Source: Ignavibacteriota bacterium
Lineage (GTDB): Bacteria > Bacteroidota > Ignavibacteria > UBA10030
Assembly: GCA_003142475.1 (NCBI GenBank)
Contig: PLMK01000077.1
Location: forward strand, 1 to 61,544
Direction: 5' to 3'
Length of the DNA stretch: 61,544 nucleotides
The notes beneath the pieces are model-generated. The model saw only the letters and a program-made list of their open reading frames with translations, made no database searches and was not told the DNA's origin. Position numbers and translations under genes: made by a program. Positions within the stretch are counted from its first letter, which is position 1. Each line of letters opens with the position of its first letter. Below, in pieces: positions 1 through 61,544 of this stretch.

Positions 1-1008
1 AGTCGTAGATGTGCTGGATGTGAAAGTACTTTTTTCTACAGTATAGCGCACATCAATAAATTCCATATCCCCTACTTTATAAATTGTGGGTTTAACTGTC
101 AAGATTGTTCCTGTTGGATAGAATTTTTGCACTGTATTTCCAGAGAAATCTTTTTCTAATACGGAAAAATCCTGTCCCACTTGGAATATAGAGCTTGAGC
201 CGGACCGCACAGTAATTTGAGGCCTTGCTATAACTTCACCAAGTTGCTCGCTCTCGAACATACTGATAGCCGCATTGATATCCACTCCAAGGTTACTACC
301 AGTTGGATGTATACTGGCGCTGATGGCTTGATCTGATAACCTACTAGCAGTTGTAGTAGTAGTACCTGTAGTCAATATACTTGTAGCGCCGTAAATATTC
401 ACTCCAAGATTCATGTTACTTCCACGGAAAATAGAAAAATCCATCCCGCTTTGAATCAGTTTTGTTTTATTTATATCAAAGAATACACTTGAGATTGTGA
501 TTTCACGAAGCTTTGAATAATACTCACTGGAATCAATAATCGCAGGCGCTTTCGTGACACCTGGCGCAGGTGCAAATGATGGCGTTTGAGATGCACCCCT
601 CGACAAATTATCTTTCTGTGTTTGTTCGCCTACTTGTTTGCCTACTTCCTCGAATGAAACAATTTCTAAATACTCCGGATAATCATTATACCACAATTGA
701 TTGCTTCGCAGTATCAGTTCCAGTGCATCTTTCCAATACATCGACTCGATGTTGATACCAATGGTCTTTTCTTTCCCCTGTAAAGGAGATCGGTCTAATA
801 ATAATTTTCCATCTATTTTCTTGCTCAATTCTCCAAGCGACTGAATTGCCTTAGTGTACGGAACATCAGCACTAAACGAGACCAATTGATCCTGATTGAC
901 AACTTTTCCTTGTGCAGCACGGCGAACTGCTTGTTCCGATTGTGCTTGCACCAATTCTGTTATGCTGACAACAAACAAGAAAATAAAAAGTAAAGAGCGT
1001 ATTTTCAT
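1..1008 (-). CDS. pilQ: Type IV pilus secretin, N-terminal part (runs off left edge)
   Basis: The reading frame is open from an ATG at 1008 to the window edge, giving 336 residues of an incomplete protein. Residues 1-27 are a signal peptide ending near VQAQS. Residues about 40-110 look like an STN/secretin N-terminal domain. The start of the secretin core follows, with the segment GEVIARPQITVRSG and then a stretch ending TGTILTVKPTIYK, typical of GspD/PilQ secretins. The protein should form the outer-membrane gate through which the pilus leaves the cell. It is the last visible gene of the pilus operon, 14 bases after the PilO-like gene, so cotranscription is likely. The C-terminal barrel lies outside the window. 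A type II secretion secretin cannot be excluded from sequence alone, but the linked PilT favours a pilus. Confidence 0.85.
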   Translation of the reverse strand, partial: MKIRSLLFIFLFVVSITELVQAQSEQAVRRAAQGKVVNQDQLVSFSADVPYTKAIQSLGELSKKIDGKLLLDRSPLQGKEKTIGINIESMYWKDALELILRSNQLWYNDYPEYLEIVSFEEVGKQVGEQTQKDNLSRGASQTPSFAPAPGVTKAPAIIDSSEYYSKLREITISSVFFDINKTKLIQSGMDFSIFRGSNMNLGVNIYGATSILTTGTTTTTASRLSDQAISASIHPTGSNLGVDINAAISMFESEQLGEVIARPQITVRSGSSSIFQVGQDFSVLEKDFSGNTVQKFYPTGTILTVKPTIYKVGDMEFIDVRYTVEKSTFTSSTSTT

Positions 1009-1022
1009 AGTTCCCTCGATCT

Positions 1023-1907
1023 CTATCGTTTATCGAACAATATTTTCTTTATCAATTTTCGGACAACTCCGCCTTCATCCAATGTAAACTCCACAGCACT
1101 TTCCGCTGGATTCACTCGCGTTACATTTCCACGCCATACTTTATCACCAAGGTGCAATACAATCAGAGCTCTATCTGTAAGGACAAATGCTTTTCCTGGT
1201 AAAACGGCTTTTACCAATACTTGATCTGCATTTATTTCTCCCGGTGGCACCTCAGTAGCTAGTGTTTGTGTAATCATATTATGGAACGGATCATATGGAG
1301 ATGGAATCATGGTCAACGATTGGGCCGCTAACGACGTACCAAGTTCGGGAACATTGCGAACAAAAAATGCATGGATTTCCATACTAAAAGCAATCCACTT
1401 TGTAACATCTTTTGTATCCGGATCTATTGCCTCCTTCTGCTCAAGCTGCATCGAAGCAATTTTGTATAAACGTCGTCCATTTTCCAAAAAGTATACAAAC
1501 TTAAAAAGATTTTCGAATTGTGCTTCTCCATTATATAAATTATAGGCATTATATCCCCAGCTTGATTTTTCATTCGTCCCGATAAATTTCATATCAAACT
1601 TTAAGAATCCAGCTTCATCAATACCTTGGCTCATATAGCCATATGTTTGTGAAGAGACATCAAATTGAGGAATTTCCTTGCTACGGGAATCATATCGTCG
1701 TTTGATATCTTGAAATTGGACAGTCAAACGCTGGACATCATCCGTTAATCCCGGAAGATCTTCTAATTGCTTGTTGATGGCTTGAGTTTCTTTATTGATT
1801 TTCTTAATCTGGCGCGGCTGCCAATAAGCCCACAGAGATAAACCAAGTAATGTGATAATAAGCCATACAACACCAAGGGCTATCGTATTTCTAAGTTTAT
1901 AGGTCAC
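1023..1907 (-). CDS. PilO-like inner-membrane pilus assembly protein with PilP-like C-terminus
   Basis: This 294-residue protein has one N-terminal membrane helix (about residues 9-30), a coiled-coil region (about 33-75), and then a mixed alpha/beta domain as in PilO. The last 65 residues (from QVLVKAVLPGKAFVL onward) resemble the small beta domain of PilP/GspC: hydrophobic strands around LHLGDKVWRGNVTRV and a closing basic segment. PilO pairs with PilN in the inner membrane, and PilP links that pair to the secretin; no separate pilP gene is seen here. The gene starts 15 bases after the PilM-PilN fusion and is followed by the secretin. Family assignment rests on topology and context more than on strong motifs. 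Confidence 0.7.
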   Translation of the reverse strand: MTYKLRNTIALGVVWLIITLLGLSLWAYWQPRQIKKINKETQAINKQLEDLPGLTDDVQRLTVQFQDIKRRYDSRSKEIPQFDVSSQTYGYMSQGIDEAGFLKFDMKFIGTNEKSSWGYNAYNLYNGEAQFENLFKFVYFLENGRRLYKIASMQLEQKEAIDPDTKDVTKWIAFSMEIHAFFVRNVPELGTSLAAQSLTMIPSPYDPFHNMITQTLATEVPPGEINADQVLVKAVLPGKAFVLTDRALIVLHLGDKVWRGNVTRVNPAESAVEFTLDEGGVVRKLIKKILFDKR

Positions 1908-1922
1908 GGTCCTCTCGTCCCC

Positions 1923-3518
1923 TTATCTTGTGCCAGTATAGTTGGGTTCGGGAATATCGAACTTGTCCACCTGCTCAATCACAATATCAAACTCGTATAA
2001 AATCTTTTTCCGTACTGTGATGGTGCGTACTTCTTTTAATGTTGCTTTTTCGAATATACTTGCAATGCGTGGGATGCGTGTGCGGTAAATTGCTCGACCT
2101 GAGATGATGATGTTATTTCCATCTGGTCTCAAACTATATATCCATAACGAATTAAGATCCTCTACACTATTTGCAAGATAGTGCAGAATACGACTCCAGC
2201 GATCACTGCCCGGAGCAATGGAATCATAAATACTCGCTGCATTACTATAGCGACTAATATCGGAAGATAGTGTTGCTCTACGCTGCCGAAAGACATCTAA
2301 TTCATTGAGTTTCTGCTTTTTCTGGACGAGTTCCCCGTTGAGGCGGCGGATTTCAGCTTGACGTTCGCTAAACGAAAGTATAAAGAATGGGATCGTGAAA
2401 GTGATTAACATAGCTATCAATATTCCATGCCAAGCGAGAGCAAGCGCTCGTTGACCTTCTGAAATAAAATGTGGGAGAAGATTGATATCATAAAACCCTG
2501 GAAGCTTGGGTTGAAGTGAACGCCAGGCTGTCATAATTGGGATAGCATATTCTGATACCACTTCGCCAATAGATCCTTCAAACTCGCCAAGATCTAGAGT
2601 GGGAGCCTTCATATATTCCACAAGAGCACTTGAAAATTGTGGAGCGAGAGTATCTAACAAATTCACTTTATGACTTTCACCAGCGAGAAGTATTCTGTCA
2701 ATTCGTGTGAGAGCAATATTGTCTTGTTCAAGAAGGATACGGCTATAAATCGTGTTTTCAATATTTGGTGATTCGTATCCTTCGCTGATAATAGGAGCGA
2801 AGTGGAGATAGTGTTCACCCTGCATGAATACAAGACGGCTAAAATCATGTCCTACATAGACAAGCACTGAAACTTCTTCTTCCTGCGGTTCGTACTGAGT
2901 ACGTACTATCTCCATTAAGGCGGTGTCCGCACTATCCATAAGCTTGATAAGAGGAACACGCCCGCCCATAAATGGCTTCACTTCAGAAAGAAGCTCATAA
3001 ACATGCAAGCCATCTTCACGGATTAGCGAAAGTAACCCACCAGATGCCGTAGGGATAATATCAATTGCATCCAATGCCGGTGCAGAAGCGCGCATCATAG
3101 AAAGCTCTTGTGAGAGTTTTTTCTTCAGCTTCTCACCTTTCAAGCCAAAGTCGCCCTCAAACTCTTGATATGTTACAGCGGGTTCGGAGATTGCATAAGA
3201 AATTGTGTATTTTCTTGGGGAACCAACCTCATTCAACAATCCAAGAAGTACCGATGCATTCGTGCTTCCCTCATCGGATTGAGGCTCTAACGCGCCTGCT
3301 GATGAGAAGGCATCTCCCGATGAAAGATCACTAAATGACGTTCCTTCGCTTTCTTCTGGGGTAGCTTGCTTTTCTTCAAACTTGTGTACCAACGCGACTG
3401 TTTTAAAGTCCCTGAGCGTGACCCTGTTTCCTTTTGCAGAGAGGCGTACAAATTTGAGTTCAAGCCCATCCACAAATACAGCGACCGCTGTTTTTCCATC
3501 TCCTGCTTGAATGGACAT
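1923..3518 (-). CDS. PilM-PilN fusion (GspL-like) pilus assembly protein
   Basis: The 531-residue protein has two halves. Residues 1 to about 350 resemble the actin-like cytoplasmic PilM/GspL domain, starting with a strand such as VAVFVDGLELKFVRL. A single membrane helix follows at about 359-382. After it come a coiled coil (about 385-425) and a ferredoxin-like periplasmic domain as in PilN. In most bacteria PilM and PilN are separate and bind through the PilN N-terminal peptide; here they appear joined, as in GspL of type II secretion. The gene lies between pilT and the PilO-like gene. An acidic low-complexity linker (about 50-85) sits inside the first domain. The fusion call is inferred from length and topology. 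Confidence 0.75.
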   Translation of the reverse strand: MSIQAGDGKTAVAVFVDGLELKFVRLSAKGNRVTLRDFKTVALVHKFEEKQATPEESEGTSFSDLSSGDAFSSAGALEPQSDEGSTNASVLLGLLNEVGSPRKYTISYAISEPAVTYQEFEGDFGLKGEKLKKKLSQELSMMRASAPALDAIDIIPTASGGLLSLIREDGLHVYELLSEVKPFMGGRVPLIKLMDSADTALMEIVRTQYEPQEEEVSVLVYVGHDFSRLVFMQGEHYLHFAPIISEGYESPNIENTIYSRILLEQDNIALTRIDRILLAGESHKVNLLDTLAPQFSSALVEYMKAPTLDLGEFEGSIGEVVSEYAIPIMTAWRSLQPKLPGFYDINLLPHFISEGQRALALAWHGILIAMLITFTIPFFILSFSERQAEIRRLNGELVQKKQKLNELDVFRQRRATLSSDISRYSNAASIYDSIAPGSDRWSRILHYLANSVEDLNSLWIYSLRPDGNNIIISGRAIYRTRIPRIASIFEKATLKEVRTITVRKKILYEFDIVIEQVDKFDIPEPNYTGTR

Positions 3519-3601
3519 AAGCTGATCTATCCTCTTATGTTAAGATTCTTTAAATAATTTATGCGTTGATCTTCACTTTACACACGCCGGCAATGTGAAC
3601 A

Positions 3602-4906
3602 TCATTCCGTCGGCTGCAACTGTAAAAGCTGTTGAAGACGCCGCTTGTTATTGGCGTAGTTCATAGCATTTTCCAGAGAAATTTTCTTTTGCAAATACAA
3701 ACGTTTAAGATCTTGTTCCATACTTGTCATACCAAGATCTATACCTTCAGAGATCATTTGGTAAATCTCGCTTGTATTATTGTTCTTGATGGCCGCGCGA
3801 ACCGAAGGAGTCCCAAGCATAATTTCCTTGGCAAGGATGCGTTTGCCATCTAAACTTGGTATCAGTTTTTGTGAAATAACACATCGGAGTAAATCCGCTA
3901 AACGATTACGCACACGCTCTTGTTCGATTGGCGGTGTCTCACCAATAATTCGGTCAATGCTTTCAACAGCTGCTGCTGTATGTAATGTAGAAAAAACCTT
4001 GTGTCCTGAATCTGTAATTTCCAATGCAGTTAAAATTGTATCAGGATCTCGCAACTCGCCAATCATAATAATATCTGGATCTTGACGCAACGCCTGCACC
4101 GCACCATCTTTGAATGAAAGCACATCTCGACCCACTTCTCTATGCCTGATGATACATTTATCTGACTTATGGACATACTCTATAGGTGACGCAATTACCA
4201 CAATATGTCCTTCTACACTATGATTGTTTGCATCAATGATGGAATCTAAAGTAGAACTTTTCCCCGAACCTGTAATTCCAGTTATAATGCAAAGACCTTC
4301 CTTCGTGTGAGCCAAACTGAGTACCTTCGTAACATTAATATGTAATTCTAGTTCTTTATATGCACGGACAACATTGTTAATCGCACGCATATTTAATGCA
4401 AGCTGATCTAAATCAAAATATGCATCCGCACGAAATCTTTTAAAATCTAGAGTGTCCACATATAACATATGAGAGAAGTCGAGATTCCTGTTTTCAAAAA
4501 GAAACGATCTTTGACGTTCTCCAATAACGCTTTGAATAAGAATGTTAATCTCGTCTTGCGAGTATTTTCCAAGTGATGAATCTGCTTTCTTAGAACCATA
4601 AACGCGATACCAGATATACCCTTGTGAGCCATATCCTCCCATATCAATATCAGATGCATGCAACGTAAACATACGGTTGAGGAAATGATTCATCAAAGCC
4701 AAAAGCTTCATCTTTGTTGTCTCATCCGTACGTGTCATCACATCGCTTATCATCATTTGCCGCTCAAGTCCCGTAATCGATTTTGGAAGTTGAGATGCCA
4801 TTTCCTTCAAAATTCTTCTTGCATCTATAACGACCGGTGGTAAATCCAATGGCATGGATATGGCAGGCGATTGTTTTACAGAAGGTATTGGTGATTGGGG
4901 CATCAT
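3602..4906 (-). CDS. pilT: PilT-type twitching motility / retraction ATPase
   Basis: This 434-residue secretion ATPase belongs to the GspE/PilT family. Walker A is GITGSGKSSTL at about residue 213, Walker B is IIMIGELRDPDT near 280, and the histidine box SGHKVFSTLHT is near 305. It lacks the tetracysteine zinc motif found in PilB and is shorter, both expected for a PilT or PilU. The first 35 residues are a proline-rich extension. PilT drives pilus retraction from the cytoplasmic face of the inner membrane. It sits between pilB and the PilM-PilN fusion, with a 263-base gap to pilB that may allow separate regulation. The C-terminal segment with GMTSMEQDLKRLY matches the usual PilT tail region. 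Confidence 0.9.
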   Translation of the reverse strand: MMPQSPIPSVKQSPAISMPLDLPPVVIDARRILKEMASQLPKSITGLERQMMISDVMTRTDETTKMKLLALMNHFLNRMFTLHASDIDMGGYGSQGYIWYRVYGSKKADSSLGKYSQDEINILIQSVIGERQRSFLFENRNLDFSHMLYVDTLDFKRFRADAYFDLDQLALNMRAINNVVRAYKELELHINVTKVLSLAHTKEGLCIITGITGSGKSSTLDSIIDANNHSVEGHIVVIASPIEYVHKSDKCIIRHREVGRDVLSFKDGAVQALRQDPDIIMIGELRDPDTILTALEITDSGHKVFSTLHTAAAVESIDRIIGETPPIEQERVRNRLADLLRCVISQKLIPSLDGKRILAKEIMLGTPSVRAAIKNNNTSEIYQMISEGIDLGMTSMEQDLKRLYLQKKISLENAMNYANNKRRLQQLLQLQPTE

Positions 4907-5169
4907 ATAAACATTTTATTTTGTTTGATATGAATCTTTCTTATAAGAATCTTTCGGATAATTTACCTGTCCTTGTTCGGATAGATAATAAGAAACTCCA
5001 ATCGAAAAAGCAATAGATGTAAAGGAGTTTTTTAAGTAAAAGCCCTTTTCCCTTACACCGACATCACATACACATTCTGTGAATCTAGATTTACTTTATT
5101 TACCTCATTTTTATAATTTTGCTCTTTTTACGCGATTATATTAATCTACAGACCTGAATATTCAAAAAA

Positions 5170-6963
5170 TTATTCATCTTCGGTAGTAGTCGATATAATT
5201 TCTTCAATTGTTGTAGTTCCTTCTTTCATACGCTCCATTCCAGACCGGCGTAATGTCCACATACCATCTTTCGTAGCCTGTTCTCGAACAGCATTTTCAT
5301 CCACTTTCTCACCTGCATTGAGGATAATATCCCTGATAGGTTTGCTAAAATACAGCGCCTCATGGATAGCCGCACGTCCTTTATAGCCGCCGTTACATTT
5401 TTCGCATCCTACAGCTTTATAGAATGTATGCGTGGCAACATCCTCTTCGGTAAAACCGAATTTCAATAAATCGCCCTTTTCACTGCTATCCATCGGTTGC
5501 TTGCATATTTTACAAAGGGTTCGGACAAGACGTTGGGCAACAATAACGTTGATTGCATACGCAAGCAAAAAAGGCTCAATGCCCATTTTATAGAGACGTG
5601 CAATTGCGCTTGGCGCGTCATTCGTATGTAAGGTAGAGAATACTAAATGGCCTGTATTTGCCATCTTCACGGCAGTTTCTGCGGTTATTTTATCGCGCAT
5701 TTCACCTACAAGCACAATATCTGGATCGTGACGTAAGATACCACGAATAGCTTCCTCAAATCCCATCTTGGGGCCAATTTTTAGCTGACGTGCACCTTTG
5801 ATTATATATTCAACCGGTTCTTCAATCGTCAGTACGTTTACTGTGGGGTCGATAACCTGATATAAAGCCGCGATCAATGTTGTTGATTTACCGGAACCTG
5901 TTGGACCAGTAAGGATAATAATACCTTGAGGTTTGCTAATAGCTTTATAGAAAAATGCACGAGCTGGTCCCTGTAAACCAAGCTTTTCGAGATCGGTGAT
6001 TACTTTGCGATCATCTAAAACACGGATTACAATACTCTCAAACTTATGTTTAAATTCCGTAGTCACAATCGGCATAATTGAGACACGAAATCGCATTTGA
6101 TGTCCATCGATGACACGTTGGATGAATCCGTCTTGTGTCATTTCACGTTCAAATCTATCTACATTTTTTGTACGATCCTTGACAACAGCAAGTACCGCTT
6201 CTGGCACTGTGTTTTCCTGAATATGCCAAACTCTTAGATCGCCATCAATGCGAAATAAGAAGTTGGTTCGATTCCCCTCTGCTGCAACGATATGTACGTC
6301 ACTTACGTCTTTTCGAACTGCTTCAACCAAACATCCTTCGAACAGATTAACCAAAGCGCTCTTGCTTATCTCTGCTTCAAGAGCTTGTTCATCAAGCTGA
6401 TCATCGTCTCCACTGCCGGAGTCATCAACTGAGATCTTATTGCTTTCGAGGAGTTTGAGGAATTCGTTTTGTGCCGGCGCCACCTTATCCATCAACGATT
6501 GCAAGTCTTTCAATCGTACGTAGCAGATTTCATATTTCTTCACGTTGAAACTGCGAGCTACAATTGGCAGATTACGATCCGTTGGATCTGCAGCGATAAT
6601 AATGAGCTTATCTGGCTGGCGTTCGTCAAACTTGAATGGCAACATCTTTGATTGGACCATCATTTCCCGCTGCTGTTCTGAAAGCTGTTCAATGTATTTC
6701 TTCAAGAAAGCGATCCGCGCTTCATCGACTTTTTCGTCATTGAGGAATACTTCACGAAACGCATAAAGATTAGCTACTTCTCGAAAAACCGCATCATGGT
6801 CTGCGCCAAATTCAGTAACAAGGATCTGCCCCAGATTCTTTCGGTTTTTCTTGTTATCGTCGGAATCCTTCATCTTAAGAGACTTCTCAAGCGTCTCAAA
6901 ATCGATTATACCTTTTTTAAGAAGCGTATAACCGATTTTATCAGTTATATCTATTTCAGGCAT
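5170..6963 (-). CDS. pilB: PilB/GspE-type pilus extension ATPase
   Basis: The 597-residue protein has an N-terminal MshE/GspE-type domain (about 1-165) and a C-terminal hexameric ATPase domain. Walker A is GPTGSGKSTT at about residue 352, and Walker B is IVLVGEMRD near 416. The His box GHLVFSTLHT follows. Two CxxC pairs, CKIC at about 484 and CEKC at about 518, form the zinc-binding tetracysteine motif of assembly ATPases. It powers pilin polymerisation at the inner membrane through the PilC platform, whose gene lies 50 bases upstream. Length and motifs fit PilB; GspE of type II secretion is the alternative, but a neighbouring retraction ATPase argues for a pilus. Confidence 0.92.
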   Translation of the reverse strand: MPEIDITDKIGYTLLKKGIIDFETLEKSLKMKDSDDNKKNRKNLGQILVTEFGADHDAVFREVANLYAFREVFLNDEKVDEARIAFLKKYIEQLSEQQREMMVQSKMLPFKFDERQPDKLIIIAADPTDRNLPIVARSFNVKKYEICYVRLKDLQSLMDKVAPAQNEFLKLLESNKISVDDSGSGDDDQLDEQALEAEISKSALVNLFEGCLVEAVRKDVSDVHIVAAEGNRTNFLFRIDGDLRVWHIQENTVPEAVLAVVKDRTKNVDRFEREMTQDGFIQRVIDGHQMRFRVSIMPIVTTEFKHKFESIVIRVLDDRKVITDLEKLGLQGPARAFFYKAISKPQGIIILTGPTGSGKSTTLIAALYQVIDPTVNVLTIEEPVEYIIKGARQLKIGPKMGFEEAIRGILRHDPDIVLVGEMRDKITAETAVKMANTGHLVFSTLHTNDAPSAIARLYKMGIEPFLLAYAINVIVAQRLVRTLCKICKQPMDSSEKGDLLKFGFTEEDVATHTFYKAVGCEKCNGGYKGRAAIHEALYFSKPIRDIILNAGEKVDENAVREQATKDGMWTLRRSGMERMKEGTTTIEEIISTTTEDE

Positions 6964-7013
6964 GGTTCTATTCCTCTTTGCTTGCTTAACCCAATCGCAT
7001 TTCTCAATGCACT

Positions 7014-8384
7014 TTATGGAATCAGGAAATGCAAGGGCATGAACATATGCGGTGATTCCGGTTTTACTAATGCTGTTTCTGAAGAAACGAGTGTTAAAGC
7101 CGTCAGTACAACCATCATTACCAACGATACAGATAATTGAATAACTTCGATCACATTTTTCATCCGATAAGATGTTTCTTTTTCATAGTAATCCGCCAAT
7201 TGAAGAGCTGTCGCTTTCACAGTTCCTGTTTCTGCGCCTGAGGCGAATCTAGAAATGGCTGTTTTAGTGAATACACCTGTTGCTTCAAATGCTTCCGTGA
7301 GACCTTTTCCTCGTTCGAGCATCATTGGTATAGCTATTGTTTTAATCTGATGTTCCATATATCTATTGCCGCATGCTTCTGCTGCCATACGAATGATTTC
7401 AATATTTTCACCTGATCCACTGTATAGAGCATAAAAAACTCGGCAAAATATTTCTATAGCAGTTTTATGAAGCAGAGAACCGAGTACAGGAATTTTAATC
7501 ATATATTTGTCGGCTAAAAATCTTCCCTTTTCTGTTCTCATGTAGCGTAACAAAATAAAAGCGGGCACAGTAAATAAAACTGTAAGAATTAACCAATTTT
7601 CCATCAGCCAGTCACTCATCTTCAATGTCGCTGCTGTCATGGGAGGTAGCTTGATATGAAATTTAGTAAACATTATTGCTGTTTGAGGGAAAATATAACA
7701 GACATAGAACAAACATGCTAAGAACAGTACAAAAAGAGTGATCAAGGGCGTAATAAGCGCACTTCGAAGATTTCTTCTAAATTCTGCATTGCGTTCCATA
7801 AATTTTGCGGCGCTTTCGTAAATCTCTGCCATATTTCCGCTCTTAGATGCCAGACCAAGCATTTGCGCTGTGAATTTACCAATCACCGGCGCTTGTTTCA
7901 TAAACACTTTTTCACTGTCTTTTCCTTGTTTCAATTCAGTATTTATTTCCTTAATTGCTTCACGCAACGCTGGATTGGGGATGTCGTTTATAAGCAATTG
8001 CATCACTTCGTTAAACGGAAGTTTTTGCTTCATTAAGTCCGTACTCACTCTTACAAATGTGATAACATCAACCGCTGGAGCGGCTCTCTGTTTGTTCCCA
8101 AATAATTTCTTTCTGACATAGAGAACATTAAATCCCATTTTTTCCAGCGCCGCTCGAACTTCATCAGAGGTAAACGCTTTCTGTTCACCATCAATCGGTT
8201 TGTCAGTTCCCTTTCTTACTCGATAAATGAATGACACGCGTTCATGAATGCCTGTCACTTTGAACTTCTTCTCACGTGAAAGTTCGACTGCTTTAGTTTT
8301 GGCGATACTTTTATTGTCAGCAGTAATAGAACCGGAAACTGTTTTTCCAGTAAGCGATACACCATCAATACGATATTCAGGCAT
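7014..8384 (-). CDS. pilC: PilC/GspF-type inner-membrane platform protein
   Basis: This 456-residue protein contains the duplicated GspF domain. The first cytoplasmic helical bundle is at about residues 125-205, with membrane helices near 212-235 and 258-280, a second bundle, and a last helix near 415-437. The first 120 residues are an extra N-terminal region before the canonical domain, containing two short segments that look like small alpha/beta modules. PilC is the membrane platform that couples the PilB/PilT motors to the growing fibre. It is the first gene of the pilus operon and follows a strong sigma-70-like promoter. The ending ALVKPESPHMFMPLHFLIP is longer than in most homologs. No pilin or prepilin peptidase gene is in the window. 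Confidence 0.88.
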   Translation of the reverse strand: MPEYRIDGVSLTGKTVSGSITADNKSIAKTKAVELSREKKFKVTGIHERVSFIYRVRKGTDKPIDGEQKAFTSDEVRAALEKMGFNVLYVRKKLFGNKQRAAPAVDVITFVRVSTDLMKQKLPFNEVMQLLINDIPNPALREAIKEINTELKQGKDSEKVFMKQAPVIGKFTAQMLGLASKSGNMAEIYESAAKFMERNAEFRRNLRSALITPLITLFVLFLACLFYVCYIFPQTAIMFTKFHIKLPPMTAATLKMSDWLMENWLILTVLFTVPAFILLRYMRTEKGRFLADKYMIKIPVLGSLLHKTAIEIFCRVFYALYSGSGENIEIIRMAAEACGNRYMEHQIKTIAIPMMLERGKGLTEAFEATGVFTKTAISRFASGAETGTVKATALQLADYYEKETSYRMKNVIEVIQLSVSLVMMVVLTALTLVSSETALVKPESPHMFMPLHFLIP

Positions 8385-8436
8385 AGGATATTTTTTTTAT
8401 ATTGTGATTGTTGATCATCTAAACTGTGTCCATACG

Positions 8437-8465
8437 ATAATACACTTTTTCGCTCTCTGTGTCAA
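8437..8465 (-). promoter_or_regulatory. Sigma-70-type promoter of the pilus operon
   Basis: On the minus strand the box TTGACA (8465-8460) is followed after exactly 17 bases by TATTAT (8442-8437). The predicted start near 8430 leaves a leader of about 45 bases before the pilC ATG at 8384. The site lies in the 162-base gap after the ygeY stop, so it would separate the pilus operon from the purine-type operon upstream. The call rests on match to consensus only. Confidence 0.65.
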
Positions 8466-8546
8466 GAACTGATGACTCGACCCGCCACAACAAAAACGAA
8501 ATTCAGCCGAAACGAGACTTAATTGTTGAATTACAGAAATATGCCT

Positions 8547-9743
8547 CTATTTATAACCAATAAATGTCAGCGGGAACGCTGCATACCAGGCAGATGCTTT
8601 AACAAGATGTTCCACTGGAATGTGTTCAGTTGCCATATGTGCATAAATTTCATTGCCAGGACCAAAGCCTATGCACGGAATTCCATGTAGACCCATTACT
8701 GCCACGCCATTCGTGCTGAATACCCAACGGTTAACCTTCGGTTTCTCATTAAATAATCCTTCATAAGATTTAACACCGTACGCCAGGAGTGGATGGTTCT
8801 CCGGCAATAGCCATGTTGGATAGTACTTCTTCGTTGGATATGTCAATCCGCGCCAGCTTGGAACAGCATAGTCCAGCACTACGACTTCGGCTTCTGCTTT
8901 CTTCACACTTGGCAATTCTTGAATCTCGCGCATTGCTGATTCCATCGTGTCGGTTGCAGCAAGTCGTCTATCTAAATGAATTGTTGATGAATCCGCCACA
9001 GCACAAAGAGAGGGCGATGTGGAACGAATTTCCGCTATTGTTACAGTCCCTTTGCCAAGAAATGGCTCACCACTTAATCGTTCATTCAACTTTTCGATAT
9101 CTTCAACAATCGGTGCCATTTTGTACACCGCATTCACACCACGTTCCGGTGCGGAGCCGTGACATGAAATTCCTTTCGTGCGTACTTCAATTTCCATACG
9201 ACCACGATGGCCTCGATAGATAGCAAGATTCGTCGGTTCGGCAATAACAACAACTTCAGGTCGTAGTTTATCTTCTTTAATGATGTACTGCCAACAGAGC
9301 CCATCGCAATCTTCTTCTTGCACACTGCCGACAACATAAAGCGTGTAGTCATCTTCCAATCCAAGTTCTTTAATAATCTTTCCACCATAAATAATCGATG
9401 CAAGTGCACCTTTCATATCGCATGCGCCTCGTCCATAGATGATACCATCCTTCTCAGCACCTTTGAATGGATCGATTGTCCAATTTGCCGGATTGCCAAC
9501 ATCAACCGTATCTACATGCGCATCCAATGCAATGATATGTTTTCCATGTCCGATGCGTCCAAGAATATTGCCCATAGGGTCAATTGTGACTTCATCATAT
9601 TCGCATTTTTCCATCTCTTGTTTTATGCGATAGATCACTTGTTCTTCTTGTGAACTCAGCGATCTTATCGCAATCAACTCTCGCAGGAACTGTGCTACCT
9701 GACGCTCGTTCTTTTGTGCGGTTTTCAAGATTTCTTTGAACAT
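8547..9743 (-). CDS. ygeY: YgeY-type M20 family zinc hydrolase
   Basis: This 398-residue M20 peptidase/deacylase-fold enzyme has the metal motifs LDAHVDTVD (about 75-83), GRGACDMKG (about 110-118), the general-base pair in GSVQEEDCDG (about 137-146), AEPTN (about 167) and a late His near YAHMATEHIP. The C-terminal dimerisation insert begins near CHGSAPERG. YgeY (long labelled a selenium-metabolism hydrolase) occurs in urate-utilisation clusters, where it is thought to remove carbamoyl or ureido groups. Here it is the last gene of the 11-gene operon, 11 bases after the PLP-enzyme gene, and length fits YgeY of Escherichia coli (about 400). The exact substrate is not evident; an N-acyl or ureido amino acid such as diureidopropionate is the inference. 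Confidence 0.85.
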   Translation of the reverse strand: MFKEILKTAQKNERQVAQFLRELIAIRSLSSQEEQVIYRIKQEMEKCEYDEVTIDPMGNILGRIGHGKHIIALDAHVDTVDVGNPANWTIDPFKGAEKDGIIYGRGACDMKGALASIIYGGKIIKELGLEDDYTLYVVGSVQEEDCDGLCWQYIIKEDKLRPEVVVIAEPTNLAIYRGHRGRMEIEVRTKGISCHGSAPERGVNAVYKMAPIVEDIEKLNERLSGEPFLGKGTVTIAEIRSTSPSLCAVADSSTIHLDRRLAATDTMESAMREIQELPSVKKAEAEVVVLDYAVPSWRGLTYPTKKYYPTWLLPENHPLLAYGVKSYEGLFNEKPKVNRWVFSTNGVAVMGLHGIPCIGFGPGNEIYAHMATEHIPVEHLVKASAWYAAFPLTFIGYK

Positions 9744-9754
9744 ACATAGTATCC

Positions 9755-11206
9755 TTATCTTGCTAATTCATTAAACTCGGTGATCAACTTGTCAAAATAT
9801 CCGACTTCATCTTCAAACAGACTCCGCCAATATTCCGGCTCCCATTGCTGTCGGAGTTCATCGGACGATTTCCCCTGTTGTTCGACCCACGTGAAATACT
9901 TCAAATTATGAATTGCCTTGCGTTCATAATACGTCAGCTCTTTATAATAATCGATGCTCTGGTGCATCAATGGTCCAGCGTGATCCTTTGCCGATTCAAT
10001 TTGTGAATACGCGCCGCGTTCATGCTTCAATTCCTCCACCCGAGAGCGATACATCTCCGCAGAATCAGTGAAGATGGTCAGTACAACATCCGATACGCCA
10101 TATTCGAAATACTTTGCCGTCTTAATTGCAGAGAGCATATTCGAAATACTAGAAATCCCCAGGAGTTTCAAGCTTTCCACCTGTGCATCCGTTACGCCAA
10201 GCGACTTCAGATATTTCTGTCCTTCCGGCTCGTTGAATAGTCGCAGCACGCGCATGCAATCTTCATCATCCACCGCTGAAACGGTATCCGTATTCCGGAC
10301 ATTATGAACCCACGGCACATGCTTGTCACCAATTCCTTCAATCCGATGTTCACCGAAACCATTCATGAGTAATGTTGGACATTGCAACGCTTCACTTGCG
10401 ACTATCTTAAGATGCGGGAATTGTTTCTTGAGATAATCACCAGCACCGATCGTTCCTGCTGAACCAGTCGCAGATACAAATGCGGCGGGATTTCCATTTT
10501 TAATATGGAGAGCTTTAAATGCCTCTTCTAACGCCGGTCCCGTTACATTATAATGCCAGATTGGATTGCCAAATTCTTCAAATTGATTGAAGATGATGTT
10601 GAGCGGATCCTTTTTTAGTTCCCAGCATTTATCATAAATTTCTTTCACGTTGGATTCTGTTCCCGGTGTTGCAATAACTTCTGCACCAATTTCTTTCAAC
10701 CACGTGAAACGCTCTTTCGACATTCCCTCCGGCAAAATTGCAATAGGAGTACAATCGAGCAACCTGCAATCAAACGCACCACCGCGGCAATAATTTCCTG
10801 TGGACGGCCACACAGCTTTATGTTTTTCGGGATCGAACTCACCGCTTACTAATCGCGGTACCAAACATCCAAACGTCGCACCGACCTTATGTGCTCCCGT
10901 TGGAAAATATTTCCCAATGATGCCGACAATGCGGGCATTAACACATGTAATGGCATTCGGAATCTCAAAATAATTTACGTCACCATACAACCCTGTCTTG
11001 ATATCATTCTTCCATGTAATACGATAGAGATTCAAAGGATTTACATCCCATAATCCAATACCTGCAAGTCTAGATTTGATAGCAGCAGGGATTGTTTCTG
11101 GATTCCTCATCTGCGCAAATGTTGGAATGGTGATCCCTTGCTTCTTGCATCGTGCCGCAGTTTTCTTTATAACTTCATGATTGATGCGCTTAATGATTTT
11201 CGACAT
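9755..11206 (-). CDS. Fold-type-II PLP enzyme of unassigned function (YgeX position)
   Basis: The 483-residue protein is a tryptophan-synthase-beta/cysteine-synthase fold enzyme. The likely PLP lysine is in TGAHKVGATFG (about residues 102-112), a substrate loop is seen in PSTGNYCRGG (about 135), and the cofactor-phosphate loop is SATGSAGTIGAG. It has an extra N-terminal region of about 75 residues and a C-terminal extension of about 90 residues rich in Tyr, Trp and Glu, so it is longer than cysteine synthase (about 310) or diaminopropionate ammonia-lyase (about 400). It occupies the place of ygeX in urate clusters, between ygeW and ygeY, but I cannot align it with the YgeX I know. The ATG at 11206 has a good AAGGAG site. 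Likely a lyase or beta-replacement enzyme on a product of YgeW/YgeY; this is inference. Confidence 0.75.
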   Translation of the reverse strand: MSKIIKRINHEVIKKTAARCKKQGITIPTFAQMRNPETIPAAIKSRLAGIGLWDVNPLNLYRITWKNDIKTGLYGDVNYFEIPNAITCVNARIVGIIGKYFPTGAHKVGATFGCLVPRLVSGEFDPEKHKAVWPSTGNYCRGGAFDCRLLDCTPIAILPEGMSKERFTWLKEIGAEVIATPGTESNVKEIYDKCWELKKDPLNIIFNQFEEFGNPIWHYNVTGPALEEAFKALHIKNGNPAAFVSATGSAGTIGAGDYLKKQFPHLKIVASEALQCPTLLMNGFGEHRIEGIGDKHVPWVHNVRNTDTVSAVDDEDCMRVLRLFNEPEGQKYLKSLGVTDAQVESLKLLGISSISNMLSAIKTAKYFEYGVSDVVLTIFTDSAEMYRSRVEELKHERGAYSQIESAKDHAGPLMHQSIDYYKELTYYERKAIHNLKYFTWVEQQGKSSDELRQQWEPEYWRSLFEDEVGYFDKLITEFNELAR

Positions 11207-11217
11207 ATCTTACTCCT

Positions 11218-12408
11218 TTACACCGATCGTTTCTGATTTCGGTTGACAATCGCTTGCAGCTTTTCTGCAGGATTTTGCATGCGCATCAAGAACATAATCG
11301 CTGCAATAACGAACGGTTTGTAACTCGCTTCTGCATATGTGGCAAGACGGTATTTTTCAAACACATTCTTGGAAACTTCTCCTTCGATACAATTGACACC
11401 AGAAATATCCGCCGGCAGACAATGCATATACAATGCTTCGCTGTTCTTCGTCAGTTTCATTTTCTGTTCATCACATTCCCAGTTTTTAAATTTTGCATTG
11501 TTCGCAAGGCATTCTTTCTCTAACTCCTTCAAGCCAGGTTTATCGTTGTTGCTCAACAATATTGTGCGCCGTTGCATCACATGATATGGTGCCCACGATT
11601 TCGGATATACGATGTCGGCATTTTTAAATGCTTCGTCCATGCTGTTTACCACTTCAAACTTACTGTCGTGCTGCACTGACTGTTTCTTCGCCAATTCCAC
11701 AACTTCAGGGATCAATCCATATCCTTCAGGATATGCGAGCGACACATCCATTCCAAAGCGTGACATTAATCCGATAATACCCTGTGGAACTGAGAGTGGT
11801 TTGCCATAGCTTGGCGAGTATGCCCACGTCATTGCAATTTTTTTACCGCGAAGATTTTCCAACGAACCAAACGTGTTCTTCAATTGCATAAGATCGGCAA
11901 GCGCTTGCGTCGGATGATCAATATCGCATTGCAAGTTGACAATGTTTGGGCGTTGATGCAATATTCCTTGTTCGTATCCTTCCTGAATCGCAGCGCCAAA
12001 CTCCCGCATATACTTGTTTCCCTCGCCGAGAAACATGTCGTCGCGAATGCCGACGATTTCTGCGAGAAAGGAAATCATATTTGCCGTTTCGCGAACGGTT
12101 TCCCCGTGAGCAATCTGCGACTTTTCTTCATCCAGCTCAGAAAGTCCAAGCCCCAGCGCATTTGCCGCAGATGCAAAACTGAACCGTGTGCGTGTAGAAT
12201 TATCGCGGAAGATAGAAATGGCAAGTCCCGTATCAAACGAGCGGAACGAAATTCCTTCTTTGTGCAAATTGTTCATCAACTGCGCCACAGTCAACACTGC
12301 TTTTATTTCATCATTGGTTCGTTCCCACGTCAACAGAAAATCATGATTATAGATATCGATGTGCAGTCGTTTTAAAAGTTCGAGATTATTTTGAATGACA
12401 TTCGACAT
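11218..12408 (-). CDS. ygeW: YgeW-type knotted carbamoyltransferase
   Basis: This enzyme of about 396 residues closely resembles E. coli YgeW along its whole length. It has the carbamoyl-phosphate motif FRDNSTRTRFS (about 67), then KSQIAHGETVRET, NLQCDIDHPTQ, MTWAYSPSYGKPLSVPQG and the HCLPADISGV signature. YgeW belongs to the ornithine/aspartate carbamoyltransferase superfamily; in anaerobic urate pathways it is thought to run backward, phosphorolysing a ureido compound such as 2,3-diureidopropionate to carbamoyl phosphate. I place the start at the ATG at 12408 because GGAG lies 8 bases upstream; an in-frame ATG at 12414 is only two bases from it. It is in the operon between preA and the PLP enzyme. 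No carbamate kinase is seen nearby to use carbamoyl phosphate. Confidence 0.88.
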   Translation of the reverse strand: MSNVIQNNLELLKRLHIDIYNHDFLLTWERTNDEIKAVLTVAQLMNNLHKEGISFRSFDTGLAISIFRDNSTRTRFSFASAANALGLGLSELDEEKSQIAHGETVRETANMISFLAEIVGIRDDMFLGEGNKYMREFGAAIQEGYEQGILHQRPNIVNLQCDIDHPTQALADLMQLKNTFGSLENLRGKKIAMTWAYSPSYGKPLSVPQGIIGLMSRFGMDVSLAYPEGYGLIPEVVELAKKQSVQHDSKFEVVNSMDEAFKNADIVYPKSWAPYHVMQRRTILLSNNDKPGLKELEKECLANNAKFKNWECDEQKMKLTKNSEALYMHCLPADISGVNCIEGEVSKNVFEKYRLATYAEASYKPFVIAAIMFLMRMQNPAEKLQAIVNRNQKRSV

Positions 12409-12432
12409 CTTCATTTCTCCATCAAGCTTAGT

Positions 12433-13665
12433 TTATATCCATTCCATAATTTCAATGCAATCGTCAACCGGACAGACGAATTTACATAATCCGCAACCAA
12501 CGCATCGTTCCCAATCAATATGTGCAATACGATTTTCCAATTGATCAATCGCATTATGCCCTCCGTCGCGACATGCCACATAACAAAGATCACAACCTAT
12601 GCACAAATTCTCGTGAATATGGTTGCGCATACGTTTTCTTGGCAGTTCATTGTGCGATACAATGTTTGGCAGTGCCTTTCCAACAATTTCTTTGGGTGAT
12701 GAAAATTTCATCTCATCGAGATAGTGAGACATTCCACTGTTCAAATCATCAATGACACGGAAGCCGTAATGCATTACGACCGTGCAAAATTCAACAACAC
12801 CTGCACCAACCGACATAAATTCCACTGCATCGCTCCAGGTACTTGCGCCGCCTGTGCCCATTATCGGAATATCAACGTTGCGCGCAATCTCGGCTATCGT
12901 GCGGAGAGTGATCGGCTTTATTGCAGGGCCGGTCATTCCGCTGTACGTAGACTTGCCATCGAGACTTGGAGTGGGAGCAAACGTCTTAATATCAATTCCC
13001 ATTAATGCTTGAATGGAATTCGATGCTGTCAACGCATCACAACCGCTACGCTTCACTGCTCTTGCAACTTCAACAATATCTGTTACGTGCGGAGTTATTT
13101 TGATCGAAATCGGAACTCGCTTCGATGCCTCTTTCACCCAACGCGCAGTCAATTCTGTTGCACTCAAACTTTGCGCCAGCATCTTGCCAGGATCTTCGCC
13201 AATATTTCCCTGTGGGCATGAAAAACTGCATTCGATCAGATCGACACCGGCTTTTTCCAAACGTTCAACGAGATGCTGCCAATCTTCTTTTCTGCCTGCC
13301 ATGATACTTGCTGCAACCATTTTCGCTGGAAATTCTTTCTTCAGCATTCGAACATTGTATTCTACTTTGTCGATGTGATGTTCTGAGATAAGATCAATAT
13401 TTCCCATTCCAAACAATTTTCTTCCTTCATGCTCAAATGCGGACATCATCGGGTAGCAAAGATCGACTTTCGTTCCTTCCACTGATGTTGTTTTGAGAAT
13501 TGCTCCAGCCCATCCCATTTGAAATCCGCGTCGTACCATTTCAAGATCATCGGTTGACGGTGCTGCGGCAAGAATGAACGGATTTTCGAACTGAATACCG
13601 AGAAAATTGTATGATAGATCGCGTGCTGGGTAGATTTCGATCTCTTTGAATTTCTTATATTCCAC
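12433..13665 (-). CDS. preA: PreA-type dihydropyrimidine dehydrogenase-like subunit
   Basis: The protein is 410 residues if it starts at the GTG at 13665, which has AAGAGG six bases upstream and overlaps the preT stop by 11 bases. An ATG at 13761 would add 32 unlikely residues. It has an FMN TIM barrel of the dihydroorotate-dehydrogenase family (about 1-310) and two 4Fe-4S ferredoxin motifs, CIGCDLCYVAC and CVGCGLCKFVC, near the C-terminus. PreA with PreT reduces uracil or thymine with NADH in E. coli. Here the context is purine-type degradation, so the pair may act on a purine-derived ring. The loop after SCPQG shows EDPGKMLAQS and no Cys where mammalian dihydropyrimidine dehydrogenase has its catalytic Cys. 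Substrate is therefore open. Confidence 0.85.
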   Translation of the reverse strand: MEYKKFKEIEIYPARDLSYNFLGIQFENPFILAAAPSTDDLEMVRRGFQMGWAGAILKTTSVEGTKVDLCYPMMSAFEHEGRKLFGMGNIDLISEHHIDKVEYNVRMLKKEFPAKMVAASIMAGRKEDWQHLVERLEKAGVDLIECSFSCPQGNIGEDPGKMLAQSLSATELTARWVKEASKRVPISIKITPHVTDIVEVARAVKRSGCDALTASNSIQALMGIDIKTFAPTPSLDGKSTYSGMTGPAIKPITLRTIAEIARNVDIPIMGTGGASTWSDAVEFMSVGAGVVEFCTVVMHYGFRVIDDLNSGMSHYLDEMKFSSPKEIVGKALPNIVSHNELPRKRMRNHIHENLCIGCDLCYVACRDGGHNAIDQLENRIAHIDWERCVGCGLCKFVCPVDDCIEIMEWI

Positions 13666-14938
13666 TGGCTGCCTCTTGCTTTCCTGATAAGAATTCGTGA
13701 ATCGCTTGTGCGGCATGTTTCCCCTGCGCAACAGACTGCACAATCGTTCCTTCACCGGCAATCATATCGCCGCCAGCAAATATTTTATCAACAGATGTCC
13801 GGAAATTTTCATCAACTTTGATATATCCTTTTTCTCGCTCGACTCCTTCAAGCCAATCCGCCGCTATTGATTGGCCAATAGCAATAATAATATTATTGGC
13901 ATCAATGATGAATTCAGATCCTTTCACTTCAACAGGTATTGGACGACCAGACTTATCCTTCTGTTTTCTTAACTTCGTATGTCGGCACTTCACACCTTCC
14001 ACTTTTTTCTTGCCAACAACTGCAACCGGATTTATGAGAAAACGAATCTCTACTCCTTGTTTGCGCGCCTCTTCCAACTCAGCTTTCCAGACACGCATTT
14101 CCTTTTCACTCCGGCGATAAACAAGAATTACACTCTCCGCACCGAGCCGTTTTGCGGTTGCAGCCGCATCCAATGACACATTACCGCCGCCAACAATGAC
14201 GACACGCTTACCGAGTTTCATTCTTTTGGGATTTGCCTTCGCTGATTCAAGAAATTGCAAAACCGGCAACACCCCTTTCATCTTTTCGCCGGGAATTCCA
14301 ATGGGACGATCCTTTCCAAGTCCTACCGCAAGAAATGTTGCATTATATAATTTCTGGATTTGTTCGAATGCTTTTCCATCTACCGTTTTCTTTTTCAGAG
14401 AGAAATATTTTGACAAGAACTTCGTATCCGATTCCAACTCTTTATCTGCAAGGCGAAAAGCTGGAATGCTATTACGCGGCACTCCACCAGGTTTGCCTTT
14501 ATCAAACACATCCACTAAGTACCCATATTTCGATAACTCAAATGCACAACCAAGTCCTGACGGTCCGGCGCCAACGACAGCAACTTTCTTATTCAGTGTT
14601 GGAAATGGTTTTGTTTTCGAAAATCCTTTCTTTACTTCTTCCTGCGTTGCAAAGAAATGCAGCTCACGAATCTGAATTGGCGAATCCTGCTTACCGCGCG
14701 TGCAAACGGATTGACAAAATATTTCCTCCGGACAAATTTTACCGCAGACATTGGCTAGGGCGTTAGAAGTTTTCGTGATCTCTGCTGCTCCAATAATATT
14801 GCCGTTACGAATCATTGAGATGAATTTGGGAATTTTGATATGCGTCGGACACGCCTGCTCACAGGGTGCATCGAAACATTGCAAGCAACGCTCAGCTTCG
14901 ACTCGAGCTTGTTGTGCCGTCAAGGTTAGATTCATCAT
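13655..14938 (-). CDS. preT: PreT-type NAD(P)H-oxidising flavoprotein subunit
   Basis: This 427-residue protein has the GltD/PreT layout. An N-terminal helical domain carries cysteine clusters for two 4Fe-4S centres (CLQCFDAPCEQACP near 20 and CGKICPEEIFCQSVC near 70). The FAD-binding motif is VVGAGPSGLG (about 122) and the NAD(P)H-binding motif is VIVGGGNVSLDAAA (about 248). A final FAD segment contains IFAGGDMIAG. It should pass electrons from NAD(P)H to PreA, with which it overlaps. Length matches E. coli PreT (about 412). GGAG lies five bases before the ATG at 14938. In urate clusters the large YgfK protein carries related domains, so PreT plus PreA could be a split counterpart; this is inference. 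Confidence 0.88.
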   Translation of the reverse strand: MMNLTLTAQQARVEAERCLQCFDAPCEQACPTHIKIPKFISMIRNGNIIGAAEITKTSNALANVCGKICPEEIFCQSVCTRGKQDSPIQIRELHFFATQEEVKKGFSKTKPFPTLNKKVAVVGAGPSGLGCAFELSKYGYLVDVFDKGKPGGVPRNSIPAFRLADKELESDTKFLSKYFSLKKKTVDGKAFEQIQKLYNATFLAVGLGKDRPIGIPGEKMKGVLPVLQFLESAKANPKRMKLGKRVVIVGGGNVSLDAAATAKRLGAESVILVYRRSEKEMRVWKAELEEARKQGVEIRFLINPVAVVGKKKVEGVKCRHTKLRKQKDKSGRPIPVEVKGSEFIIDANNIIIAIGQSIAADWLEGVEREKGYIKVDENFRTSVDKIFAGGDMIAGEGTIVQSVAQGKHAAQAIHEFLSGKQEAASGI

Positions 14939-14959
14939 CTTTTCTCCGCAATACCTACA

Positions 14960-16900
14960 CTAGTTCCATACGCGTACTGGCAGTACAACCATCGACAGTC
15001 CTTGGAATTGAAGCCGATTCTGGATCGCATACGCTGTTTCACTATGCAGAATTCGTTGATACCATTTCTGTTTTTGGAAGACGAGCTTCGCTGCAAAAAA
15101 GACCGATTGCTTAAACTCACGTGAAAGCTCCATGCAAATTTTCTCTGCTTCTTCCACCGCTTCCGTTCCAACAGACATTCGTGCTGTCGCCGGAATCCCA
15201 AGGTTTGTTGCAAGCTTCACATAGTGCTCCAATTCATGCTTCGTGTTTTCCTCAAGGCGCTCGACTTCATCTGCCCCCTTAAAGTTACCAGTATCCAAAA
15301 CTGCCACTGATACAAATACCATCTGCTTGAAGTACCCGGGAAATTGCTTCACAATATTAAGAAGCGAGTGAATGCCAAGTCCGTTGTAGCTTTCAACAAG
15401 TAAGATTGCTGTCGGACGTCTGCTATCAAGTTTCATCGCTGGTTGAACTGCGGAATCTTCAGCAGGAAGTCCTTCCAGAATATCCGAGAGTGAGCGAAGT
15501 TTTTTATTCACAAGGCGATAATGCCGCCGGATAATAACACATAGCAGGATTAACGCTGATGTGACAACGACTGTCATCCATGCTCCTTCCCTGAATTTCT
15601 CAATTACAACGATCGTTAAAATGGAAAGACAGAGAACGAGTCCAGTCAGGTGAACAGGGAGTGACTTTTTCCATTCCGGATGTGTTTTCCGTTCTGTAAT
15701 CCAAAACTTTACCATGCCGATTTCGGTGAGCGAGAATGTGAGAAATACGTTAATAGAGTACATCGTCACAAGAGCATCAATATTTCCACCCGTATAAAAC
15801 AATGTTGCGATTGACGCAGCACCGATAAGCATGATCCCATAGTGCATTGTTAATCGATCTGATAATGACGCAAAACGATGCGGCAGCCAGCGGTCGTTCG
15901 CCATATTTGCCATTACACGCGGACCATCGATAAATCCCGTTTGTGCAGCAACGAATAAAAGTGCCGCTTCTGAAGCGAGGACGAGCACAACAAACCAAGG
16001 ACCAAAATTAAGTTTCTCCACCATCACTGCATTCAGCGTTTTCCCAGGTTGTTCACTCACACCAAGCAAAAGATAAATCATTAGAATTGAGCCGGCTGTA
16101 ATCGCGAGTGACGTTGCCATGTACGCCATCGTTCGTTTGCCTGTCGGAATGCGCGGCTCACGCATAATTTGAATTCCATTCGACACCGCTTCTATACCGG
16201 TGTATGTTCCTGCACCGCGTGAATATGCACGCGCTAAAATCACAAACATCGCCCAGAAACCGAGACTGCTATAACTCGTATGCAGATTCTGTCCAACTTG
16301 CGATGCAATAGCGGGAGCTTCATGAAAATGTTGAATAATTGCGCCGCCAAAAAGAATGAGATGTGCAGCAACAAATGTGAGAAAAATTGGCACCATGAAT
16401 TCAATAGATTCTTTAATTCCACGAAGATTTAAAATAACGAGAAGGATGATGGCAGTTGCTTCGACCGGTACCATCCACTTTTGCCACGAGTATGGCAAGA
16501 AGCTAAAAATCTGTGCAGCTCCAGATGCAATCGAAACTGTAATCGTCAAAATATAATCTACCAGCAACGCGCTGCCGGAAACAACTCCAAATGGTGCACC
16601 GAGTAGTTTTGTTGCAACAACATACCCGCCGCCGCCAGAAGGAAAATGTTCAATAATGCGGCTGTAAGCATAGGATATTATAAAGACCGTCAATGCAGTA
16701 GCAACTGCAAGAATAACAGCCAGTTCTGTGTGTCCAGTGAGTGAACGAAACGCTTCATCGGGTCCATACGCTGAGGAACTTAATCCATCGGCTCCAAGCC
16801 CCACCCACGCTAAAAAAGCAATGAGTGAAATTTTATGGAAGAGCTTCGGGTCATGTATATCACGAGGTTTCCCAATGAGTAATTCTTTAATGCGTTCCAA
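14960..16900 (-). CDS. APC-superfamily permease with long soluble C-terminus
   Basis: This 646-residue membrane protein has about 12 transmembrane helices in the first 470 residues. It carries the APC-type opening GLGADGLSSSAYGPDEAFR (about 37-55) and a glycine-rich segment near the second helix (SGGGGYVVATKLLG). The last 150-170 residues are soluble, with alternating strands and helices (for example PTAILLVESYNGLG, MVFVSVAVLDTG) like a universal-stress-type domain. It lies inside the operon, 21 bases before preT and just after xdhC, so it is the likely importer of the operon's substrate. Most purine importers are NCS1 or NCS2 proteins; an amino-acid-type APC carrier here is unusual. It could instead import or export an amino acid made or used by the pathway. 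Confidence 0.8.
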   Translation of the reverse strand: MERIKELLIGKPRDIHDPKLFHKISLIAFLAWVGLGADGLSSSAYGPDEAFRSLTGHTELAVILAVATALTVFIISYAYSRIIEHFPSGGGGYVVATKLLGAPFGVVSGSALLVDYILTITVSIASGAAQIFSFLPYSWQKWMVPVEATAIILLVILNLRGIKESIEFMVPIFLTFVAAHLILFGGAIIQHFHEAPAIASQVGQNLHTSYSSLGFWAMFVILARAYSRGAGTYTGIEAVSNGIQIMREPRIPTGKRTMAYMATSLAITAGSILMIYLLLGVSEQPGKTLNAVMVEKLNFGPWFVVLVLASEAALLFVAAQTGFIDGPRVMANMANDRWLPHRFASLSDRLTMHYGIMLIGAASIATLFYTGGNIDALVTMYSINVFLTFSLTEIGMVKFWITERKTHPEWKKSLPVHLTGLVLCLSILTIVVIEKFREGAWMTVVVTSALILLCVIIRRHYRLVNKKLRSLSDILEGLPAEDSAVQPAMKLDSRRPTAILLVESYNGLGIHSLLNIVKQFPGYFKQMVFVSVAVLDTGNFKGADEVERLEENTKHELEHYVKLATNLGIPATARMSVGTEAVEEAEKICMELSREFKQSVFFAAKLVFQKQKWYQRILHSETAYAIQNRLQFQGLSMVVLPVRVWN

Positions 16901-16903
16901 TTA

Positions 16904-17380
16904 CTATCCTTTCAGTGGTGAAACATTGTTATTTTGTATTGCATCAACTATTTGCTGGTATCCGCTGCATCGGCATAAGTTACCGGAGATAGCGGTTCGA
17001 ATTTCTTCTTCAGTCGGATTGGAATTATGATCGAGCAAATCTTTTGCGCTCATCAGCATACCAGGAGTACAGAATCCACAATGCACTGCATCGTGATTAA
17101 GGAATGACTCCTGCAGCGGATGAAGTTTGTTCCCAATCGCAAGCTCCTCGACAGTCACTATTTCTTGTCCATCAATCTGTGGAGCGAGTACAAGACACGA
17201 ATTAACAGCTTTACCGTTCATCAGGACAGTGCATGCACCGCATTCACCAACTTCACAGCCACACTTTGTTCCAGTAAGGCCTAGCTCTTCGCGCAATAAT
17301 GAAAGAAGTGTGAGATTTGGTTTGATCTCAAGTTCATAATGTTTATGATTGACCGATGTATGAATGGTTACTTTCTTCAT
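16904..17380 (-). CDS. xdhC: Xanthine-dehydrogenase-type 2Fe-2S subunit
   Basis: The protein is 158 residues from the ATG at 17380, which I prefer to an upstream in-frame start at 17419 because homologs begin at MKKVTIH and the chosen start leaves a 7-base gap after the FAD subunit. It has the plant-type 2Fe-2S motif CGCEVGECGACTVLMNG with its last Cys in VNSC, then the helical 2Fe-2S domain with CGFCTPGM and LCRCSGYQ. It relays electrons from the molybdenum site to FAD in a hydroxylase of the xanthine dehydrogenase family. All eight cluster cysteines are visible. It is the third of three consecutive subunit genes. Confidence 0.92.
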   Translation of the reverse strand: MKKVTIHTSVNHKHYELEIKPNLTLLSLLREELGLTGTKCGCEVGECGACTVLMNGKAVNSCLVLAPQIDGQEIVTVEELAIGNKLHPLQESFLNHDAVHCGFCTPGMLMSAKDLLDHNSNPTEEEIRTAISGNLCRCSGYQQIVDAIQNNNVSPLKG

Positions 17381-17387
17381 ATCATTC

Positions 17388-18242
17388 TCATTGACAAGTT
17401 TCCAATGCTCTTCGAACAAGGACAGCTATCACGGGTTCTTTATATTCAGTCGACCAGCGTCTTCCAGTAAAAGAGATCATCGCTTCTGAAACTCTTTTTC
17501 CTGTTTCAATAAATAATTCCTTTGACGGTTTTTGTCCGACCAATATTTTTTCCGCTTCAGTCATTCGTTGCCATTTTGGGAATGCTGCACCAGGAACAAT
17601 TCGCACTTCTTGGATAAGTCCACTGTCACTCTTTCGTAAGATTGCTGCAACGCTCAAGCGAGAAATCGCCAGAGCATTTCTTCTTCCAAGTTTGAGGAAC
17701 ATGCTTTTCATCGAATCGAGTAACTTAGGAAATCGAATCTCCATGAGAAGTTCATTCTTTATCGCGATTGTCTGGTAGGGCTTGATGAAGAAATCGATAA
17801 TGGGAACAATACGTTCTCCATTTACCGATAGTAACTTCACAGTTGCGTCAAGTGCCATCAGCGGCGGGACAGTATCTGCACATGCAGCAGCGTTCATAAT
17901 ATTTCCACCGATGGTACCGCGATTGCGGATTTGCGGGGAACCAATAACATGTGCAGCTATATGTAACAATCGCGCATGCTTTTTAATGCTTGAAGATGAA
18001 CCAAGTTCAGTATGTGTTGTAAGTGGTTTGATAATAATTTCGGATTCAGTTTCGGTAATTCCCTTCAACTCGTTCAACCGATTTATGTCGATAATTGCTC
18101 TTGGAGGTTTGACTGATGACTTGCGCAGTTCTATCAACACATCTGTACCGCCAGCAAGAATTTGTGCATCATTTTCAAACTCTTTCAATAATGCGCAAGT
18201 TTCTACAACATTCTTCGGAGAAAAATATTCAAACTGCTTCAT
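17388..18242 (-). CDS. xdhB: Xanthine-dehydrogenase-type FAD-binding subunit
   Basis: The 284-residue protein has the PCMH/VAO-type FAD fold with ILAGGTDVLIELR (about 34-46) and IGSPQIRNRGTIGGNI (about 101-116), both diagnostic for the FAD subunit of molybdenum hydroxylases. The C-terminal domain of CO-dehydrogenase flavoprotein type follows. It passes electrons from the iron-sulfur subunit to NAD+ or another acceptor. Its ATG overlaps the stop of the large subunit in an ATGA arrangement, so translation is coupled. Length fits the family (about 280-300). Confidence 0.92.
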   Translation of the reverse strand: MKQFEYFSPKNVVETCALLKEFENDAQILAGGTDVLIELRKSSVKPPRAIIDINRLNELKGITETESEIIIKPLTTHTELGSSSSIKKHARLLHIAAHVIGSPQIRNRGTIGGNIMNAAACADTVPPLMALDATVKLLSVNGERIVPIIDFFIKPYQTIAIKNELLMEIRFPKLLDSMKSMFLKLGRRNALAISRLSVAAILRKSDSGLIQEVRIVPGAAFPKWQRMTEAEKILVGQKPSKELFIETGKRVSEAMISFTGRRWSTEYKEPVIAVLVRRALETCQ

Positions 18243-20593
18243 AATTTATTCCCCCGAGTCTTGCATGAATCTGTCTCCTCTATTTCCTTCTGTTCCAAAC
18301 CTCGTTTGCCAGTGCGAGTCAGTTTATGACCGAGCAGCACACGTTCAAGGTTCGCTGGAATTTCATAGATCCGTTTTCCAGTTGCATTGTAAATCGCATT
18401 TACAATCGCTGGTGCAGCAAGTTCATTGGTCGGTTCACCGACCGATTTTGCTCCGAACGGACCAGTCGGATCTTCATTCTCAACAATAATTGCCTTAATA
18501 CGCGGCACATCCATTGACGTTGGAATTAAATATTCGTCAAAGTTGGCCTGCTTTGGAATGCCTTCTTCAATTTCAAACTCTTCCAGCAAACCATAACCAA
18601 TCCCCATTGCCACACCACCAAAAATCTGTGCTTCGACCATTCCTTTATTGATCGCCTTACCAACATCGTGCACCGAAACAAAATCGAGAACATCAACTTT
18701 GCCTGTTTCGATATCTACCTCGACTTCTGCAACATTGGCACCATATACAAATGTGAAATATGCTTCACCTTGTCCCTGCCTTTCATCCCAAGAGGTCTTT
18801 GGTGAATGATGCCAGCCATGGCTGACCATCGGTTTACCTTTATTGAAGCAGGCCGTTGCGAGTTCGTTGAACGATGCCAGCGGTTTTTTCGTTTTTATAT
18901 TGATGAGATAGTTGTCGAGAAGATCAAGATCGCTCACTGCATCGCCCGTCATTTCAGCACCGACTTCGAGTAGCGTGATCCGTACTTTTTCAGCTGCATT
19001 CTTCGCTGCTGAACCGCCCATAATTGTTCCACGCGATGCGACTGTTGCACCGGAATCCGCAACACGACTTGTATTCGTATTCAGAAAGTGAATCCGGTCC
19101 ATCGAAATACCAAGCACCTCGGCAGTAATTTGCGACATTTGCGTTTGTGCGCCCTGTCCCATATCAGTAATGCCGGAAGAAACGATCACACTGCCATCCG
19201 TTTGCACAGAGACAATTGTTTCTGCTGCATCAGTTCCTTCTGCGCCAAGTGAGACCCCGCGATAACTGCACGCCAGTCCAATGCCATGTTTTTTCTCGTC
19301 AGATTTCGCCTCTCGATTTCTTTTCCATTTTTTTTCGAAATCGCTTGCCGCCGCTGCCTTCGTCAATACTTCTTTCAGACTAACATTATGCGTCAGTTCT
19401 TGTCCCGTCGCTGTCACCGCGCCGGTTTCGAACCCATTCTTCATGCGAATCTCGAGCGGATTCATTCCAACTTTTTCCGCCAAATCATCCATCATCGATT
19501 CAATGGCAAAATTGACTTGCGGCGATCCGAATCCGCGCATCGCGCCGGTGTAGTTATTGTTGGTGTATGCAGCATAAACATCTGTCTTGACATTTTCACA
19601 ATAGTAGGGTCCGGTTGCCTGCACTACCGAACGCCAAGTAACGAACGGACTCATCGATGCGTACGCACCACCATCTGCGATACACTTGATTTCCATCGCA
19701 GTGATGGAGCCATCTTTCTTTGCACCCCATTTATAATAGAGAACATACGGGTGACGTTTGTAACTTTCGAGCATCGACTCTTCGCGCGTGTCAACCATTT
19801 TGACCGGCCTGCCGGTTTTCATCGCAAGTAACGCAGCCCGGCAACTGATCAATGTCATAGCTTCATCCTTGCCGCCGAATGAACCGCCAAGTGTTGACTG
19901 CACAATCTGCACTTGTGCAAGATCAAGATTCAACATTGATGCAACTGAGCGGCGAGTTGAAAAAAGATTTTGTACACAACCCGTGATTTTAATTCCGTCT
20001 TGTTCGGATGGTTCGGCAAGCACGGCTTCCGGTTCGATGTACGAATGCTCGATGAATTGAGTTTTGAATTTCCGTTCGATAATAAAATCAGCTTCAGCAA
20101 AACCTTTCGTGATATCACCTTTTTGAACGTGATGATGCACGAATTCATTTTTGTCGTCATGAAGAACCGGCGCATCCGGTTTCATTGCTTCTTCTGGATC
20201 GGACACGACGGGAAGAGGTTCGTATTCGACTTCGATAAGTGAAATCGCTTGTTCGGCAATTTCCTTCGATACAGCGGCAACGAGTGCTACACCGTCTCCA
20301 AGATAGCGGACACGATCTTCCGCAAGAATGGCTTGATTCTTTACAACAACGCCGAATACTTTTGCACCAGGGATATCTTTTGCAGTCAGCACTGTCTCAA
20401 CGCCTGTGAGTTTTTCTGCTTTCGAAATATTGATGCAGATAATTTTAGCATGCGGATATTTCGAGCGAAGCACTTTACCAATCAACTGGTGCGATACATT
20501 GTAATCGTCGGCGTACTTCGCTTTGCCTGTGACCTTGCCCCACGCATCCACACGCCGTTCAGACTTGCCGATTATTTTCAATTCTTTGTTCAT
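18239..20593 (-). CDS. xdhA: Xanthine-dehydrogenase-type molybdopterin subunit
   Basis: This is the large molybdenum hydroxylase subunit, 784 residues from the ATG at 20593; a GTG at 20617 would overlap ssnA by 22 bases. The N-terminal a/b-hammerhead domain opens with KVTGKAKYADDY. Molybdopterin-contact segments are GGSFGGKDEAMT (about 246), AMRGFGSPQVNF (about 358) and SRGTIMGGSAAKN. The catalytic Glu is expected in GAKSVGEPTNELAAP near residue 735. The enzyme hydroxylates purines or related rings with water as the oxygen source. The AMRGFG/GEP pattern supports a xanthine-dehydrogenase-like rather than CO-dehydrogenase activity, but the substrate (hypoxanthine, xanthine or another heterocycle) cannot be read from sequence. 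It sits between ssnA and xdhB; no dedicated cofactor-insertion chaperone gene is in the operon. Confidence 0.92.
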   Translation of the reverse strand: MNKELKIIGKSERRVDAWGKVTGKAKYADDYNVSHQLIGKVLRSKYPHAKIICINISKAEKLTGVETVLTAKDIPGAKVFGVVVKNQAILAEDRVRYLGDGVALVAAVSKEIAEQAISLIEVEYEPLPVVSDPEEAMKPDAPVLHDDKNEFVHHHVQKGDITKGFAEADFIIERKFKTQFIEHSYIEPEAVLAEPSEQDGIKITGCVQNLFSTRRSVASMLNLDLAQVQIVQSTLGGSFGGKDEAMTLISCRAALLAMKTGRPVKMVDTREESMLESYKRHPYVLYYKWGAKKDGSITAMEIKCIADGGAYASMSPFVTWRSVVQATGPYYCENVKTDVYAAYTNNNYTGAMRGFGSPQVNFAIESMMDDLAEKVGMNPLEIRMKNGFETGAVTATGQELTHNVSLKEVLTKAAAASDFEKKWKRNREAKSDEKKHGIGLACSYRGVSLGAEGTDAAETIVSVQTDGSVIVSSGITDMGQGAQTQMSQITAEVLGISMDRIHFLNTNTSRVADSGATVASRGTIMGGSAAKNAAEKVRITLLEVGAEMTGDAVSDLDLLDNYLINIKTKKPLASFNELATACFNKGKPMVSHGWHHSPKTSWDERQGQGEAYFTFVYGANVAEVEVDIETGKVDVLDFVSVHDVGKAINKGMVEAQIFGGVAMGIGYGLLEEFEIEEGIPKQANFDEYLIPTSMDVPRIKAIIVENEDPTGPFGAKSVGEPTNELAAPAIVNAIYNATGKRIYEIPANLERVLLGHKLTRTGKRGLEQKEIEETDSCKTRGNKL

Positions 20594-20595
20594 TT

Positions 20596-21894
20596 TTACT
20601 TGTTCATCTTTTTCCACAACTTTGCAGCAACTTTCTGTGCTTTTTCCATTACTGCATATTCATCAATTTCTACGAGCTGGTGATTCCACACAATCCAATG
20701 ACCATCGGTCATCACATGCTGAACCATGGTAGAATTTATTCCAAATAAAAAATGACTGAGAATATTTTGATGGATAATTGGTGTCGGAGCATTGTAATCG
20801 AGCACAATAAGATCCGCCGGTGAATTCTTTACAATAGTTCCAAACGAACGACCGAAAAATTGCGAGATAAGTTTCTGTCCGTTCTGTAGCATCGCCGGCA
20901 GTCGAGAAAACTCTACCCGATGATCAGATTCAGCATTGCGGAAATAGCCGAACTTTGCCTCATCGAACATATCTGCCGGAAATCCATCCGTGCCAAGGGC
21001 AGAATGTTCTCCATACCAATTCAGTGGCACATAACCGACTGCATTGTTCATATTCGAACGCGGATTGTGGACCATCCACGCACCGGATTTTTCGACTCTG
21101 GCAAATTGTTTTTGATTGATATGAACGCCATGGGCGAAGATAGATTTCTTGCGGAGAAGGCCAAGTGCGGCCAATCGGCTAATGATATCGGTGTTATAGT
21201 TTTCTATCGAATCCATCACATCAGCTCTATCTTCGGCAACATGAATGTGGACACCGCAATCATACATCGATGCCAGTTCTCCAATTTTGCGCAGCGAATC
21301 ATTGCACAGCGTGAACGATGCATGTGCACCAATTGTGCCGCGGAAACGAGCATTGTTTGCATTTTCTATGACAAAGCGTTCATTCTCTACTAATCCAAGA
21401 TCGCGTTTTTTCATTCCACCTCGATCGGTGGTTTCGTAGCAAAGGATTCCGCGTAAACCAACCTTCGCTATTCCTGCTTTTATCAAGTCAAGCGAGCCGC
21501 GAACATGATTCGGTGATGCGTGATGATCAACGAGTGTTGTCGTTCCAAATTTGACAGCTTCGATTGCACCAACGAGTGCACTATAATAGATGGATTCCTC
21601 ATCCAGCGCTTCATCCAACTTCCACCATACTTCTTGAAGAATTTCTATAAAGTTTCTTGGCGCAGGTTTCGGCGAGGGCATTCCGCGGGAGAGTGCAGAA
21701 TAAAGATGCGTGTGGGAATTCACAAACCCGGGAAGAATAATTTTTCCAGAAAGATCAATAACTTCATCACTCTTCTTTGGTCGTAGACTCTGCCCGCAAT
21801 CAGCAATGGTACCATCAATGATGCGGATATCGGCTTCTTCGATCTTTGGTGGATCGAGATGAATAATCCTAGCATTCTTTAGGAGGAAATCCAT
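20596..21894 (-). CDS. ssnA: SsnA-type metal-dependent aminohydrolase
   Basis: The 432-residue amidohydrolase is of the ATZ/TRZ/guanine-deaminase group. Metal ligands are visible as NSHTHLYSALSRG (about 59-71), GVHIHVAEDRAD (about 215), FAHGVH (about 255) and the Asp in ALGTDGFPADMFDE (about 308-321). Such enzymes hydrolytically remove an amino group from a ring. SsnA is a recurrent member of ygeW-ygfK-xdhD clusters, where its exact reaction is debated; guanine or another aminopurine is a reasonable substrate. It starts 8 bases after the threonine-synthase-like stop and ends two bases before xdhA. Confidence 0.88.
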   Translation of the reverse strand: MDFLLKNARIIHLDPPKIEEADIRIIDGTIADCGQSLRPKKSDEVIDLSGKIILPGFVNSHTHLYSALSRGMPSPKPAPRNFIEILQEVWWKLDEALDEESIYYSALVGAIEAVKFGTTTLVDHHASPNHVRGSLDLIKAGIAKVGLRGILCYETTDRGGMKKRDLGLVENERFVIENANNARFRGTIGAHASFTLCNDSLRKIGELASMYDCGVHIHVAEDRADVMDSIENYNTDIISRLAALGLLRKKSIFAHGVHINQKQFARVEKSGAWMVHNPRSNMNNAVGYVPLNWYGEHSALGTDGFPADMFDEAKFGYFRNAESDHRVEFSRLPAMLQNGQKLISQFFGRSFGTIVKNSPADLIVLDYNAPTPIIHQNILSHFLFGINSTMVQHVMTDGHWIVWNHQLVEIDEYAVMEKAQKVAAKLWKKMNK

Positions 21895-21902
21895 ATTATT
21901 TT

Positions 21903-23150
21903 TCAGATGAGAGAAATGTTTTTAAGATTTTGTTCTAATGTCGATAATTTCGGTTCGATGTCGATTGTCTGCCCAACTGCTTTTTTTGCAGAAGCAATAT
22001 CTTTCAATCCATTGCCGGTTATAACTGCGACTGCAGATTCATCCGGTTTGACGATGCCCTTTGTAATTGCTTTCTTCAATCCCGCAACACCTGCAACACC
22101 TGCCGGTTCGCCAAATACTCCTCCGAGTCGTGATGTCAGTCGCATAGCTTCTAAAATTTCTTCATCTGATACTGCAATCATTGTTCCATTCGATTTTGTA
22201 ATTTGTTTAATCGCGCGGCGCCAATTACGCGGCGTTCCGACAGCGATGCTATCCGCGATTGTGTCGGGTTGTGATGGTACCAAATCTTTCCCCGAAAAGA
22301 AAGCATTCATCAACGGCTTGGAACCTTCTGCCTGCACACCAAGCAAACGCGGCACACGATTAATGAATCCCAGCCGTTTCATTTCTTGTAATCCTTTTCC
22401 AATACCGCTAATCGTACAACCATCTCCCACCGACACAACCACCCAGTCTGGAATCGCAGAACCAAACTGCTCGCCAATTTCCAATCCTGCTGTTTTTTTC
22501 CCCTCTACCAAAAAAGGATTCGTGCCGCTGTTGCGATTATACCAGCCGAACATTTCGCATGCTTCGCGGCAAAGATCGAATGCTTGTTCATACGTCCCCT
22601 GTACTCGGATCACTGTTGCACCAAAGATGAGCAATTGTGTGACTTTTGGTTCCGGTGCACGCTGTGGTACAAAGATAAAACTTCGTAGTCCAACTGCCGC
22701 CGACATTCCCGCCAGCGACGATGCTGCATTGCCGGTTGAAGCACATGCAATTATGTTAAATCCAAACTCCTGCGCTTTCATTACACCGATTGAGCTTGCC
22801 CGATCCTTAAATGAATTCGTTGGGTTGCGTCCGTCGTCTTTCAGAAATAATTTTGAGATACCGATGGTTTGTGCAAGACGCGGAACATCGTACACTGGAG
22901 TCCAACCGACATGTAAATTGGGTAATGAAATGTCGGGTGAAACAGGAAGCAATTCGCGATAACGCCAATGATTAAATTGTCGATTGGGTATAACGGCCTG
23001 TAAATTGGGAATTGAGTCATAATCATATTGGACATCGAGAATGCCCTCAACACCGCAATCCGGACAGGTGAAAACATTGCCATACGCCACGATTCTGCCA
23101 CATACTAGGCAACGCAGGTTAGTAACAAATTCAGGTTTTCGTACTTCCAT
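21903..23150 (-). CDS. Threonine-synthase-like PLP enzyme with N-terminal zinc ribbon
   Basis: This 415-residue fold-type-II PLP enzyme has an N-terminal zinc ribbon (LRCLVCGR then FTCPDCGVEG, about 13-36). The PLP lysine is in NPTNSFKDRASS (about 110-121), a substrate loop is in ACASTGNAASSLAG (about 135), and a phosphate-type loop is seen in VSVGDGCTISGIGKG (about 238). This is the architecture of threonine synthase. It is the first gene of the purine-type operon, so it may be a biosynthetic enzyme carried along, or a repurposed lyase for an amino acid produced by ring breakdown. AGAGGA lies 4-5 bases before the ATG at 23150. Confidence 0.82.
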   Translation of the reverse strand: MEVRKPEFVTNLRCLVCGRIVAYGNVFTCPDCGVEGILDVQYDYDSIPNLQAVIPNRQFNHWRYRELLPVSPDISLPNLHVGWTPVYDVPRLAQTIGISKLFLKDDGRNPTNSFKDRASSIGVMKAQEFGFNIIACASTGNAASSLAGMSAAVGLRSFIFVPQRAPEPKVTQLLIFGATVIRVQGTYEQAFDLCREACEMFGWYNRNSGTNPFLVEGKKTAGLEIGEQFGSAIPDWVVVSVGDGCTISGIGKGLQEMKRLGFINRVPRLLGVQAEGSKPLMNAFFSGKDLVPSQPDTIADSIAVGTPRNWRRAIKQITKSNGTMIAVSDEEILEAMRLTSRLGGVFGEPAGVAGVAGLKKAITKGIVKPDESAVAVITGNGLKDIASAKKAVGQTIDIEPKLSTLEQNLKNISLI

Positions 23151-23260
23151 TAATTCCTCTAATGTTCAAGTAGCACTCTATCTTCCGGCTTATATGCTAA
23201 TATAGTGCGCTTTCTAATGGAAATCGAGGAGAAGTTTTTGGAAGTATATCGATCGGTGGT

Positions 23261-23942
23261 TTAAACTTTTGATGTATTATACTTAGTCTCGAACTTCTCG
23301 TTAGCCTCCATAACTGCTTTGGCAATCTCGAGATTACGAGATACGCGCCTGCCTTTATGAGATTTGTCGTTGTTCTCGAGAAAATCGTTATAAACTTTAA
23401 TCGCGAGAATGGCCAACTGGGCAGAGTTGCTCGGTACTACTCCGCCAGGGAAGCACTGAGCATGCTTCCGCAAGAACAATGCAGCAGATCGTACTGCTGA
23501 ATGCTCGTCGCGGTCGCGCTTGGTGGGGTAACTAAATTTCCAGCGCCGTATGCGCTGAGTAATTAGATTCTTGTTTTCGTCACCTGCTACAATCCCGGCT
23601 GCGGGAAATATCCGGCAATCGTAACTGCGGCAAGTTAGTGGGCGGTACTCTATAGATAGAACATTTGTCATCGATCAGCATAGGGCAACGACCATTCTTA
23701 TCGTAGCCCAATAGTACATTACCCTTTGGTAGAAAGGGTGCTGGGAATAGGAGCTCTTTAGGTATTCGAGTAAGAGTTTGGGTCTCTTCGGGTTTGATAT
23801 GGATGAAGTATGTTGACTTGCAACACGCGTTGCACTCACCGCAAGGCACATCAATTCCGTTTTCATTTATTTGCGCGTCCCGTATACGACGAAGCCAGAA
23901 GAGAATCTTCCAGCAGGTAGATTTTGCTTTTGGGTCAAATCC
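23261..23942 (-). pseudogene. Frameshifted YkgJ-type cysteine-cluster protein gene
   Basis: Two overlapping minus-strand frames together make one YkgJ-like protein. The first frame (open from 23942 to 23580) has CWKILFWLRRIRDAQ, the cluster VPCGECNACCKS, and CPMLIDDKCSIYR. The second (23671-23261) continues with RPLTCRSYDCRIFPAAG and a helical tail. The natural join CSIYR..RPLTCRSYDCR requires a one-base frameshift near 23645-23655. The first frame has no ATG upstream of the cysteine motif before its stop at 23943-23945. A 35-codon frame starting at an ATG at 23974 (beginning MSNDTRLIGV) may be the lost N-terminus, which would need a second frameshift. YkgJ proteins are thought to bind zinc or an iron-sulfur cluster; function is unclear. 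Sequencing error is an alternative to true decay. Confidence 0.7.
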
Positions 23943-24174
23943 TTAACACCAATTAGTCTTGTATCGTTACTCATTACTTCAATCAGCGTATTTCAAAACT
24001 CAACGAGAGTCTACTTAATACTGATAGTAGCCCTCAAGATCTGCCGCGCGCTGTTTAATGGATGGCAGTTGAGTCCCCATTAGACTGAGAGTCGGATCAA
24101 GGATCCCTTACGTCGGGACTGCCACGCTGAACACCATCAAACACGCATTAAACCGAGCAATCGTCTATACTTCA

Positions 24175-24939
24175 TCAACTGAGAGAAGCACTGATTGCTT
24201 GAGCTAAACCAGACGGATTCTCCCATGCCATCGAATGTCCCGAGTTTCGTACAATGCGAACTTTTACACCGATTTCTAAAAACCGTTTTGTGTCTGGACC
24301 CGGCAATGAACGCTCTCCAAAAAGAACAGTGCGGGGCATAGACAACACGGTTAATTGTTCCCGCCATGAAGGTATGCTACCATTGATAAGTGATACCGTT
24401 TCTCGGTGGATAGCAACTGGCATTGACAGCGATAATGATGCGGCCCAAATGTCATTACCTTGCTTGTATGCTTGCTGCACCGTTCTATAATGCCCTCGGA
24501 CAACATAATCTTCCTCACTTTGTGTACCAATTGCACGACTGAAAGTTCCTCCACCTGGATCAAGATTTGGTTCACTTAATACGAGTCGCCCAATTTTTGA
24601 GCTGCAAAGACTCGCAGTGGTTATTGCAATTGAACCTCCCATACTATGACCTACGAGATGAACTTTATTATAACCTAGTCCGTTGATAAGTGCAGCAATC
24701 GTTCGTGCATGGTCATCAACTGTATATCCAAATTTTTCTGGTCGATCACTGAATCCCGAGCCCAGTAGATCGACGAGTATTCAATGTCTGCCACTTAATG
24801 CACGGTCGGAAGCAACTTGAGGATAATCGCATGAAGAGGCACAACCCAAACCATGTAAGAACAAGATAGGGATTCCTCTGCCAGGCAAATCATGATACCG
24901 TAACTTTCCTCTCACATTGTTTAATTCAAATGCTCGCAT
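24175..24939 (-). pseudogene. Alpha/beta hydrolase gene with in-frame TGA stop
   Basis: Reading from the ATG at 24939 gives 52 residues including the oxyanion-hole motif LFLHGLGC. A TGA at 24783-24781 follows, then the same frame continues with ILVDLLGSGFSDRPEKFG, the nucleophile elbow LVGHSMGGSIA, an Asp region LFGERSLPGPD and the catalytic His in NSGHSMAWENP, ending at 24175. The total would be 254 residues, normal for the family. The part after the stop alone could start at an internal ATG at 24642, but would lack the first strands and the oxyanion hole and be inactive. A nonsense mutation is the simplest reading. The gene lies next to another broken gene. Confidence 0.75.
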
Positions 24940-24981
24940 TCAACATTCTACTTTCTGAATTCTACCAACGTACTATTCCTT

Positions 24982-25707
24982 TCACACCATCAGTCCACGT
25001 TCCGCAAAACTGACAAAACGATCTGCCGCTATGATAATGTGATCATGCACAGCGATGCCGATGATCTTCCCTGCTTCCACAAGCTGCTTGGTAATGGCGA
25101 GATCATCCTGGCTTGGTTCCGGATTACCACTGGGATGGTTGTGTACAAAAATAACTGCCGCAGCTGATTGGCTAATCGCCTCGCGAAAACATTCCCTCGG
25201 ATGAGCAAGCGATGAATTTAAAATTCCTTTTGTTATTTGTTTTGGTTCAAGAATCCGGTTGACAGAATTTAACGGAAACACCCATAATTCTTCCTGCACT
25301 AAATCTTTGAACTTCGCTCCAAATCGCTGAACAATATCTTCTGGCGATTGTATAATGAGTCGATCCTTTCTTCTCGTTTCCGGCAGCCGTTTCGCAAGTT
25401 CAAATGCTGCAGCGATAGCGATAGCCCGGCTTTCACCAATGCCATTTTTTTTTATCTCTTCAACAGACAACAAGGATATTTCATGCAATGTTCTCTCATC
25501 AGAGAAAAGACGCCGGGCGAGATCAACAGCTGTGACGCCCTTGCTCCCCATCCGAATAAGAATAGCAAGTAGTTCAGCATCGCTTAAATTGCCGGCTCCG
25601 CGATGCAGAAGTTTTTCTCTTGGACGTTCATCGGCAGGCCACGACGTGATGGGAACATGATAGAATGTCGGCTCCGATACCTGTGCTGTGTCACGAGTCT
25701 GTTTCAA
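24982..25707 (-). CDS. radC: RadC-type JAB/MPN domain protein
   Basis: The 241-residue protein has an N-terminal helix-hairpin-helix-like region (about 25-110, with RPREKLLHRGAGNLSDAELL). A JAB metalloprotease-fold domain follows, whose zinc motif is FVHNHPSGNPEPSQDD (about 189-204); the downstream HDHIIIAAD is typical of RadC. Once linked to DNA repair, RadC's role is now doubtful and the enzymatic activity is unproven. It starts 3 bases after the stop of the upstream periplasmic-binding gene, so they are cotranscribed. Length matches the family (about 225-245). Confidence 0.93.
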   Translation of the reverse strand: MKQTRDTAQVSEPTFYHVPITSWPADERPREKLLHRGAGNLSDAELLAILIRMGSKGVTAVDLARRLFSDERTLHEISLLSVEEIKKNGIGESRAIAIAAAFELAKRLPETRRKDRLIIQSPEDIVQRFGAKFKDLVQEELWVFPLNSVNRILEPKQITKGILNSSLAHPRECFREAISQSAAAVIFVHNHPSGNPEPSQDDLAITKQLVEAGKIIGIAVHDHIIIAADRFVSFAERGLMV

Positions 25708-25710
25708 TAA

Positions 25711-27711
25711 TTACTTCCCTAAACGGGCGAGATCAATTTTTCCGATATAATAAATCTGGCGTCCTTTGTATTGCAGCACACTCAAACATGTATTCACGCG
25801 ATTCCTCGAAAGAGAAATTTGAGAATGCAATCCTTCAAATCCTTCCATCTTAGCAAGTGCTCCAGCAAGATCTTTCCGCCTTGAACTCCCTTGCGATGCA
25901 ATCTGAAGAATAATCTTTGCCACATCATAACCGTATATTGCATTAGTGCCCGGAGTTTTATTTTTATTCGCTAACTTATAATTTGCTTCAAATGTCCTAA
26001 ACGTTTCACTTTCTAATGCCGGATACGAATCCGCACAGAACATCACGCCATCAGTGTACTGACGATTCTGATCAAGAGCCGCTATGTCATTCCAATCTCC
26101 TGTACCAACAATCTGTGCTTGAATATTAAAATATTTCATTTGTGAACTAACAATCGGAATTTCATCTGAGCTTGCAATCGGCGCAAACAGAGCATCGATT
26201 GACCTTACCGGCATTTCTAGACTATCATATTCCATGCGCTCAAAATGCGTTGATATTTTTAGAGAGTCGGCAATCTGTTTTCCTCTTTTGCCAAACAATA
26301 GAGTTACAGGTGCGGTTAACCCGCGCTCAATAAGCGAATCCAGCATGTGTTGATTAACACCCCACCTAATGAATTTATTCAACTCTGATTGCCGCATCTT
26401 TGCACTAAAATCAATCGTCGGTATATCCAGTTTCTGCAGCGCTTTTCGTCTTATGCTTGTCAGTTCGGTCCGTAAATCCATCGAACCAGACATGTAATAT
26501 TGTACATCAATCACCTCGCCACCCAGCGAATTAACTTCAGCGATGAATGATTCAGCCATTTGCTTCCCTACAATATCTGTTGGTGCAAGCACAGCAAAAT
26601 TCCGTGCACCGAGTGTGTTGCAGGCAAATGCTGCAGCATCACGCCCTCGAGTGTCATAATCCGGATTAGCTTGAAAGATGAACGGGCCGATAGCAGCAAT
26701 TCCATTTGCAGTTGCAGTCGGCGTGATCAGCGGAATACCGTGTTCGTTTGCAATACCAGCACACGCGAAAACTTCATTACTCGAAATCGGTCCTATGATG
26801 GCGGAAACTTTTTCATCAGTGCACAAATCGGCTACCATCCGTGCAGCAACACTTGGATCTCTTTCAGTATCGCGAACTTCAAGAGAGACTTTTATTCGCA
26901 CCTTTTGATTGTATTCGTTCACTGCGAGTTGAATGCCCTCTAGAAATTCCACGCCAAGTTCTTGTGTCAACGGATTTTCCGCTTTCAGCATCAACGGCAG
27001 GACCACGCCAATCTTCATTCCACCGCTATTTTCCATTTGGCCTAACAGTGCAAGAGCTTCACTGACATATTTTGTTTTTTGCGGTAGTAATGCTATTTTG
27101 TGCAGCATCTCTCTCGCTGTGGTAACATCTCCGGTAAGCAAAAGTTTTTCGGCGGTATGTATAATTACAAGCGCTTTCATTTCATCGCTTTTCGCATAAG
27201 GCTGGAGCCTCTGCAATTCTGAAAGTGCGAGGTACGACGAAGTCAGCATTTCTACTAGCTTCTCGGAACGTGCTACCAATTGTTCATTGTGCGATGTCTG
27301 AACCACCTCAATACATTCCGATGCAGCGTCCTTATAACGCCCCGTGCGAAAGTAATCAAGCGCAAGTGTGTAGTGCGCATCGTCTATGTAAGTTGATTGA
27401 GGATACCTGTCGATTAAATTTTTTAAAAGACGGATAGATACTTGATAGTCCTTCAGTTCATAAAACGCTTTCGCTCCCATAATATACGCACCGGTTATTC
27501 GGTGACTTCGGGGATAGTCTTTAATCACACTAAAGAATAAAACTGACGCTGTATCGAAATGACCAGCTTTGAACAATTTCATTGCGCTGACAAACTCGCG
27601 CTCTGCTTCCGGTTTGAATACAATAATATCCTGCAGACTTTGAGATTGCACACCAATCGAGAAAGCAAACATCATAAAAAGGGTTGCTATGATTATAATT
27701 GCTTTTTTCAT
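25711..27711 (-). CDS. TPR plus type-1 periplasmic-binding-fold protein (LpoA-like)
   Basis: This 666-residue exported protein begins with a signal peptide (about 1-23). TPR/YbgF-like repeats follow at about 30-215 (motifs such as AFYELKDYQVSIRLLKNLI and AHYTLALDYFRTGRYKDA). From about 232 to the end it has a type-1 periplasmic binding domain of the branched-chain amino acid receptor family (IGVVLPLM, SAIIGPISSNEV, IPLITPTATANG, YGYDVAKIILQIAS). The combination recalls LpoA, which activates a penicillin-binding protein from the outer membrane, but no lipobox is seen. No branched-chain amino acid permease genes lie nearby; the adjacent ABC pair is of the exporter type. A role in envelope assembly is more likely than transport; this is inference. 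Confidence 0.75.
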   Translation of the reverse strand: MKKAIIIIATLFMMFAFSIGVQSQSLQDIIVFKPEAEREFVSAMKLFKAGHFDTASVLFFSVIKDYPRSHRITGAYIMGAKAFYELKDYQVSIRLLKNLIDRYPQSTYIDDAHYTLALDYFRTGRYKDAASECIEVVQTSHNEQLVARSEKLVEMLTSSYLALSELQRLQPYAKSDEMKALVIIHTAEKLLLTGDVTTAREMLHKIALLPQKTKYVSEALALLGQMENSGGMKIGVVLPLMLKAENPLTQELGVEFLEGIQLAVNEYNQKVRIKVSLEVRDTERDPSVAARMVADLCTDEKVSAIIGPISSNEVFACAGIANEHGIPLITPTATANGIAAIGPFIFQANPDYDTRGRDAAAFACNTLGARNFAVLAPTDIVGKQMAESFIAEVNSLGGEVIDVQYYMSGSMDLRTELTSIRRKALQKLDIPTIDFSAKMRQSELNKFIRWGVNQHMLDSLIERGLTAPVTLLFGKRGKQIADSLKISTHFERMEYDSLEMPVRSIDALFAPIASSDEIPIVSSQMKYFNIQAQIVGTGDWNDIAALDQNRQYTDGVMFCADSYPALESETFRTFEANYKLANKNKTPGTNAIYGYDVAKIILQIASQGSSRRKDLAGALAKMEGFEGLHSQISLSRNRVNTCLSVLQYKGRQIYYIGKIDLARLGK

Positions 27712-27787
27712 TTAGACTTTCATAGAGGAAGTGCAAATTTTGTTCATTATTGATGTTGAAAGTACCACATCACAACGTAAGTTGCAA

Positions 27788-29485
27788 TCAAAAATCTCGA
27801 TGCATTGACCGTAGTCCAACAATAAATCCGAGCGCGGAAAGAATAAACGAAATAACAGCGAGGAGAATTCCCGCTATCAGAAGCATTTTAACGTGGAATA
27901 TTTTGAATTGAAATAACGCTGCAAAATATGCAGACACAGGAACAAGGATAATAACCACAATGACAATAAGATAAAGGAGTGTTGCTAAAAAGGTCAATGT
28001 TGCGCCTTGTGTAGATGCTGCACGAATTGGATTCCGTTCAAGATAGTTCGCAAAGAAACCGCCAAACCCAAGATTGAATGAAACCATTGTGAGTGAAATC
28101 CAAAACGCATTGAAGACACCGAACCATAATAACAATGAGCGCAATTCTGTTTTACTAATAAATGGAATATTGCTGGCAATAGCGATGTACTCTGCAATCG
28201 GTAACACCAGGACAAATCCAAGAATAAATTTAGTCAGAAAGATTTTATTGTCTTTTATTGGACTGCTTCTAAGTACCCAAAATGTTTGTCCTTCCAACCC
28301 AATCATAGGGAAAACAAATCGGAGTGTGAGCGAGCTGACCATAAATCCGCCGAACACAAACATTACCGAATACGTCAGCATCTGTACATCCATTATATGT
28401 AAATTAAGATTGATATTGCTTACGCTGATTGCGAACAAACCAGTCAAGATGATCATCACGACAAGGTGAATCCATTGGCTGGCTTCTCTGAAAAATGTAA
28501 AGAATTCCTTCTTAATTAATACTTCTATCTGTGAAGGAAATAAACTGCGAGATTGAAAATCCATAAAGTGCCGGTGAGCCGGATCGTAGATTTTTCGCGT
28601 CGCAGATTGCACGTCCAGCGACACTAACCAGCTTCGATAATAGAATCGATTCGCTACAAGGAGCAGCAAACCAAACGCTGCAAGGGTGAAAGAAAGAAGA
28701 ATACCGGCGTATGGTAATGCATTCATCACCTCGCCGCGTGCAATATGAAAGAAAAATTGTGCTACCCATTGATTGGGAAGGTATTGAAGATAACCCGGAG
28801 CCGCGTGTGAAAGATAAGCATCCACATTTGGATAATAGCGATTGACCTTTTCTACCATCGTAATTGGATTCGACGAATCGAAGAACAAGTAGATGAAAAA
28901 GAAATAGAGTGCAAAAAGTCCAGCCATTACTTTTCGAAATCCAATTCTGCCTGCTATTTTCATAATTGCCATCAGAATAAGGACGGCAAGACATGCAGAA
29001 AGAAACATAAATGGAATCAGTATAAAGAGCATAACTCCGACGAAAAAGTACCACGGATATCCAAAGTAACTGCCGTACCCTAACAGCGCCATAAACGCTA
29101 CGACAAAGAGCGTGGTTGAGCTATAAAAGAAGTTATCAAAGAATTTCATAATGAAGATCGTGGTAAATGAGACCGGCTTTGTAAGAAGAAAACCAACTTC
29201 GGAAGAACGATAAAGCGTCGAGTACGAGACGATGATGTTGCCGAGATTCACTGCAACAAAAAGCACAAAGAGCAGCATCGAGATAAAAGTATGAAATAGA
29301 TATAAACCGGTGCGTATGTGTCCCAGCATGAAGCGCGTTGATGAAAAAGCAAATGTGTATGCACCATAGGCAAATCCACAAAAGACAAGAGATGACGCAA
29401 CACCGCGAACGATGGAAACTGAGCGTTTATCAAATGCAGTTTTAAAGAACGAAAGAAGTTTGTAATGGAGGATGTGAAAAAACAT
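27788..29485 (-). CDS. ABC-2-like transporter permease
   Basis: The 565-residue protein is highly hydrophobic, with roughly ten or more membrane helices in two sets separated by a soluble stretch (about 290-340). It resembles large ABC-2-type permeases that pair with a single ATPase. It lies 5 bases downstream of the ATPase gene, so the two form one exporter. Substrate is unknown; no linked accessory gene points to one. Several helices are rich in Phe and Tyr. Assignment comes mainly from topology and from the coupled ATPase. Confidence 0.75.
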   Translation of the reverse strand: MFFHILHYKLLSFFKTAFDKRSVSIVRGVASSLVFCGFAYGAYTFAFSSTRFMLGHIRTGLYLFHTFISMLLFVLFVAVNLGNIIVSYSTLYRSSEVGFLLTKPVSFTTIFIMKFFDNFFYSSTTLFVVAFMALLGYGSYFGYPWYFFVGVMLFILIPFMFLSACLAVLILMAIMKIAGRIGFRKVMAGLFALYFFFIYLFFDSSNPITMVEKVNRYYPNVDAYLSHAAPGYLQYLPNQWVAQFFFHIARGEVMNALPYAGILLSFTLAAFGLLLLVANRFYYRSWLVSLDVQSATRKIYDPAHRHFMDFQSRSLFPSQIEVLIKKEFFTFFREASQWIHLVVMIILTGLFAISVSNINLNLHIMDVQMLTYSVMFVFGGFMVSSLTLRFVFPMIGLEGQTFWVLRSSPIKDNKIFLTKFILGFVLVLPIAEYIAIASNIPFISKTELRSLLLWFGVFNAFWISLTMVSFNLGFGGFFANYLERNPIRAASTQGATLTFLATLLYLIVIVVIILVPVSAYFAALFQFKIFHVKMLLIAGILLAVISFILSALGFIVGLRSMHRDF

Positions 29486-29490
29486 GTGCG

Positions 29491-30213
29491 CTACTGTTTA
29501 GTAACTTCCAGGAAGACGGATTCAAACTTCCCGTCGTACCGTGCTTTATCTAACTGTAACTGTTCACGAGTATCACAGAAAACCAATTTTCCATTGTTGA
29601 TAATGCCGATCCTGTCACAAAGTTCTTCTGCGACCGGCAGGCTATGCGTGGACATAAGAATAGAGATACCGTTCTGAGATTGCATGTGCAGCGTATTCCG
29701 CACGATCTTCGCGCTGCGTGGATCCAACCCTATCATCGGTTCATCGATAATGATAGCTTTAGGATGATGAAGAAGTGCAGCGGCGATCGTAATCCGCTGT
29801 TTCATTCCTTGCGAATAATCCTCTGTCCGTTTATCAATCCAATTACCAATTTCAAAATGATCGATAAGTTCAACAATACGGTCATGCAATGTTGATTTTG
29901 GAATCTTGAACAGTCCGCCAATAAAGTAAAGAAACTCCCGACCTGTTAGTTTTTCATACAAGAATGGGATATCCGGTACATAGGCAATGGACTGTTTAGC
30001 TTCCATCGGCTGCTTGACAATATCGTAATCGTTCACAAGGATACTGCCCGATGTCGGAGCAAATAAACCAACAATCATTTTGATGGTAGTAGTTTTTCCT
30101 GCGCCATTTGGTCCAAGAAATCCGAAAAACTCACCCTTCGGCACAGTCAACGATAGACTATCAACTGCTGTGAAGCCGCCAAATTTTTTTGTAACGTTCT
30201 CAAGTCGGATCAT
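29491..30213 (-). CDS. ABC transporter ATP-binding protein
   Basis: This 240-residue ATPase has Walker A GPNGAGKTTTIK (about 34-45), the Q-loop near YVPDIPFLYEKLTGREF, the signature YSQGMKQRI (about 134) and Walker B AIIIDEPMIGLD (about 153). The H-loop is in STHSLPVAEEL. It belongs to the group that serves ABC-2-type exporters. It immediately precedes the permease gene in transcription order and energises it. The cargo cannot be predicted. Confidence 0.92.
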   Translation of the reverse strand: MIRLENVTKKFGGFTAVDSLSLTVPKGEFFGFLGPNGAGKTTTIKMIVGLFAPTSGSILVNDYDIVKQPMEAKQSIAYVPDIPFLYEKLTGREFLYFIGGLFKIPKSTLHDRIVELIDHFEIGNWIDKRTEDYSQGMKQRITIAAALLHHPKAIIIDEPMIGLDPRSAKIVRNTLHMQSQNGISILMSTHSLPVAEELCDRIGIINNGKLVFCDTREQLQLDKARYDGKFESVFLEVTKQ

Positions 30214-30270
30214 AAAACTGTCAGCTTTCAGCGTTCAATTATCAATCTATATACCTTTTTACAATTGGAG

Positions 30271-31815
30271 CTATTCCCACTCTATTGTTGCTGGTGGCTT
30301 AGAACTAATATCATAGACCACCCGATTGATGCCGCGCAATTCATTTGTAATTCTGTTTGAGATATGTGCGAGCACATCGTTCGGAATCTTTGCCCAATCT
30401 GCTGTCATTCCATCAACACTTGTTACTGCACGCAATGCAACGGCATTTTCGTATGTGCGCCCATCGCCCATCACACCAACGGAACGAATCGGAAGCAGAA
30501 CCACAAACGCCTGCCAGATTTTATCATAGAGATTTGAACGTTTCAGTTCCTGAATAAAAATATCGTCCGCTTCACAAAGCAGCGTTAGTTTTTCTTTTGT
30601 GATATCGCCAAGTACTCGTACTGCAAGTCCTGGCCCCGGAAACGGATGCCTGCCAATGAGATCTGCCGGCACGTCAAGCAGCCGTCCAATTTCACGCACT
30701 TCATCTTTGAAGAGCTCGCGAAACGGCTCTATGAGTTTGAAGTTCATTTTTTCTGGCAATCCGCCGACATTATGATGAGATTTAATTGTGACCGACGGAC
30801 CTTTGAATGATACCGATTCAATCACATCAGGATACAACGTACCCTGCGCAAGAAATTCAATCGAGCCGCTAACCTTTTTTGCCTCTTCTTCGAACACTTC
30901 AATAAATGTCTTGCCGATTATTTTTCTTTTCTTTTCAGGATCGTCCACACCTGCAAGTCGGGAGAGAAAAATATCTGTTGCATCGACATAAGAGAGACTG
31001 ATATGAAATGTATCGCGGAAAGTTTTGACTACCTGCTCGCTTTCATTCTTCCGCATTAATCCATTATTGATGTGAACGCAATGGAGTTGATCTCCGATAG
31101 CGCGATGTAGTAAAACTGCAAGCACCGACGAATCAACACCGCCGCTCAGTGCACATAAAACTTTTGCCGATCCGACTTTTGCACGAATTTCTTTTTCTGC
31201 TTGCTCAACAAATGATGCCGGAGTCCAATTGCCTTTCGCTCCGCAAACTTTGAATATAAAATTACCAAGAATTTTCTTTCCATCTGGTGTATGCACTACT
31301 TCCGGATGGAATTGCACTCCAAACATTTTTTTCTTCTGATTCCGAATAGCGCAAATAGGTGCATTGTGAGAATGCGCAATCGGTTCAAATCCATCCGGCA
31401 GCTGACTCAGTGCGTCGCCGTGACTCATCCACACCGATGTAATCGCATCAAGGCCCGTGAAGAGATCACTATGATTATCTATCAGCAAATCTGCCTTGCC
31501 ATATTCTCGGCGGGCAGCAGAATTAACTTTGCCGCCAAATCTGTCCGCAAAAAGCTGGAGTCCGTAACATATTCCGAGGATTGGAATTCCAAGGTCGAAA
31601 ATACGCGGATCAGGTTTCGGCGCATCTTTTTCATATACACTCATTGGGCCGCCCGATAAGATAAGACCGATCGGCTGAAGCTGCTTTATTTGTTCGATAG
31701 AATAATGAAATGGGTGGATTTCAGAATAGACTCCTAACTCACGCACTCGCCGGGCAATGAGCTGTGTATATTGAGATCCAAAATCGAGGACAAGAAGACA
31801 TTGTGTGTGTTCCAT
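30271..31815 (-). CDS. guaA: GMP synthase (glutamine-hydrolysing)
   Basis: The 514-residue enzyme converts XMP to GMP using glutamine and ATP. The glutaminase domain has the nucleophile in [13 protein letters not shown] (about 80-92) and the His-Glu pair in [10 protein letters not shown] (about 170). The ATP pyrophosphatase domain has the P-loop [15 protein letters not shown] (about 224-238). The C-terminal dimerisation domain ends in the conserved PPATIEWE. Length is as expected (about 510-525). It is divergent from the YebC-family gene, with a 118-base region between them. It is a biosynthetic purine gene, not part of the purine-type degradation operon. Confidence 0.97.
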
Positions 31816-31886
31816 AAATTAATATAGGAAAAAGTCAGGTGCCGTTCAAAACCACGACTCTTCCAAATGTGATAGAAGATTCGTAT

Positions 31887-31915
31887 CTTATCAAAACAAT
31901 ATTTTTCCAAGTCAA
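31887..31915 (-). promoter_or_regulatory. Possible guaA promoter
   Basis: On the minus strand TTGACT (31915-31910) is followed after 17 bases by GATAAG (31892-31887), about 70 bases before the guaA ATG. The -35 box is good and the -10 box is moderate. It lies in the divergent guaA/yebC intergenic region. Consensus match only. Confidence 0.35.
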
Positions 31916-31933
31916 TGAAATAGAGCAAAATTT

Positions 31934-32644
31934 ATGGGCAGAATATACGAAACAAGAAAGTATGTGATGTTCGCGCGCTTTGCGCGAATGTCGAAAGCAT
32001 TTAACAGAATCGGACGCGAAATAAACGTTGCAGTCAAAATGGGTGGCCCCGATCCTAAAGGTAACCCGCGACTTCGTATCGCCATACAAAATGCAAAAAG
32101 CGTTAACATGCCGAAAGATCGCGTTGAAGCCGCTATTAAACGTGCGTCGGACAAAGACACAACCGGCTATGAAGAAATTATTTATGAAGGGTATGCTCCG
32201 CATGGTATTGGAGTCGTTGTTGAATGCACGACCGACAACCCAACACGCACCGTTGCAAACGTCCGGCATTATTTATCGAAAGGCGGCGGATCGCTTGGTT
32301 CATCTGGTTCCCTTATGTTTATGTTTGAACGCAAAGGTCTTATCCGCATTGCGGCGTCTACAGTTCCTGATATTGATGAATTCGAATTAGAATTGATCGA
32401 CCACGGCCTTGATGATCTTTCTCAACATGAGCAAGAGCTGCTTATTTACACTTCGTTTCAAGATTACGGTAAGATGTTAAAATATTTAGAAGAAAAAAGA
32501 ATTGAAGTCAAAAACTCCGAGCTTCAGTATCTTCCAACTACAACAAAAGAATTATCTGAAGAACAAGCAAAAGAAGTAAAGGAACTGATTGATAAAATAG
32601 AAGAAGACGACGACGTACAGTCTGTCTTCCACAATATGGCTTAA
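31934..32644 (+). CDS. yebC: YebC/PmpR family protein (TACO1-like)
   Basis: This 236-residue protein begins GRIYETRKYVMFARFARMSK, the N-terminal form seen in Bacteroidota and relatives rather than the AGHSKW start of proteobacterial YebC. The core AVKMGGPDPKGNPRLRIAI and MPKDRVEAAIKRA is well conserved. Family members were described as transcriptional regulators; more recent work ties TACO1/YebC to translation of difficult sequences such as proline runs. It stands alone on the plus strand, divergent from guaA. No clear Shine-Dalgarno sequence precedes the ATG at 31934. Confidence 0.93.
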   Translation: MGRIYETRKYVMFARFARMSKAFNRIGREINVAVKMGGPDPKGNPRLRIAIQNAKSVNMPKDRVEAAIKRASDKDTTGYEEIIYEGYAPHGIGVVVECTTDNPTRTVANVRHYLSKGGGSLGSSGSLMFMFERKGLIRIAASTVPDIDEFELELIDHGLDDLSQHEQELLIYTSFQDYGKMLKYLEEKRIEVKNSELQYLPTTTKELSEEQAKEVKELIDKIEEDDDVQSVFHNMA

Positions 32645-32834
32645 TGTAGTAAAACTTAAAAAATATTTTCCATTTCCGCTGGAGTGATATTTTAAAGAAA
32701 TCCTGCTTCTTTTCTAAAAGATGTGATAAACACAAACCCATCTATCTTGTACTAAAAAACAAACAGAATGAATAGCAGAATAGACAATTCATTCAGTTTT
32801 TCTGCCATTATACCTCAAGAACTATTAAATTTCG

Positions 32835-32849
32835 TGGCACATTGCTTGC
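32835..32849 (+). promoter_or_regulatory. Sigma-54 (-24/-12) promoter
   Basis: TGGCAC (32835-32840), five bases, then TTGC (32846-32849) is an exact match to the RpoN core consensus TGGCAC-N5-TTGC. It lies 43 bases before the ATG of the DUF6600-like gene, in the right orientation, giving a leader of about 30 bases with GAGG before the start codon. A second TGGCAC at 32861-32866 has no matching -12 box. Such promoters need an enhancer-binding activator, none of which is in the window. Confidence 0.65.
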
Positions 32850-32892
32850 GATAATATGCTTGGCACATGAAGATTAACTTTCGAGGTACGCC

Positions 32893-34026
32893 ATGAAAAA
32901 ATTACTTTTATTTCTTTCAGTTTTCAGTACAGCTATTATGCTAAGTCCGAAATCTTCAGCGGTTCCCAATCTTGTTATGTCTGATGTTGGAATGCAATTC
33001 GGTTTTTTCTATTCATCACTTGCACCTCACGGCGAATGGATTGAAGTAGAATCCGGAGCCCGTGTCTGGCGTCCGTTTCACATTCCTCATCAGTGGCGCC
33101 CGTATCTTGACGGCCGTTGGGTATGGACTGATGAGTATGGATGGTATTGGATGTCCAATGAACCATTCGGCTGGATCACGTACCATTATGGACGTTGGTA
33201 TGATGATGATTACTACGGTTGGGTCTGGATGCCCGATGATGTATGGGCACCGGCATGGGTCGAGTGGCGCTATGACAATGACTACATCGGCTGGGCTCCG
33301 TTACCACCATACGCAAGATTCAATATGACATTTGGAATTCGATTCACAACTCATTGGATCGCGCCTGCACATTATTGGAATTTCATTCGTTACAATCGTT
33401 TCGGTTCTGTCATTCGCTATCGCGACACAGCACCGGAAGAATATGCGAGGCGTTTCATTCATACTGGCCGCAGCGGCCCGCAATATGGGATTGACCACGA
33501 ACGTATTATAAATCGTGGAGTTGATAGAACCATTATCGAACGCCGCGGCAATATACAATTCCCAAGAACAGAAGTGAGAGAAATCCGTGAACAATCCGGC
33601 GAAAGAATGACACGATCAAATGACAACCAGTGCATCGAAATTTATCGTCCTACACGGGATGAGATGCAGCGCAGTACAGAACGCATCGAAACCCGGCGAG
33701 GCGACCGAAATCTTTCAATTGATATGAATAAGGTCACGCAGTCGCGGCGTGAACCTGGATTACAAAAGGATAATCGACAAACAGAACAATTACATGCACA
33801 CACGCCTCGAATACAAGAACGACAATCACAGCGTGATAGACAGGAAATGCGCCGCGAGTTGATTCAGCGGCACGAGCGCAAACAGAATCTCTCGCCGCCA
33901 GTGAATCGTGGAATAAGGCAGCAACAGGTAGAACGGCCACGAGAGACATCTCAAAGTACGCATAATAACAAATCTGATTCTGAGAGGCAGTCTACCCGCA
34001 GTAGTGGAGAACGAAGATCTCAATAA
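32893..34026 (+). CDS. DUF6600-like secreted Trp/Tyr-rich protein with QR-rich tail
   Basis: The 377-residue protein has a signal peptide (about 1-24). A first domain (about 35-145) is extremely rich in Trp, Tyr and Asp, in repeated units such as HGEWIEVESGARVWRPF, GRWVWTDEYGWYWMSN, YGRWYDDDYYGWVWMPDD and DNDYIGWAPLPPYARF. This matches the DUF6600 family of exported proteins. The last 170 residues are low-complexity, rich in Arg, Gln, Glu and Ser, and probably disordered. Function is unknown; an envelope or matrix role is inference. It has its own sigma-54-type promoter and is followed by a hairpin terminator. No neighbour points to a pathway. Confidence 0.75.
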   Translation: MKKLLLFLSVFSTAIMLSPKSSAVPNLVMSDVGMQFGFFYSSLAPHGEWIEVESGARVWRPFHIPHQWRPYLDGRWVWTDEYGWYWMSNEPFGWITYHYGRWYDDDYYGWVWMPDDVWAPAWVEWRYDNDYIGWAPLPPYARFNMTFGIRFTTHWIAPAHYWNFIRYNRFGSVIRYRDTAPEEYARRFIHTGRSGPQYGIDHERIINRGVDRTIIERRGNIQFPRTEVREIREQSGERMTRSNDNQCIEIYRPTRDEMQRSTERIETRRGDRNLSIDMNKVTQSRREPGLQKDNRQTEQLHAHTPRIQERQSQRDRQEMRRELIQRHERKQNLSPPVNRGIRQQQVERPRETSQSTHNNKSDSERQSTRSSGERRSQ

Positions 34027-34058
34027 ATATCTGAAAGTTTTAACTCAGATGACATAAA

Positions 34059-34096
34059 GGTGGCATTGGAAACTGTGCCACCATACTTTTTTTCTT
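34059..34096 (+). terminator. Rho-independent terminator after the DUF6600-like gene
   Basis: The stem GGTGGCA (34059-34065) pairs with TGCCACC (34076-34082) around a 10-base loop, and a T-rich run begins at 34087. It lies 33 bases after the stop codon at 34026, facing the convergent rluD gene. Confidence 0.7.
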
Positions 34097-34145
34097 TCAT
34101 TACCGAGTCTCTGAAAGAAACAGATTATTACTTGGGAATAAAATT

Positions 34146-35156
34146 CTACGGGTAGATATCACGTGATCCAACGGCTTCTAGCACTTCCTTCATATCATCC
34201 GGCAACTCGGAATCAAACTTAACAAATTCTTTTGTTGCAGGGTGGATAAAACCGATGGTCTTTGCATGCAGTGCCTGCCGTGAAATGAGCTTTAGCAGGT
34301 TTGCGGCAAATTGGGATTTCTTCCCTGTCAATCCATTCCACGTATTGCATCGTCCGCCATACGTAGGATCGCCAAATACCGGATGATTGATGTGCGCTAA
34401 ATGCACACGAATCTGATGCGTCCGGCCGGTCTTGAGATGCAGGCGAACGAGTGAAAGAAACTCGAATTCTTTCAGTACTTCATATTCCGTAATTGCAGAT
34501 TTTCCATCTTCTGTTACTGCCACTTTTTTCCTATCGCGCTTGCTTCGGCCAAGATTTGCATCAATCGTTCCTTTCGGTGACTTAAAACGTCCCCACACAA
34601 TCGCCCAATACTCGCGGTCGATAGTACGCTTGGCAAATTGTTTTGCAAGAAATGCATGCGCCGCATCGTTTTTCGCTACGACCATTAATCCTGTGGTATC
34701 TTTATCTAACCGATGCACAATGCCGGGGCGCATCTCGGTGTTCAGTGTAGAAAGATGATTACAATGATGCAGGAGTGCATTCACGAGTGTACCGGAATAA
34801 TTGTTGTATGCCGGATGAGTGACCATGCCTGCCGGTTTATTCACAATCAGCAGGGACGTATCTTCATGCACAATGTTGAGTGGAATATCTTCCGGCTCCG
34901 CATCCATGCGCGGCGGACGCGGAAACGTAATATCAATAACGTCATTGGGATTGAGCAGGTAACTCGACTTAACGATCTTGCCATTCACCAGCACCATTCC
35001 AGCTTCAATGGCTTGCTGAACTTTATTGCGCGTGGCATTTTCTACCCGATGCGTAAGATAGACATCGAGACGTTTGCGGTGTTCACCGGGGGGAACGACG
35101 ATGCGGAGTTGCTCGCGCTCCTCTGTAGTCTCACCAGAGGATTCTTGAGGAAGCAT
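34146..35156 (-). CDS. rluD: RluD-type pseudouridine synthase
   Basis: This 336-residue RluA-family enzyme has an N-terminal S4 RNA-binding domain (about 27-90, RLDVYLTHRVENATRNKVQ). The catalytic domain has the active-site Asp in HRLDKDTTGLMVV (about 153-165). The family also shows RTHQIRVHLAHINHPV near 255. It isomerises uridines in 23S rRNA, in helix 69 if truly RluD. It starts 11 bases after lspA, an arrangement widespread in bacteria. The first 20 residues, rich in Glu, precede the S4 domain. Confidence 0.93.
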   Translation of the reverse strand: MLPQESSGETTEEREQLRIVVPPGEHRKRLDVYLTHRVENATRNKVQQAIEAGMVLVNGKIVKSSYLLNPNDVIDITFPRPPRMDAEPEDIPLNIVHEDTSLLIVNKPAGMVTHPAYNNYSGTLVNALLHHCNHLSTLNTEMRPGIVHRLDKDTTGLMVVAKNDAAHAFLAKQFAKRTIDREYWAIVWGRFKSPKGTIDANLGRSKRDRKKVAVTEDGKSAITEYEVLKEFEFLSLVRLHLKTGRTHQIRVHLAHINHPVFGDPTYGGRCNTWNGLTGKKSQFAANLLKLISRQALHAKTIGFIHPATKEFVKFDSELPDDMKEVLEAVGSRDIYP

Positions 35157-35167
35157 AATTCGTGTTG

Positions 35168-35836
35168 TTATGATGGATTCACCGAAGAACTCTGTACATC
35201 GTTCTTTGGTTCATTCACATTGCCGATCGAAGAGTTTTCGTCGACAGGAATTTGTCCTGCTTCATCCGTCCTTACTGCCGGTTCTTGCACTTTAGAGAAC
35301 TTTCGATAAAATAAAAGCATCAGCACAATACCGGTGGAAACAGAGGCATCGGCAATATTAAATATTGCAAAGCGGTTTATGTGGAATCCAAGAAAATCTA
35401 TGTGAAAAAAATCCATATCAATAAAATCAACTACTTTGCCGTAGAATAACGGTGCTTCTCCAAAAATAACACCGTAGAATATTCTGTCGATGAGATTGCC
35501 AATCGCTCCACCGAGGATCATAGCCAATGTTAAGCGAACAATGAGTGATTCCTCGCGTAAACGGTATATGTAATAAAAGATACCAATGCTTGCAATGAAC
35601 GAGAAGAGTGTAAGAAATAATCGTCCGCCGATTTCAATGCCAAATGCCATACCCGGATTTTCAACGAACGTGAGCCGAAGAAAGTCACCAATAACAGGAA
35701 TACTTTGCCCAAGTTGCATTCCTTGATGATAGTAATCAAAGATCGGAAGAGTAAATCCTTTCACTAACAACTTCGTTATTTGATCAACAAGAACAACACC
35801 TAGAGTGACATACAATACACGCAAGCAATACCTCAA
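35168..35836 (-). CDS. lspA: Lipoprotein signal peptidase (signal peptidase II)
   Basis: The 222-residue membrane protease has four predicted helices and the family motifs: FVENPGMAFGIE (about 65), GNLIDRIFYGVI (about 112), and the two catalytic Asp residues in VVDFIDMDFF (about 137) and FNIADASVS (about 160). It cleaves prolipoproteins at the diacylglyceryl-Cys, which is needed for the SGNH lipoprotein encoded at 47649. It is about 50 residues longer than typical LspA because of a hydrophilic C-terminal tail after the last helix. Located between the TraR-type gene and rluD. Confidence 0.94.
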   Translation of the reverse strand: MRYCLRVLYVTLGVVLVDQITKLLVKGFTLPIFDYYHQGMQLGQSIPVIGDFLRLTFVENPGMAFGIEIGGRLFLTLFSFIASIGIFYYIYRLREESLIVRLTLAMILGGAIGNLIDRIFYGVIFGEAPLFYGKVVDFIDMDFFHIDFLGFHINRFAIFNIADASVSTGIVLMLLFYRKFSKVQEPAVRTDEAGQIPVDENSSIGNVNEPKNDVQSSSVNPS

Positions 35837-35943
35837 TACTCGTAATGAGTGAATAGTAAATAATGAACGCTGAAGAATGAAACGTCAATTGTTATAAGTG
35901 ATTTAGGATCACTCATTCACAACTGTTTATCGACCGTTGTCTG

Positions 35944-36450
35944 TTAGTTACCACCTTTTTTCACTTTGCATTTAACGCACTGGTGCGCATGCGGCACTGC
36001 CTCGAGGCGTTCCTTGTCAATGAGATTACCGCATTCCGAACAGAACCCGTAAGTACCATTCTCTATGCGCTGTAAGGCATCGTCTAAATAATTAAGAAAC
36101 TTCCCTTCGCGTGAAGCAAAGAGAAATGTCTTTTCCCGCTCCATAGCGTCCGTGCCTTGTTCCATATGAAGAGAATACGTCGAATTTTCAATCTCGTACT
36201 GTCCGGTCGTTACATCCATCATCGTCGCCTTCAACGATTCAAGTTCTTCAAGAATTTCTTTCCGTTTTTCCATAATGATTTTCTTGAATCGTTCAAGATC
36301 CGTTTTGCTATAACCCTTTTTGGACTGGACTTTCTGAGTCGCAGTTTTCTTCTTCATTTTATTTACGTTGTTTTTTTTTGCAGGTTTCGCCGAAACGCGT
36401 TTAGTCATCTTCTTTGATGTCGGTTTTTTTGCAGCTTTTTTCTTTGCCAT
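35944..36450 (-). CDS. DksA/TraR-type C4 zinc-finger protein with Lys-rich N-terminus
   Basis: This protein has 168 residues. Residues about 1-48 are almost entirely Lys, Ala, Thr and Ser (repeats like AKKPTSKK), resembling a histone-H1-like basic tail. A coiled coil follows (about 52-105). The C4 zinc finger is CSECGNLIDKERLEAVP then HQCVKC (about 138-162). DksA/TraR proteins bind the RNA polymerase secondary channel; the coiled-coil tip acidic residues of DksA are not clearly present, so the activity may differ. It lies between ileS and lspA, as is common in this superphylum. The Lys-rich tail suggests nucleic-acid binding. Confidence 0.88.
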   Translation of the reverse strand: MAKKKAAKKPTSKKMTKRVSAKPAKKNNVNKMKKKTATQKVQSKKGYSKTDLERFKKIIMEKRKEILEELESLKATMMDVTTGQYEIENSTYSLHMEQGTDAMEREKTFLFASREGKFLNYLDDALQRIENGTYGFCSECGNLIDKERLEAVPHAHQCVKCKVKKGGN

Positions 36451-36581
36451 GGTTTTCCTCCCGCATTGGGATAATGGAAAAAACTTTCAATTAGATTTCA
36501 CAGTAACAACTCAGTATAATTTTGGATAGTGATATATTATTCCAAAATAAATAATGAGTAATAATATCGCACAAATATAAA

Positions 36582-39500
36582 CTAAATTCTCACAACTGCA
36601 ACTAAACTTTGTTCACCATTAATATCTTCACTTTTTGCCATAAGTGTCTGGGCATCATTATCGGAGATTGCTTGAAGCTCAACTGCCAGTGTTTCTTGCT
36701 TCACATACTCCGTCATACGGTGCAGTGCTTTTATTAATCGCTCTGACGATGCGTGCTGAATACGAATCCGATCTGTAACCTCAAAACCTGAATCTTTCCG
36801 CAAGTTCTGCACGCGATTCACAAACTCACGCGCCAGTCCTTCGTCAATGAGTTCGTCTGTCAAAGCAGTATCCAATGCAACTGTTAGCGAGCCGTCGGTT
36901 TCAACTAACCAGCCTTGAATATCTTCATGCAATATTTCCACATCGTTGGTGTCGATGGTATAATCTGCGCCGTTGACTTTTAGCGAGAGCGTTCCTTGCG
37001 ACTGGAGCTTGCTGATTTCTTCGGATGTCAAATCGCGCAGCCTCGCCGCTATTGGTTGGACTGATTTACCGAACTTTGGGCCAAGAGATTTGAAGTTCGG
37101 TTTCGATTTCTTTTTTATGATAGCAGATTCATCCGCCACGTATTCAATCTGCTTAACATTTATTTCTTCAAGAATGACATCTTCCATCAGCGCTATTTCT
37201 TTTCGATCTGCTTCGGATTTAATCGGCAGAATAATTTTCTGCAGCGGCTGCCTGACTTTCAAATTTGATTTCATCCGCATTGCGCGCACAAGTCCGACAA
37301 TCCTGATTACATGTTCCATCCGATGCTCAAGCTCCGGATTGATAGCGCCCACATGAGTTACTGGCATTGCTTCAAGATGAACAGATTCTAAAGCTGATTT
37401 GTTCCCCGCCATCAGATTGTGATATAATTCATCCGATAAAAAAGGAGCAAAAGGCGCAATGAGTTTGCTGATCGTCAGCAAACATTCGTGCAGCGTTTGA
37501 TATGCCGCAGTTTTATCTCTTCCTTTTTCACTTTTCCAGAAACGACGCCGGTTGCGGCGCACGTACCAATTAGAAAGCTGATCAATCGTGAAATCACTCA
37601 CAGCTCTCGCCGCTCGTGTGACATCATAACCTTCCATAGATTGAATATAATTTTTAAGAAGTGAATTCAGCTCTGATAAAATCCACTGGTCAATTTCCTG
37701 CCGCTCGCTTGGGGGAATTATCGGCTCGCTATTATCGAATCCATCCACATTCGCGTAAAGCGCAAAGAAGGAGTATGTGTTCACAAGCGTACTGAAGAAT
37801 TTCCGCTGAACTTCTCCTATTCCTTCTGAATCAAATAATGTCGGCCGCCACACGGGACTTTGTGAAACCAAATACCATCGCACTGTATCAGCGCTGTATT
37901 TTTTAAGCAATTCAAATGGGTCAACCGTATTCTTCTTCGATTTGGACATTTTCTGTCCCTGCTTGTCAAGAATAAGTTCGTTGACGAGCACATTTTTGAA
38001 CGCCGGTTTATCGAAAAGAAATGTACCGATGGCATGCAGCGTATAAAACCATCCGCGCGTTTGATCGATGCCTTCAGAAATAAAATCCGCAGGATACGCT
38101 TTCTCAAATCTTTCCTTATTCTCGAATGGATAATGCCACTGCGCAAACGGCATCGATCCAGAATCGAACCACACATCGATAAGCTCGGGTGTGCGTTTCA
38201 TTGTACCGCCGCAAGCACACGCAAACGTCACTTCATCAACATACGGCTTGTGCAAATCGAGCGGCTCTGAAACATTCCCGCCTTTCCTATATTCTTCCAC
38301 ACTACCGATGCATTTTTGCTTACCGCATTTCTCACACAGCCAAATAGGAAGTGGTGTTCCCCAAAAACGATCCCGTGAAAGCGCCCAATCTTTATTTTCC
38401 TCCAGCCAGTTGCCGAATCTGCCGGCGCCGACTTCCGGTGGAATCCAATTGATCTGTTTGTTCAACTCAATCATCCGCGGTGCGTACTCTGTAGTGCGAA
38501 TGTACCACGACTCGCGGGCATAATACAATAACGGCGACGAACATCGCCAGCAATGCGGATAACTGTGGAGATGCATTTCCTTCTTGTAAAGAATATTTCG
38601 ATGACGAAGATTTTGGATAATCTCCGGGTCGGCATCCTTTACAAACATACCGGCAAAATCGGTAACTTCAGAATTGAACTCGCCAGATTTATTCACCGGA
38701 TGAATTGTGGGCAACCCGTACTTCTTGCAAATTTGATAATCATCTTCGCCATATGCCGGAGCCATATGAACGATACCGGAGCCGTCTTCCGTTGTGACGA
38801 AATTAGCGAGGACAACGTACCACCCTTTTTCTTTCACTCGATGATATGAATACATGCGCTCGTACTCTTTACCGGCAAGCGCGGCGCCTTTGAATTTTTC
38901 TAGCACAACATATTCATCGCCAAGAACCGATAAACGCGCTTCAGCAAGAATTAAATTCTCACCTTTATGTTCAACTTTCACATAATCAATTTCTGGATGA
39001 ACGGCAAGAGCGACGTTCGAGATGAGCGTCCATGGTGTTGTCGTCCAAACAAGGAAAAAAGTATTCTCTTCTCCTTTCACTTTTAATTTTATATAGACGG
39101 ATGGATCCTTGACATCTTTGTAACCGAGCGAAACTTCGTGGGATGACAATGGCGTCTCGCATCGTGGGCAGTACGGCTGAATTTTGTACCCTTTGTAGAT
39201 GAGTCCTTTATCAAAATACTGCTTCAGCGCCCACCAAATGGATTCGATGTAATTGTTGTCGAAGGTGACATATGGATGCTGGAGGTCAACCCAGTAGCCC
39301 ATTATCTTCGTCAATTCTTCCCAATCGGTTTTATATTTCCAAACCGACTTCTTGCACTCTTCATTGAACTTCGCTACACCGTAACCAACGATATCATCCT
39401 TGTGTTTGAAGCCCAGCGATTTTTCTACTTCGATTTCAACCGGCAAACCGTGCGTGTCCCAACCTGCTTTGCGATGCACTTGAAATCCCTGCATTGTCTT

Positions 39501-39713
39501 GTATCTGCAAATTGCGTCCTTTAGAGTTCGACCCATCACGTGATGAATCCCGGGATGGCCATTCGCGGTCGGCGGACCTTCGTAAAAAGTGAACTCTGGC
39601 TTCCCTTCACGGGTAGAGATACTCTTCTTGAAAATGTCGTTTGCTTTCCAGGATTTTAAAATTTCTGATTCAAGTTCGTGATAATTTAATTTATCTGTTA
39701 ACTGCTTAAACAT
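36582..39713 (-). CDS. ileS: Isoleucyl-tRNA synthetase
   Basis: The 1043-residue class I synthetase has the HIGH-type motif in GHPGIHHVMGR (about 52-62) and the KMSKS loop in GQKMSKSKKNTVD (near 600). Between them is a large editing domain with the TTPWTLISNVA segment (about 230). Zinc-type cysteine pairs appear at CPRC (about 183), CWRC and CEKC. Length and the extended C-terminal region fit the IleRS2 type, which resembles eukaryotic cytosolic enzymes and is often less sensitive to mupirocin; that subtype is inference. It attaches Ile to its tRNA. It lies in the operon between the purine nucleoside phosphorylase and TraR-type genes. Confidence 0.97.
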   Translation of the reverse strand: MFKQLTDKLNYHELESEILKSWKANDIFKKSISTREGKPEFTFYEGPPTANGHPGIHHVMGRTLKDAICRYKTMQGFQVHRKAGWDTHGLPVEIEVEKSLGFKHKDDIVGYGVAKFNEECKKSVWKYKTDWEELTKIMGYWVDLQHPYVTFDNNYIESIWWALKQYFDKGLIYKGYKIQPYCPRCETPLSSHEVSLGYKDVKDPSVYIKLKVKGEENTFFLVWTTTPWTLISNVALAVHPEIDYVKVEHKGENLILAEARLSVLGDEYVVLEKFKGAALAGKEYERMYSYHRVKEKGWYVVLANFVTTEDGSGIVHMAPAYGEDDYQICKKYGLPTIHPVNKSGEFNSEVTDFAGMFVKDADPEIIQNLRHRNILYKKEMHLHSYPHCWRCSSPLLYYARESWYIRTTEYAPRMIELNKQINWIPPEVGAGRFGNWLEENKDWALSRDRFWGTPLPIWLCEKCGKQKCIGSVEEYRKGGNVSEPLDLHKPYVDEVTFACACGGTMKRTPELIDVWFDSGSMPFAQWHYPFENKERFEKAYPADFISEGIDQTRGWFYTLHAIGTFLFDKPAFKNVLVNELILDKQGQKMSKSKKNTVDPFELLKKYSADTVRWYLVSQSPVWRPTLFDSEGIGEVQRKFFSTLVNTYSFFALYANVDGFDNSEPIIPPSERQEIDQWILSELNSLLKNYIQSMEGYDVTRAARAVSDFTIDQLSNWYVRRNRRRFWKSEKGRDKTAAYQTLHECLLTISKLIAPFAPFLSDELYHNLMAGNKSALESVHLEAMPVTHVGAINPELEHRMEHVIRIVGLVRAMRMKSNLKVRQPLQKIILPIKSEADRKEIALMEDVILEEINVKQIEYVADESAIIKKKSKPNFKSLGPKFGKSVQPIAARLRDLTSEEISKLQSQGTLSLKVNGADYTIDTNDVEILHEDIQGWLVETDGSLTVALDTALTDELIDEGLAREFVNRVQNLRKDSGFEVTDRIRIQHASSERLIKALHRMTEYVKQETLAVELQAISDNDAQTLMAKSEDINGEQSLVAVVRI

Positions 39714-39804
39714 TATAGAATTTTCGATTTTAGTGATTTGATAATGGGGTGATTGACGATTTGGTGATTTCGTGAATCAGCTATTGTTCATTTTTAATTC
39801 TGCA

Positions 39805-40632
39805 TTATTGCTTCATTCTCTTTACGACTTCCTTCATAATCGCAGTCATCTTTGGTTCGGCTTTCGTGGCAACTTTTAGAATTTCTTCCAACAACGCCGG
39901 CTTCAAAGCATCTGGGAAACATTCATCAGTGAGAATCGAAAAACCGAGTACTCTCATTCCCATATGGACGGCAACTATGTCTTCAGGGACCGTTGACATT
40001 CCTACAGCATCTGCACCAACAGTGCGCAAGAAACGATATTCGGCTTTCGTCTCAAGACTTGGTCCCTGCATTGCTACATACACGCCCTTCTGCATACGGA
40101 TTTTTAAATCAAGCGCCGCTTGCTCGGCAAGCATGATGAGTTCTTTGCTGTATGCTTCCGACATATCCGGAAATCGCGGCCCGAGTTCATCGTCATTAGG
40201 GCCGATAAGCGGATTGTCGCCCAGTAAGTTGATGTGGTCAGAAATAAGCATCACATCGCCTTTTTTAAAGAGAGGATTGAGCGCACCAGCGGCGTTGGAA
40301 ACAAGAATGCTTTCGACACCGAGGAATTTCATTACGCGAACTGGAAAAGTAATCTGCTTCAGATTATATCCTTCATACAGGTGAAAGCGCCCTTGCATTG
40401 CCACAATTTTTTTCCCTGCAAGCGTTCCGAAAATCAATTTGCCGCTGTGTGATTCGACAGTCGAGATAGGAAAGTGCGGAATACTGGCGTAGTCAATAGC
40501 TACTTCTTTTTTGATCTCTTTTACCAATCCCCCAAGGCCGGTTCCAAGTATAATACCGATCTTGGGTTTTGTATCCGTTTTGGTTCGAATAAATTCTAAC
40601 GCCTGCGCAATTTGACTTCTCAGTTCTGTCAT
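39805..40632 (-). CDS. punA: Purine nucleoside phosphorylase
   Basis: The 275-residue enzyme belongs to the trimeric NP-II/PNP family. Motifs are IILGTGLGGL (about 26-35, phosphate binding), the His in STVESHSGKLIFG, MQGRFHLYEGYNL, SNAAGALNP (about 113) and MQGPSLETKAEYRFLR with VGMSTVPE (about 210). It phosphorolyses inosine or guanosine to free base and ribose 1-phosphate. It lies 91 bases downstream of which ileS begins, and directly after the divIVA-like gene. Freed bases could feed the purine-type operon at 8547-23150, although the two are not linked. Confidence 0.93.
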   Translation of the reverse strand: MTELRSQIAQALEFIRTKTDTKPKIGIILGTGLGGLVKEIKKEVAIDYASIPHFPISTVESHSGKLIFGTLAGKKIVAMQGRFHLYEGYNLKQITFPVRVMKFLGVESILVSNAAGALNPLFKKGDVMLISDHINLLGDNPLIGPNDDELGPRFPDMSEAYSKELIMLAEQAALDLKIRMQKGVYVAMQGPSLETKAEYRFLRTVGADAVGMSTVPEDIVAVHMGMRVLGFSILTDECFPDALKPALLEEILKVATKAEPKMTAIMKEVVKRMKQ

Positions 40633-40654
40633 CTTCCAATCCTCGATAACGATC

Positions 40655-41185
40655 TCACAACTTTTTCAGAATATCTTCGAGTTCCAAATAATCTTTGCCT
40701 GTTCCTCTGGACGGATCTTTCTTTCCTTCCTCGTCATCAACCTCAAGCGCTTTCATCAGATTTAATTCTGACGAGAGCAGGACTTTTAACCGGCTTAAAA
40801 CACTTTCTTTCCGGGCTTTGAGCTGGGATATTTCTTCTTTTACGTGAGCAAAATCAAGCCGGGCTTTCTCCACAATTTGTGACGCCTTAACTTCTGCTTC
40901 CTTTATGATAATTTCCGCCTCACGTTTGGAGTTTTCAATAGATTTTCCACTCGTCTCCTGTGCCTGCATTAAAGTCTGTTGAAGCGACTTTTCAATATTT
41001 TTATAATCAACAAGTTGCGTTTCCTGTTGAATAAATCGATCTTTTTGCTCTCTGTTCTCGTGAATTAAATCTTCCACTTCGTTCGAGACCATTTCAAGAA
41101 AAGTTTCCACTTCTACAGGATCGTACCCACGCATCGTTTTCTTGAATTGTTGACGCTTAATTTCCAATGGTGTAATTTTCATCAT
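40655..41185 (-). CDS. DivIVA-domain coiled-coil protein
   Basis: This 176-residue protein begins with the DivIVA/GpsB-type N-terminus (ITPLEIKRQQFKKTMRGYD, about 4-22, then VETFLEMVSNEV). A long coiled coil of Gln, Glu and Lys heptads follows. The C-terminal 40 residues are charged and end in DYLELEDILKKL. DivIVA proteins sense curved membranes and organise growth or division sites. Its start overlaps the yggS stop by four bases. The pairing of yggS and divIVA resembles the ylm region of Gram-positive division clusters. Confidence 0.88.
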   Translation of the reverse strand: MMKITPLEIKRQQFKKTMRGYDPVEVETFLEMVSNEVEDLIHENREQKDRFIQQETQLVDYKNIEKSLQQTLMQAQETSGKSIENSKREAEIIIKEAEVKASQIVEKARLDFAHVKEEISQLKARKESVLSRLKVLLSSELNLMKALEVDDEEGKKDPSRGTGKDYLELEDILKKL

Positions 41186-41892
41186 CGTTCCTTTCCATTC
41201 AAGTTCTTTGTGCGTCTTCCAAAGATCGCCGTTCCAATACGAATCAGCGTGGCTCCTTCTTCTATCGCTACTTCAAAGTCATGCGTCATACCCATCGAAA
41301 GATAATGCATCCGCACATTAACAATCCCCTCGGTTTCAATCTGCTTTTTCAGATCAGCTACACATCGAAATGAAGGGCGGGAATCATTCGGGTTATCCGA
41401 AAACGGCCCCATAGTCATCAATCCACAAACTCGAAGATGAGATAACTGCGACAATTCTTTTATCAGCGTTATAGCTTGTTCTGGTTGAACACCAAACTTT
41501 GTTGCCTCATCGGTGGTGTGGATTTCCACCAGTACATCCTGAATACGGTTGCATTGTTCGGATCGCTTGCTGATTTCTTTACCGAGATTCAGATCATCAA
41601 CCGAATGAATGAGATTAATATATTCTGCAATATATTTCACTTTGTTTGATTGCAGATGACCGATAAAATGCCAATGTATTATTCGCTCAGCGAAAGCTTT
41701 ATATTTTTCCTGCAATTCTTGAACGTAATTTTCACCAAAATCTATATGTCCGGCATCAATGGCTTCTTGAATAGCCTCTACCGGGAACGTCTTAGATACT
41801 GCGACAAGTCGGACGTCCTCTGATCGACGTCCACACTTCTGACAGGTCTGTTCGATGCGTTTCCGCAGATTTTTGAGGTTTTCAGCAATCAT
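41182..41892 (-). CDS. yggS: YggS/PLPBP family PLP-binding protein
   Basis: The 236-residue protein is a fold-type-III PLP-binding barrel. The PLP lysine is in LVAVSKTFP (about 29-37), followed by FGENYVQEL (about 53), WHFIGHLQSNK (about 75-85), and the phosphate-binding end LSMGMTHDFEVAIEEGATLIRIGTAIFG. YggS maintains PLP homeostasis and has no known catalytic activity. It is the first gene of the yggS-to-rluD operon and follows a sigma-70-like promoter. A CxxC pair (CQKC, about 18) is present, which is not universal. Confidence 0.94.
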   Translation of the reverse strand: MIAENLKNLRKRIEQTCQKCGRRSEDVRLVAVSKTFPVEAIQEAIDAGHIDFGENYVQELQEKYKAFAERIIHWHFIGHLQSNKVKYIAEYINLIHSVDDLNLGKEISKRSEQCNRIQDVLVEIHTTDEATKFGVQPEQAITLIKELSQLSHLRVCGLMTMGPFSDNPNDSRPSFRCVADLKKQIETEGIVNVRMHYLSMGMTHDFEVAIEEGATLIRIGTAIFGRRTKNLNGKER

Positions 41893-41911
41893 TCAGCATC
41901 AATAAGTTATA

Positions 41912-41940
41912 AATATACTCCAACTCGCCGCCAAAATCAA
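41912..41940 (-). promoter_or_regulatory. Sigma-70-type promoter for the yggS operon
   Basis: On the minus strand TTGATT (41940-41935) is followed after 17 bases by TATATT (41917-41912), about 20 bases before the yggS ATG. The leader would be short and lacks a strong Shine-Dalgarno sequence. Consensus match only. Confidence 0.5.
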
Positions 41941-41996
41941 ATACAAACATAAATAGCGAATTTTTAAAAGTTTTAAAAGGCAACTTTGCACATTTC

Positions 41997-42026
41997 TTGA
42001 CTTCAAGTCGTTAATTTCTTTATATT
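41997..42026 (+). promoter_or_regulatory. Sigma-70-type promoter for the TPR gene
   Basis: TTGACT (41997-42002) and TATATT (42021-42026) are separated by 18 bases (17 if the -10 box is read as TTATAT). The predicted start leaves about 25 bases of leader including GGAG before the GTG at 42058. Confidence 0.55.
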
Positions 42027-42057
42027 AATAAGTGAATTATTGATGACGGAGTAACTG

Positions 42058-43476
42058 GTGTCTAATTTTGATCGTCTTGATGACAACAACATAGGTCCGA
42101 AACCGAACAAACATTCAGAAGATGATGTTCGGCGGTTCCGTGAACTACTACGTAACGGCGGCAAGGATATTAACAATCCAGAAGCGTTGGAAGAAATTAT
42201 CCAATTCTACTTTGAACATGACAAGTATGACGATGCATTAACGTATGCTGAACGATTGCTCTCATTTGAGCCATTCAATGCAGATGCTTGGCAAAGAAAA
42301 GGTATGATCCTTAATAATTTATTCAAGTATGATGAGGCGCTCATTTGCTTTGAGAAGGCATTAGGGCTAAATCCTACTGATCCGGAAGCATATATAAATC
42401 GCGGTATAACATTAGATAATTTGAATCACATAAATGAATCTATGGAATCATTCGACAAAGCGCTCGAACTTGATCCATCCCATGAAGATGCCATGTTCCA
42501 CAAAGGTGTAACGTTGGAAAAGCTGGAACGATACGCGGAAGCAAAATCAATATTCCACCATATTCTTCAAATCGACGCAGACTATATTGATGCGTGGTAT
42601 GAACTTGGGTATTGTTACGATTACCTTGAGCAACCGGAAGAATCCATTCGCTGTTACAATGAACATATCAATCACGACCCATATAATTATAACGCATGGT
42701 ATAATAAGGGCATCGTCCAAAATCGGATTGGGCAATTCACTAAAGCTATTGAAAGTTACGAATATGCTCTGGCGATTAAGGAGGATTTCCCTGCGGCTTG
42801 GTATAATATGGGCAACGGATATGCAAACCTTGGACGGCTTCAAGATGCTGTTAGATGTTTCAAAACGACTCTTCAATATGAACCGAAGGATGTGGCAGCA
42901 CTGCATAATCTCGGTAATGCATACGAAGAATTAAATAACTTCACCGAAGCCATCGCTTGCTATTCAGCTGCTATTGATATTAACAATCGGCACCACGAAT
43001 CATTTTTTGGCAACGGATGCTGCTACGATGCGCTCGGACAAACAGCGCAAGCTTTAATTGAATATCAAAAAGCCGCAGAGATTAATTCTGAGTATCCAGA
43101 ATATTGGTACGCTTGCGGAGATGCACTGTACAATCTTGGACGAATCGACGATTGTCTTGAGTGTTATCGAAAAGTTGTCACATTGGATCCGAAAGATCCC
43201 GAAATTTGGTTCGATCTTGGCGACACATTGGGTGAAAAAGGATCTTATGACAAAGCACTCTCGGCATTAGGAGAATGCATAAGACTTGATCCAAAATTTG
43301 CACCGGCGTTTTTCAGTCGAGGAAAAGTACTGCTAGCAATGAATTCCAAAGAAGAAGCATCGAACGAATTTTTTATCGCTTTCAATTTGGTACCAGATAT
43401 GAAAAAAGAGTTCGGACAATTATATCCCAGCCTATTGACCGATCAGGTGTTCGCGCATCTTTTTAGAAAACACTAA
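42058..43476 (+). CDS. Tetratricopeptide-repeat protein
   Basis: The 472-residue protein starts with GTG at 42058, preceded by GGAG. It has no signal peptide and consists of about eleven TPR units from residue 40 on, with repeats such as AWQRKGMILNNLFKYDEA and AYINRGITLDNLNHINES spaced every 34 residues. TPR arrays are protein-binding scaffolds; nothing identifies the partner. It probably acts in the cytoplasm. It is followed by aroE after 68 bases. A homologous acidic TPR protein is common in this superphylum, but I can assign no role. Confidence 0.85.
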   Translation: MSNFDRLDDNNIGPKPNKHSEDDVRRFRELLRNGGKDINNPEALEEIIQFYFEHDKYDDALTYAERLLSFEPFNADAWQRKGMILNNLFKYDEALICFEKALGLNPTDPEAYINRGITLDNLNHINESMESFDKALELDPSHEDAMFHKGVTLEKLERYAEAKSIFHHILQIDADYIDAWYELGYCYDYLEQPEESIRCYNEHINHDPYNYNAWYNKGIVQNRIGQFTKAIESYEYALAIKEDFPAAWYNMGNGYANLGRLQDAVRCFKTTLQYEPKDVAALHNLGNAYEELNNFTEAIACYSAAIDINNRHHESFFGNGCCYDALGQTAQALIEYQKAAEINSEYPEYWYACGDALYNLGRIDDCLECYRKVVTLDPKDPEIWFDLGDTLGEKGSYDKALSALGECIRLDPKFAPAFFSRGKVLLAMNSKEEASNEFFIAFNLVPDMKKEFGQLYPSLLTDQVFAHLFRKH

Positions 43477-43544
43477 CCGCTCTTCAGCAATACAACTGAT
43501 TTCGACATTTCTCACTTTTCATAAACACAGGAAAAGTATCAATT

Positions 43545-44390
43545 ATGAGACATTTTGCGGTTATCGGTCATCCCATCGGTCATTCTCTTTCTCCGTTAAT
43601 GCACAATACGGCATTCAAATTACTTGGGTTGGATTGCGAGTACGAAATGCTTGACATCGCACCGGATTCTTTGACACATGCAATCGAACAATTTAGAGAA
43701 AAGAAGTGGGGCGGGTTCAACGTGACCATTCCACATAAAGAAACAATCATCCCTCTTCTCGATGAAGTCGTTCCGGAAGCACGTGCAGTCGGCGCTGTGA
43801 ACACTGTCGTAAACCGCAATTATAAACTCATTGGATATAACACAGACGTTATCGGTGTTGAAAGATCGCTTCGCCTCGATCGAGATAAAATCGAGGGTAG
43901 AATGTGCACTATTATGGGTTCTGGTGGTGTAGCTCGTTCAGTGGCGCATGTACTTATTCATAATATCAAACCAAAGGCGATTACTTTCTCAGCTCTGTTT
44001 CCAGAACAAGCTCACGCACTTATTAAAAGCTTTGGCAGCAGTAATGTCCAATTCAATGTTATCCATTGTACTGACGCGGCACTTGAAACTGCAATCAAGG
44101 ACTCCACACTCATCGTTAATGCGACCGATGTGGGAATGTTCCCTCATATCCTTGACTCTCCACTTCCAAATCCACATTGGTTATCAACTAAGCATATTAT
44201 CTTCGATCTTGTTTATCGTCCATTAATTACTCGCTTGCAAAGCGATGCACAAGCTATTGGTGCAAAAACAATCGACGGTTTGGGAATGTTTATCCATCAA
44301 GGCGCGGCAGCGTTTCAGCTCTGGACAGGAATGGAAATGCCTTTAAAGCAGATCCGGCAAGTTCTTGAGGATAAATTAGCTGAGAAATGA
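43545..44390 (+). CDS. aroE: Shikimate dehydrogenase
   Basis: This 281-residue enzyme reduces 3-dehydroshikimate with NADPH in aromatic amino acid synthesis. The substrate-binding SLSPLMHN is at about 15-22, and the catalytic Lys is in FNVTIPHKE (about 58-66). GAVNTVVNR (about 85), GYNTDVIG (about 97) and the NADPH loop GSGGVARSVAHVL (about 125) are all present. The C-terminal FIHQGAAAFQLWTG matches AroE. Length fits. It lies between the TPR gene and rplU and has no aromatic pathway neighbours. Confidence 0.95.
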   Translation: MRHFAVIGHPIGHSLSPLMHNTAFKLLGLDCEYEMLDIAPDSLTHAIEQFREKKWGGFNVTIPHKETIIPLLDEVVPEARAVGAVNTVVNRNYKLIGYNTDVIGVERSLRLDRDKIEGRMCTIMGSGGVARSVAHVLIHNIKPKAITFSALFPEQAHALIKSFGSSNVQFNVIHCTDAALETAIKDSTLIVNATDVGMFPHILDSPLPNPHWLSTKHIIFDLVYRPLITRLQSDAQAIGAKTIDGLGMFIHQGAAAFQLWTGMEMPLKQIRQVLEDKLAEK

Positions 44391-44415
44391 AATTTTTCAT
44401 TCCTTGGAAAATTCG

Positions 44416-44444
44416 TTGACTCTCTTCCACTTTTTTAGTAACTT
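44416..44444 (+). promoter_or_regulatory. Possible promoter for rplU-rpmA
   Basis: TTGACT (44416-44421), 17 bases, then TAACTT (44439-44444). The -35 box is strong and the -10 box is weak, but the position, 43 bases before the rplU ATG, is suitable. The site falls between aroE and rplU. Confidence 0.4.
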
Positions 44445-44486
44445 AAAAGAAGTTCAAAAACGATTGTATTCAGATTGAGGTCAACA

Positions 44487-44795
44487 ATGTACGCAATAGT
44501 AGAAATTGCTGGAACACAAGTGAAGGTCTCTCCTTCCGATAAAGTGTTCGTACCGAAAATGCAGTCGGAAGTCGGCTCGACGGTAAAATTTGATAAAGTT
44601 ATTCTGACAGGCGACGAAAAGAAAGCAACAGTCGGCAGTCCGTTTATCAAAGGAGCATTTGTCGAAGCGAAAGTGCTGAGACACGTGAAAGATGAAACGG
44701 TCATAGTACTCAAAAAGAAGAAGCGGAAGGGTTACAGAGTCCGCAACGGGCACCGACAGCAGTACACAGAAATTGAAATAACAAATCTTGCTTAA
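44487..44795 (+). CDS. rplU: 50S ribosomal protein L21
   Basis: The protein is 102 residues from the ATG at 44487, chosen over an in-frame TTG at 44475 because L21 begins [14 protein letters not shown] and GAGG lies 8 bases upstream. The family landmarks [16 protein letters not shown] and [19 protein letters not shown] are present. It binds 23S rRNA in the large subunit. It precedes rpmA by 14 bases, the universal arrangement. Confidence 0.97.
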
Positions 44796-44809
44796 ACAGG
44801 AGAGGTTGT

Positions 44810-45067
44810 ATGGCTCATAAAAAAGGCGGTGGAAGTTCTAGGAACGGCCGCGACAGTAATGCCCAACGCCTCGGGGTTAAACGCTTTGGCGGTCAAGTTG
44901 TACTCGCCGGCAACATCCTCGTACGTCAACGCGGCACAAAGTTTCATCCCGGCATCAACGTCGGTATCGGAAGTGATGACACACTTTTTGCGCTTGCTAC
45001 AGGCGTTGTGAAGTTTGAACGCGTTGGCAAGACACGACAACGTATCAGTATTGTTCAATCTGTTTGA
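44810..45067 (+). CDS. rpmA: 50S ribosomal protein L27
   Basis: The 85-residue protein begins [20 protein letters not shown], the standard L27 N-terminus that reaches the peptidyl-transferase centre. There is no extra N-terminal peptide of the Firmicutes type that needs cleavage. [20 protein letters not shown] is conserved. GGAGAGG precedes the ATG. A clear terminator follows. Confidence 0.98.
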
Positions 45068-45086
45068 ATTTAAAAAATGTTTTAAT

Positions 45087-45114
45087 AAAAGCCTCCACTC
45101 GGAGGTTTTTTTTT
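45087..45114 (+). terminator. Rho-independent terminator after rpmA
   Basis: The stem CCTCC (45092-45096) and GGAGG (45101-45105) with a 4-base loop is flanked by A-rich sequence upstream and nine Ts downstream (45106-45114). It lies 20 bases after the rpmA stop. Confidence 0.85.
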
Positions 45115-45216
45115 AACTGCAATCTTTGTTCTCATCGTAGTCAAGTATAGGAACTCTATCGAAGGAAATTCGGTTGTACTATCCGTTGATATACTTATTC
45201 AACTTCGGAGGGTGTT

Positions 45217-46140
45217 ATGAAAATCACCGTTATTGGCGCAGGCAATGTCGGATCAACAATAGCCGAACGCATTGTTGACCAGGAACTTGCCAATGAAGTT
45301 GTCCTTGTTGATGTAATAGAAGGTATGCCTCAAGGGAAAGGTTTGGATATGAGCGCCTCCGCTCCTATTCAAGGTTCTGATACAAAAGTCATAGGAACCA
45401 ACTCCTACGAACCAACCGAGAATTCTGATATTACTTTTATTACGGCTGGGATTGCACGAAAACCCGGAATGAGCCGTGATGATCTGCAAACAACAAATGC
45501 TAAAATTATTAAATCTTGCACAGAGCAAGCGGTAAAGGTTTCTCCCAACACTATCATTATTGTAGTCTCAAACCCTCTCGATGTTATGACCTATGTTGCA
45601 TTGAAGACGAGCGGTTTCGAACGGAACAGAGTCATAGGGATGGCGGGCATTTTGGATTCATCTCGGTTTCGCAAATTCATTTCCACGGAACTTAATGTTT
45701 CCGTTGAAGACATCAGCACTTTTGTTCTTGGCAGTCATGGGGATACTATGGTACCGCTACCTCGTTACTCTACAGTTGCCGGAATTCCTCTTCCTGAATT
45801 AATGGACCAAGAGACCATCGACCGATTGGTGCAACGTACACGTGATGGCGGTATTGAAATTGTGAATCTTCTAAAAACCGGCAGTGCCTACTATGCTCCA
45901 TCAGCTTCAGCAGTTCAAATGGTCGAAGCAATTGTCAAGGATAAGAAACGTATTCTTCCCTGTGCTGTATTTCTTCAAGGAGAATATGCTATACAAGATA
46001 CTGTTCTGGGTGTGCCTATTAAGCTCGGCAAAAAAGGCATGGAAGAGATTATTCAAATTAAGCTTAATCCGGACGAACAAGCTGAGCTTAATAAGTCAGC
46101 AGCTGATGTCAAAGCAAATATGAACAAGATCATTATCTAA
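45217..46140 (+). CDS. mdh: Malate dehydrogenase (LDH-like type)
   Basis: This 307-residue NAD-dependent enzyme oxidises malate to oxaloacetate. Motifs are [17 protein letters not shown] (about 3-19), the substrate-binding Arg in [10 protein letters not shown] (about 81), [13 protein letters not shown], the Asp in [11 protein letters not shown] (about 143-153) and the catalytic His in [12 protein letters not shown] (about 171-182). The pattern with Arg at the specificity loop fits malate rather than lactate dehydrogenase. A strong GGAGGG precedes the ATG. It is monocistronic by context. Confidence 0.95.
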
Positions 46141-46265
46141 GTATCATTATTATCCGCTGTATATTCGAACTCCGCTTAGAATTTATACTGGGTTATTTTT
46201 TCTCGCTTCATGATTAATCATTTCACATGCTTATTTTACCCATAAATGAATCAGTATTCTGAAAA

Positions 46266-46294
46266 TTGCATCTTAATAATTCATTTATTATACT
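46266..46294 (+). promoter_or_regulatory. Sigma-70-type promoter for the FadL-like gene
   Basis: TTGCAT (46266-46271), 17 bases, then TATACT (46289-46294). It lies in the 236-base gap after mdh and would give a leader of about 75 bases before the TTG at 46377. Consensus match only. Confidence 0.5.
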
Positions 46295-46376
46295 GATTCC
46301 GTTCTAAGACATCGTAAAAAGTTTTACCTAATTTACATCAGACCATAAACCATTCATATCACTTGAGGAGGTCACT

Positions 46377-47600
46377 TTGAGACTTTATTCTCAATATCTA
46401 TTGGGGACTATTGTCCTTTCTGTGTTGGTAGTTTGTATCGCTTTAAGCGGAGGATTTCAATTAAATGAACATGGAGCACGCGCAACAGCACAAGCAGGTG
46501 CATTCGCCGCACGTGCTTCTGATCCATCGGCAATTTATTTCAATCCGGCCGGATTGGGTTTTCAGGGCTCATCAATATACCTTGGAGCAACGTTTATTAT
46601 GCCCAAGATAACTTTTTATGGCCCATCAAATCTTTCACTCAACGATGAGACAAAAATAGTGGATCAAACATTCACTCCGATTAATATCTACGGCACTTAC
46701 GAGCTAAACGATAATCTTCATATCGGCCTGGGAGTAAATAATCCATATGGATTAGGAACAGAATGGCCTGCAAACTGGGCCGGCCAATATATCACACAGA
46801 AGATTGATCTCACGACTTTCTTCATCACACCTACAGTTGCTTATAAAGTTAATGAACAACTCTCGGTAGGCGCCGGACTTAATTATGTGACCGGTAAGGT
46901 CACAATGAAGATCGGAACTTCAATTCCATTTAGTGGAAATCCTCCAATAGTCAATCTTGATTTAAATGCAACCGGTGTCGGTTTCAACGCCGGAATCATT
47001 TACAAGTTCATTCCGGATTTGTCTTTAGGGATCTCTTACCGCAGTTCTGTTAAACTTGATGCAAGCGGTACTGCAAAATTTGATCCAAACTATACATTAT
47101 TGAGCCTCCCAAATGGCGGTGCCACTGCCACAATTACATTACCAGCAACAGGATTCGTTGGAGTGGCATACAAAGCCATGAAGAATCTTGAAGTCGAAGC
47201 TGATTACCAATATATCGGCTGGTCATCCTATAATGAATTAGCAATCAGATTCAAGGCAGACCCGACAAAAAATGAAGTTATGACAAAAAATTATCAGGAT
47301 ACATATATTTTGCGATTTGGTGCAGAATATACTATGGATGATATCCAATTACGAGCCGGATATATCTATGACCATTCGCCTGTATTAACAAAGTATGTAG
47401 ATCCTATGCTTCCAGATGCCAACCGGAATGGGTATAGCATCGGCGTCGGATATAAGATTTGCGAGCAATGGAGAGTGGATGCATCGTACTTCTTCCTGAA
47501 GTTTGACCAACGCAAAGCTGAGAATACCGTTATCGCCTTCGATGGTACTTACAATATGACGGCAACGCTTATCGGTATCGACATTGGTTACACTTTCTAA
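46377..47600 (+). CDS. FadL/OmpP1-family outer-membrane transport protein
   Basis: The protein has 407 residues and starts at TTG 46377, behind a strong GAGGAGG. A signal peptide (about 1-27) is followed by the FadL hallmark FQLNEHGARATAQAGAF (about 27-43) and DPSAIYFNPAGLGF. The rest alternates in beta-strand fashion and ends GIDIGYTF, a typical outer-membrane C-terminus with terminal Phe. FadL channels carry hydrophobic compounds such as fatty acids or aromatics across the outer membrane. It lies 48 bases before a GDSL/SGNH lipoprotein gene, so the two may release and take up lipids together. Confidence 0.9.
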   Translation: MRLYSQYLLGTIVLSVLVVCIALSGGFQLNEHGARATAQAGAFAARASDPSAIYFNPAGLGFQGSSIYLGATFIMPKITFYGPSNLSLNDETKIVDQTFTPINIYGTYELNDNLHIGLGVNNPYGLGTEWPANWAGQYITQKIDLTTFFITPTVAYKVNEQLSVGAGLNYVTGKVTMKIGTSIPFSGNPPIVNLDLNATGVGFNAGIIYKFIPDLSLGISYRSSVKLDASGTAKFDPNYTLLSLPNGGATATITLPATGFVGVAYKAMKNLEVEADYQYIGWSSYNELAIRFKADPTKNEVMTKNYQDTYILRFGAEYTMDDIQLRAGYIYDHSPVLTKYVDPMLPDANRNGYSIGVGYKICEQWRVDASYFFLKFDQRKAENTVIAFDGTYNMTATLIGIDIGYTF

Positions 47601-47648
47601 GATGACAATCATTATGCACCCATCAAACAAATGAATTGGAGATAGACA

Positions 47649-49160
47649 ATGAAACAATATATAGTTCTCTTCATCACTCTCGCTGCGTTAATTGCCGCAC
47701 TCCTGATTGGCTGCACGGATTCGGCACCTACAGGGCCAGTAATTGGTTTTGGCAATTCGACTGTTACAAAATATGTGTCCATCGGCAACAGTTTAACAGC
47801 AGGCTATCAGTCTGCTGGATTATATAAATCGGCACAGCTTTATAGCTATCCAAACCTTATTGCACAGCAATTAACCAAAGCAGGGGCAAACATAGGGACA
47901 TTCGAACAACCTTATTGGCCAGACCCAGGAATACCAGATCCATTAACAGGAAAAGCTTCACGATATGTTATATACGGCTGGTCAGGCACCACTCCACTTA
48001 TTGGCCCTATTGGAGAAGCATTAACTGCTGCCGCACCTGAGAACGCCGGAACCGTTTTAAGGCCTTATGATAATTTAGGAATTCCCGGTATCCCGCTTGC
48101 AGGATTTATGGATACAACAGGAACATATCAATCACCTCCTCTCGGACGTGATGCGATACTCCGCTGGACATCCAATGCAGCACTTGGAAAAAGTGTTTTC
48201 AAGCAAGTTGCAACACTTAAGGCAATGGGTCACACACCTGATTTAGTGACCTTCTGGCTTGGCGCGAATGACGTATTAGGATTCGCTATTAGCGGCGGCA
48301 CTTCTCCAAATGCACCAACTAGTCCAGGAATATTTTCCGCACTTTACACGCAAGCACTTGATGCGCTACGCAATACCCTGCCAAACGCAAAAATCGTTGT
48401 TGGGACTATTCCAAATGTTACTTCTGTCCCGTTCTTCACAACTGTAAATCCTCTTCTTGCACCAAATATTCCATCGGCATACTATTTGCGCTATCAAAAA
48501 CACGGTGTCACCGGAATGTCTCTTGATTCTACAAAATTGACAGAAGCGAATGCACCTTTAATAACATTAAAAGGACAAGCATATGCCGCATTGCTTGGCC
48601 AAGCCACCGGCAAGTTTTGGCGTGATGCTGCAGCTTCATTAGGATACCCAATTGCAGCAGTATTAGCAACACAAGGAGCTACTCTTGATACGACCAAACC
48701 ATTTGGTTTTCATCCACAAAATCCATGGCCAGATGCGCTGATTCTCGATGTTGACGAAATCGCTTCGGCGACAAATGCTGTAAATAATTTCAACAGTACT
48801 ATCGCAACTGTTGCAGCCGCTCATAGTGCCGCACTAGTAGATTTTAATGGCTTCTTTAATAACGTAAAAGCGAACGGTCTCGTTATTGCCGGCGAAAAAT
48901 ACACTGCCGACTATATTGCAGGTGACATATTCAGCCTTGATGGCATACACCCATCGAATCGCGGCTATGGTATTGTTGCAAACGAATATATCAAAGTGAT
49001 CAATGCTTCCTTCGGAATGAATGTTCCGTTGGTCGATGTCAGCTCCTTGCCGAAGCTTTCTGCTCCTCTTTACAAAGGCGGCAACGGAAAGATCGACCCG
49101 GTGCTTCCATTTGGAGCATTCAATTCATTAGATTTACTATTCAGACCATCTATTCAGTAA
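47649..49160 (+). CDS. GDSL/SGNH-hydrolase lipoprotein
   Basis: The 503-residue lipoprotein has the lipobox LLIGC with Cys at about residue 22. The SGNH blocks are clear: nucleophile Ser in YVSIGNSLTAGYQS (about 43-56), the Gly/Asn block FWLGANDVLG (about 203), and the catalytic Asp-His in DGIHPSNRGYG near 440. This fold covers lipases, esterases and acetyl esterases. The protein is larger than simple SGNH enzymes because of an insert of roughly 100 residues. It is probably anchored in the outer membrane. It follows a FadL-like channel, suggesting lipid or ester use. The exact substrate is unknown. Confidence 0.9.
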   Translation: MKQYIVLFITLAALIAALLIGCTDSAPTGPVIGFGNSTVTKYVSIGNSLTAGYQSAGLYKSAQLYSYPNLIAQQLTKAGANIGTFEQPYWPDPGIPDPLTGKASRYVIYGWSGTTPLIGPIGEALTAAAPENAGTVLRPYDNLGIPGIPLAGFMDTTGTYQSPPLGRDAILRWTSNAALGKSVFKQVATLKAMGHTPDLVTFWLGANDVLGFAISGGTSPNAPTSPGIFSALYTQALDALRNTLPNAKIVVGTIPNVTSVPFFTTVNPLLAPNIPSAYYLRYQKHGVTGMSLDSTKLTEANAPLITLKGQAYAALLGQATGKFWRDAAASLGYPIAAVLATQGATLDTTKPFGFHPQNPWPDALILDVDEIASATNAVNNFNSTIATVAAAHSAALVDFNGFFNNVKANGLVIAGEKYTADYIAGDIFSLDGIHPSNRGYGIVANEYIKVINASFGMNVPLVDVSSLPKLSAPLYKGGNGKIDPVLPFGAFNSLDLLFRPSIQ

Positions 49161-49189
49161 CGTATTTTGTCCGTGCAATTTTTATATAA

Positions 49190-49226
49190 AAAAACCCGTC
49201 TCGGTCTTCGAAACGGGTTTTTCTTT
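49190..49226. terminator. Bidirectional rho-independent terminator
   Basis: AACCCGT (49193-49199) pairs with ACGGGTT (49213-49219) around a 13-base loop. A-rich sequence on the left and T-rich on the right allow termination in both directions, between the SGNH lipoprotein gene and the convergent anti-sigma-type gene. Confidence 0.85.
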
Positions 49227-49256
49227 TCTTACACTCACTTACGGTCAAAATAGTTG

Positions 49257-49709
49257 TCAGCGATACTTTACTTTCATCTCCACTATTGAACCAGACTTTA
49301 ATCGTTTAAATTTCACCTTATCCATTAGCGAGCGCATTAAGAACACACCGCGCCCGTTTTCTTTCATCAAATTCTTTTTTTCACGTGGATCTTGTAAGCT
49401 TTTTGAATCAAATCCTTTTCCTTCGTCTTTTACATAAATAGTCAGTATTTTTTCATCAACGATGCACCGAATAATAACTTTTTTATCAGGATCGGATTTG
49501 TTTCCATGAACAATTGCATTATTCACTGCCTCTGTGCATGAAACCAACAATCGGTACATTATTCCGTCATCAATATGAAGTTCCATGCTGATTTGCCGAA
49601 GAAATTTTTCAATATGCGAAATTTCTTTTTGATTACTTCGGCATATCATTTCATAAACATATTTGCGATGTGTTTTATCCGACTTTTTCCTGTCCACTAT
49701 CGATTTCAT
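49257..49709 (-). CDS. RsbW/SpoIIAB-type serine kinase (anti-sigma regulatory) domain protein
   Basis: This 150-residue protein has a single HATPase_c fold: N-box EAVNNAIVHGNKSD (about 60-73), G1 box VKDEGKGFD (about 93-101) and G2 box NGRGVFLMRSLMDKV (about 119-133). Such proteins phosphorylate anti-sigma-factor antagonists or bind sigma factors. No STAS antagonist, PP2C phosphatase or sigma gene is in the window, so its partner is encoded elsewhere. It lies 13 bases after the 643-residue outer-membrane-like protein gene and ends near a bidirectional terminator. Confidence 0.88.
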   Translation of the reverse strand: MKSIVDRKKSDKTHRKYVYEMICRSNQKEISHIEKFLRQISMELHIDDGIMYRLLVSCTEAVNNAIVHGNKSDPDKKVIIRCIVDEKILTIYVKDEGKGFDSKSLQDPREKKNLMKENGRGVFLMRSLMDKVKFKRLKSGSIVEMKVKYR

Positions 49710-49722
49710 TCCATTTCTAACG

Positions 49723-51654
49723 CTATAGTGTAAATCCTACTTGTATCGAAAGATTTGAAAGTATTGTCGCCGTTGTTCCATTGTTTTTTTGTTCTTCCCG
49801 CCATCCATTAATAATCACTTTCTCTCCTGCCAATCCTAACCATTCAATAGACGCAGTCGGACCCATTGCCTCAATCCCTTGAGAAAATATCCGCTGATCA
49901 CTTTTGTATGTGTAATGATCCTGACCAAAATAACGGAATCCAATTCCAATTTTCAATCCAATTGTCGAAGACCAAACAATCTCCGGCCATATTGTTTTTT
50001 CTATGACATATTCTTCTGGCTTTTCTTTAAACTCCTGCCAACGGAGTGTTCCACGCTCAAAGATACGCAAGCTTCCTGAGAAATTACACTGGATTCTTTC
50101 GCTTAATCGCATAGTTGTGGAATCCGACCATAAGACTTGCCTAAATGAAAAGCTTCGTATTGACGCAACTTGCTGCTCATAATCACTGATCGTATAATTT
50201 GCAAGCACTTCGGTGCGCATAATCGTGCGAAAAAACAAAGTGGGCATATATTCAACACTTGGCGAGAATCGGATAACACGGTTCCAATTATTATTTGCGC
50301 TCTGATTTCGATTCAGATAAACAAGATGAAATAACGTCAGATCCGCATTCAGTATCAGCTGTAACCGAGATGAAAAGCGGTGCAAATACTCAGCACCTGA
50401 TGTTAGAAGTAATTCATCACGGTCATCAGTATTGAAAATATCCGGTGTATCATAACGTAGAATGCCGGACGATGCTACTAAGCGAATCATATCATCCTGC
50501 GAAACATCGATTTTTATTGCTGTCGTAAGCGTTGTGCGTTGCGCAGTATTTTCCAAACGGCTTGCCGAAGCGCGTTGTGTATCAACGACAGCATTTGAGG
50601 CCTGAATATCGTCCAGCACCGAATGTCGTTCTTCTTTTTCAGTGTACACAAGTTTAATGTCTGCCCCGAGCCAATTTAGCGGTTGCCATTGCATTGAAAT
50701 AATGCCAAAGAATAGCATTTCTTGGATGCGCGAATCGAGAGTTAACGATGCTGGATGAAGATAATCTTTAAAGCGATATCCTCGATCAATTAATTGGTTT
50801 GAGATTCCGATTGAAACAACTATGGAAAGATTCCGATCCAAGTTATATTTCGTTTGATTAGAAATTTCAAGCATGCTTGCATCACGCTGAAAAATATTAT
50901 GCGTCACACCAAGAGTTAGCTGACTTGAAGAATCGATCGATGTATAGAATTGCCTGCGCTGCGTGCTGTAATTTACCGTAAGCGAATCGTCAACACCGCC
51001 GCCGAAATCGCGCAAGAAGGTAAGATTGATATTTCCTGTTCGTGGAGAACGACGGCCAAGAAAAGATTGGTTCCACGACGATTGAAGAGAAGTATTGAAC
51101 TCCTCGAGTTCTACTTGACGCGCATTGAAACCAAGCACGCAAGCAAAACCATGGTCATTCTCTTCCTCTTGTGTGTTTAGTTCATATCCACCCATTGCTT
51201 CACCGGCGATGTTTCTAGTCGGCAAGTACTCGAAACCTGTAAGAACTTGATGCTGTGCCATTCTTCCAAGATCAATTGAACGGTTATCAGCAAGTACATT
51301 AGATAAATTCTTAATTTGGAAATTCAAGTTTTCTAAAAGTCGCGTCTGCAAAGCAATCAATCCTTGATACTCATCCTCAATTGCAGTCTGGTCTGTTTTT
51401 ATGAGACGCGATCGAATTCGTTGATGTAAATCAACATTCCAAAGTTGTTCATAAATTTCTTTTTTAAAATCTCCTGTCCATACATAAGTGTTAAGAACGC
51501 GATCAAAACTGAGGGAAGAAAACTTTAGGCTATCAGCTACCGGAGCCGTAAAAGGACGAAGCAATTCCTGACCAATCGTTGTCTGTTGGAAGAAAAACAA
51601 TCCAAAAATAAAAGGACATAGGAAAGTGCATGGACTTCTGAGTACGAACATCAC
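49723..51654 (-). CDS. Unrecognised outer-membrane beta-barrel-like protein
   Basis: The 643-residue exported protein has a hydrophobic N-terminus (about 1-28) ending near TTIGQE. A helical region of about 110 residues follows, containing IEDEYQGLIALQTRLLENLNFQ. The remaining 480 residues alternate polar and hydrophobic residues, with many aromatic girdle residues, and end in LSNLSIQVGFTL, which fits an outer-membrane barrel. I do not recognise the family. It is cotranscribed with the anti-sigma-type kinase gene downstream and lies after the beta-CASP gene. Its role is unknown. Confidence 0.6.
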   Translation of the reverse strand: MMFVLRSPCTFLCPFIFGLFFFQQTTIGQELLRPFTAPVADSLKFSSLSFDRVLNTYVWTGDFKKEIYEQLWNVDLHQRIRSRLIKTDQTAIEDEYQGLIALQTRLLENLNFQIKNLSNVLADNRSIDLGRMAQHQVLTGFEYLPTRNIAGEAMGGYELNTQEEENDHGFACVLGFNARQVELEEFNTSLQSSWNQSFLGRRSPRTGNINLTFLRDFGGGVDDSLTVNYSTQRRQFYTSIDSSSQLTLGVTHNIFQRDASMLEISNQTKYNLDRNLSIVVSIGISNQLIDRGYRFKDYLHPASLTLDSRIQEMLFFGIISMQWQPLNWLGADIKLVYTEKEERHSVLDDIQASNAVVDTQRASASRLENTAQRTTLTTAIKIDVSQDDMIRLVASSGILRYDTPDIFNTDDRDELLLTSGAEYLHRFSSRLQLILNADLTLFHLVYLNRNQSANNNWNRVIRFSPSVEYMPTLFFRTIMRTEVLANYTISDYEQQVASIRSFSFRQVLWSDSTTMRLSERIQCNFSGSLRIFERGTLRWQEFKEKPEEYVIEKTIWPEIVWSSTIGLKIGIGFRYFGQDHYTYKSDQRIFSQGIEAMGPTASIEWLGLAGEKVIINGWREEQKNNGTTATILSNLSIQVGFTL

Positions 51655-51666
51655 TGGTTAATTCCA

Positions 51667-51753
51667 TTATCCTTCACTGAACACATGCAAAAATTGTTCA
51701 CAATACGTGCGGACTGCGATTTCAATTGGAAACGCGAGTTCACCAAGTCTCAT
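51667..51753 (-). CDS. Possible 28-residue small protein
   Basis: An ATG at 51753 lies two bases after the beta-CASP stop (51756), with GAGGTG provided by the end of that gene as a possible ribosome site. The frame reads MRLGELAFPIEIAVRT, continues with YCEQFLHVFSEG, and stops at 51667. Its spacing suggests translational coupling, but at this length chance is likely. I know no family for it. Confidence 0.25.
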   Translation of the reverse strand: MRLGELAFPIEIAVRTYCEQFLHVFSEG

Positions 51754-51755
51754 TT

Positions 51756-53153
51756 TCACACCTCAAACTTCTCGCCTGTCATTGGAATGTAAATCTCTTC
51801 TTTTATAGGAGTTTCTTTGAGTTTCGCAGATAGTTTTTCAATTTGTTCTAATTCGCCATGTACGAGAAATAGTTTTTTCAATTGTGTTTGGTCAGCCGCT
51901 GTAATATACTCTATCAACTCATCCTGACCGGCATGCGCAGAGAATGAATTTAGCACCACTACTTCTGCATTCAATTTATGTATTTCCCCAAAGATGTTTA
52001 CTTCCTGCTGTTTCTCAACTATCCTTCTACCTAGTGTATGTTCCGCTTGATATCCACAGATCAGAATAGTGTTATTAGGATTTTCGATGTTGTTGGCAAG
52101 ATGGTGCACAATTCTTCCGCCTTCACACATTCCGGATGCTGAAATAATAACGCAAGGAGAATGCAAATCGTTTAATTTTTTCGACTCATCCACTGAACGA
52201 ATATACGTCAGCCGATTGAAGCCAAACGGATCTTCATGCGCATGTAAGTGATTAAGTGTTTCTTGATCAAAACACTCCGTATGCAAACGGAAAATGTCGC
52301 TTGCATTAACCGCGAGCGGGCTATCGACATAAATTGGCACAACAGGTAATCTACCTTCATCGAATAGTTCGGATAAAAGATATGCAATCTCCTGTGTCCT
52401 TCCGACACTGAATGACGGTACGATCACCTTGCCACCGCGATCAGTTGTTTGTTGGATAACTTTGCATAGTGCATCTTTCATTCCGGTTATCGGCTCATGT
52501 ATTTTTCCGCCGTACGTGCTCTCGGAAATTAAAACATCCACACCGCCAATTGGCTGTGGGTCTTTGATGATCGGCGCATTCTTTCTTCCCAAATCGCCGG
52601 TAAAACCAATCTTCTTTCGTTTACCATTCTCTTCTACCTCAAGCACTGTCACTGCAGAACCGAGAATATGTCCAGCATCGAGAAATTTCACCGTCACTCC
52701 CTTGGCAACCTGTACTTGTTGTTCATAATTGATACTAATGAACTGTTTCATAGCGTTAGCGACATCCTCAACATCATATAACGATTGTACAAGAGGCTCA
52801 TGCTTTTTTTGATGTTTCTTGTTCACATATTCAATATCCCGCTCTTGAAGGTAGGCACTGTCGTATAACATAATGTTGCACAAATCGCGCGCTGCTGGTG
52901 TAGCATAGATAGGACCGCGATAACCATTCTTCACGAGATTGGGTAGTTTACCAGCGTGATCAATATGAGAATGCGAGAGAATGACCGCAACAATTTGGGA
53001 TGGATCGAATGGAAAACTACGATTCTTTTCGTATGCTTCCGCTCGCCTTCCTTGAAACATACCGCAATCGAGAAGAATTTTTGTACCGTTCACAGAAACG
53101 AGATGCATTGAGCCGGTGACAGTTCGTGCCGCTCCAAGAAATTGAATGTTCAT
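51756..53153 (-). CDS. Metallo-beta-lactamase / beta-CASP RNA-processing nuclease
   Basis: This 465-residue protein has the metallo-beta-lactamase motifs LSHSHIDHAGKLP (about 59-71), an Asp-His in FLDAGHILGSA (about 157) and GFTGDLGRK. The beta-CASP insert has FSVGRTQEIAYLL (about 247) and SASGMCEGGRIVHHL (about 333), with a late FSAHAGQ. These features define the YSH1/CPSF73-like group. Bacterial members cut or trim RNA. The first 15 residues MNIQFLGAARTVTGS are a typical start. Promoter position is unclear; an upstream terminator (53219-53248) suggests it is not part of the spmAB unit. Confidence 0.92.
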   Translation of the reverse strand: MNIQFLGAARTVTGSMHLVSVNGTKILLDCGMFQGRRAEAYEKNRSFPFDPSQIVAVILSHSHIDHAGKLPNLVKNGYRGPIYATPAARDLCNIMLYDSAYLQERDIEYVNKKHQKKHEPLVQSLYDVEDVANAMKQFISINYEQQVQVAKGVTVKFLDAGHILGSAVTVLEVEENGKRKKIGFTGDLGRKNAPIIKDPQPIGGVDVLISESTYGGKIHEPITGMKDALCKVIQQTTDRGGKVIVPSFSVGRTQEIAYLLSELFDEGRLPVVPIYVDSPLAVNASDIFRLHTECFDQETLNHLHAHEDPFGFNRLTYIRSVDESKKLNDLHSPCVIISASGMCEGGRIVHHLANNIENPNNTILICGYQAEHTLGRRIVEKQQEVNIFGEIHKLNAEVVVLNSFSAHAGQDELIEYITAADQTQLKKLFLVHGELEQIEKLSAKLKETPIKEEIYIPMTGEKFEV

Positions 53154-53218
53154 TGTATATTGCTTTATGTATTAGTATGACTTGTTGTTTGAAAATAGAA
53201 AGAAGAGAGGTGAAATGC

Positions 53219-53248
53219 AAAAAAGGGGATCCTGTTTCCAGAATCGCC
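53219..53248 (-). terminator. Rho-independent terminator downstream of the 441-residue protein gene
   Basis: On the minus strand GGCGATTCTG (53248-53239), a GAAA loop and CAGGATCCCC (53234-53225) form a stem with one mismatch and one wobble pair, followed by six Ts (53224-53219). It lies about 150 bases after the stop at 53399, just before the beta-CASP gene. Confidence 0.65.
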
Positions 53249-53398
53249 TCTCAACTGCAAAGGATGGTTTAATGTATTAACAACCTACATTGTCCGTTCT
53301 ATGATTTTCAAAATAATAATGCGTTCTCTATATCCGTCAGATAATAATCAAACGCCCTTTGATCATCAATGAAAGTGTTTACTCGATCAATTTCAAAT

Positions 53399-54724
53399 CT
53401 AAAAATCATAAATAAAACTAACTTTCGGTTCTACTCGATCTTGTTTTATAAAAGAACCATCAGTACGTAAAGATCCATCTGGATTTCTGTTTGAGAATGT
53501 TTGCTGATACAGCATTGACATCAATAAATACTTGACAGGCTTGTACCCAATTTCTGCACCAAGAATGGAATTGTCATCCAATATAAAAACACGGCCTATT
53601 CTTGCTTTATCAAATGCACCGCGTACAACTATGCCGGCGATTTCCGGCAATCGCAATTCTGCATGCAATATGCCTTGATTTTGTATTTCAGCAGGAGCCT
53701 GATAGCCAGCGATAATGTAAAAGGTGTTAAGGATGCTAACAATTATCTCTCCGAAATAACCTCGGTTTGCTGCGACTTGCCAGAGTGTGTCAGATTTACT
53801 GAGCCTATTAGTATAATTAAATCGATCATATTCATAGAATGCATTGAAATAAGCGGGTATATAATTTGCACCATTTATGCGATATTCATATTTCCCTCTG
53901 ATATTGAGAATCCCCATACCTGAAAAATTCATGTTTAAACCGATAGAAGAACCATGTCCATAATTGGAAATCTGAGCAAAATCGTAATACAAGATTGATT
54001 TTAAAAATGAATATGATATAATTGGTAAGCCAAAATCGAAACCATAAATCGAAAGACCGGTTCTGCTCGAGTCAATTTGTGTACGAGTATCAATATGAGA
54101 GTAATCGGCATACTGGTTCAAATCACGCGTATAGGTGGCGCCAACTTCAAAATTGTTAATAACAGGAACTTTCGCAAAACTGGTGAACTTTAAAGGCCTT
54201 ATGTACCCGCGCAAACCTAACAATCCTCTTCCGGTAACATCGCTGTATATAGACTCGAAACCGAATTTCTCAAAATTCAAATCTAACTCTATACCGGTTC
54301 TCCGCATATCATAGCTTGCATTATTGCGATAATTATAGATGATCGATCCGTGTCCTAGAAGTGAGTAATCAAGTTGTCCGACTCGAATGTAGAATGGATC
54401 ACCTTTTTGCGCCCAGCGGACATAACGAATGATACGGAGATAATCTTCAAATTTTACATAATCACCCATGCGTAGCTTTCCTTGCGTGTTGAAACGCAAA
54501 TTGAGATCGAGGCCAATGCCAAGTTGTCCGAATGCTACTTCCGGCGCAAAGCAGACCAAGTAATATGTTTCGCCATCTATAAATGTTGCACCAAAGCCCA
54601 TTTGGACAAAACCTCCATTCTCTCCCATCATCGCTGCGGCTGCGTTTGGGAGTTGTGCGTTCACGATTACCGATAAAAACATTAGCATAAAGAATATAAT
54701 GACAAGAATCTTAGCTGATTTCAT
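53399..54724 (-). CDS. Unrecognised outer-membrane protein
   Basis: The 441-residue protein has a signal peptide (about 1-23, ending VNAQL). The body is rich in beta-strand-like segments, such as GFVQMGFGATFIDGETYYLV and FGFESIYSDVTGRG, and ends PKVSFIYDF with terminal Phe, as in outer-membrane barrels. I do not recognise a family. It is cotranscribed with spmB, 19 bases downstream of its stop. It may be a porin-like or structural protein; nothing more can be said. Confidence 0.6.
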   Translation of the reverse strand: MKSAKILVIIFFMLMFLSVIVNAQLPNAAAAMMGENGGFVQMGFGATFIDGETYYLVCFAPEVAFGQLGIGLDLNLRFNTQGKLRMGDYVKFEDYLRIIRYVRWAQKGDPFYIRVGQLDYSLLGHGSIIYNYRNNASYDMRRTGIELDLNFEKFGFESIYSDVTGRGLLGLRGYIRPLKFTSFAKVPVINNFEVGATYTRDLNQYADYSHIDTRTQIDSSRTGLSIYGFDFGLPIISYSFLKSILYYDFAQISNYGHGSSIGLNMNFSGMGILNIRGKYEYRINGANYIPAYFNAFYEYDRFNYTNRLSKSDTLWQVAANRGYFGEIIVSILNTFYIIAGYQAPAEIQNQGILHAELRLPEIAGIVVRGAFDKARIGRVFILDDNSILGAEIGYKPVKYLLMSMLYQQTFSNRNPDGSLRTDGSFIKQDRVEPKVSFIYDF

Positions 54725-54743
54725 AATTCCTCAAAATATTTTC

Positions 54744-55292
54744 CTAAATTCCAAAAAGAATTCGACAAATAAAAACAGCGCCAAGCATGCCGGCAAAGTC
54801 TGCTAGCAATCCAACTGGCACAGCGTGGCGAGAGTTTTTAATGTTTACCGCTCCGAAATAAACAGCGAGCACATAAAACGTCGTCTCCGAACTGCCGTAC
54901 ATTGTTGAAGCAAGGACGCCGACAAACGAGTCCGGACCGTGCGTTTTCATCAACTCTGTCATAATTCCCAATGAACCGCTGCCCGACAGCGGGCGCATCA
55001 GTGCCATTGGCAATGTATCTGCAGGCATACCGATTAAATTTGTGATTGGTGAAATTATCAAGACCAGCAAATCCATCGCACCACTGGCACGGAAGATACC
55101 GATCGCAAACAACATCGCCACTAAATATGGAATGATGCGAATAGCTGTATTAAACCCATCCTTCGCTCCTTCTACGAAAACTTCATACATACGCACTTTT
55201 TTAACAAATCCCCAACCAAGAAATACTGCAATCATAAGCGGAATTGCAAAGATAGAAATCAGGTTGATAACGGTACGAAAAAGATCAGTCAT
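54744..55292 (-). CDS. spmB: SpmB-like membrane protein
   Basis: This 182-residue inner-membrane protein of the spore maturation B family has four to five helices and the motif DGFNTAIRIIPYLVAMLFA (about 42-60). MYGSSETTFYVLAVYFG is also typical. In Bacillus spmA and spmB affect spore core dehydration, but the pair is widespread in non-spore-formers, where the function is unknown; their GATE-like fold is related to nucleoside transporters. Its ATG overlaps the spmA end by 8 bases and GGAGA lies before it. Confidence 0.9.
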   Translation of the reverse strand: MTDLFRTVINLISIFAIPLMIAVFLGWGFVKKVRMYEVFVEGAKDGFNTAIRIIPYLVAMLFAIGIFRASGAMDLLVLIISPITNLIGMPADTLPMALMRPLSGSGSLGIMTELMKTHGPDSFVGVLASTMYGSSETTFYVLAVYFGAVNIKNSRHAVPVGLLADFAGMLGAVFICRILFGI

Positions 55293-56292
55293 TGCCTTTC
55301 TCCTCCGCTAATTTTTCCTCTTCATTCAATTTATTTTTGTATCTCGGAAGACGTTGTAAAATTTTTGATGCGATAACCCCGGTTACCGTTGCGCATCCCG
55401 CACCGAAGATTGCCGTGCCGATAATGATACCTGGATTTGCAGAGCCAGATGCGGCTCGCACTGCAATCGCGGTTGCCGGAATTAAAATTAATCCGCCGGT
55501 ATTAATTGCAAGGAAAGTCACCATCGCGTTTGTTGCAGTGCCGGTTTTTGGATTGAGTTTATTCAATTCCTCCATTGCCTTCAAACCCATCGGTGTCGCA
55601 GCATTGCTAAGGCCGAGCATATTTGCTGCCGTGTTCATTATGATTGCGCCAATAGCAGGATGATCGGACGGAACATCTGGAAACAAACGTTTTGTAATTG
55701 GAGTAAGTAATCGCGTAAGCACTTTCACCAATCCGGCTTCCTCCGCAACTTTGATGAGACCAAGCCAAAGTGCCATCACACCAATCAAACCAATTGCTAT
55801 TTCGACTGCGGTGTTTGCAAAATCAATTGCGGCTTGTGTAATGGCTTTCAATTTTACAAAACGAATCGGTTCAAATATAATTTTCGCTTTTCCCAAGGAT
55901 TTATTTTCAGAGAATTCTATTTTCTCCACTTTCCCCATGAGTGTACCTTTGGCAGAAGCGGATTTGCTCATTTCTTTCCAGCGCGTCGGTGTTACTTCTG
56001 TGGATGAGAAAATGAAGCTCCCGGTTCCATCTGATGAAAGCGAAATAACGACCGGTTGATTTACTTCTTCAATCTGTGAAGTTGTTTTGTAGAAATCATT
56101 GAATTGTTTTGCCGTAAGATAAAACTGCCCTTCCCATCTCATAGCAGTGCCGGATAATATTTGTGGTGAGAGGAATGCTACTTCCAGCGGCACACCATTT
56201 TGGTACGTGTTCTGGAATTCATCATTGATATCTTTCCCAACACCAACGATGAGCGCGATTGCTATAAGAAAGAGCCAGATGTAATTTAGCAT
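55285..56292 (-). CDS. spmA: SpmA-like membrane protein (nucleoside-recognition GATE domain)
   Basis: The 335-residue protein has an N-terminal helix, a soluble stretch of about 130 residues (about 30-150), and then the SpmA membrane domain with VEIAIGLIGVMALWLGLIKV (about 170-189). It also contains NTAANMLGLSNAATPMGLKA. The extracytoplasmic insert makes it longer than Bacillus SpmA (about 196). With spmB it likely forms one complex of unknown function. It is the first gene of the spmA-spmB-OMP unit. Confidence 0.88.
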   Translation of the reverse strand: MLNYIWLFLIAIALIVGVGKDINDEFQNTYQNGVPLEVAFLSPQILSGTAMRWEGQFYLTAKQFNDFYKTTSQIEEVNQPVVISLSSDGTGSFIFSSTEVTPTRWKEMSKSASAKGTLMGKVEKIEFSENKSLGKAKIIFEPIRFVKLKAITQAAIDFANTAVEIAIGLIGVMALWLGLIKVAEEAGLVKVLTRLLTPITKRLFPDVPSDHPAIGAIIMNTAANMLGLSNAATPMGLKAMEELNKLNPKTGTATNAMVTFLAINTGGLILIPATAIAVRAASGSANPGIIIGTAIFGAGCATVTGVIASKILQRLPRYKNKLNEEEKLAEEKGND

Positions 56293-56502
56293 TACAAGTC
56301 CTAATTATAGACACTATGAGTAGACTATGTGAATTCGACGTCAAATTATTCTTTTATACTGAAAAAACCAAGCGGAATGTTGGGAAGGAGACACGGATCA
56401 CATATACAACTGAACTATACCTGTAAATCAGCTACGAGTATGGTTCTTTCAATAAAGGATTGTTCTTTGATTCTATTCTGTTTGTTCTGTCGAAGAAGAG
56501 AC

Positions 56503-59500
56503 TTATGAGTTTCTGTCCTTTTTTGTCGATGTCGTTGTGTCAATGGATGGTAGTTCCGTAGTTGCTACGGTCTGACCGGTTATCTGTGAGCCTTCAGTCT
56601 GAACATCATCATCATTTCGAATTTCTCGCTTAAATCGTTCCTCAAATATCGTATAGAGAATGGGAACAAAGAAGAGCGTTAACACAGTAGAGAATGTCAA
56701 TCCACCGATAACAGCAATTGCCAGCGGCGCCTGTGTCGATTCCCCGCCAAGTCCAATGGCCATAGGAATCAATCCGAGCACGGTTGCGAGCGATGTCATA
56801 AGAATGGGTTTTAAACGAGTCTTGCCGCCGCGTACGACCGCTTCGTGCAATTCAAGTCCACTGATGCGCAGGTGATTTGTATAATCTACAAGAAGAATAC
56901 CATTACTCACTACGATACCGACCATTACGATCACTCCCTGAAACGATGTGACCGAAAGCGTCGTATGAGTAAGAAACAACATCCATAAAACGCCGGCTAT
57001 GCCGAGCGGAACAGTGAACATGATAATAAACGGATCGATGAACGATTGAAATTGTGATGCCATAACAACATACACCAAGATAATTGCAAGCAGGAACGCT
57101 AGAGCCAGATCGGAGAATGTTTTTTTCTGCTGTTCAACATTGCCCGTCTGTTTTATTTCAAATCCTTGTGGCACCTTCAATTTATCGAGTTTATCCTGAA
57201 TATCTTTCGAAACGCTTCCCAGGTCCCGTCCCACAGCGTTTGCGGTCACTTCGACAAGGCGCTGCTGATACTTTCGATCAATCTGCACCGGGCCGCTGCG
57301 CTTTTCAATCGTAGCAATATTTCCTAACAGCACTTGCTGCCCGTTTGCAGTCGTGATCGTCAATTGTTTTAAGTCTTCGATTTGGTTTCGAAAATCCTGA
57401 TCAAGTCGCACAAGAATATTATATTGATTGCCGGAGATCGGATCGGTATACAGCGACGCAACAGTTCCATTCATGCACGTATTGATTGTATTGGAAATGC
57501 CTGCAACATCGATTCCCAGAACGCCCGCTTTGTCACGGTCGATATTGATATGTAGTTCAGGTAAGTTGTCGTCTCGCGTAACCTGTACGTCTGCTGCACC
57601 AGGAGTTGAGCGAACTATTTGTGCAATCTCCTTTGCCAGTGCACTTCCGGCCGAAAGGTCAAAACCGCGTATTTCAACATCAAGAGGAGCTGTGGAACCA
57701 AAATTTAATAGGGTACGCAATATACCGCTGGGAGTCACGAACACCTGTACGCCTGGCAGATTTGCTAATTTGCGCCGAACATCGGCAGCAATTTCAAACA
57801 TTGAGCGACTGCGTTCTTCTGGAGACACAAGACCGATTTGAATGTTGCCTGCATGGCTTCCAGAATTGCCTCCGCCCCCTATGCCTGAAGCGGTTTTTGT
57901 ATTTGTGGTAATACCAACGTCCGTAATGAGAACCTGTGTTTCAGGGACAGCCGAAAAAAGTATTTTTTCCATTTGCCTCGCTACCGAATCCGTTTCTTCA
58001 TACCGCGAACCGACGGGCAACTTAAATGCTATCCTAAATTTGCTTTCATCCTGATCAGGGAAAAATTCTGTTCCGATGAACGCATAAAGACCCAACGACA
58101 GTGCTGAGAAAAGAACAATGCTGACGACGATCGTTTTCCGATGCTTCATCGTCCATCGAAGGCATTTTTCATAGAACGATTCAATACTCTCAATCCTATC
58201 GTGAAAATATACTCTCGTACGATCCGAGAATTTATTCGATATCCTGTCCAATTCTTTTTCCGGTGGAAGATAATTCATGCACATCAGCGGCGTAACCGTC
58301 CGCGAGACAAAGAATGATCCAAACAGCGCCACGGCAATCGTTATCGTAAGAGGAATAAAGAGAAGCTTTGCAATGCCACTCAGGAATACGACAGGTAAGA
58401 AGACAATAACCGTTGTCAGTGTAGAAATAAAGATCGGTGCAGCAACTTCCTTTGCTGCGCCTAAGGTCGCATCAAGGCGCGATTCGCCTTTCTTGCGCAT
58501 GTTATAATGGCGCGAAATTGCTTCCAGTTCAACAATAGAATCATCCACTAGCCTTCCGACCGCAAGTGCAAGTCCACCAAAGGTCATAATATTGAGTGTA
58601 ATGTTTCCGAAGCGGAATAAAATAAATGTGATGAGTATGGACAGCGGAATAGCGACAAGGATAATTAACGTGCCGCGGATATTACGCAGAAAGATAATGA
58701 TGATGATCATTGCGAGAATGCCGCCGAGCATCGCCTCTCTCTGCAATCCGGAAATTGTTTGCCGTATATAAACAGATTGATCGAACGTGGCCGTCATTTT
58801 TACAGAGGAGGGGATGCCTGTCAACTTCGGTATCCCGCGCGTCACATTATCAACAACTTCTACTGTGTTTGCGCTCGAAAGCTTCAAAACGCGCATCACA
58901 ACGCCAGCTTTGCCGTTAACACGCACAATTTCTGTCTGTTCCTGATAACTGTCATCAACAGAACCGATGTCTTTCAGACGTATTGGAATACCGTTGACCG
59001 TTTTCACGACAATATTTTCCATCGGCTTGACAACATTAAAGAGACTTTCGGTCTTCAAGGTATAATCGAAAGGACCTGTTTTGAGATCGCCCGACGGTAT
59101 AATCAGATTGGAATTTGCGACAGCGGTTAAAACAGTTTGTACCGGAATGCCCATTGCTTGAATTCTATTGCGGTCAAGTGTTACATGAATTTCCCGAATT
59201 CTTCCACCTGAAACAATTGCCGAAGCAACACCGTTGATGTGTTCGATCTGTGGCTCAATAATATTGTACGCCAAATCATAGAGGTCGCGCTGATCCATAT
59301 CGCCCTCAACAGCAACGACGCACACCGGAAGGCTCGTAATGTCAAACCGCAATACCGAAGGTTGTGAAACGCCCGTTGGCAATTGATTGATGATGCGATT
59401 GACACGCTGCACACAATCCACAAGCCCAACATCGGTGTTCGCATCCCAATTGAAATAGACGCTTACTTGTGAAATTCCCTCGCGCGTTGAAGACTGAACG

Positions 59501-59736
59501 TAATTGACATCATTAATAGAACTAACACTTCGCTCAATGAGACGCGTTACGCTTTGTTCCATATCGAGAGGACCGGCGCCGGTATAATACGTCACTACTG
59601 TAACGACTGGAATTGTCAGATTCGGCAGCATATCGATGGGAAGCTGCGAAAACGAAACAAACCCCAACAAAACAATTGTCAACGCAAAGAGAAATGTTGA
59701 GATCGGATAACGAAGCGCAAGTCTAGTAAGCCACAT
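56503..59736 (-). CDS. RND-family efflux transporter (HAE1-type)
   Basis: The 1077-residue inner-membrane pump has the AcrB-like layout: helix 1 at about 12-30, a large periplasmic domain, helices 2-6 starting near 335, and a second half of the same design. The proton-relay Asp pair is in GRLVDDSIVELEA (about 392). Such pumps export drugs, lipids or metals with a periplasmic adaptor and an outer-membrane channel. The adaptor gene is adjacent, but no TolC-type gene is in the window. The C-terminal 45 residues are polar and Thr-rich. The substrate cannot be predicted. Confidence 0.92.
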   Translation of the reverse strand: MWLTRLALRYPISTFLFALTIVLLGFVSFSQLPIDMLPNLTIPVVTVVTYYTGAGPLDMEQSVTRLIERSVSSINDVNYVQSSTREGISQVSVYFNWDANTDVGLVDCVQRVNRIINQLPTGVSQPSVLRFDITSLPVCVVAVEGDMDQRDLYDLAYNIIEPQIEHINGVASAIVSGGRIREIHVTLDRNRIQAMGIPVQTVLTAVANSNLIIPSGDLKTGPFDYTLKTESLFNVVKPMENIVVKTVNGIPIRLKDIGSVDDSYQEQTEIVRVNGKAGVVMRVLKLSSANTVEVVDNVTRGIPKLTGIPSSVKMTATFDQSVYIRQTISGLQREAMLGGILAMIIIIIFLRNIRGTLIILVAIPLSILITFILFRFGNITLNIMTFGGLALAVGRLVDDSIVELEAISRHYNMRKKGESRLDATLGAAKEVAAPIFISTLTTVIVFLPVVFLSGIAKLLFIPLTITIAVALFGSFFVSRTVTPLMCMNYLPPEKELDRISNKFSDRTRVYFHDRIESIESFYEKCLRWTMKHRKTIVVSIVLFSALSLGLYAFIGTEFFPDQDESKFRIAFKLPVGSRYEETDSVARQMEKILFSAVPETQVLITDVGITTNTKTASGIGGGGNSGSHAGNIQIGLVSPEERSRSMFEIAADVRRKLANLPGVQVFVTPSGILRTLLNFGSTAPLDVEIRGFDLSAGSALAKEIAQIVRSTPGAADVQVTRDDNLPELHINIDRDKAGVLGIDVAGISNTINTCMNGTVASLYTDPISGNQYNILVRLDQDFRNQIEDLKQLTITTANGQQVLLGNIATIEKRSGPVQIDRKYQQRLVEVTANAVGRDLGSVSKDIQDKLDKLKVPQGFEIKQTGNVEQQKKTFSDLALAFLLAIILVYVVMASQFQSFIDPFIIMFTVPLGIAGVLWMLFLTHTTLSVTSFQGVIVMVGIVVSNGILLVDYTNHLRISGLELHEAVVRGGKTRLKPILMTSLATVLGLIPMAIGLGGESTQAPLAIAVIGGLTFSTVLTLFFVPILYTIFEERFKREIRNDDDVQTEGSQITGQTVATTELPSIDTTTSTKKDRNS

Positions 59737-59751
59737 AAATTGTAAACCGTT

Positions 59752-60807
59752 TTACTTTTGAATAGTGAGAGTTGTGCCTTCTTTGACAAATTGCTGGCCC
59801 GTTGTAATGATGTCTTCATCGCCATTCAAGCCAGCGAGAATTTCGGTATGCGAATTAGTTTCGTTGCCTATGGTAATTCGAATTTGATGTGCTTTCTTTC
59901 CATCCGAAATGAAGACGAAATATCCATTATCATCTTTTAATAAATCATCCGACGACAATGTAAGAGCATTAGGCCGTTCGCTGACAATAAACGAGATGGT
60001 TGCAAACATACCGGGTTTGATAATGCGGGAATGATTGGGAATATCCACTTCAATTGGCATTGTTCGTGTTGTCAGATCGACGGCTTCGCTGAAACGGCTG
60101 ACATATCCAACAAATTCTTGATTCGGCAACGCATCAAGTGTCACTTTTGCCGTCAGCACGTGATACATCTGCGACAAATCTTTTTCTGGTACATATACAA
60201 TAATTTTCACGCTATCGAGGTACATCATTGTAAAAAGTGTTGATGTACTTGCACCTATCAACGCACCGGCATCTAAAAATCTTCGCGTAACAAAGCCGTT
60301 GAACGGGGCAACAATATGCGCATAACTGAGATGAGTCGCTGCGGCGTCATAATTTGCTTTCGCGACTTTCATCGTTGCTTCGGCGTTATCCACATCCTGT
60401 TTTGCCGCAAGATTCCTTTCAAAAAGTTGCTTCGCACGTTCGAACAACAAAGATGCATTTTGGTACGTTGCATTTGTCTGCTGATATTGCTGGAACAATT
60501 CCGTTGTATCGATTAAGGCCAGCATTTGATTGCTGTGAACGTACGTTCCCATTTCGACATAGTTGCGTTCCAAGTTTCCGCTCACCTTCGAATAGATAGT
60601 CGCTTGCTGCAGGGGAAGAATATCACCAGTGTACGTAAATATTGTTCTCATTGTTTCTTTAAAGGGTTTCTGGACCTTCACAAGCGCTATACCCTGCCGC
60701 CGGTCCATCGTCGACGATGTCAAGGCAATCCGCAACACCACAACGAGAAGGAGGATAGCGATTATTCCGCCGCCGATAAAATATTTCTTTTTTATTCCCA
60801 TAATCAT
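59752..60807 (-). CDS. RND efflux periplasmic adaptor (membrane fusion protein)
   Basis: This 351-residue adaptor has an N-terminal membrane anchor (about 9-29) rather than a lipobox. The split lipoyl halves are near GDILPLQQATIYSKVSGNL and the segment with IVAPFNGFVTRRFLDAGALI (about 165-184), separated by an alpha hairpin (about 105-160). Beta-barrel and membrane-proximal domains follow. It bridges the RND pump to an outer-membrane channel. Its stop lies 15 bases before the pump gene. Confidence 0.92.
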   Translation of the reverse strand: MIMGIKKKYFIGGGIIAILLLVVVLRIALTSSTMDRRQGIALVKVQKPFKETMRTIFTYTGDILPLQQATIYSKVSGNLERNYVEMGTYVHSNQMLALIDTTELFQQYQQTNATYQNASLLFERAKQLFERNLAAKQDVDNAEATMKVAKANYDAAATHLSYAHIVAPFNGFVTRRFLDAGALIGASTSTLFTMMYLDSVKIIVYVPEKDLSQMYHVLTAKVTLDALPNQEFVGYVSRFSEAVDLTTRTMPIEVDIPNHSRIIKPGMFATISFIVSERPNALTLSSDDLLKDDNGYFVFISDGKKAHQIRITIGNETNSHTEILAGLNGDEDIITTGQQFVKEGTTLTIQK

Positions 60808-60917
60808 TGATTTTTATTCCATATTTTCTTCACGTACTCATTCCCACTAAGATATATTGTTCATTTGCAATTAATAAAGTCGCAATAAAACTGAACCGGC
60901 ACATTGATTCCAAAACT

Positions 60918-61283
60918 TTATTTCTTTGGTGAATCGTGTTTCCATTTTTTTGCATCGTGTACATTCATCTCTTGAATTATTTCATCAAATACTTTGGTTT
61001 GATCCGCATTTAAAACTTTTCGAATTTCTATTCGTGTTGTATCTCGCATCGCAAGCATTTGATTTCTATGAACATCTATTTGTTTCTTGCGTGCATCAAG
61101 AATTGAATCCACTTGCGCAATTTGGCGCTCATCGAGGTGCAATCGTTCCGTTAACATTTTCTGAAAATCCGGTGGTGTGTGCTCTGCCTTTATAAAAACG
61201 CGATCCTGCGCAAACCATCCACACAATATTCCAAGGATAAAGCTGAGAAGAATGAACAGAATTGTTTTTGTCTTTGGTTTCAT
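60918..61283 (-). CDS. Spy/CpxP-like periplasmic protein
   Basis: The 121-residue protein has an N-terminal membrane segment (about 6-24) and a helical domain rich in charged and Met/Gln residues. LTERLHLDERQIAQVDSIL and RKVLNADQTKVFDEIIQEM resemble the paired LTxxQ motifs of Spy/CpxP proteins, which act as periplasmic chaperones or stress sensors. It lies between a partial membrane-protein gene and the RND pair, so it may belong to an envelope-stress regulon with the pump. It could also be a metal-binding periplasmic protein. Confidence 0.72.
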   Translation of the reverse strand: MKPKTKTILFILLSFILGILCGWFAQDRVFIKAEHTPPDFQKMLTERLHLDERQIAQVDSILDARKKQIDVHRNQMLAMRDTTRIEIRKVLNADQTKVFDEIIQEMNVHDAKKWKHDSPKK

Positions 61284-61302
61284 AACTCGGTTCTTTCGTT
61301 CA

Positions 61303-61544
61303 CTATTTAGTCATCACCGCATACAATAAATCGCTCTTCGAGAAACTTTCTGGTTGAAGTAATACATGTACTGAAACAGAATCTGATGTGATTCTATTTA
61401 ATAGCTGATCACTCATTGCTGACGCAGTGTTGTTGTTAAAACTCGTAAAAAGGAACATTACAAGGACAACAACTGCAAGCAAGAAAAATGTATTTCGCGC
61501 CGATGGTTCTACGCCAAGCCATTCCACAGTTTGTTCATCTCGCC
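61303..61544 (-). CDS. Partial membrane protein at right edge (possible anti-sigma factor)
   Basis: The frame is open from the window edge to a stop at 61303. The visible residues include EWLGVEPSARNTFFLLAVVV, one membrane helix (about residues 12-30 of the visible part) and a short polar segment ending LLYAVMTK. The GTG at 61527 is probably internal because the frame continues upstream without a stop. A cytoplasmic N-terminus, one helix and a short periplasmic end next to a Spy-like gene would fit an anti-sigma factor, but too little is visible to be sure. Confidence 0.45.
   Translation of the reverse strand, partial: RDEQTVEWLGVEPSARNTFFLLAVVVLVMFLFTSFNNNTASAMSDQLLNRITSDSVSVHVLLQPESFSKSDLLYAVMTK

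Follow-up and report, generated by a model that had tools for sequence, protein, structure and literature searches.

A reductive route of urate degradation, leading from urate through 2,8-dioxopurine, diureidopropionate and diaminopropionate to pyruvate, was published in 2025 (PMC12507026). Its description is recent, and what is known of it comes chiefly from gut bacteria; a commentary counted the sequence in which the ureido groups are cleaved, and the stereochemistry, among the open points (PMC12990295). UacX of C. difficile is a PreA/PydA-type reductase (PMC12507026). A neighbourhood described in 2013 for 'dehydrogenase X1' includes hyuA, ygeW, ygeY, ssnA, xdhABC and yqeA (PMC4016543). In the diaminopropionate ammonia-lyase YgeX, a PLP enzyme of fold type II, Asp120 is potentially catalytic (PMC4000059). 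A published survey assigned 'YgeX' by PF00291; the two protein families described below, PLPx and thrCx, are also PF00291 members, so a survey of this kind cannot separate YgeX, PLPx and thrCx.

The stretch of DNA analysed here (the window; 61,544 nt) corresponds to positions 1 to 61,544 of the forward strand of contig PLMK01000077.1 (assembly GCA_003142475.1), from an Ignavibacteriota bacterium (GTDB lineage Bacteria; Bacteroidota; Ignavibacteria; UBA10030). The genome containing it is referred to as G000 and that of a sister species as G078. The region 8547–23150 contains 11 intact ORFs, which confirm the order, the minus-strand orientation and the close spacing given in the earlier note. 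Adjacent genes are separated by gaps of 3–21 bp or overlap by 4–107 bp; the 107 bp overlap of preT and preA assumes that preA begins at a TTG codon, which is uncertain.

Table 1. Features of the operon and its upstream region, in window positions
Feature	Positions	Strand	Basis
thrCx, fold-II PLP protein resembling threonine synthase, first gene	21903..23150	-	fold, residues, co-occurrence
ssnA aminohydrolase	20596..21894	-	NCBIfam PRK07203; 40% identity to E. coli SsnA
xdhA-like molybdenum subunit	18239..20617	-	MoCoBD domains
xdhB-like FAD subunit	17388..18242	-	FAD_binding_5 + CO_deh_flav_C
xdhC-like 2Fe-2S subunit	16904..17419	-	Fer2_2 + Fer2
KimA-like K+/H+ symporter	14960..16900	-	PDB KimA 6s3k, E 7.3e-59; residues
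preT-like NAD(P)H/FAD/4Fe-4S subunit	13655..14938	-	Fer4_20 + Pyr_redox_2
preA-like FMN subunit, start uncertain	12433..13761	-	PRK08318; Ser for Asn668, Cys671 kept
ygeW carbamoyltransferase	11218..12414	-	two NCBIfam cut-offs; 66% identity to E. coli YgeW
PLPx, CysK-like fold-II PLP protein, 483 aa, without named family	9755..11206	-	fold; below NCBIfam cut-offs
ygeY M20 hydrolase, last gene	8547..9743	-	TIGR03526; 55% identity to E. coli YgeY
Stretch upstream of thrCx, common to the G078 hyuA-thrCx intergenic region	~23153..23242 (approximate)	-	local alignment

The operon has in common with the E. coli and C. difficile cluster (PMC12507026; commentary PMC12990295) an XDH-type molybdenum enzyme, a predicted FMN reductase, SsnA, YgeW and YgeY; HyuA and carbamate kinase are also common to both, but here they lie elsewhere in the genome. 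However, the molybdenum enzyme is here a three-subunit XdhABC, PreT and PreA are found instead of YgfK or the FAD-less UacX, PLPx and thrCx are present without YgeX, and the operon includes a KimA-like gene, whereas no UacT-type carrier was found in the window genome. By gene content, a PreA-like dehydrogenase with hyuA, ygeW, ygeY, ssnA, xdhABC and yqeA is shared with the 'dehydrogenase X1' neighbourhood, but the available part of that paper names no PLP enzyme (PMC4016543).

The earlier note took the operon for a related pathway, with several components replaced, in a lineage apart from that of the urate cluster, and this part of its reading is upheld. Its further suggestion, that substrate and end product may both be new, was not borne out, since the front-end exchanges are of a published kind (PMC12507026 and PMC4016543) and HyuA is present elsewhere. 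It appears likely that the operon encodes a modified form of the reductive route, and not one for a new substrate. The departure from the known cluster stressed in the earlier note finds precedents at the front end and holds at the other: the new part is the end of the pathway, from which YgeX is gone and where two different PLP families accompany the cluster. No treatment of PLPx or thrCx in the reductive urate pathway was seen among the papers listed in searches of the open-licence PMC literature.

In the proposed scheme, an ordinary xanthine dehydrogenase, present in the window genome at G000:C7, would produce urate, which the operon XdhABC would reduce to 2,8-dioxopurine. PreT-PreA would reduce the 2,8-dioxopurine ring, SsnA would open the reduced ring, and HyuA would open the hydantoin to give 2,3-diureidopropionate. 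YgeW may then cleave off a first ureido group, yielding carbamoyl phosphate from which a carbamate kinase encoded on another contig of this genome could form ATP, and YgeY would take off the second ureido group. The work done by YgeX in E. coli would fall to thrCx, most likely a diaminopropionate lyase, and PLPx may catalyse an additional reaction of these C3 amino acids. The urate reading is based on gene content, synteny, co-inheritance and residues.

The gene set is not scattered among the relatives examined, a possibility on which the earlier note had made its reading depend. All ten genes besides the permease were found around 8 of the 80 retrieved PLPx relatives, either with a close YgeW (loci L044–L046, L048 and L050) or with a 39–40% YgeW (L067, L074 and L079), and all eleven occur together in G078; the grouping is therefore not due to chance. 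Two genomes of the same order, G093 and G243, show a module swap, in which a fused protein with the XdhD layout and a YgfK-FMN-like protein replace XdhABC and PreTA. Both clusters retain thrCx, ssnA and ygeW, and that of G243 has contiguous PLPx and ygeY. The 'XdhD-like' swap proteins scored 373 bits against the operon XdhA and 224 against E. coli XdhD, which counts against the urate reading. In the Acidobacteriota loci L091, L093 and L099, PLPx has relatives of the E. coli proteins UacT and YgfK as neighbours. Taken together, the data point to the pathway in Ignavibacteria, Acidobacteriota and Verrucomicrobiota, environmental phyla unnamed in the discovery paper.

The names given to ygeY, ygeW, preA and ssnA in the earlier note stand, as all four exceed NCBIfam cut-offs, whereas its PLP enzyme reaches no family. 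YgeW exceeded two cut-offs (660.5/453 and 625/500 bits) and YgeY exceeded TIGR03526 (about 581–584 bits, cut-off ~321); SsnA, taken as a marker of the cluster, was over PRK07203 (478.8 bits, cut-off 444) and just under TIGR03314 (454.2, cut-off 455.5). XdhA, XdhB, XdhC and PreT contain the expected domains, yet passed no cut-off among the models listed. XdhABC would occupy the place of the E. coli proteins XdhD-YgfM, and PreTA that of YgfK, and we propose the xdhA-like subunit as a putative urate 6-dehydroxylase. The operon XdhA is about equally similar to E. coli XdhA (30% identity) and XdhD (31%), which counts against the urate reading. The XdhD residue for which a role in orienting urate has been proposed, Glu606, aligned into an insertion relative to the operon XdhA, so the position is not comparable. 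It is also conceivable, if unlikely, that the operon serves another purine or N-heterocycle, which XdhABC would hydroxylate and from which different ureido intermediates would later arise: the operon XdhA group is separate from ordinary xanthine dehydrogenases and has its own residues (GGKD, TWRS and GVSLG), the operon XdhA falls under all the listed cut-offs, and sequence does not reveal the donor or the direction of the molybdenum enzyme. However, the strong matches of YgeW, YgeY and SsnA and the exchange of XdhABC and PreTA with XdhD-like and YgfK-like proteins within the order argue for the urate pathway.

YgeX had no match in the window genome. Among 98 genomes of the order, PLPx, thrCx and YgeY were each present in 46 of the 48 SsnA-positive genomes and in none of the 50 SsnA-negative ones, whereas YgeX was found in 3/48 and 6/50, respectively. 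A link between PLPx and YgeX across the order was not recovered (three genomes with both, p 0.49, with kinship among genomes ignored in all the co-occurrence p-values). PLPx and thrCx share fold type II and a proposed place in the pathway with YgeX, but where YgeX has Asp120, thrCx has Thr139 and PLPx Thr136 in the alignments. These families provide two candidates for the last pathway step and a clear prediction, and enzymes replacing the non-stereospecific YgeX could help with the questions of cleavage order and stereochemistry.

The predicted model of thrCx matches threonine synthase in fold, with Z 48.0 and an rmsd of 2.5 across 402 residues. The protein exceeded TIGR00260 thrC (230.7 bits, cut-off 167.1) and fell under PRK08197 (286.5, cut-off 303); no YgeX model was among the best 25 of the 41 families. 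That thrCx passes the thrC cut-off counts against its being a diaminopropionate lyase. However, the Arg of the xxRxEGxKT motif, which presumably binds phosphate in threonine synthase, is L, C or T in all 29 thrCx sequences and is kept in 7/7 further proteins of threonine-synthase type sampled from the order, one of them from the window genome. No diaminopropionate ammonia-lyase was among the best 50 structure matches listed for thrCx or for PLPx, which rules nothing out for either. We nevertheless consider thrCx most likely to be the diaminopropionate lyase replacing YgeX. It is rather improbable that thrCx and PLPx are non-catabolic and channel the freed C3 unit or ammonia into cysteine, threonine or another amino acid: the thrC cut-off and the cysteine-synthase/cystathionine-synthase fold of PLPx would suit such a role, but within the order both proteins occur solely in SsnA-positive genomes, their genes are part of the operon, the Arg is missing from thrCx, and YgeX is otherwise absent.

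PLPx reached none of eight NCBIfam families, the full listing, which included no YgeX model; the best was CysK (107 bits, cut-off 351). Its fold is that of CysK/cyanoalanine synthase (Z 33.7, with an rmsd of 2.6 across 310 residues) and also of the cystathionine-synthase type, but PLPx extends beyond CysK at both the N and the C terminus. Lys107 is invariant in PLPx and 37 aligned relatives (65–90% identity). Since L091 and L093 have PLPx beside a YgeX-family protein (over PRK08206, under TIGR03528 and TIGR01747), PLPx is not simply a YgeX substitute. A 21 kb Terriglobia locus (L065) contains PLPx, thrCx, carbamate kinase and ATCase-like and OTC/YgeW-like genes, but neither xdh nor ssnA; this context points to, but does not settle, a place for PLPx at the ureido/C3 end of the pathway. 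PLPx occurs without any counted partner at three Elusimicrobia loci (L114, L116 and L119) and on the short contig L080, which counts against the urate reading. We tentatively raise the possibility that PLPx is a new kind of PLP enzyme that catalyses a distinct reaction of ureido- or diamino-alanine. Direct elimination of urea from albizziin or replacement of a side group would be examples. If so, the final chemistry of the pathway, and perhaps its product, would differ in Ignavibacteria, Acidobacteriota, Verrucomicrobiota and further environmental phyla.

PreA exceeded PRK08318, the NCBIfam model of the dihydropyrimidine dehydrogenase PreA (430.5 bits, cut-off 335). In pig DPD, Asn668 binds O4 of 5-fluorouracil (PMC10970046). 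Unlike in PreTA dihydropyrimidine dehydrogenase, this uracil-binding residue is replaced by Ser in 15/15 sequences of the operon type, and also in the second cluster type, whereas Cys671 is kept in the operon PreA and Asn668 in 3/3 pyrimidine-type PreA. The Ser would fit 2,8-dioxopurine because this compound has no oxygen at that place, and we propose the preA-like subunit as a candidate 2,8-dioxopurine reductase. Pyrimidine degradation by PreTA and the hydrolases is very improbable despite the PreA model match, as G093 and G120 of the same order hold a separate PreTA and HyuA set with Asn668 (L162 and L163), and these 20-kb stretches gave no xdh, ssnA or ygeW match. That set adjoins aminotransferase-like and ureidopropionase-like ORFs, named by eye.

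The 'APC permease' of the earlier note matches the potassium importer KimA (PDB 6s3k, E 7.3e-59). Since all eight tested K+/H+ residues of KimA (D36, Y43, D117, T121, S125, T230, E233 and Y377) are kept in the alignment, it is probably not a purine carrier. Among the clusters examined, the KimA-like gene was found only in the window genome and G078, and in 0/80 named loci. An NCS2 purine permease was present in one of five genomes searched and not in the window genome; purine uptake is therefore not accounted for, which counts against the urate reading.

HyuA is missing from the operon in appearance only, because its gene was found on another contig of the window genome (42% identity, over TIGR02033). 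In G078, hyuA lies head-to-head with thrCx; in the window genome the parts of their intergenic region are found at two separate sites, the breakpoint being inside it. The local alignment of the region upstream of thrCx with G078 scored 115, whereas 200 shuffles reached at most 38. A scan of 23000–23700, to which no weight is given here, gave two promoter-like sites (1.3 expected) and three terminator-like sites (0.7 expected).

The eleven-gene minus-strand operon proposed in the earlier note was recovered in full, with all genes intact and arranged near head-to-tail (see table), in a genome (G000) of 3.58 Mb and 81 contigs. In comparisons with the E. coli K-12 cluster (NC_000913.3), YgeW, YgeY and SsnA showed 66%, 55% and 40% identity to their counterparts, and XdhA was 30% identical to E. 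coli XdhA and 31% identical to XdhD. The suggestion that the substrate might be new was not borne out: as far as can be judged from the sequence, the operon would be a new variant of the reductive urate pathway in its parts, with an ordinary substrate. Of the 296 genomes in a phylum-wide sample, six, all from the window's order, had a YgeW above its cut-off; this may be an undercount, as six loci (L053, L067, L070, L071, L074 and L079) have a carbamoyltransferase with 39–43% identity instead.

Coordinates of the operon and of related features in the window genome (G000), its sister species (G078) and other genomes
Feature	Location	Strand	Remarks
Operon	window 8547-23150	minus	reading order thrCx, ssnA, xdhA, xdhB, xdhC, KimA-like, preT, preA, ygeW, PLPx, ygeY
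Type IV pilus or secretion-type genes (by eye)	window 1023-8384		directly downstream of the operon
hyuA	G000:C26:169986-171353
Carbamate kinase	G000:C43:133353		flanked by ornithine and aspartate carbamoyltransferase
Carbamoyltransferase cluster	L166:8013-12252 (G000:C43); L216:3588-8224 (G078)		~450-aa protein (cobW match sub-threshold only), ornithine carbamoyltransferase, carbamate kinase, aspartate carbamoyltransferase (named in G000)
ORF of 197 aa	L033:9147-9737 (G078)		between preT and preA; by eye phage-type ORF6N-like
PLPx of G321 (window's genus)	C186:1472-2920		same coordinates as locus L043
ygeY of G363	G363:C157:7410-8579		read with one in-frame TGA
Gene row in Terriglobia	L065:9974-16331		PLPx, ATCase-like, OTC/YgeW-like, carbamate kinase, thrCx; without xdh or ssnA

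The finding worth testing is the presence of two families of PLP enzymes, the CysK-like PLPx and the threonine-synthase-like thrCx (both working names). Among 98 genomes of the order, SsnA exceeded its curated cut-off (455.5 bits) in 31, with the window itself just under it (453.8 bits); 48 genomes with at least 325 bits were considered SsnA-positive, the next genome down scoring 187 bits. PLPx, thrCx and YgeY (at its curated cut-off) were each identified in 46 of these 48 genomes and in none of the 50 others (co-occurrence p-values of 5e-26, ignoring shared ancestry). YgeX, the diaminopropionate ammonia-lyase of the E. coli cluster, had no match in the window genome and was found in 3/48 SsnA-positive and 6/50 other genomes, a count comprising eight genomes over the cut-off and G325 (265.8 bits, cut-off 274). 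The next match scored only 53 bits, and there is therefore no divergent YgeX in between.

The scores of PLPx were cleanly separated (>400 bits versus 71), with the copy of G345 in pieces. thrCx was clear in 39 genomes (617 bits or more), and that of G309 was a fragment (71%). The thrCx sequences of G014, G344, G345, G354, G355 and G366 (40–45% identity, 253–308 bits) border on ordinary threonine synthases, the next of which has 238 bits (38%); the line among these low scorers was drawn by hand, and a second G366 copy (40%, 229 bits) was excluded from the count. All six have ygeY next to them on their contig, and five of them ssnA too, which means that they do not count as independent of the co-occurrence pattern. 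In the seven genera containing both SsnA-positive and SsnA-negative genomes, the PLPx/thrCx pair tracked SsnA, except in G374 and G363, which lack thrCx.

thrCx exceeded the NCBIfam thrC cut-off and its model (pLDDT 90.7) matched the threonine synthase fold of 2c2b (Z 48.0, rmsd 2.5, 402 aligned residues). However, the arginine of the xxRxEGxKT motif, which we take to be the binder of the substrate phosphate, is replaced with L, C or T in all 29 thrCx sequences, whereas it is kept in 7/7 other threonine-synthase-like copies, hand-picked from the window's order and including one from the window genome. The PLPx model (pLDDT 87.9) matched the cyanoalanine/cysteine synthase fold of 3vc3 (Z 33.7, rmsd 2.6, 310 aligned), and similarly scoring rows included the O-ureidoserine synthase 3x44 (Z 31.9, rmsd 2.8, 308 aligned), which handles a close ureido analogue, a modelled likeness that is no more than suggestive. 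Profile alignments place Asp120 of YgeX, termed potentially catalytic (PMC4000059) and absent from one of seven YgeX rows aligned, opposite Thr139 of thrCx and Thr136 of PLPx, the latter in an alignment of 49 columns with 66% probability. PLPx occurs together with a YgeX-family protein (over PRK08206, under TIGR03528 and TIGR01747) in loci L091 and L093, and the two families therefore probably do not share one job. We favour thrCx as the putative diaminopropionate lyase, and PLPx would act in a further step. Li et al. 2025 described the reductive urate pathway, in which UacX is homologous to PydA and SsnA serves as the marker; they assigned YgeX via PF00291 (PMC12507026). Cleavage order and stereochemistry are listed as open in Percudani's commentary (PMC12990295).

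A PLPx search against named genomes revealed a relative encoded in at least 569 of 585 stretches; the best 80 loci were retained, a set biased to near relatives and often on short contigs. Partners were counted by best BLAST match (E 1e-8 or better), the weaker of which can include paralogues. Among these best 80 loci, ygeW was present in 60 (52 with at least 60% identity, 8 with 28–43%), a molybdenum subunit of XDH, whatever its type, in 49, ssnA in 44, ygeY in 43, preA/ygfK in 39, thrCx in 33, hyuA in 18 and ygeX in 2; for the 32 of at least 18 kb, the numbers were 29 for ygeW, 27 for xdh, 22 each for preA/ygfK and ygeY, 21 each for ssnA and thrCx, and 10 for hyuA. Titles of PLPx loci, mostly metagenome bins, include Ignavibacteriae, Bacteroidota, Chlorobi, Acidobacteria (Holophagaceae and others), Verrucomicrobia, KSB1, Elusimicrobia, Cloacimonadota and more. 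The phyla with SsnA in Li et al. 2025 are Pseudomonadota, Bacillota, Chloroflexota, Actinomycetota, Spirochaetota and Elusimicrobiota; in the main text, there is no mention of Bacteroidota, Acidobacteri-, Ignavibacteri- or threonine synthase, nor of Verrucomicrobi- in the searched text (PMC12507026). None of the counted partners was found beside PLPx in L080, L114, L116 and L119. The last three, from Elusimicrobia, encode a close PLPx (66–67%) with urate genes absent nearby, and share a CCA-transferase-like ORF (by eye) and an uncharacterised ORF. The row in Terriglobia may represent half of a pathway for ureido amino acids.

A phylogeny of 54 molybdenum subunits, labelled beforehand by motifs, recovered the operon type (13), a second cluster type (21), XdhD-like (9) and ordinary XDH (9) sequences each as one group with 100% support, in a tree with a long-branch warning that concerns, among others, both E. 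coli proteins. The ordinary XDH of the window genome is located on contig C7 (motifs GGKE, FGISFT and TAAS). In G093 and G243, from the window's order, XdhABC and PreTA are replaced, amid the same neighbours, with a fused protein having an N-terminal 2Fe-2S part, as in the XdhD layout, and a protein matching YgfK residues 7–406; the contig of G093 stops at ygeW, with PLPx and ygeY on a different contig. The fused protein is nearer to the operon XdhA (373 bits) than to E. coli XdhD (224 bits). This interchange argues that both modules would perform the same two reductions. Asn668 of pig DPD touches O4 of 5-fluorouracil (PMC10970046). Ser occupies this position in 15/15 window-type PreA and in 15/15 from a second cluster type; E. 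coli PreA and both PreA from pyrimidine-type clusters of the window's order have Asn, with the divergent row L094 set aside and YgfK-type rows less surely aligned; Cys671 is conserved in all 33 PreA sequences compared. The O4 of uracil would correspond to the 6-oxo position of urate, absent from 2,8-dioxopurine, and the PreA active site thus appears to agree with the reading of the same two reductions. A PreA-like X1 neighbourhood was predicted by Barba et al. 2013 (PMC4016543), and the E. coli cluster was tabulated with selenium-linked genes by Haft and Self 2008 (PMC2276186).

The hydantoinase HyuA of the window genome (42% identity; 576 bits over TIGR02033, cut-off 393) is encoded on another contig, C26. 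In the sister species, the same operon is preceded by hyuA, which faces thrCx head-to-head, and the ORFs on the far side of hyuA (by eye sdh genes and an acyl-CoA ligase) look alike in both genomes. The 209-bp intergenic region of the sister species is split between two places in the window genome: of the part adjoining thrCx, ~91 bp align to the sequence upstream of the window thrCx (score 115), and of the part adjoining hyuA, ~41 bp align to that upstream of the C26 hyuA (score 52), both against a maximum of 38 in 200 shuffles. The operon and hyuA were therefore once a divergent pair, parted by rearrangement, an assembly error being less likely. In G228, hyuA, ordinary XDH and the operon up to ygeW follow in succession, with PLPx and ygeY on a separate contig.

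The gene called an APC permease in the earlier note is KimA-like. Residues D36, Y43, D117, T121, S125, T230, E233 and Y377 line the K+ and H+ path of KimA, and not all are essential, as T230A and D117 variants still grew (PMC6994465). All eight are conserved in the operon permease (positions counted by hand in the alignment). Among the operon clusters seen, this gene is present only in the window genome and its sister species, so it is probably an add-on rather than the substrate carrier; no NCS2 carrier was found in the window genome. The 197-aa ORF of the sister species is absent from the window, and ORFs similar to the pilus or secretion-type genes also lie downstream of the operon in that species.
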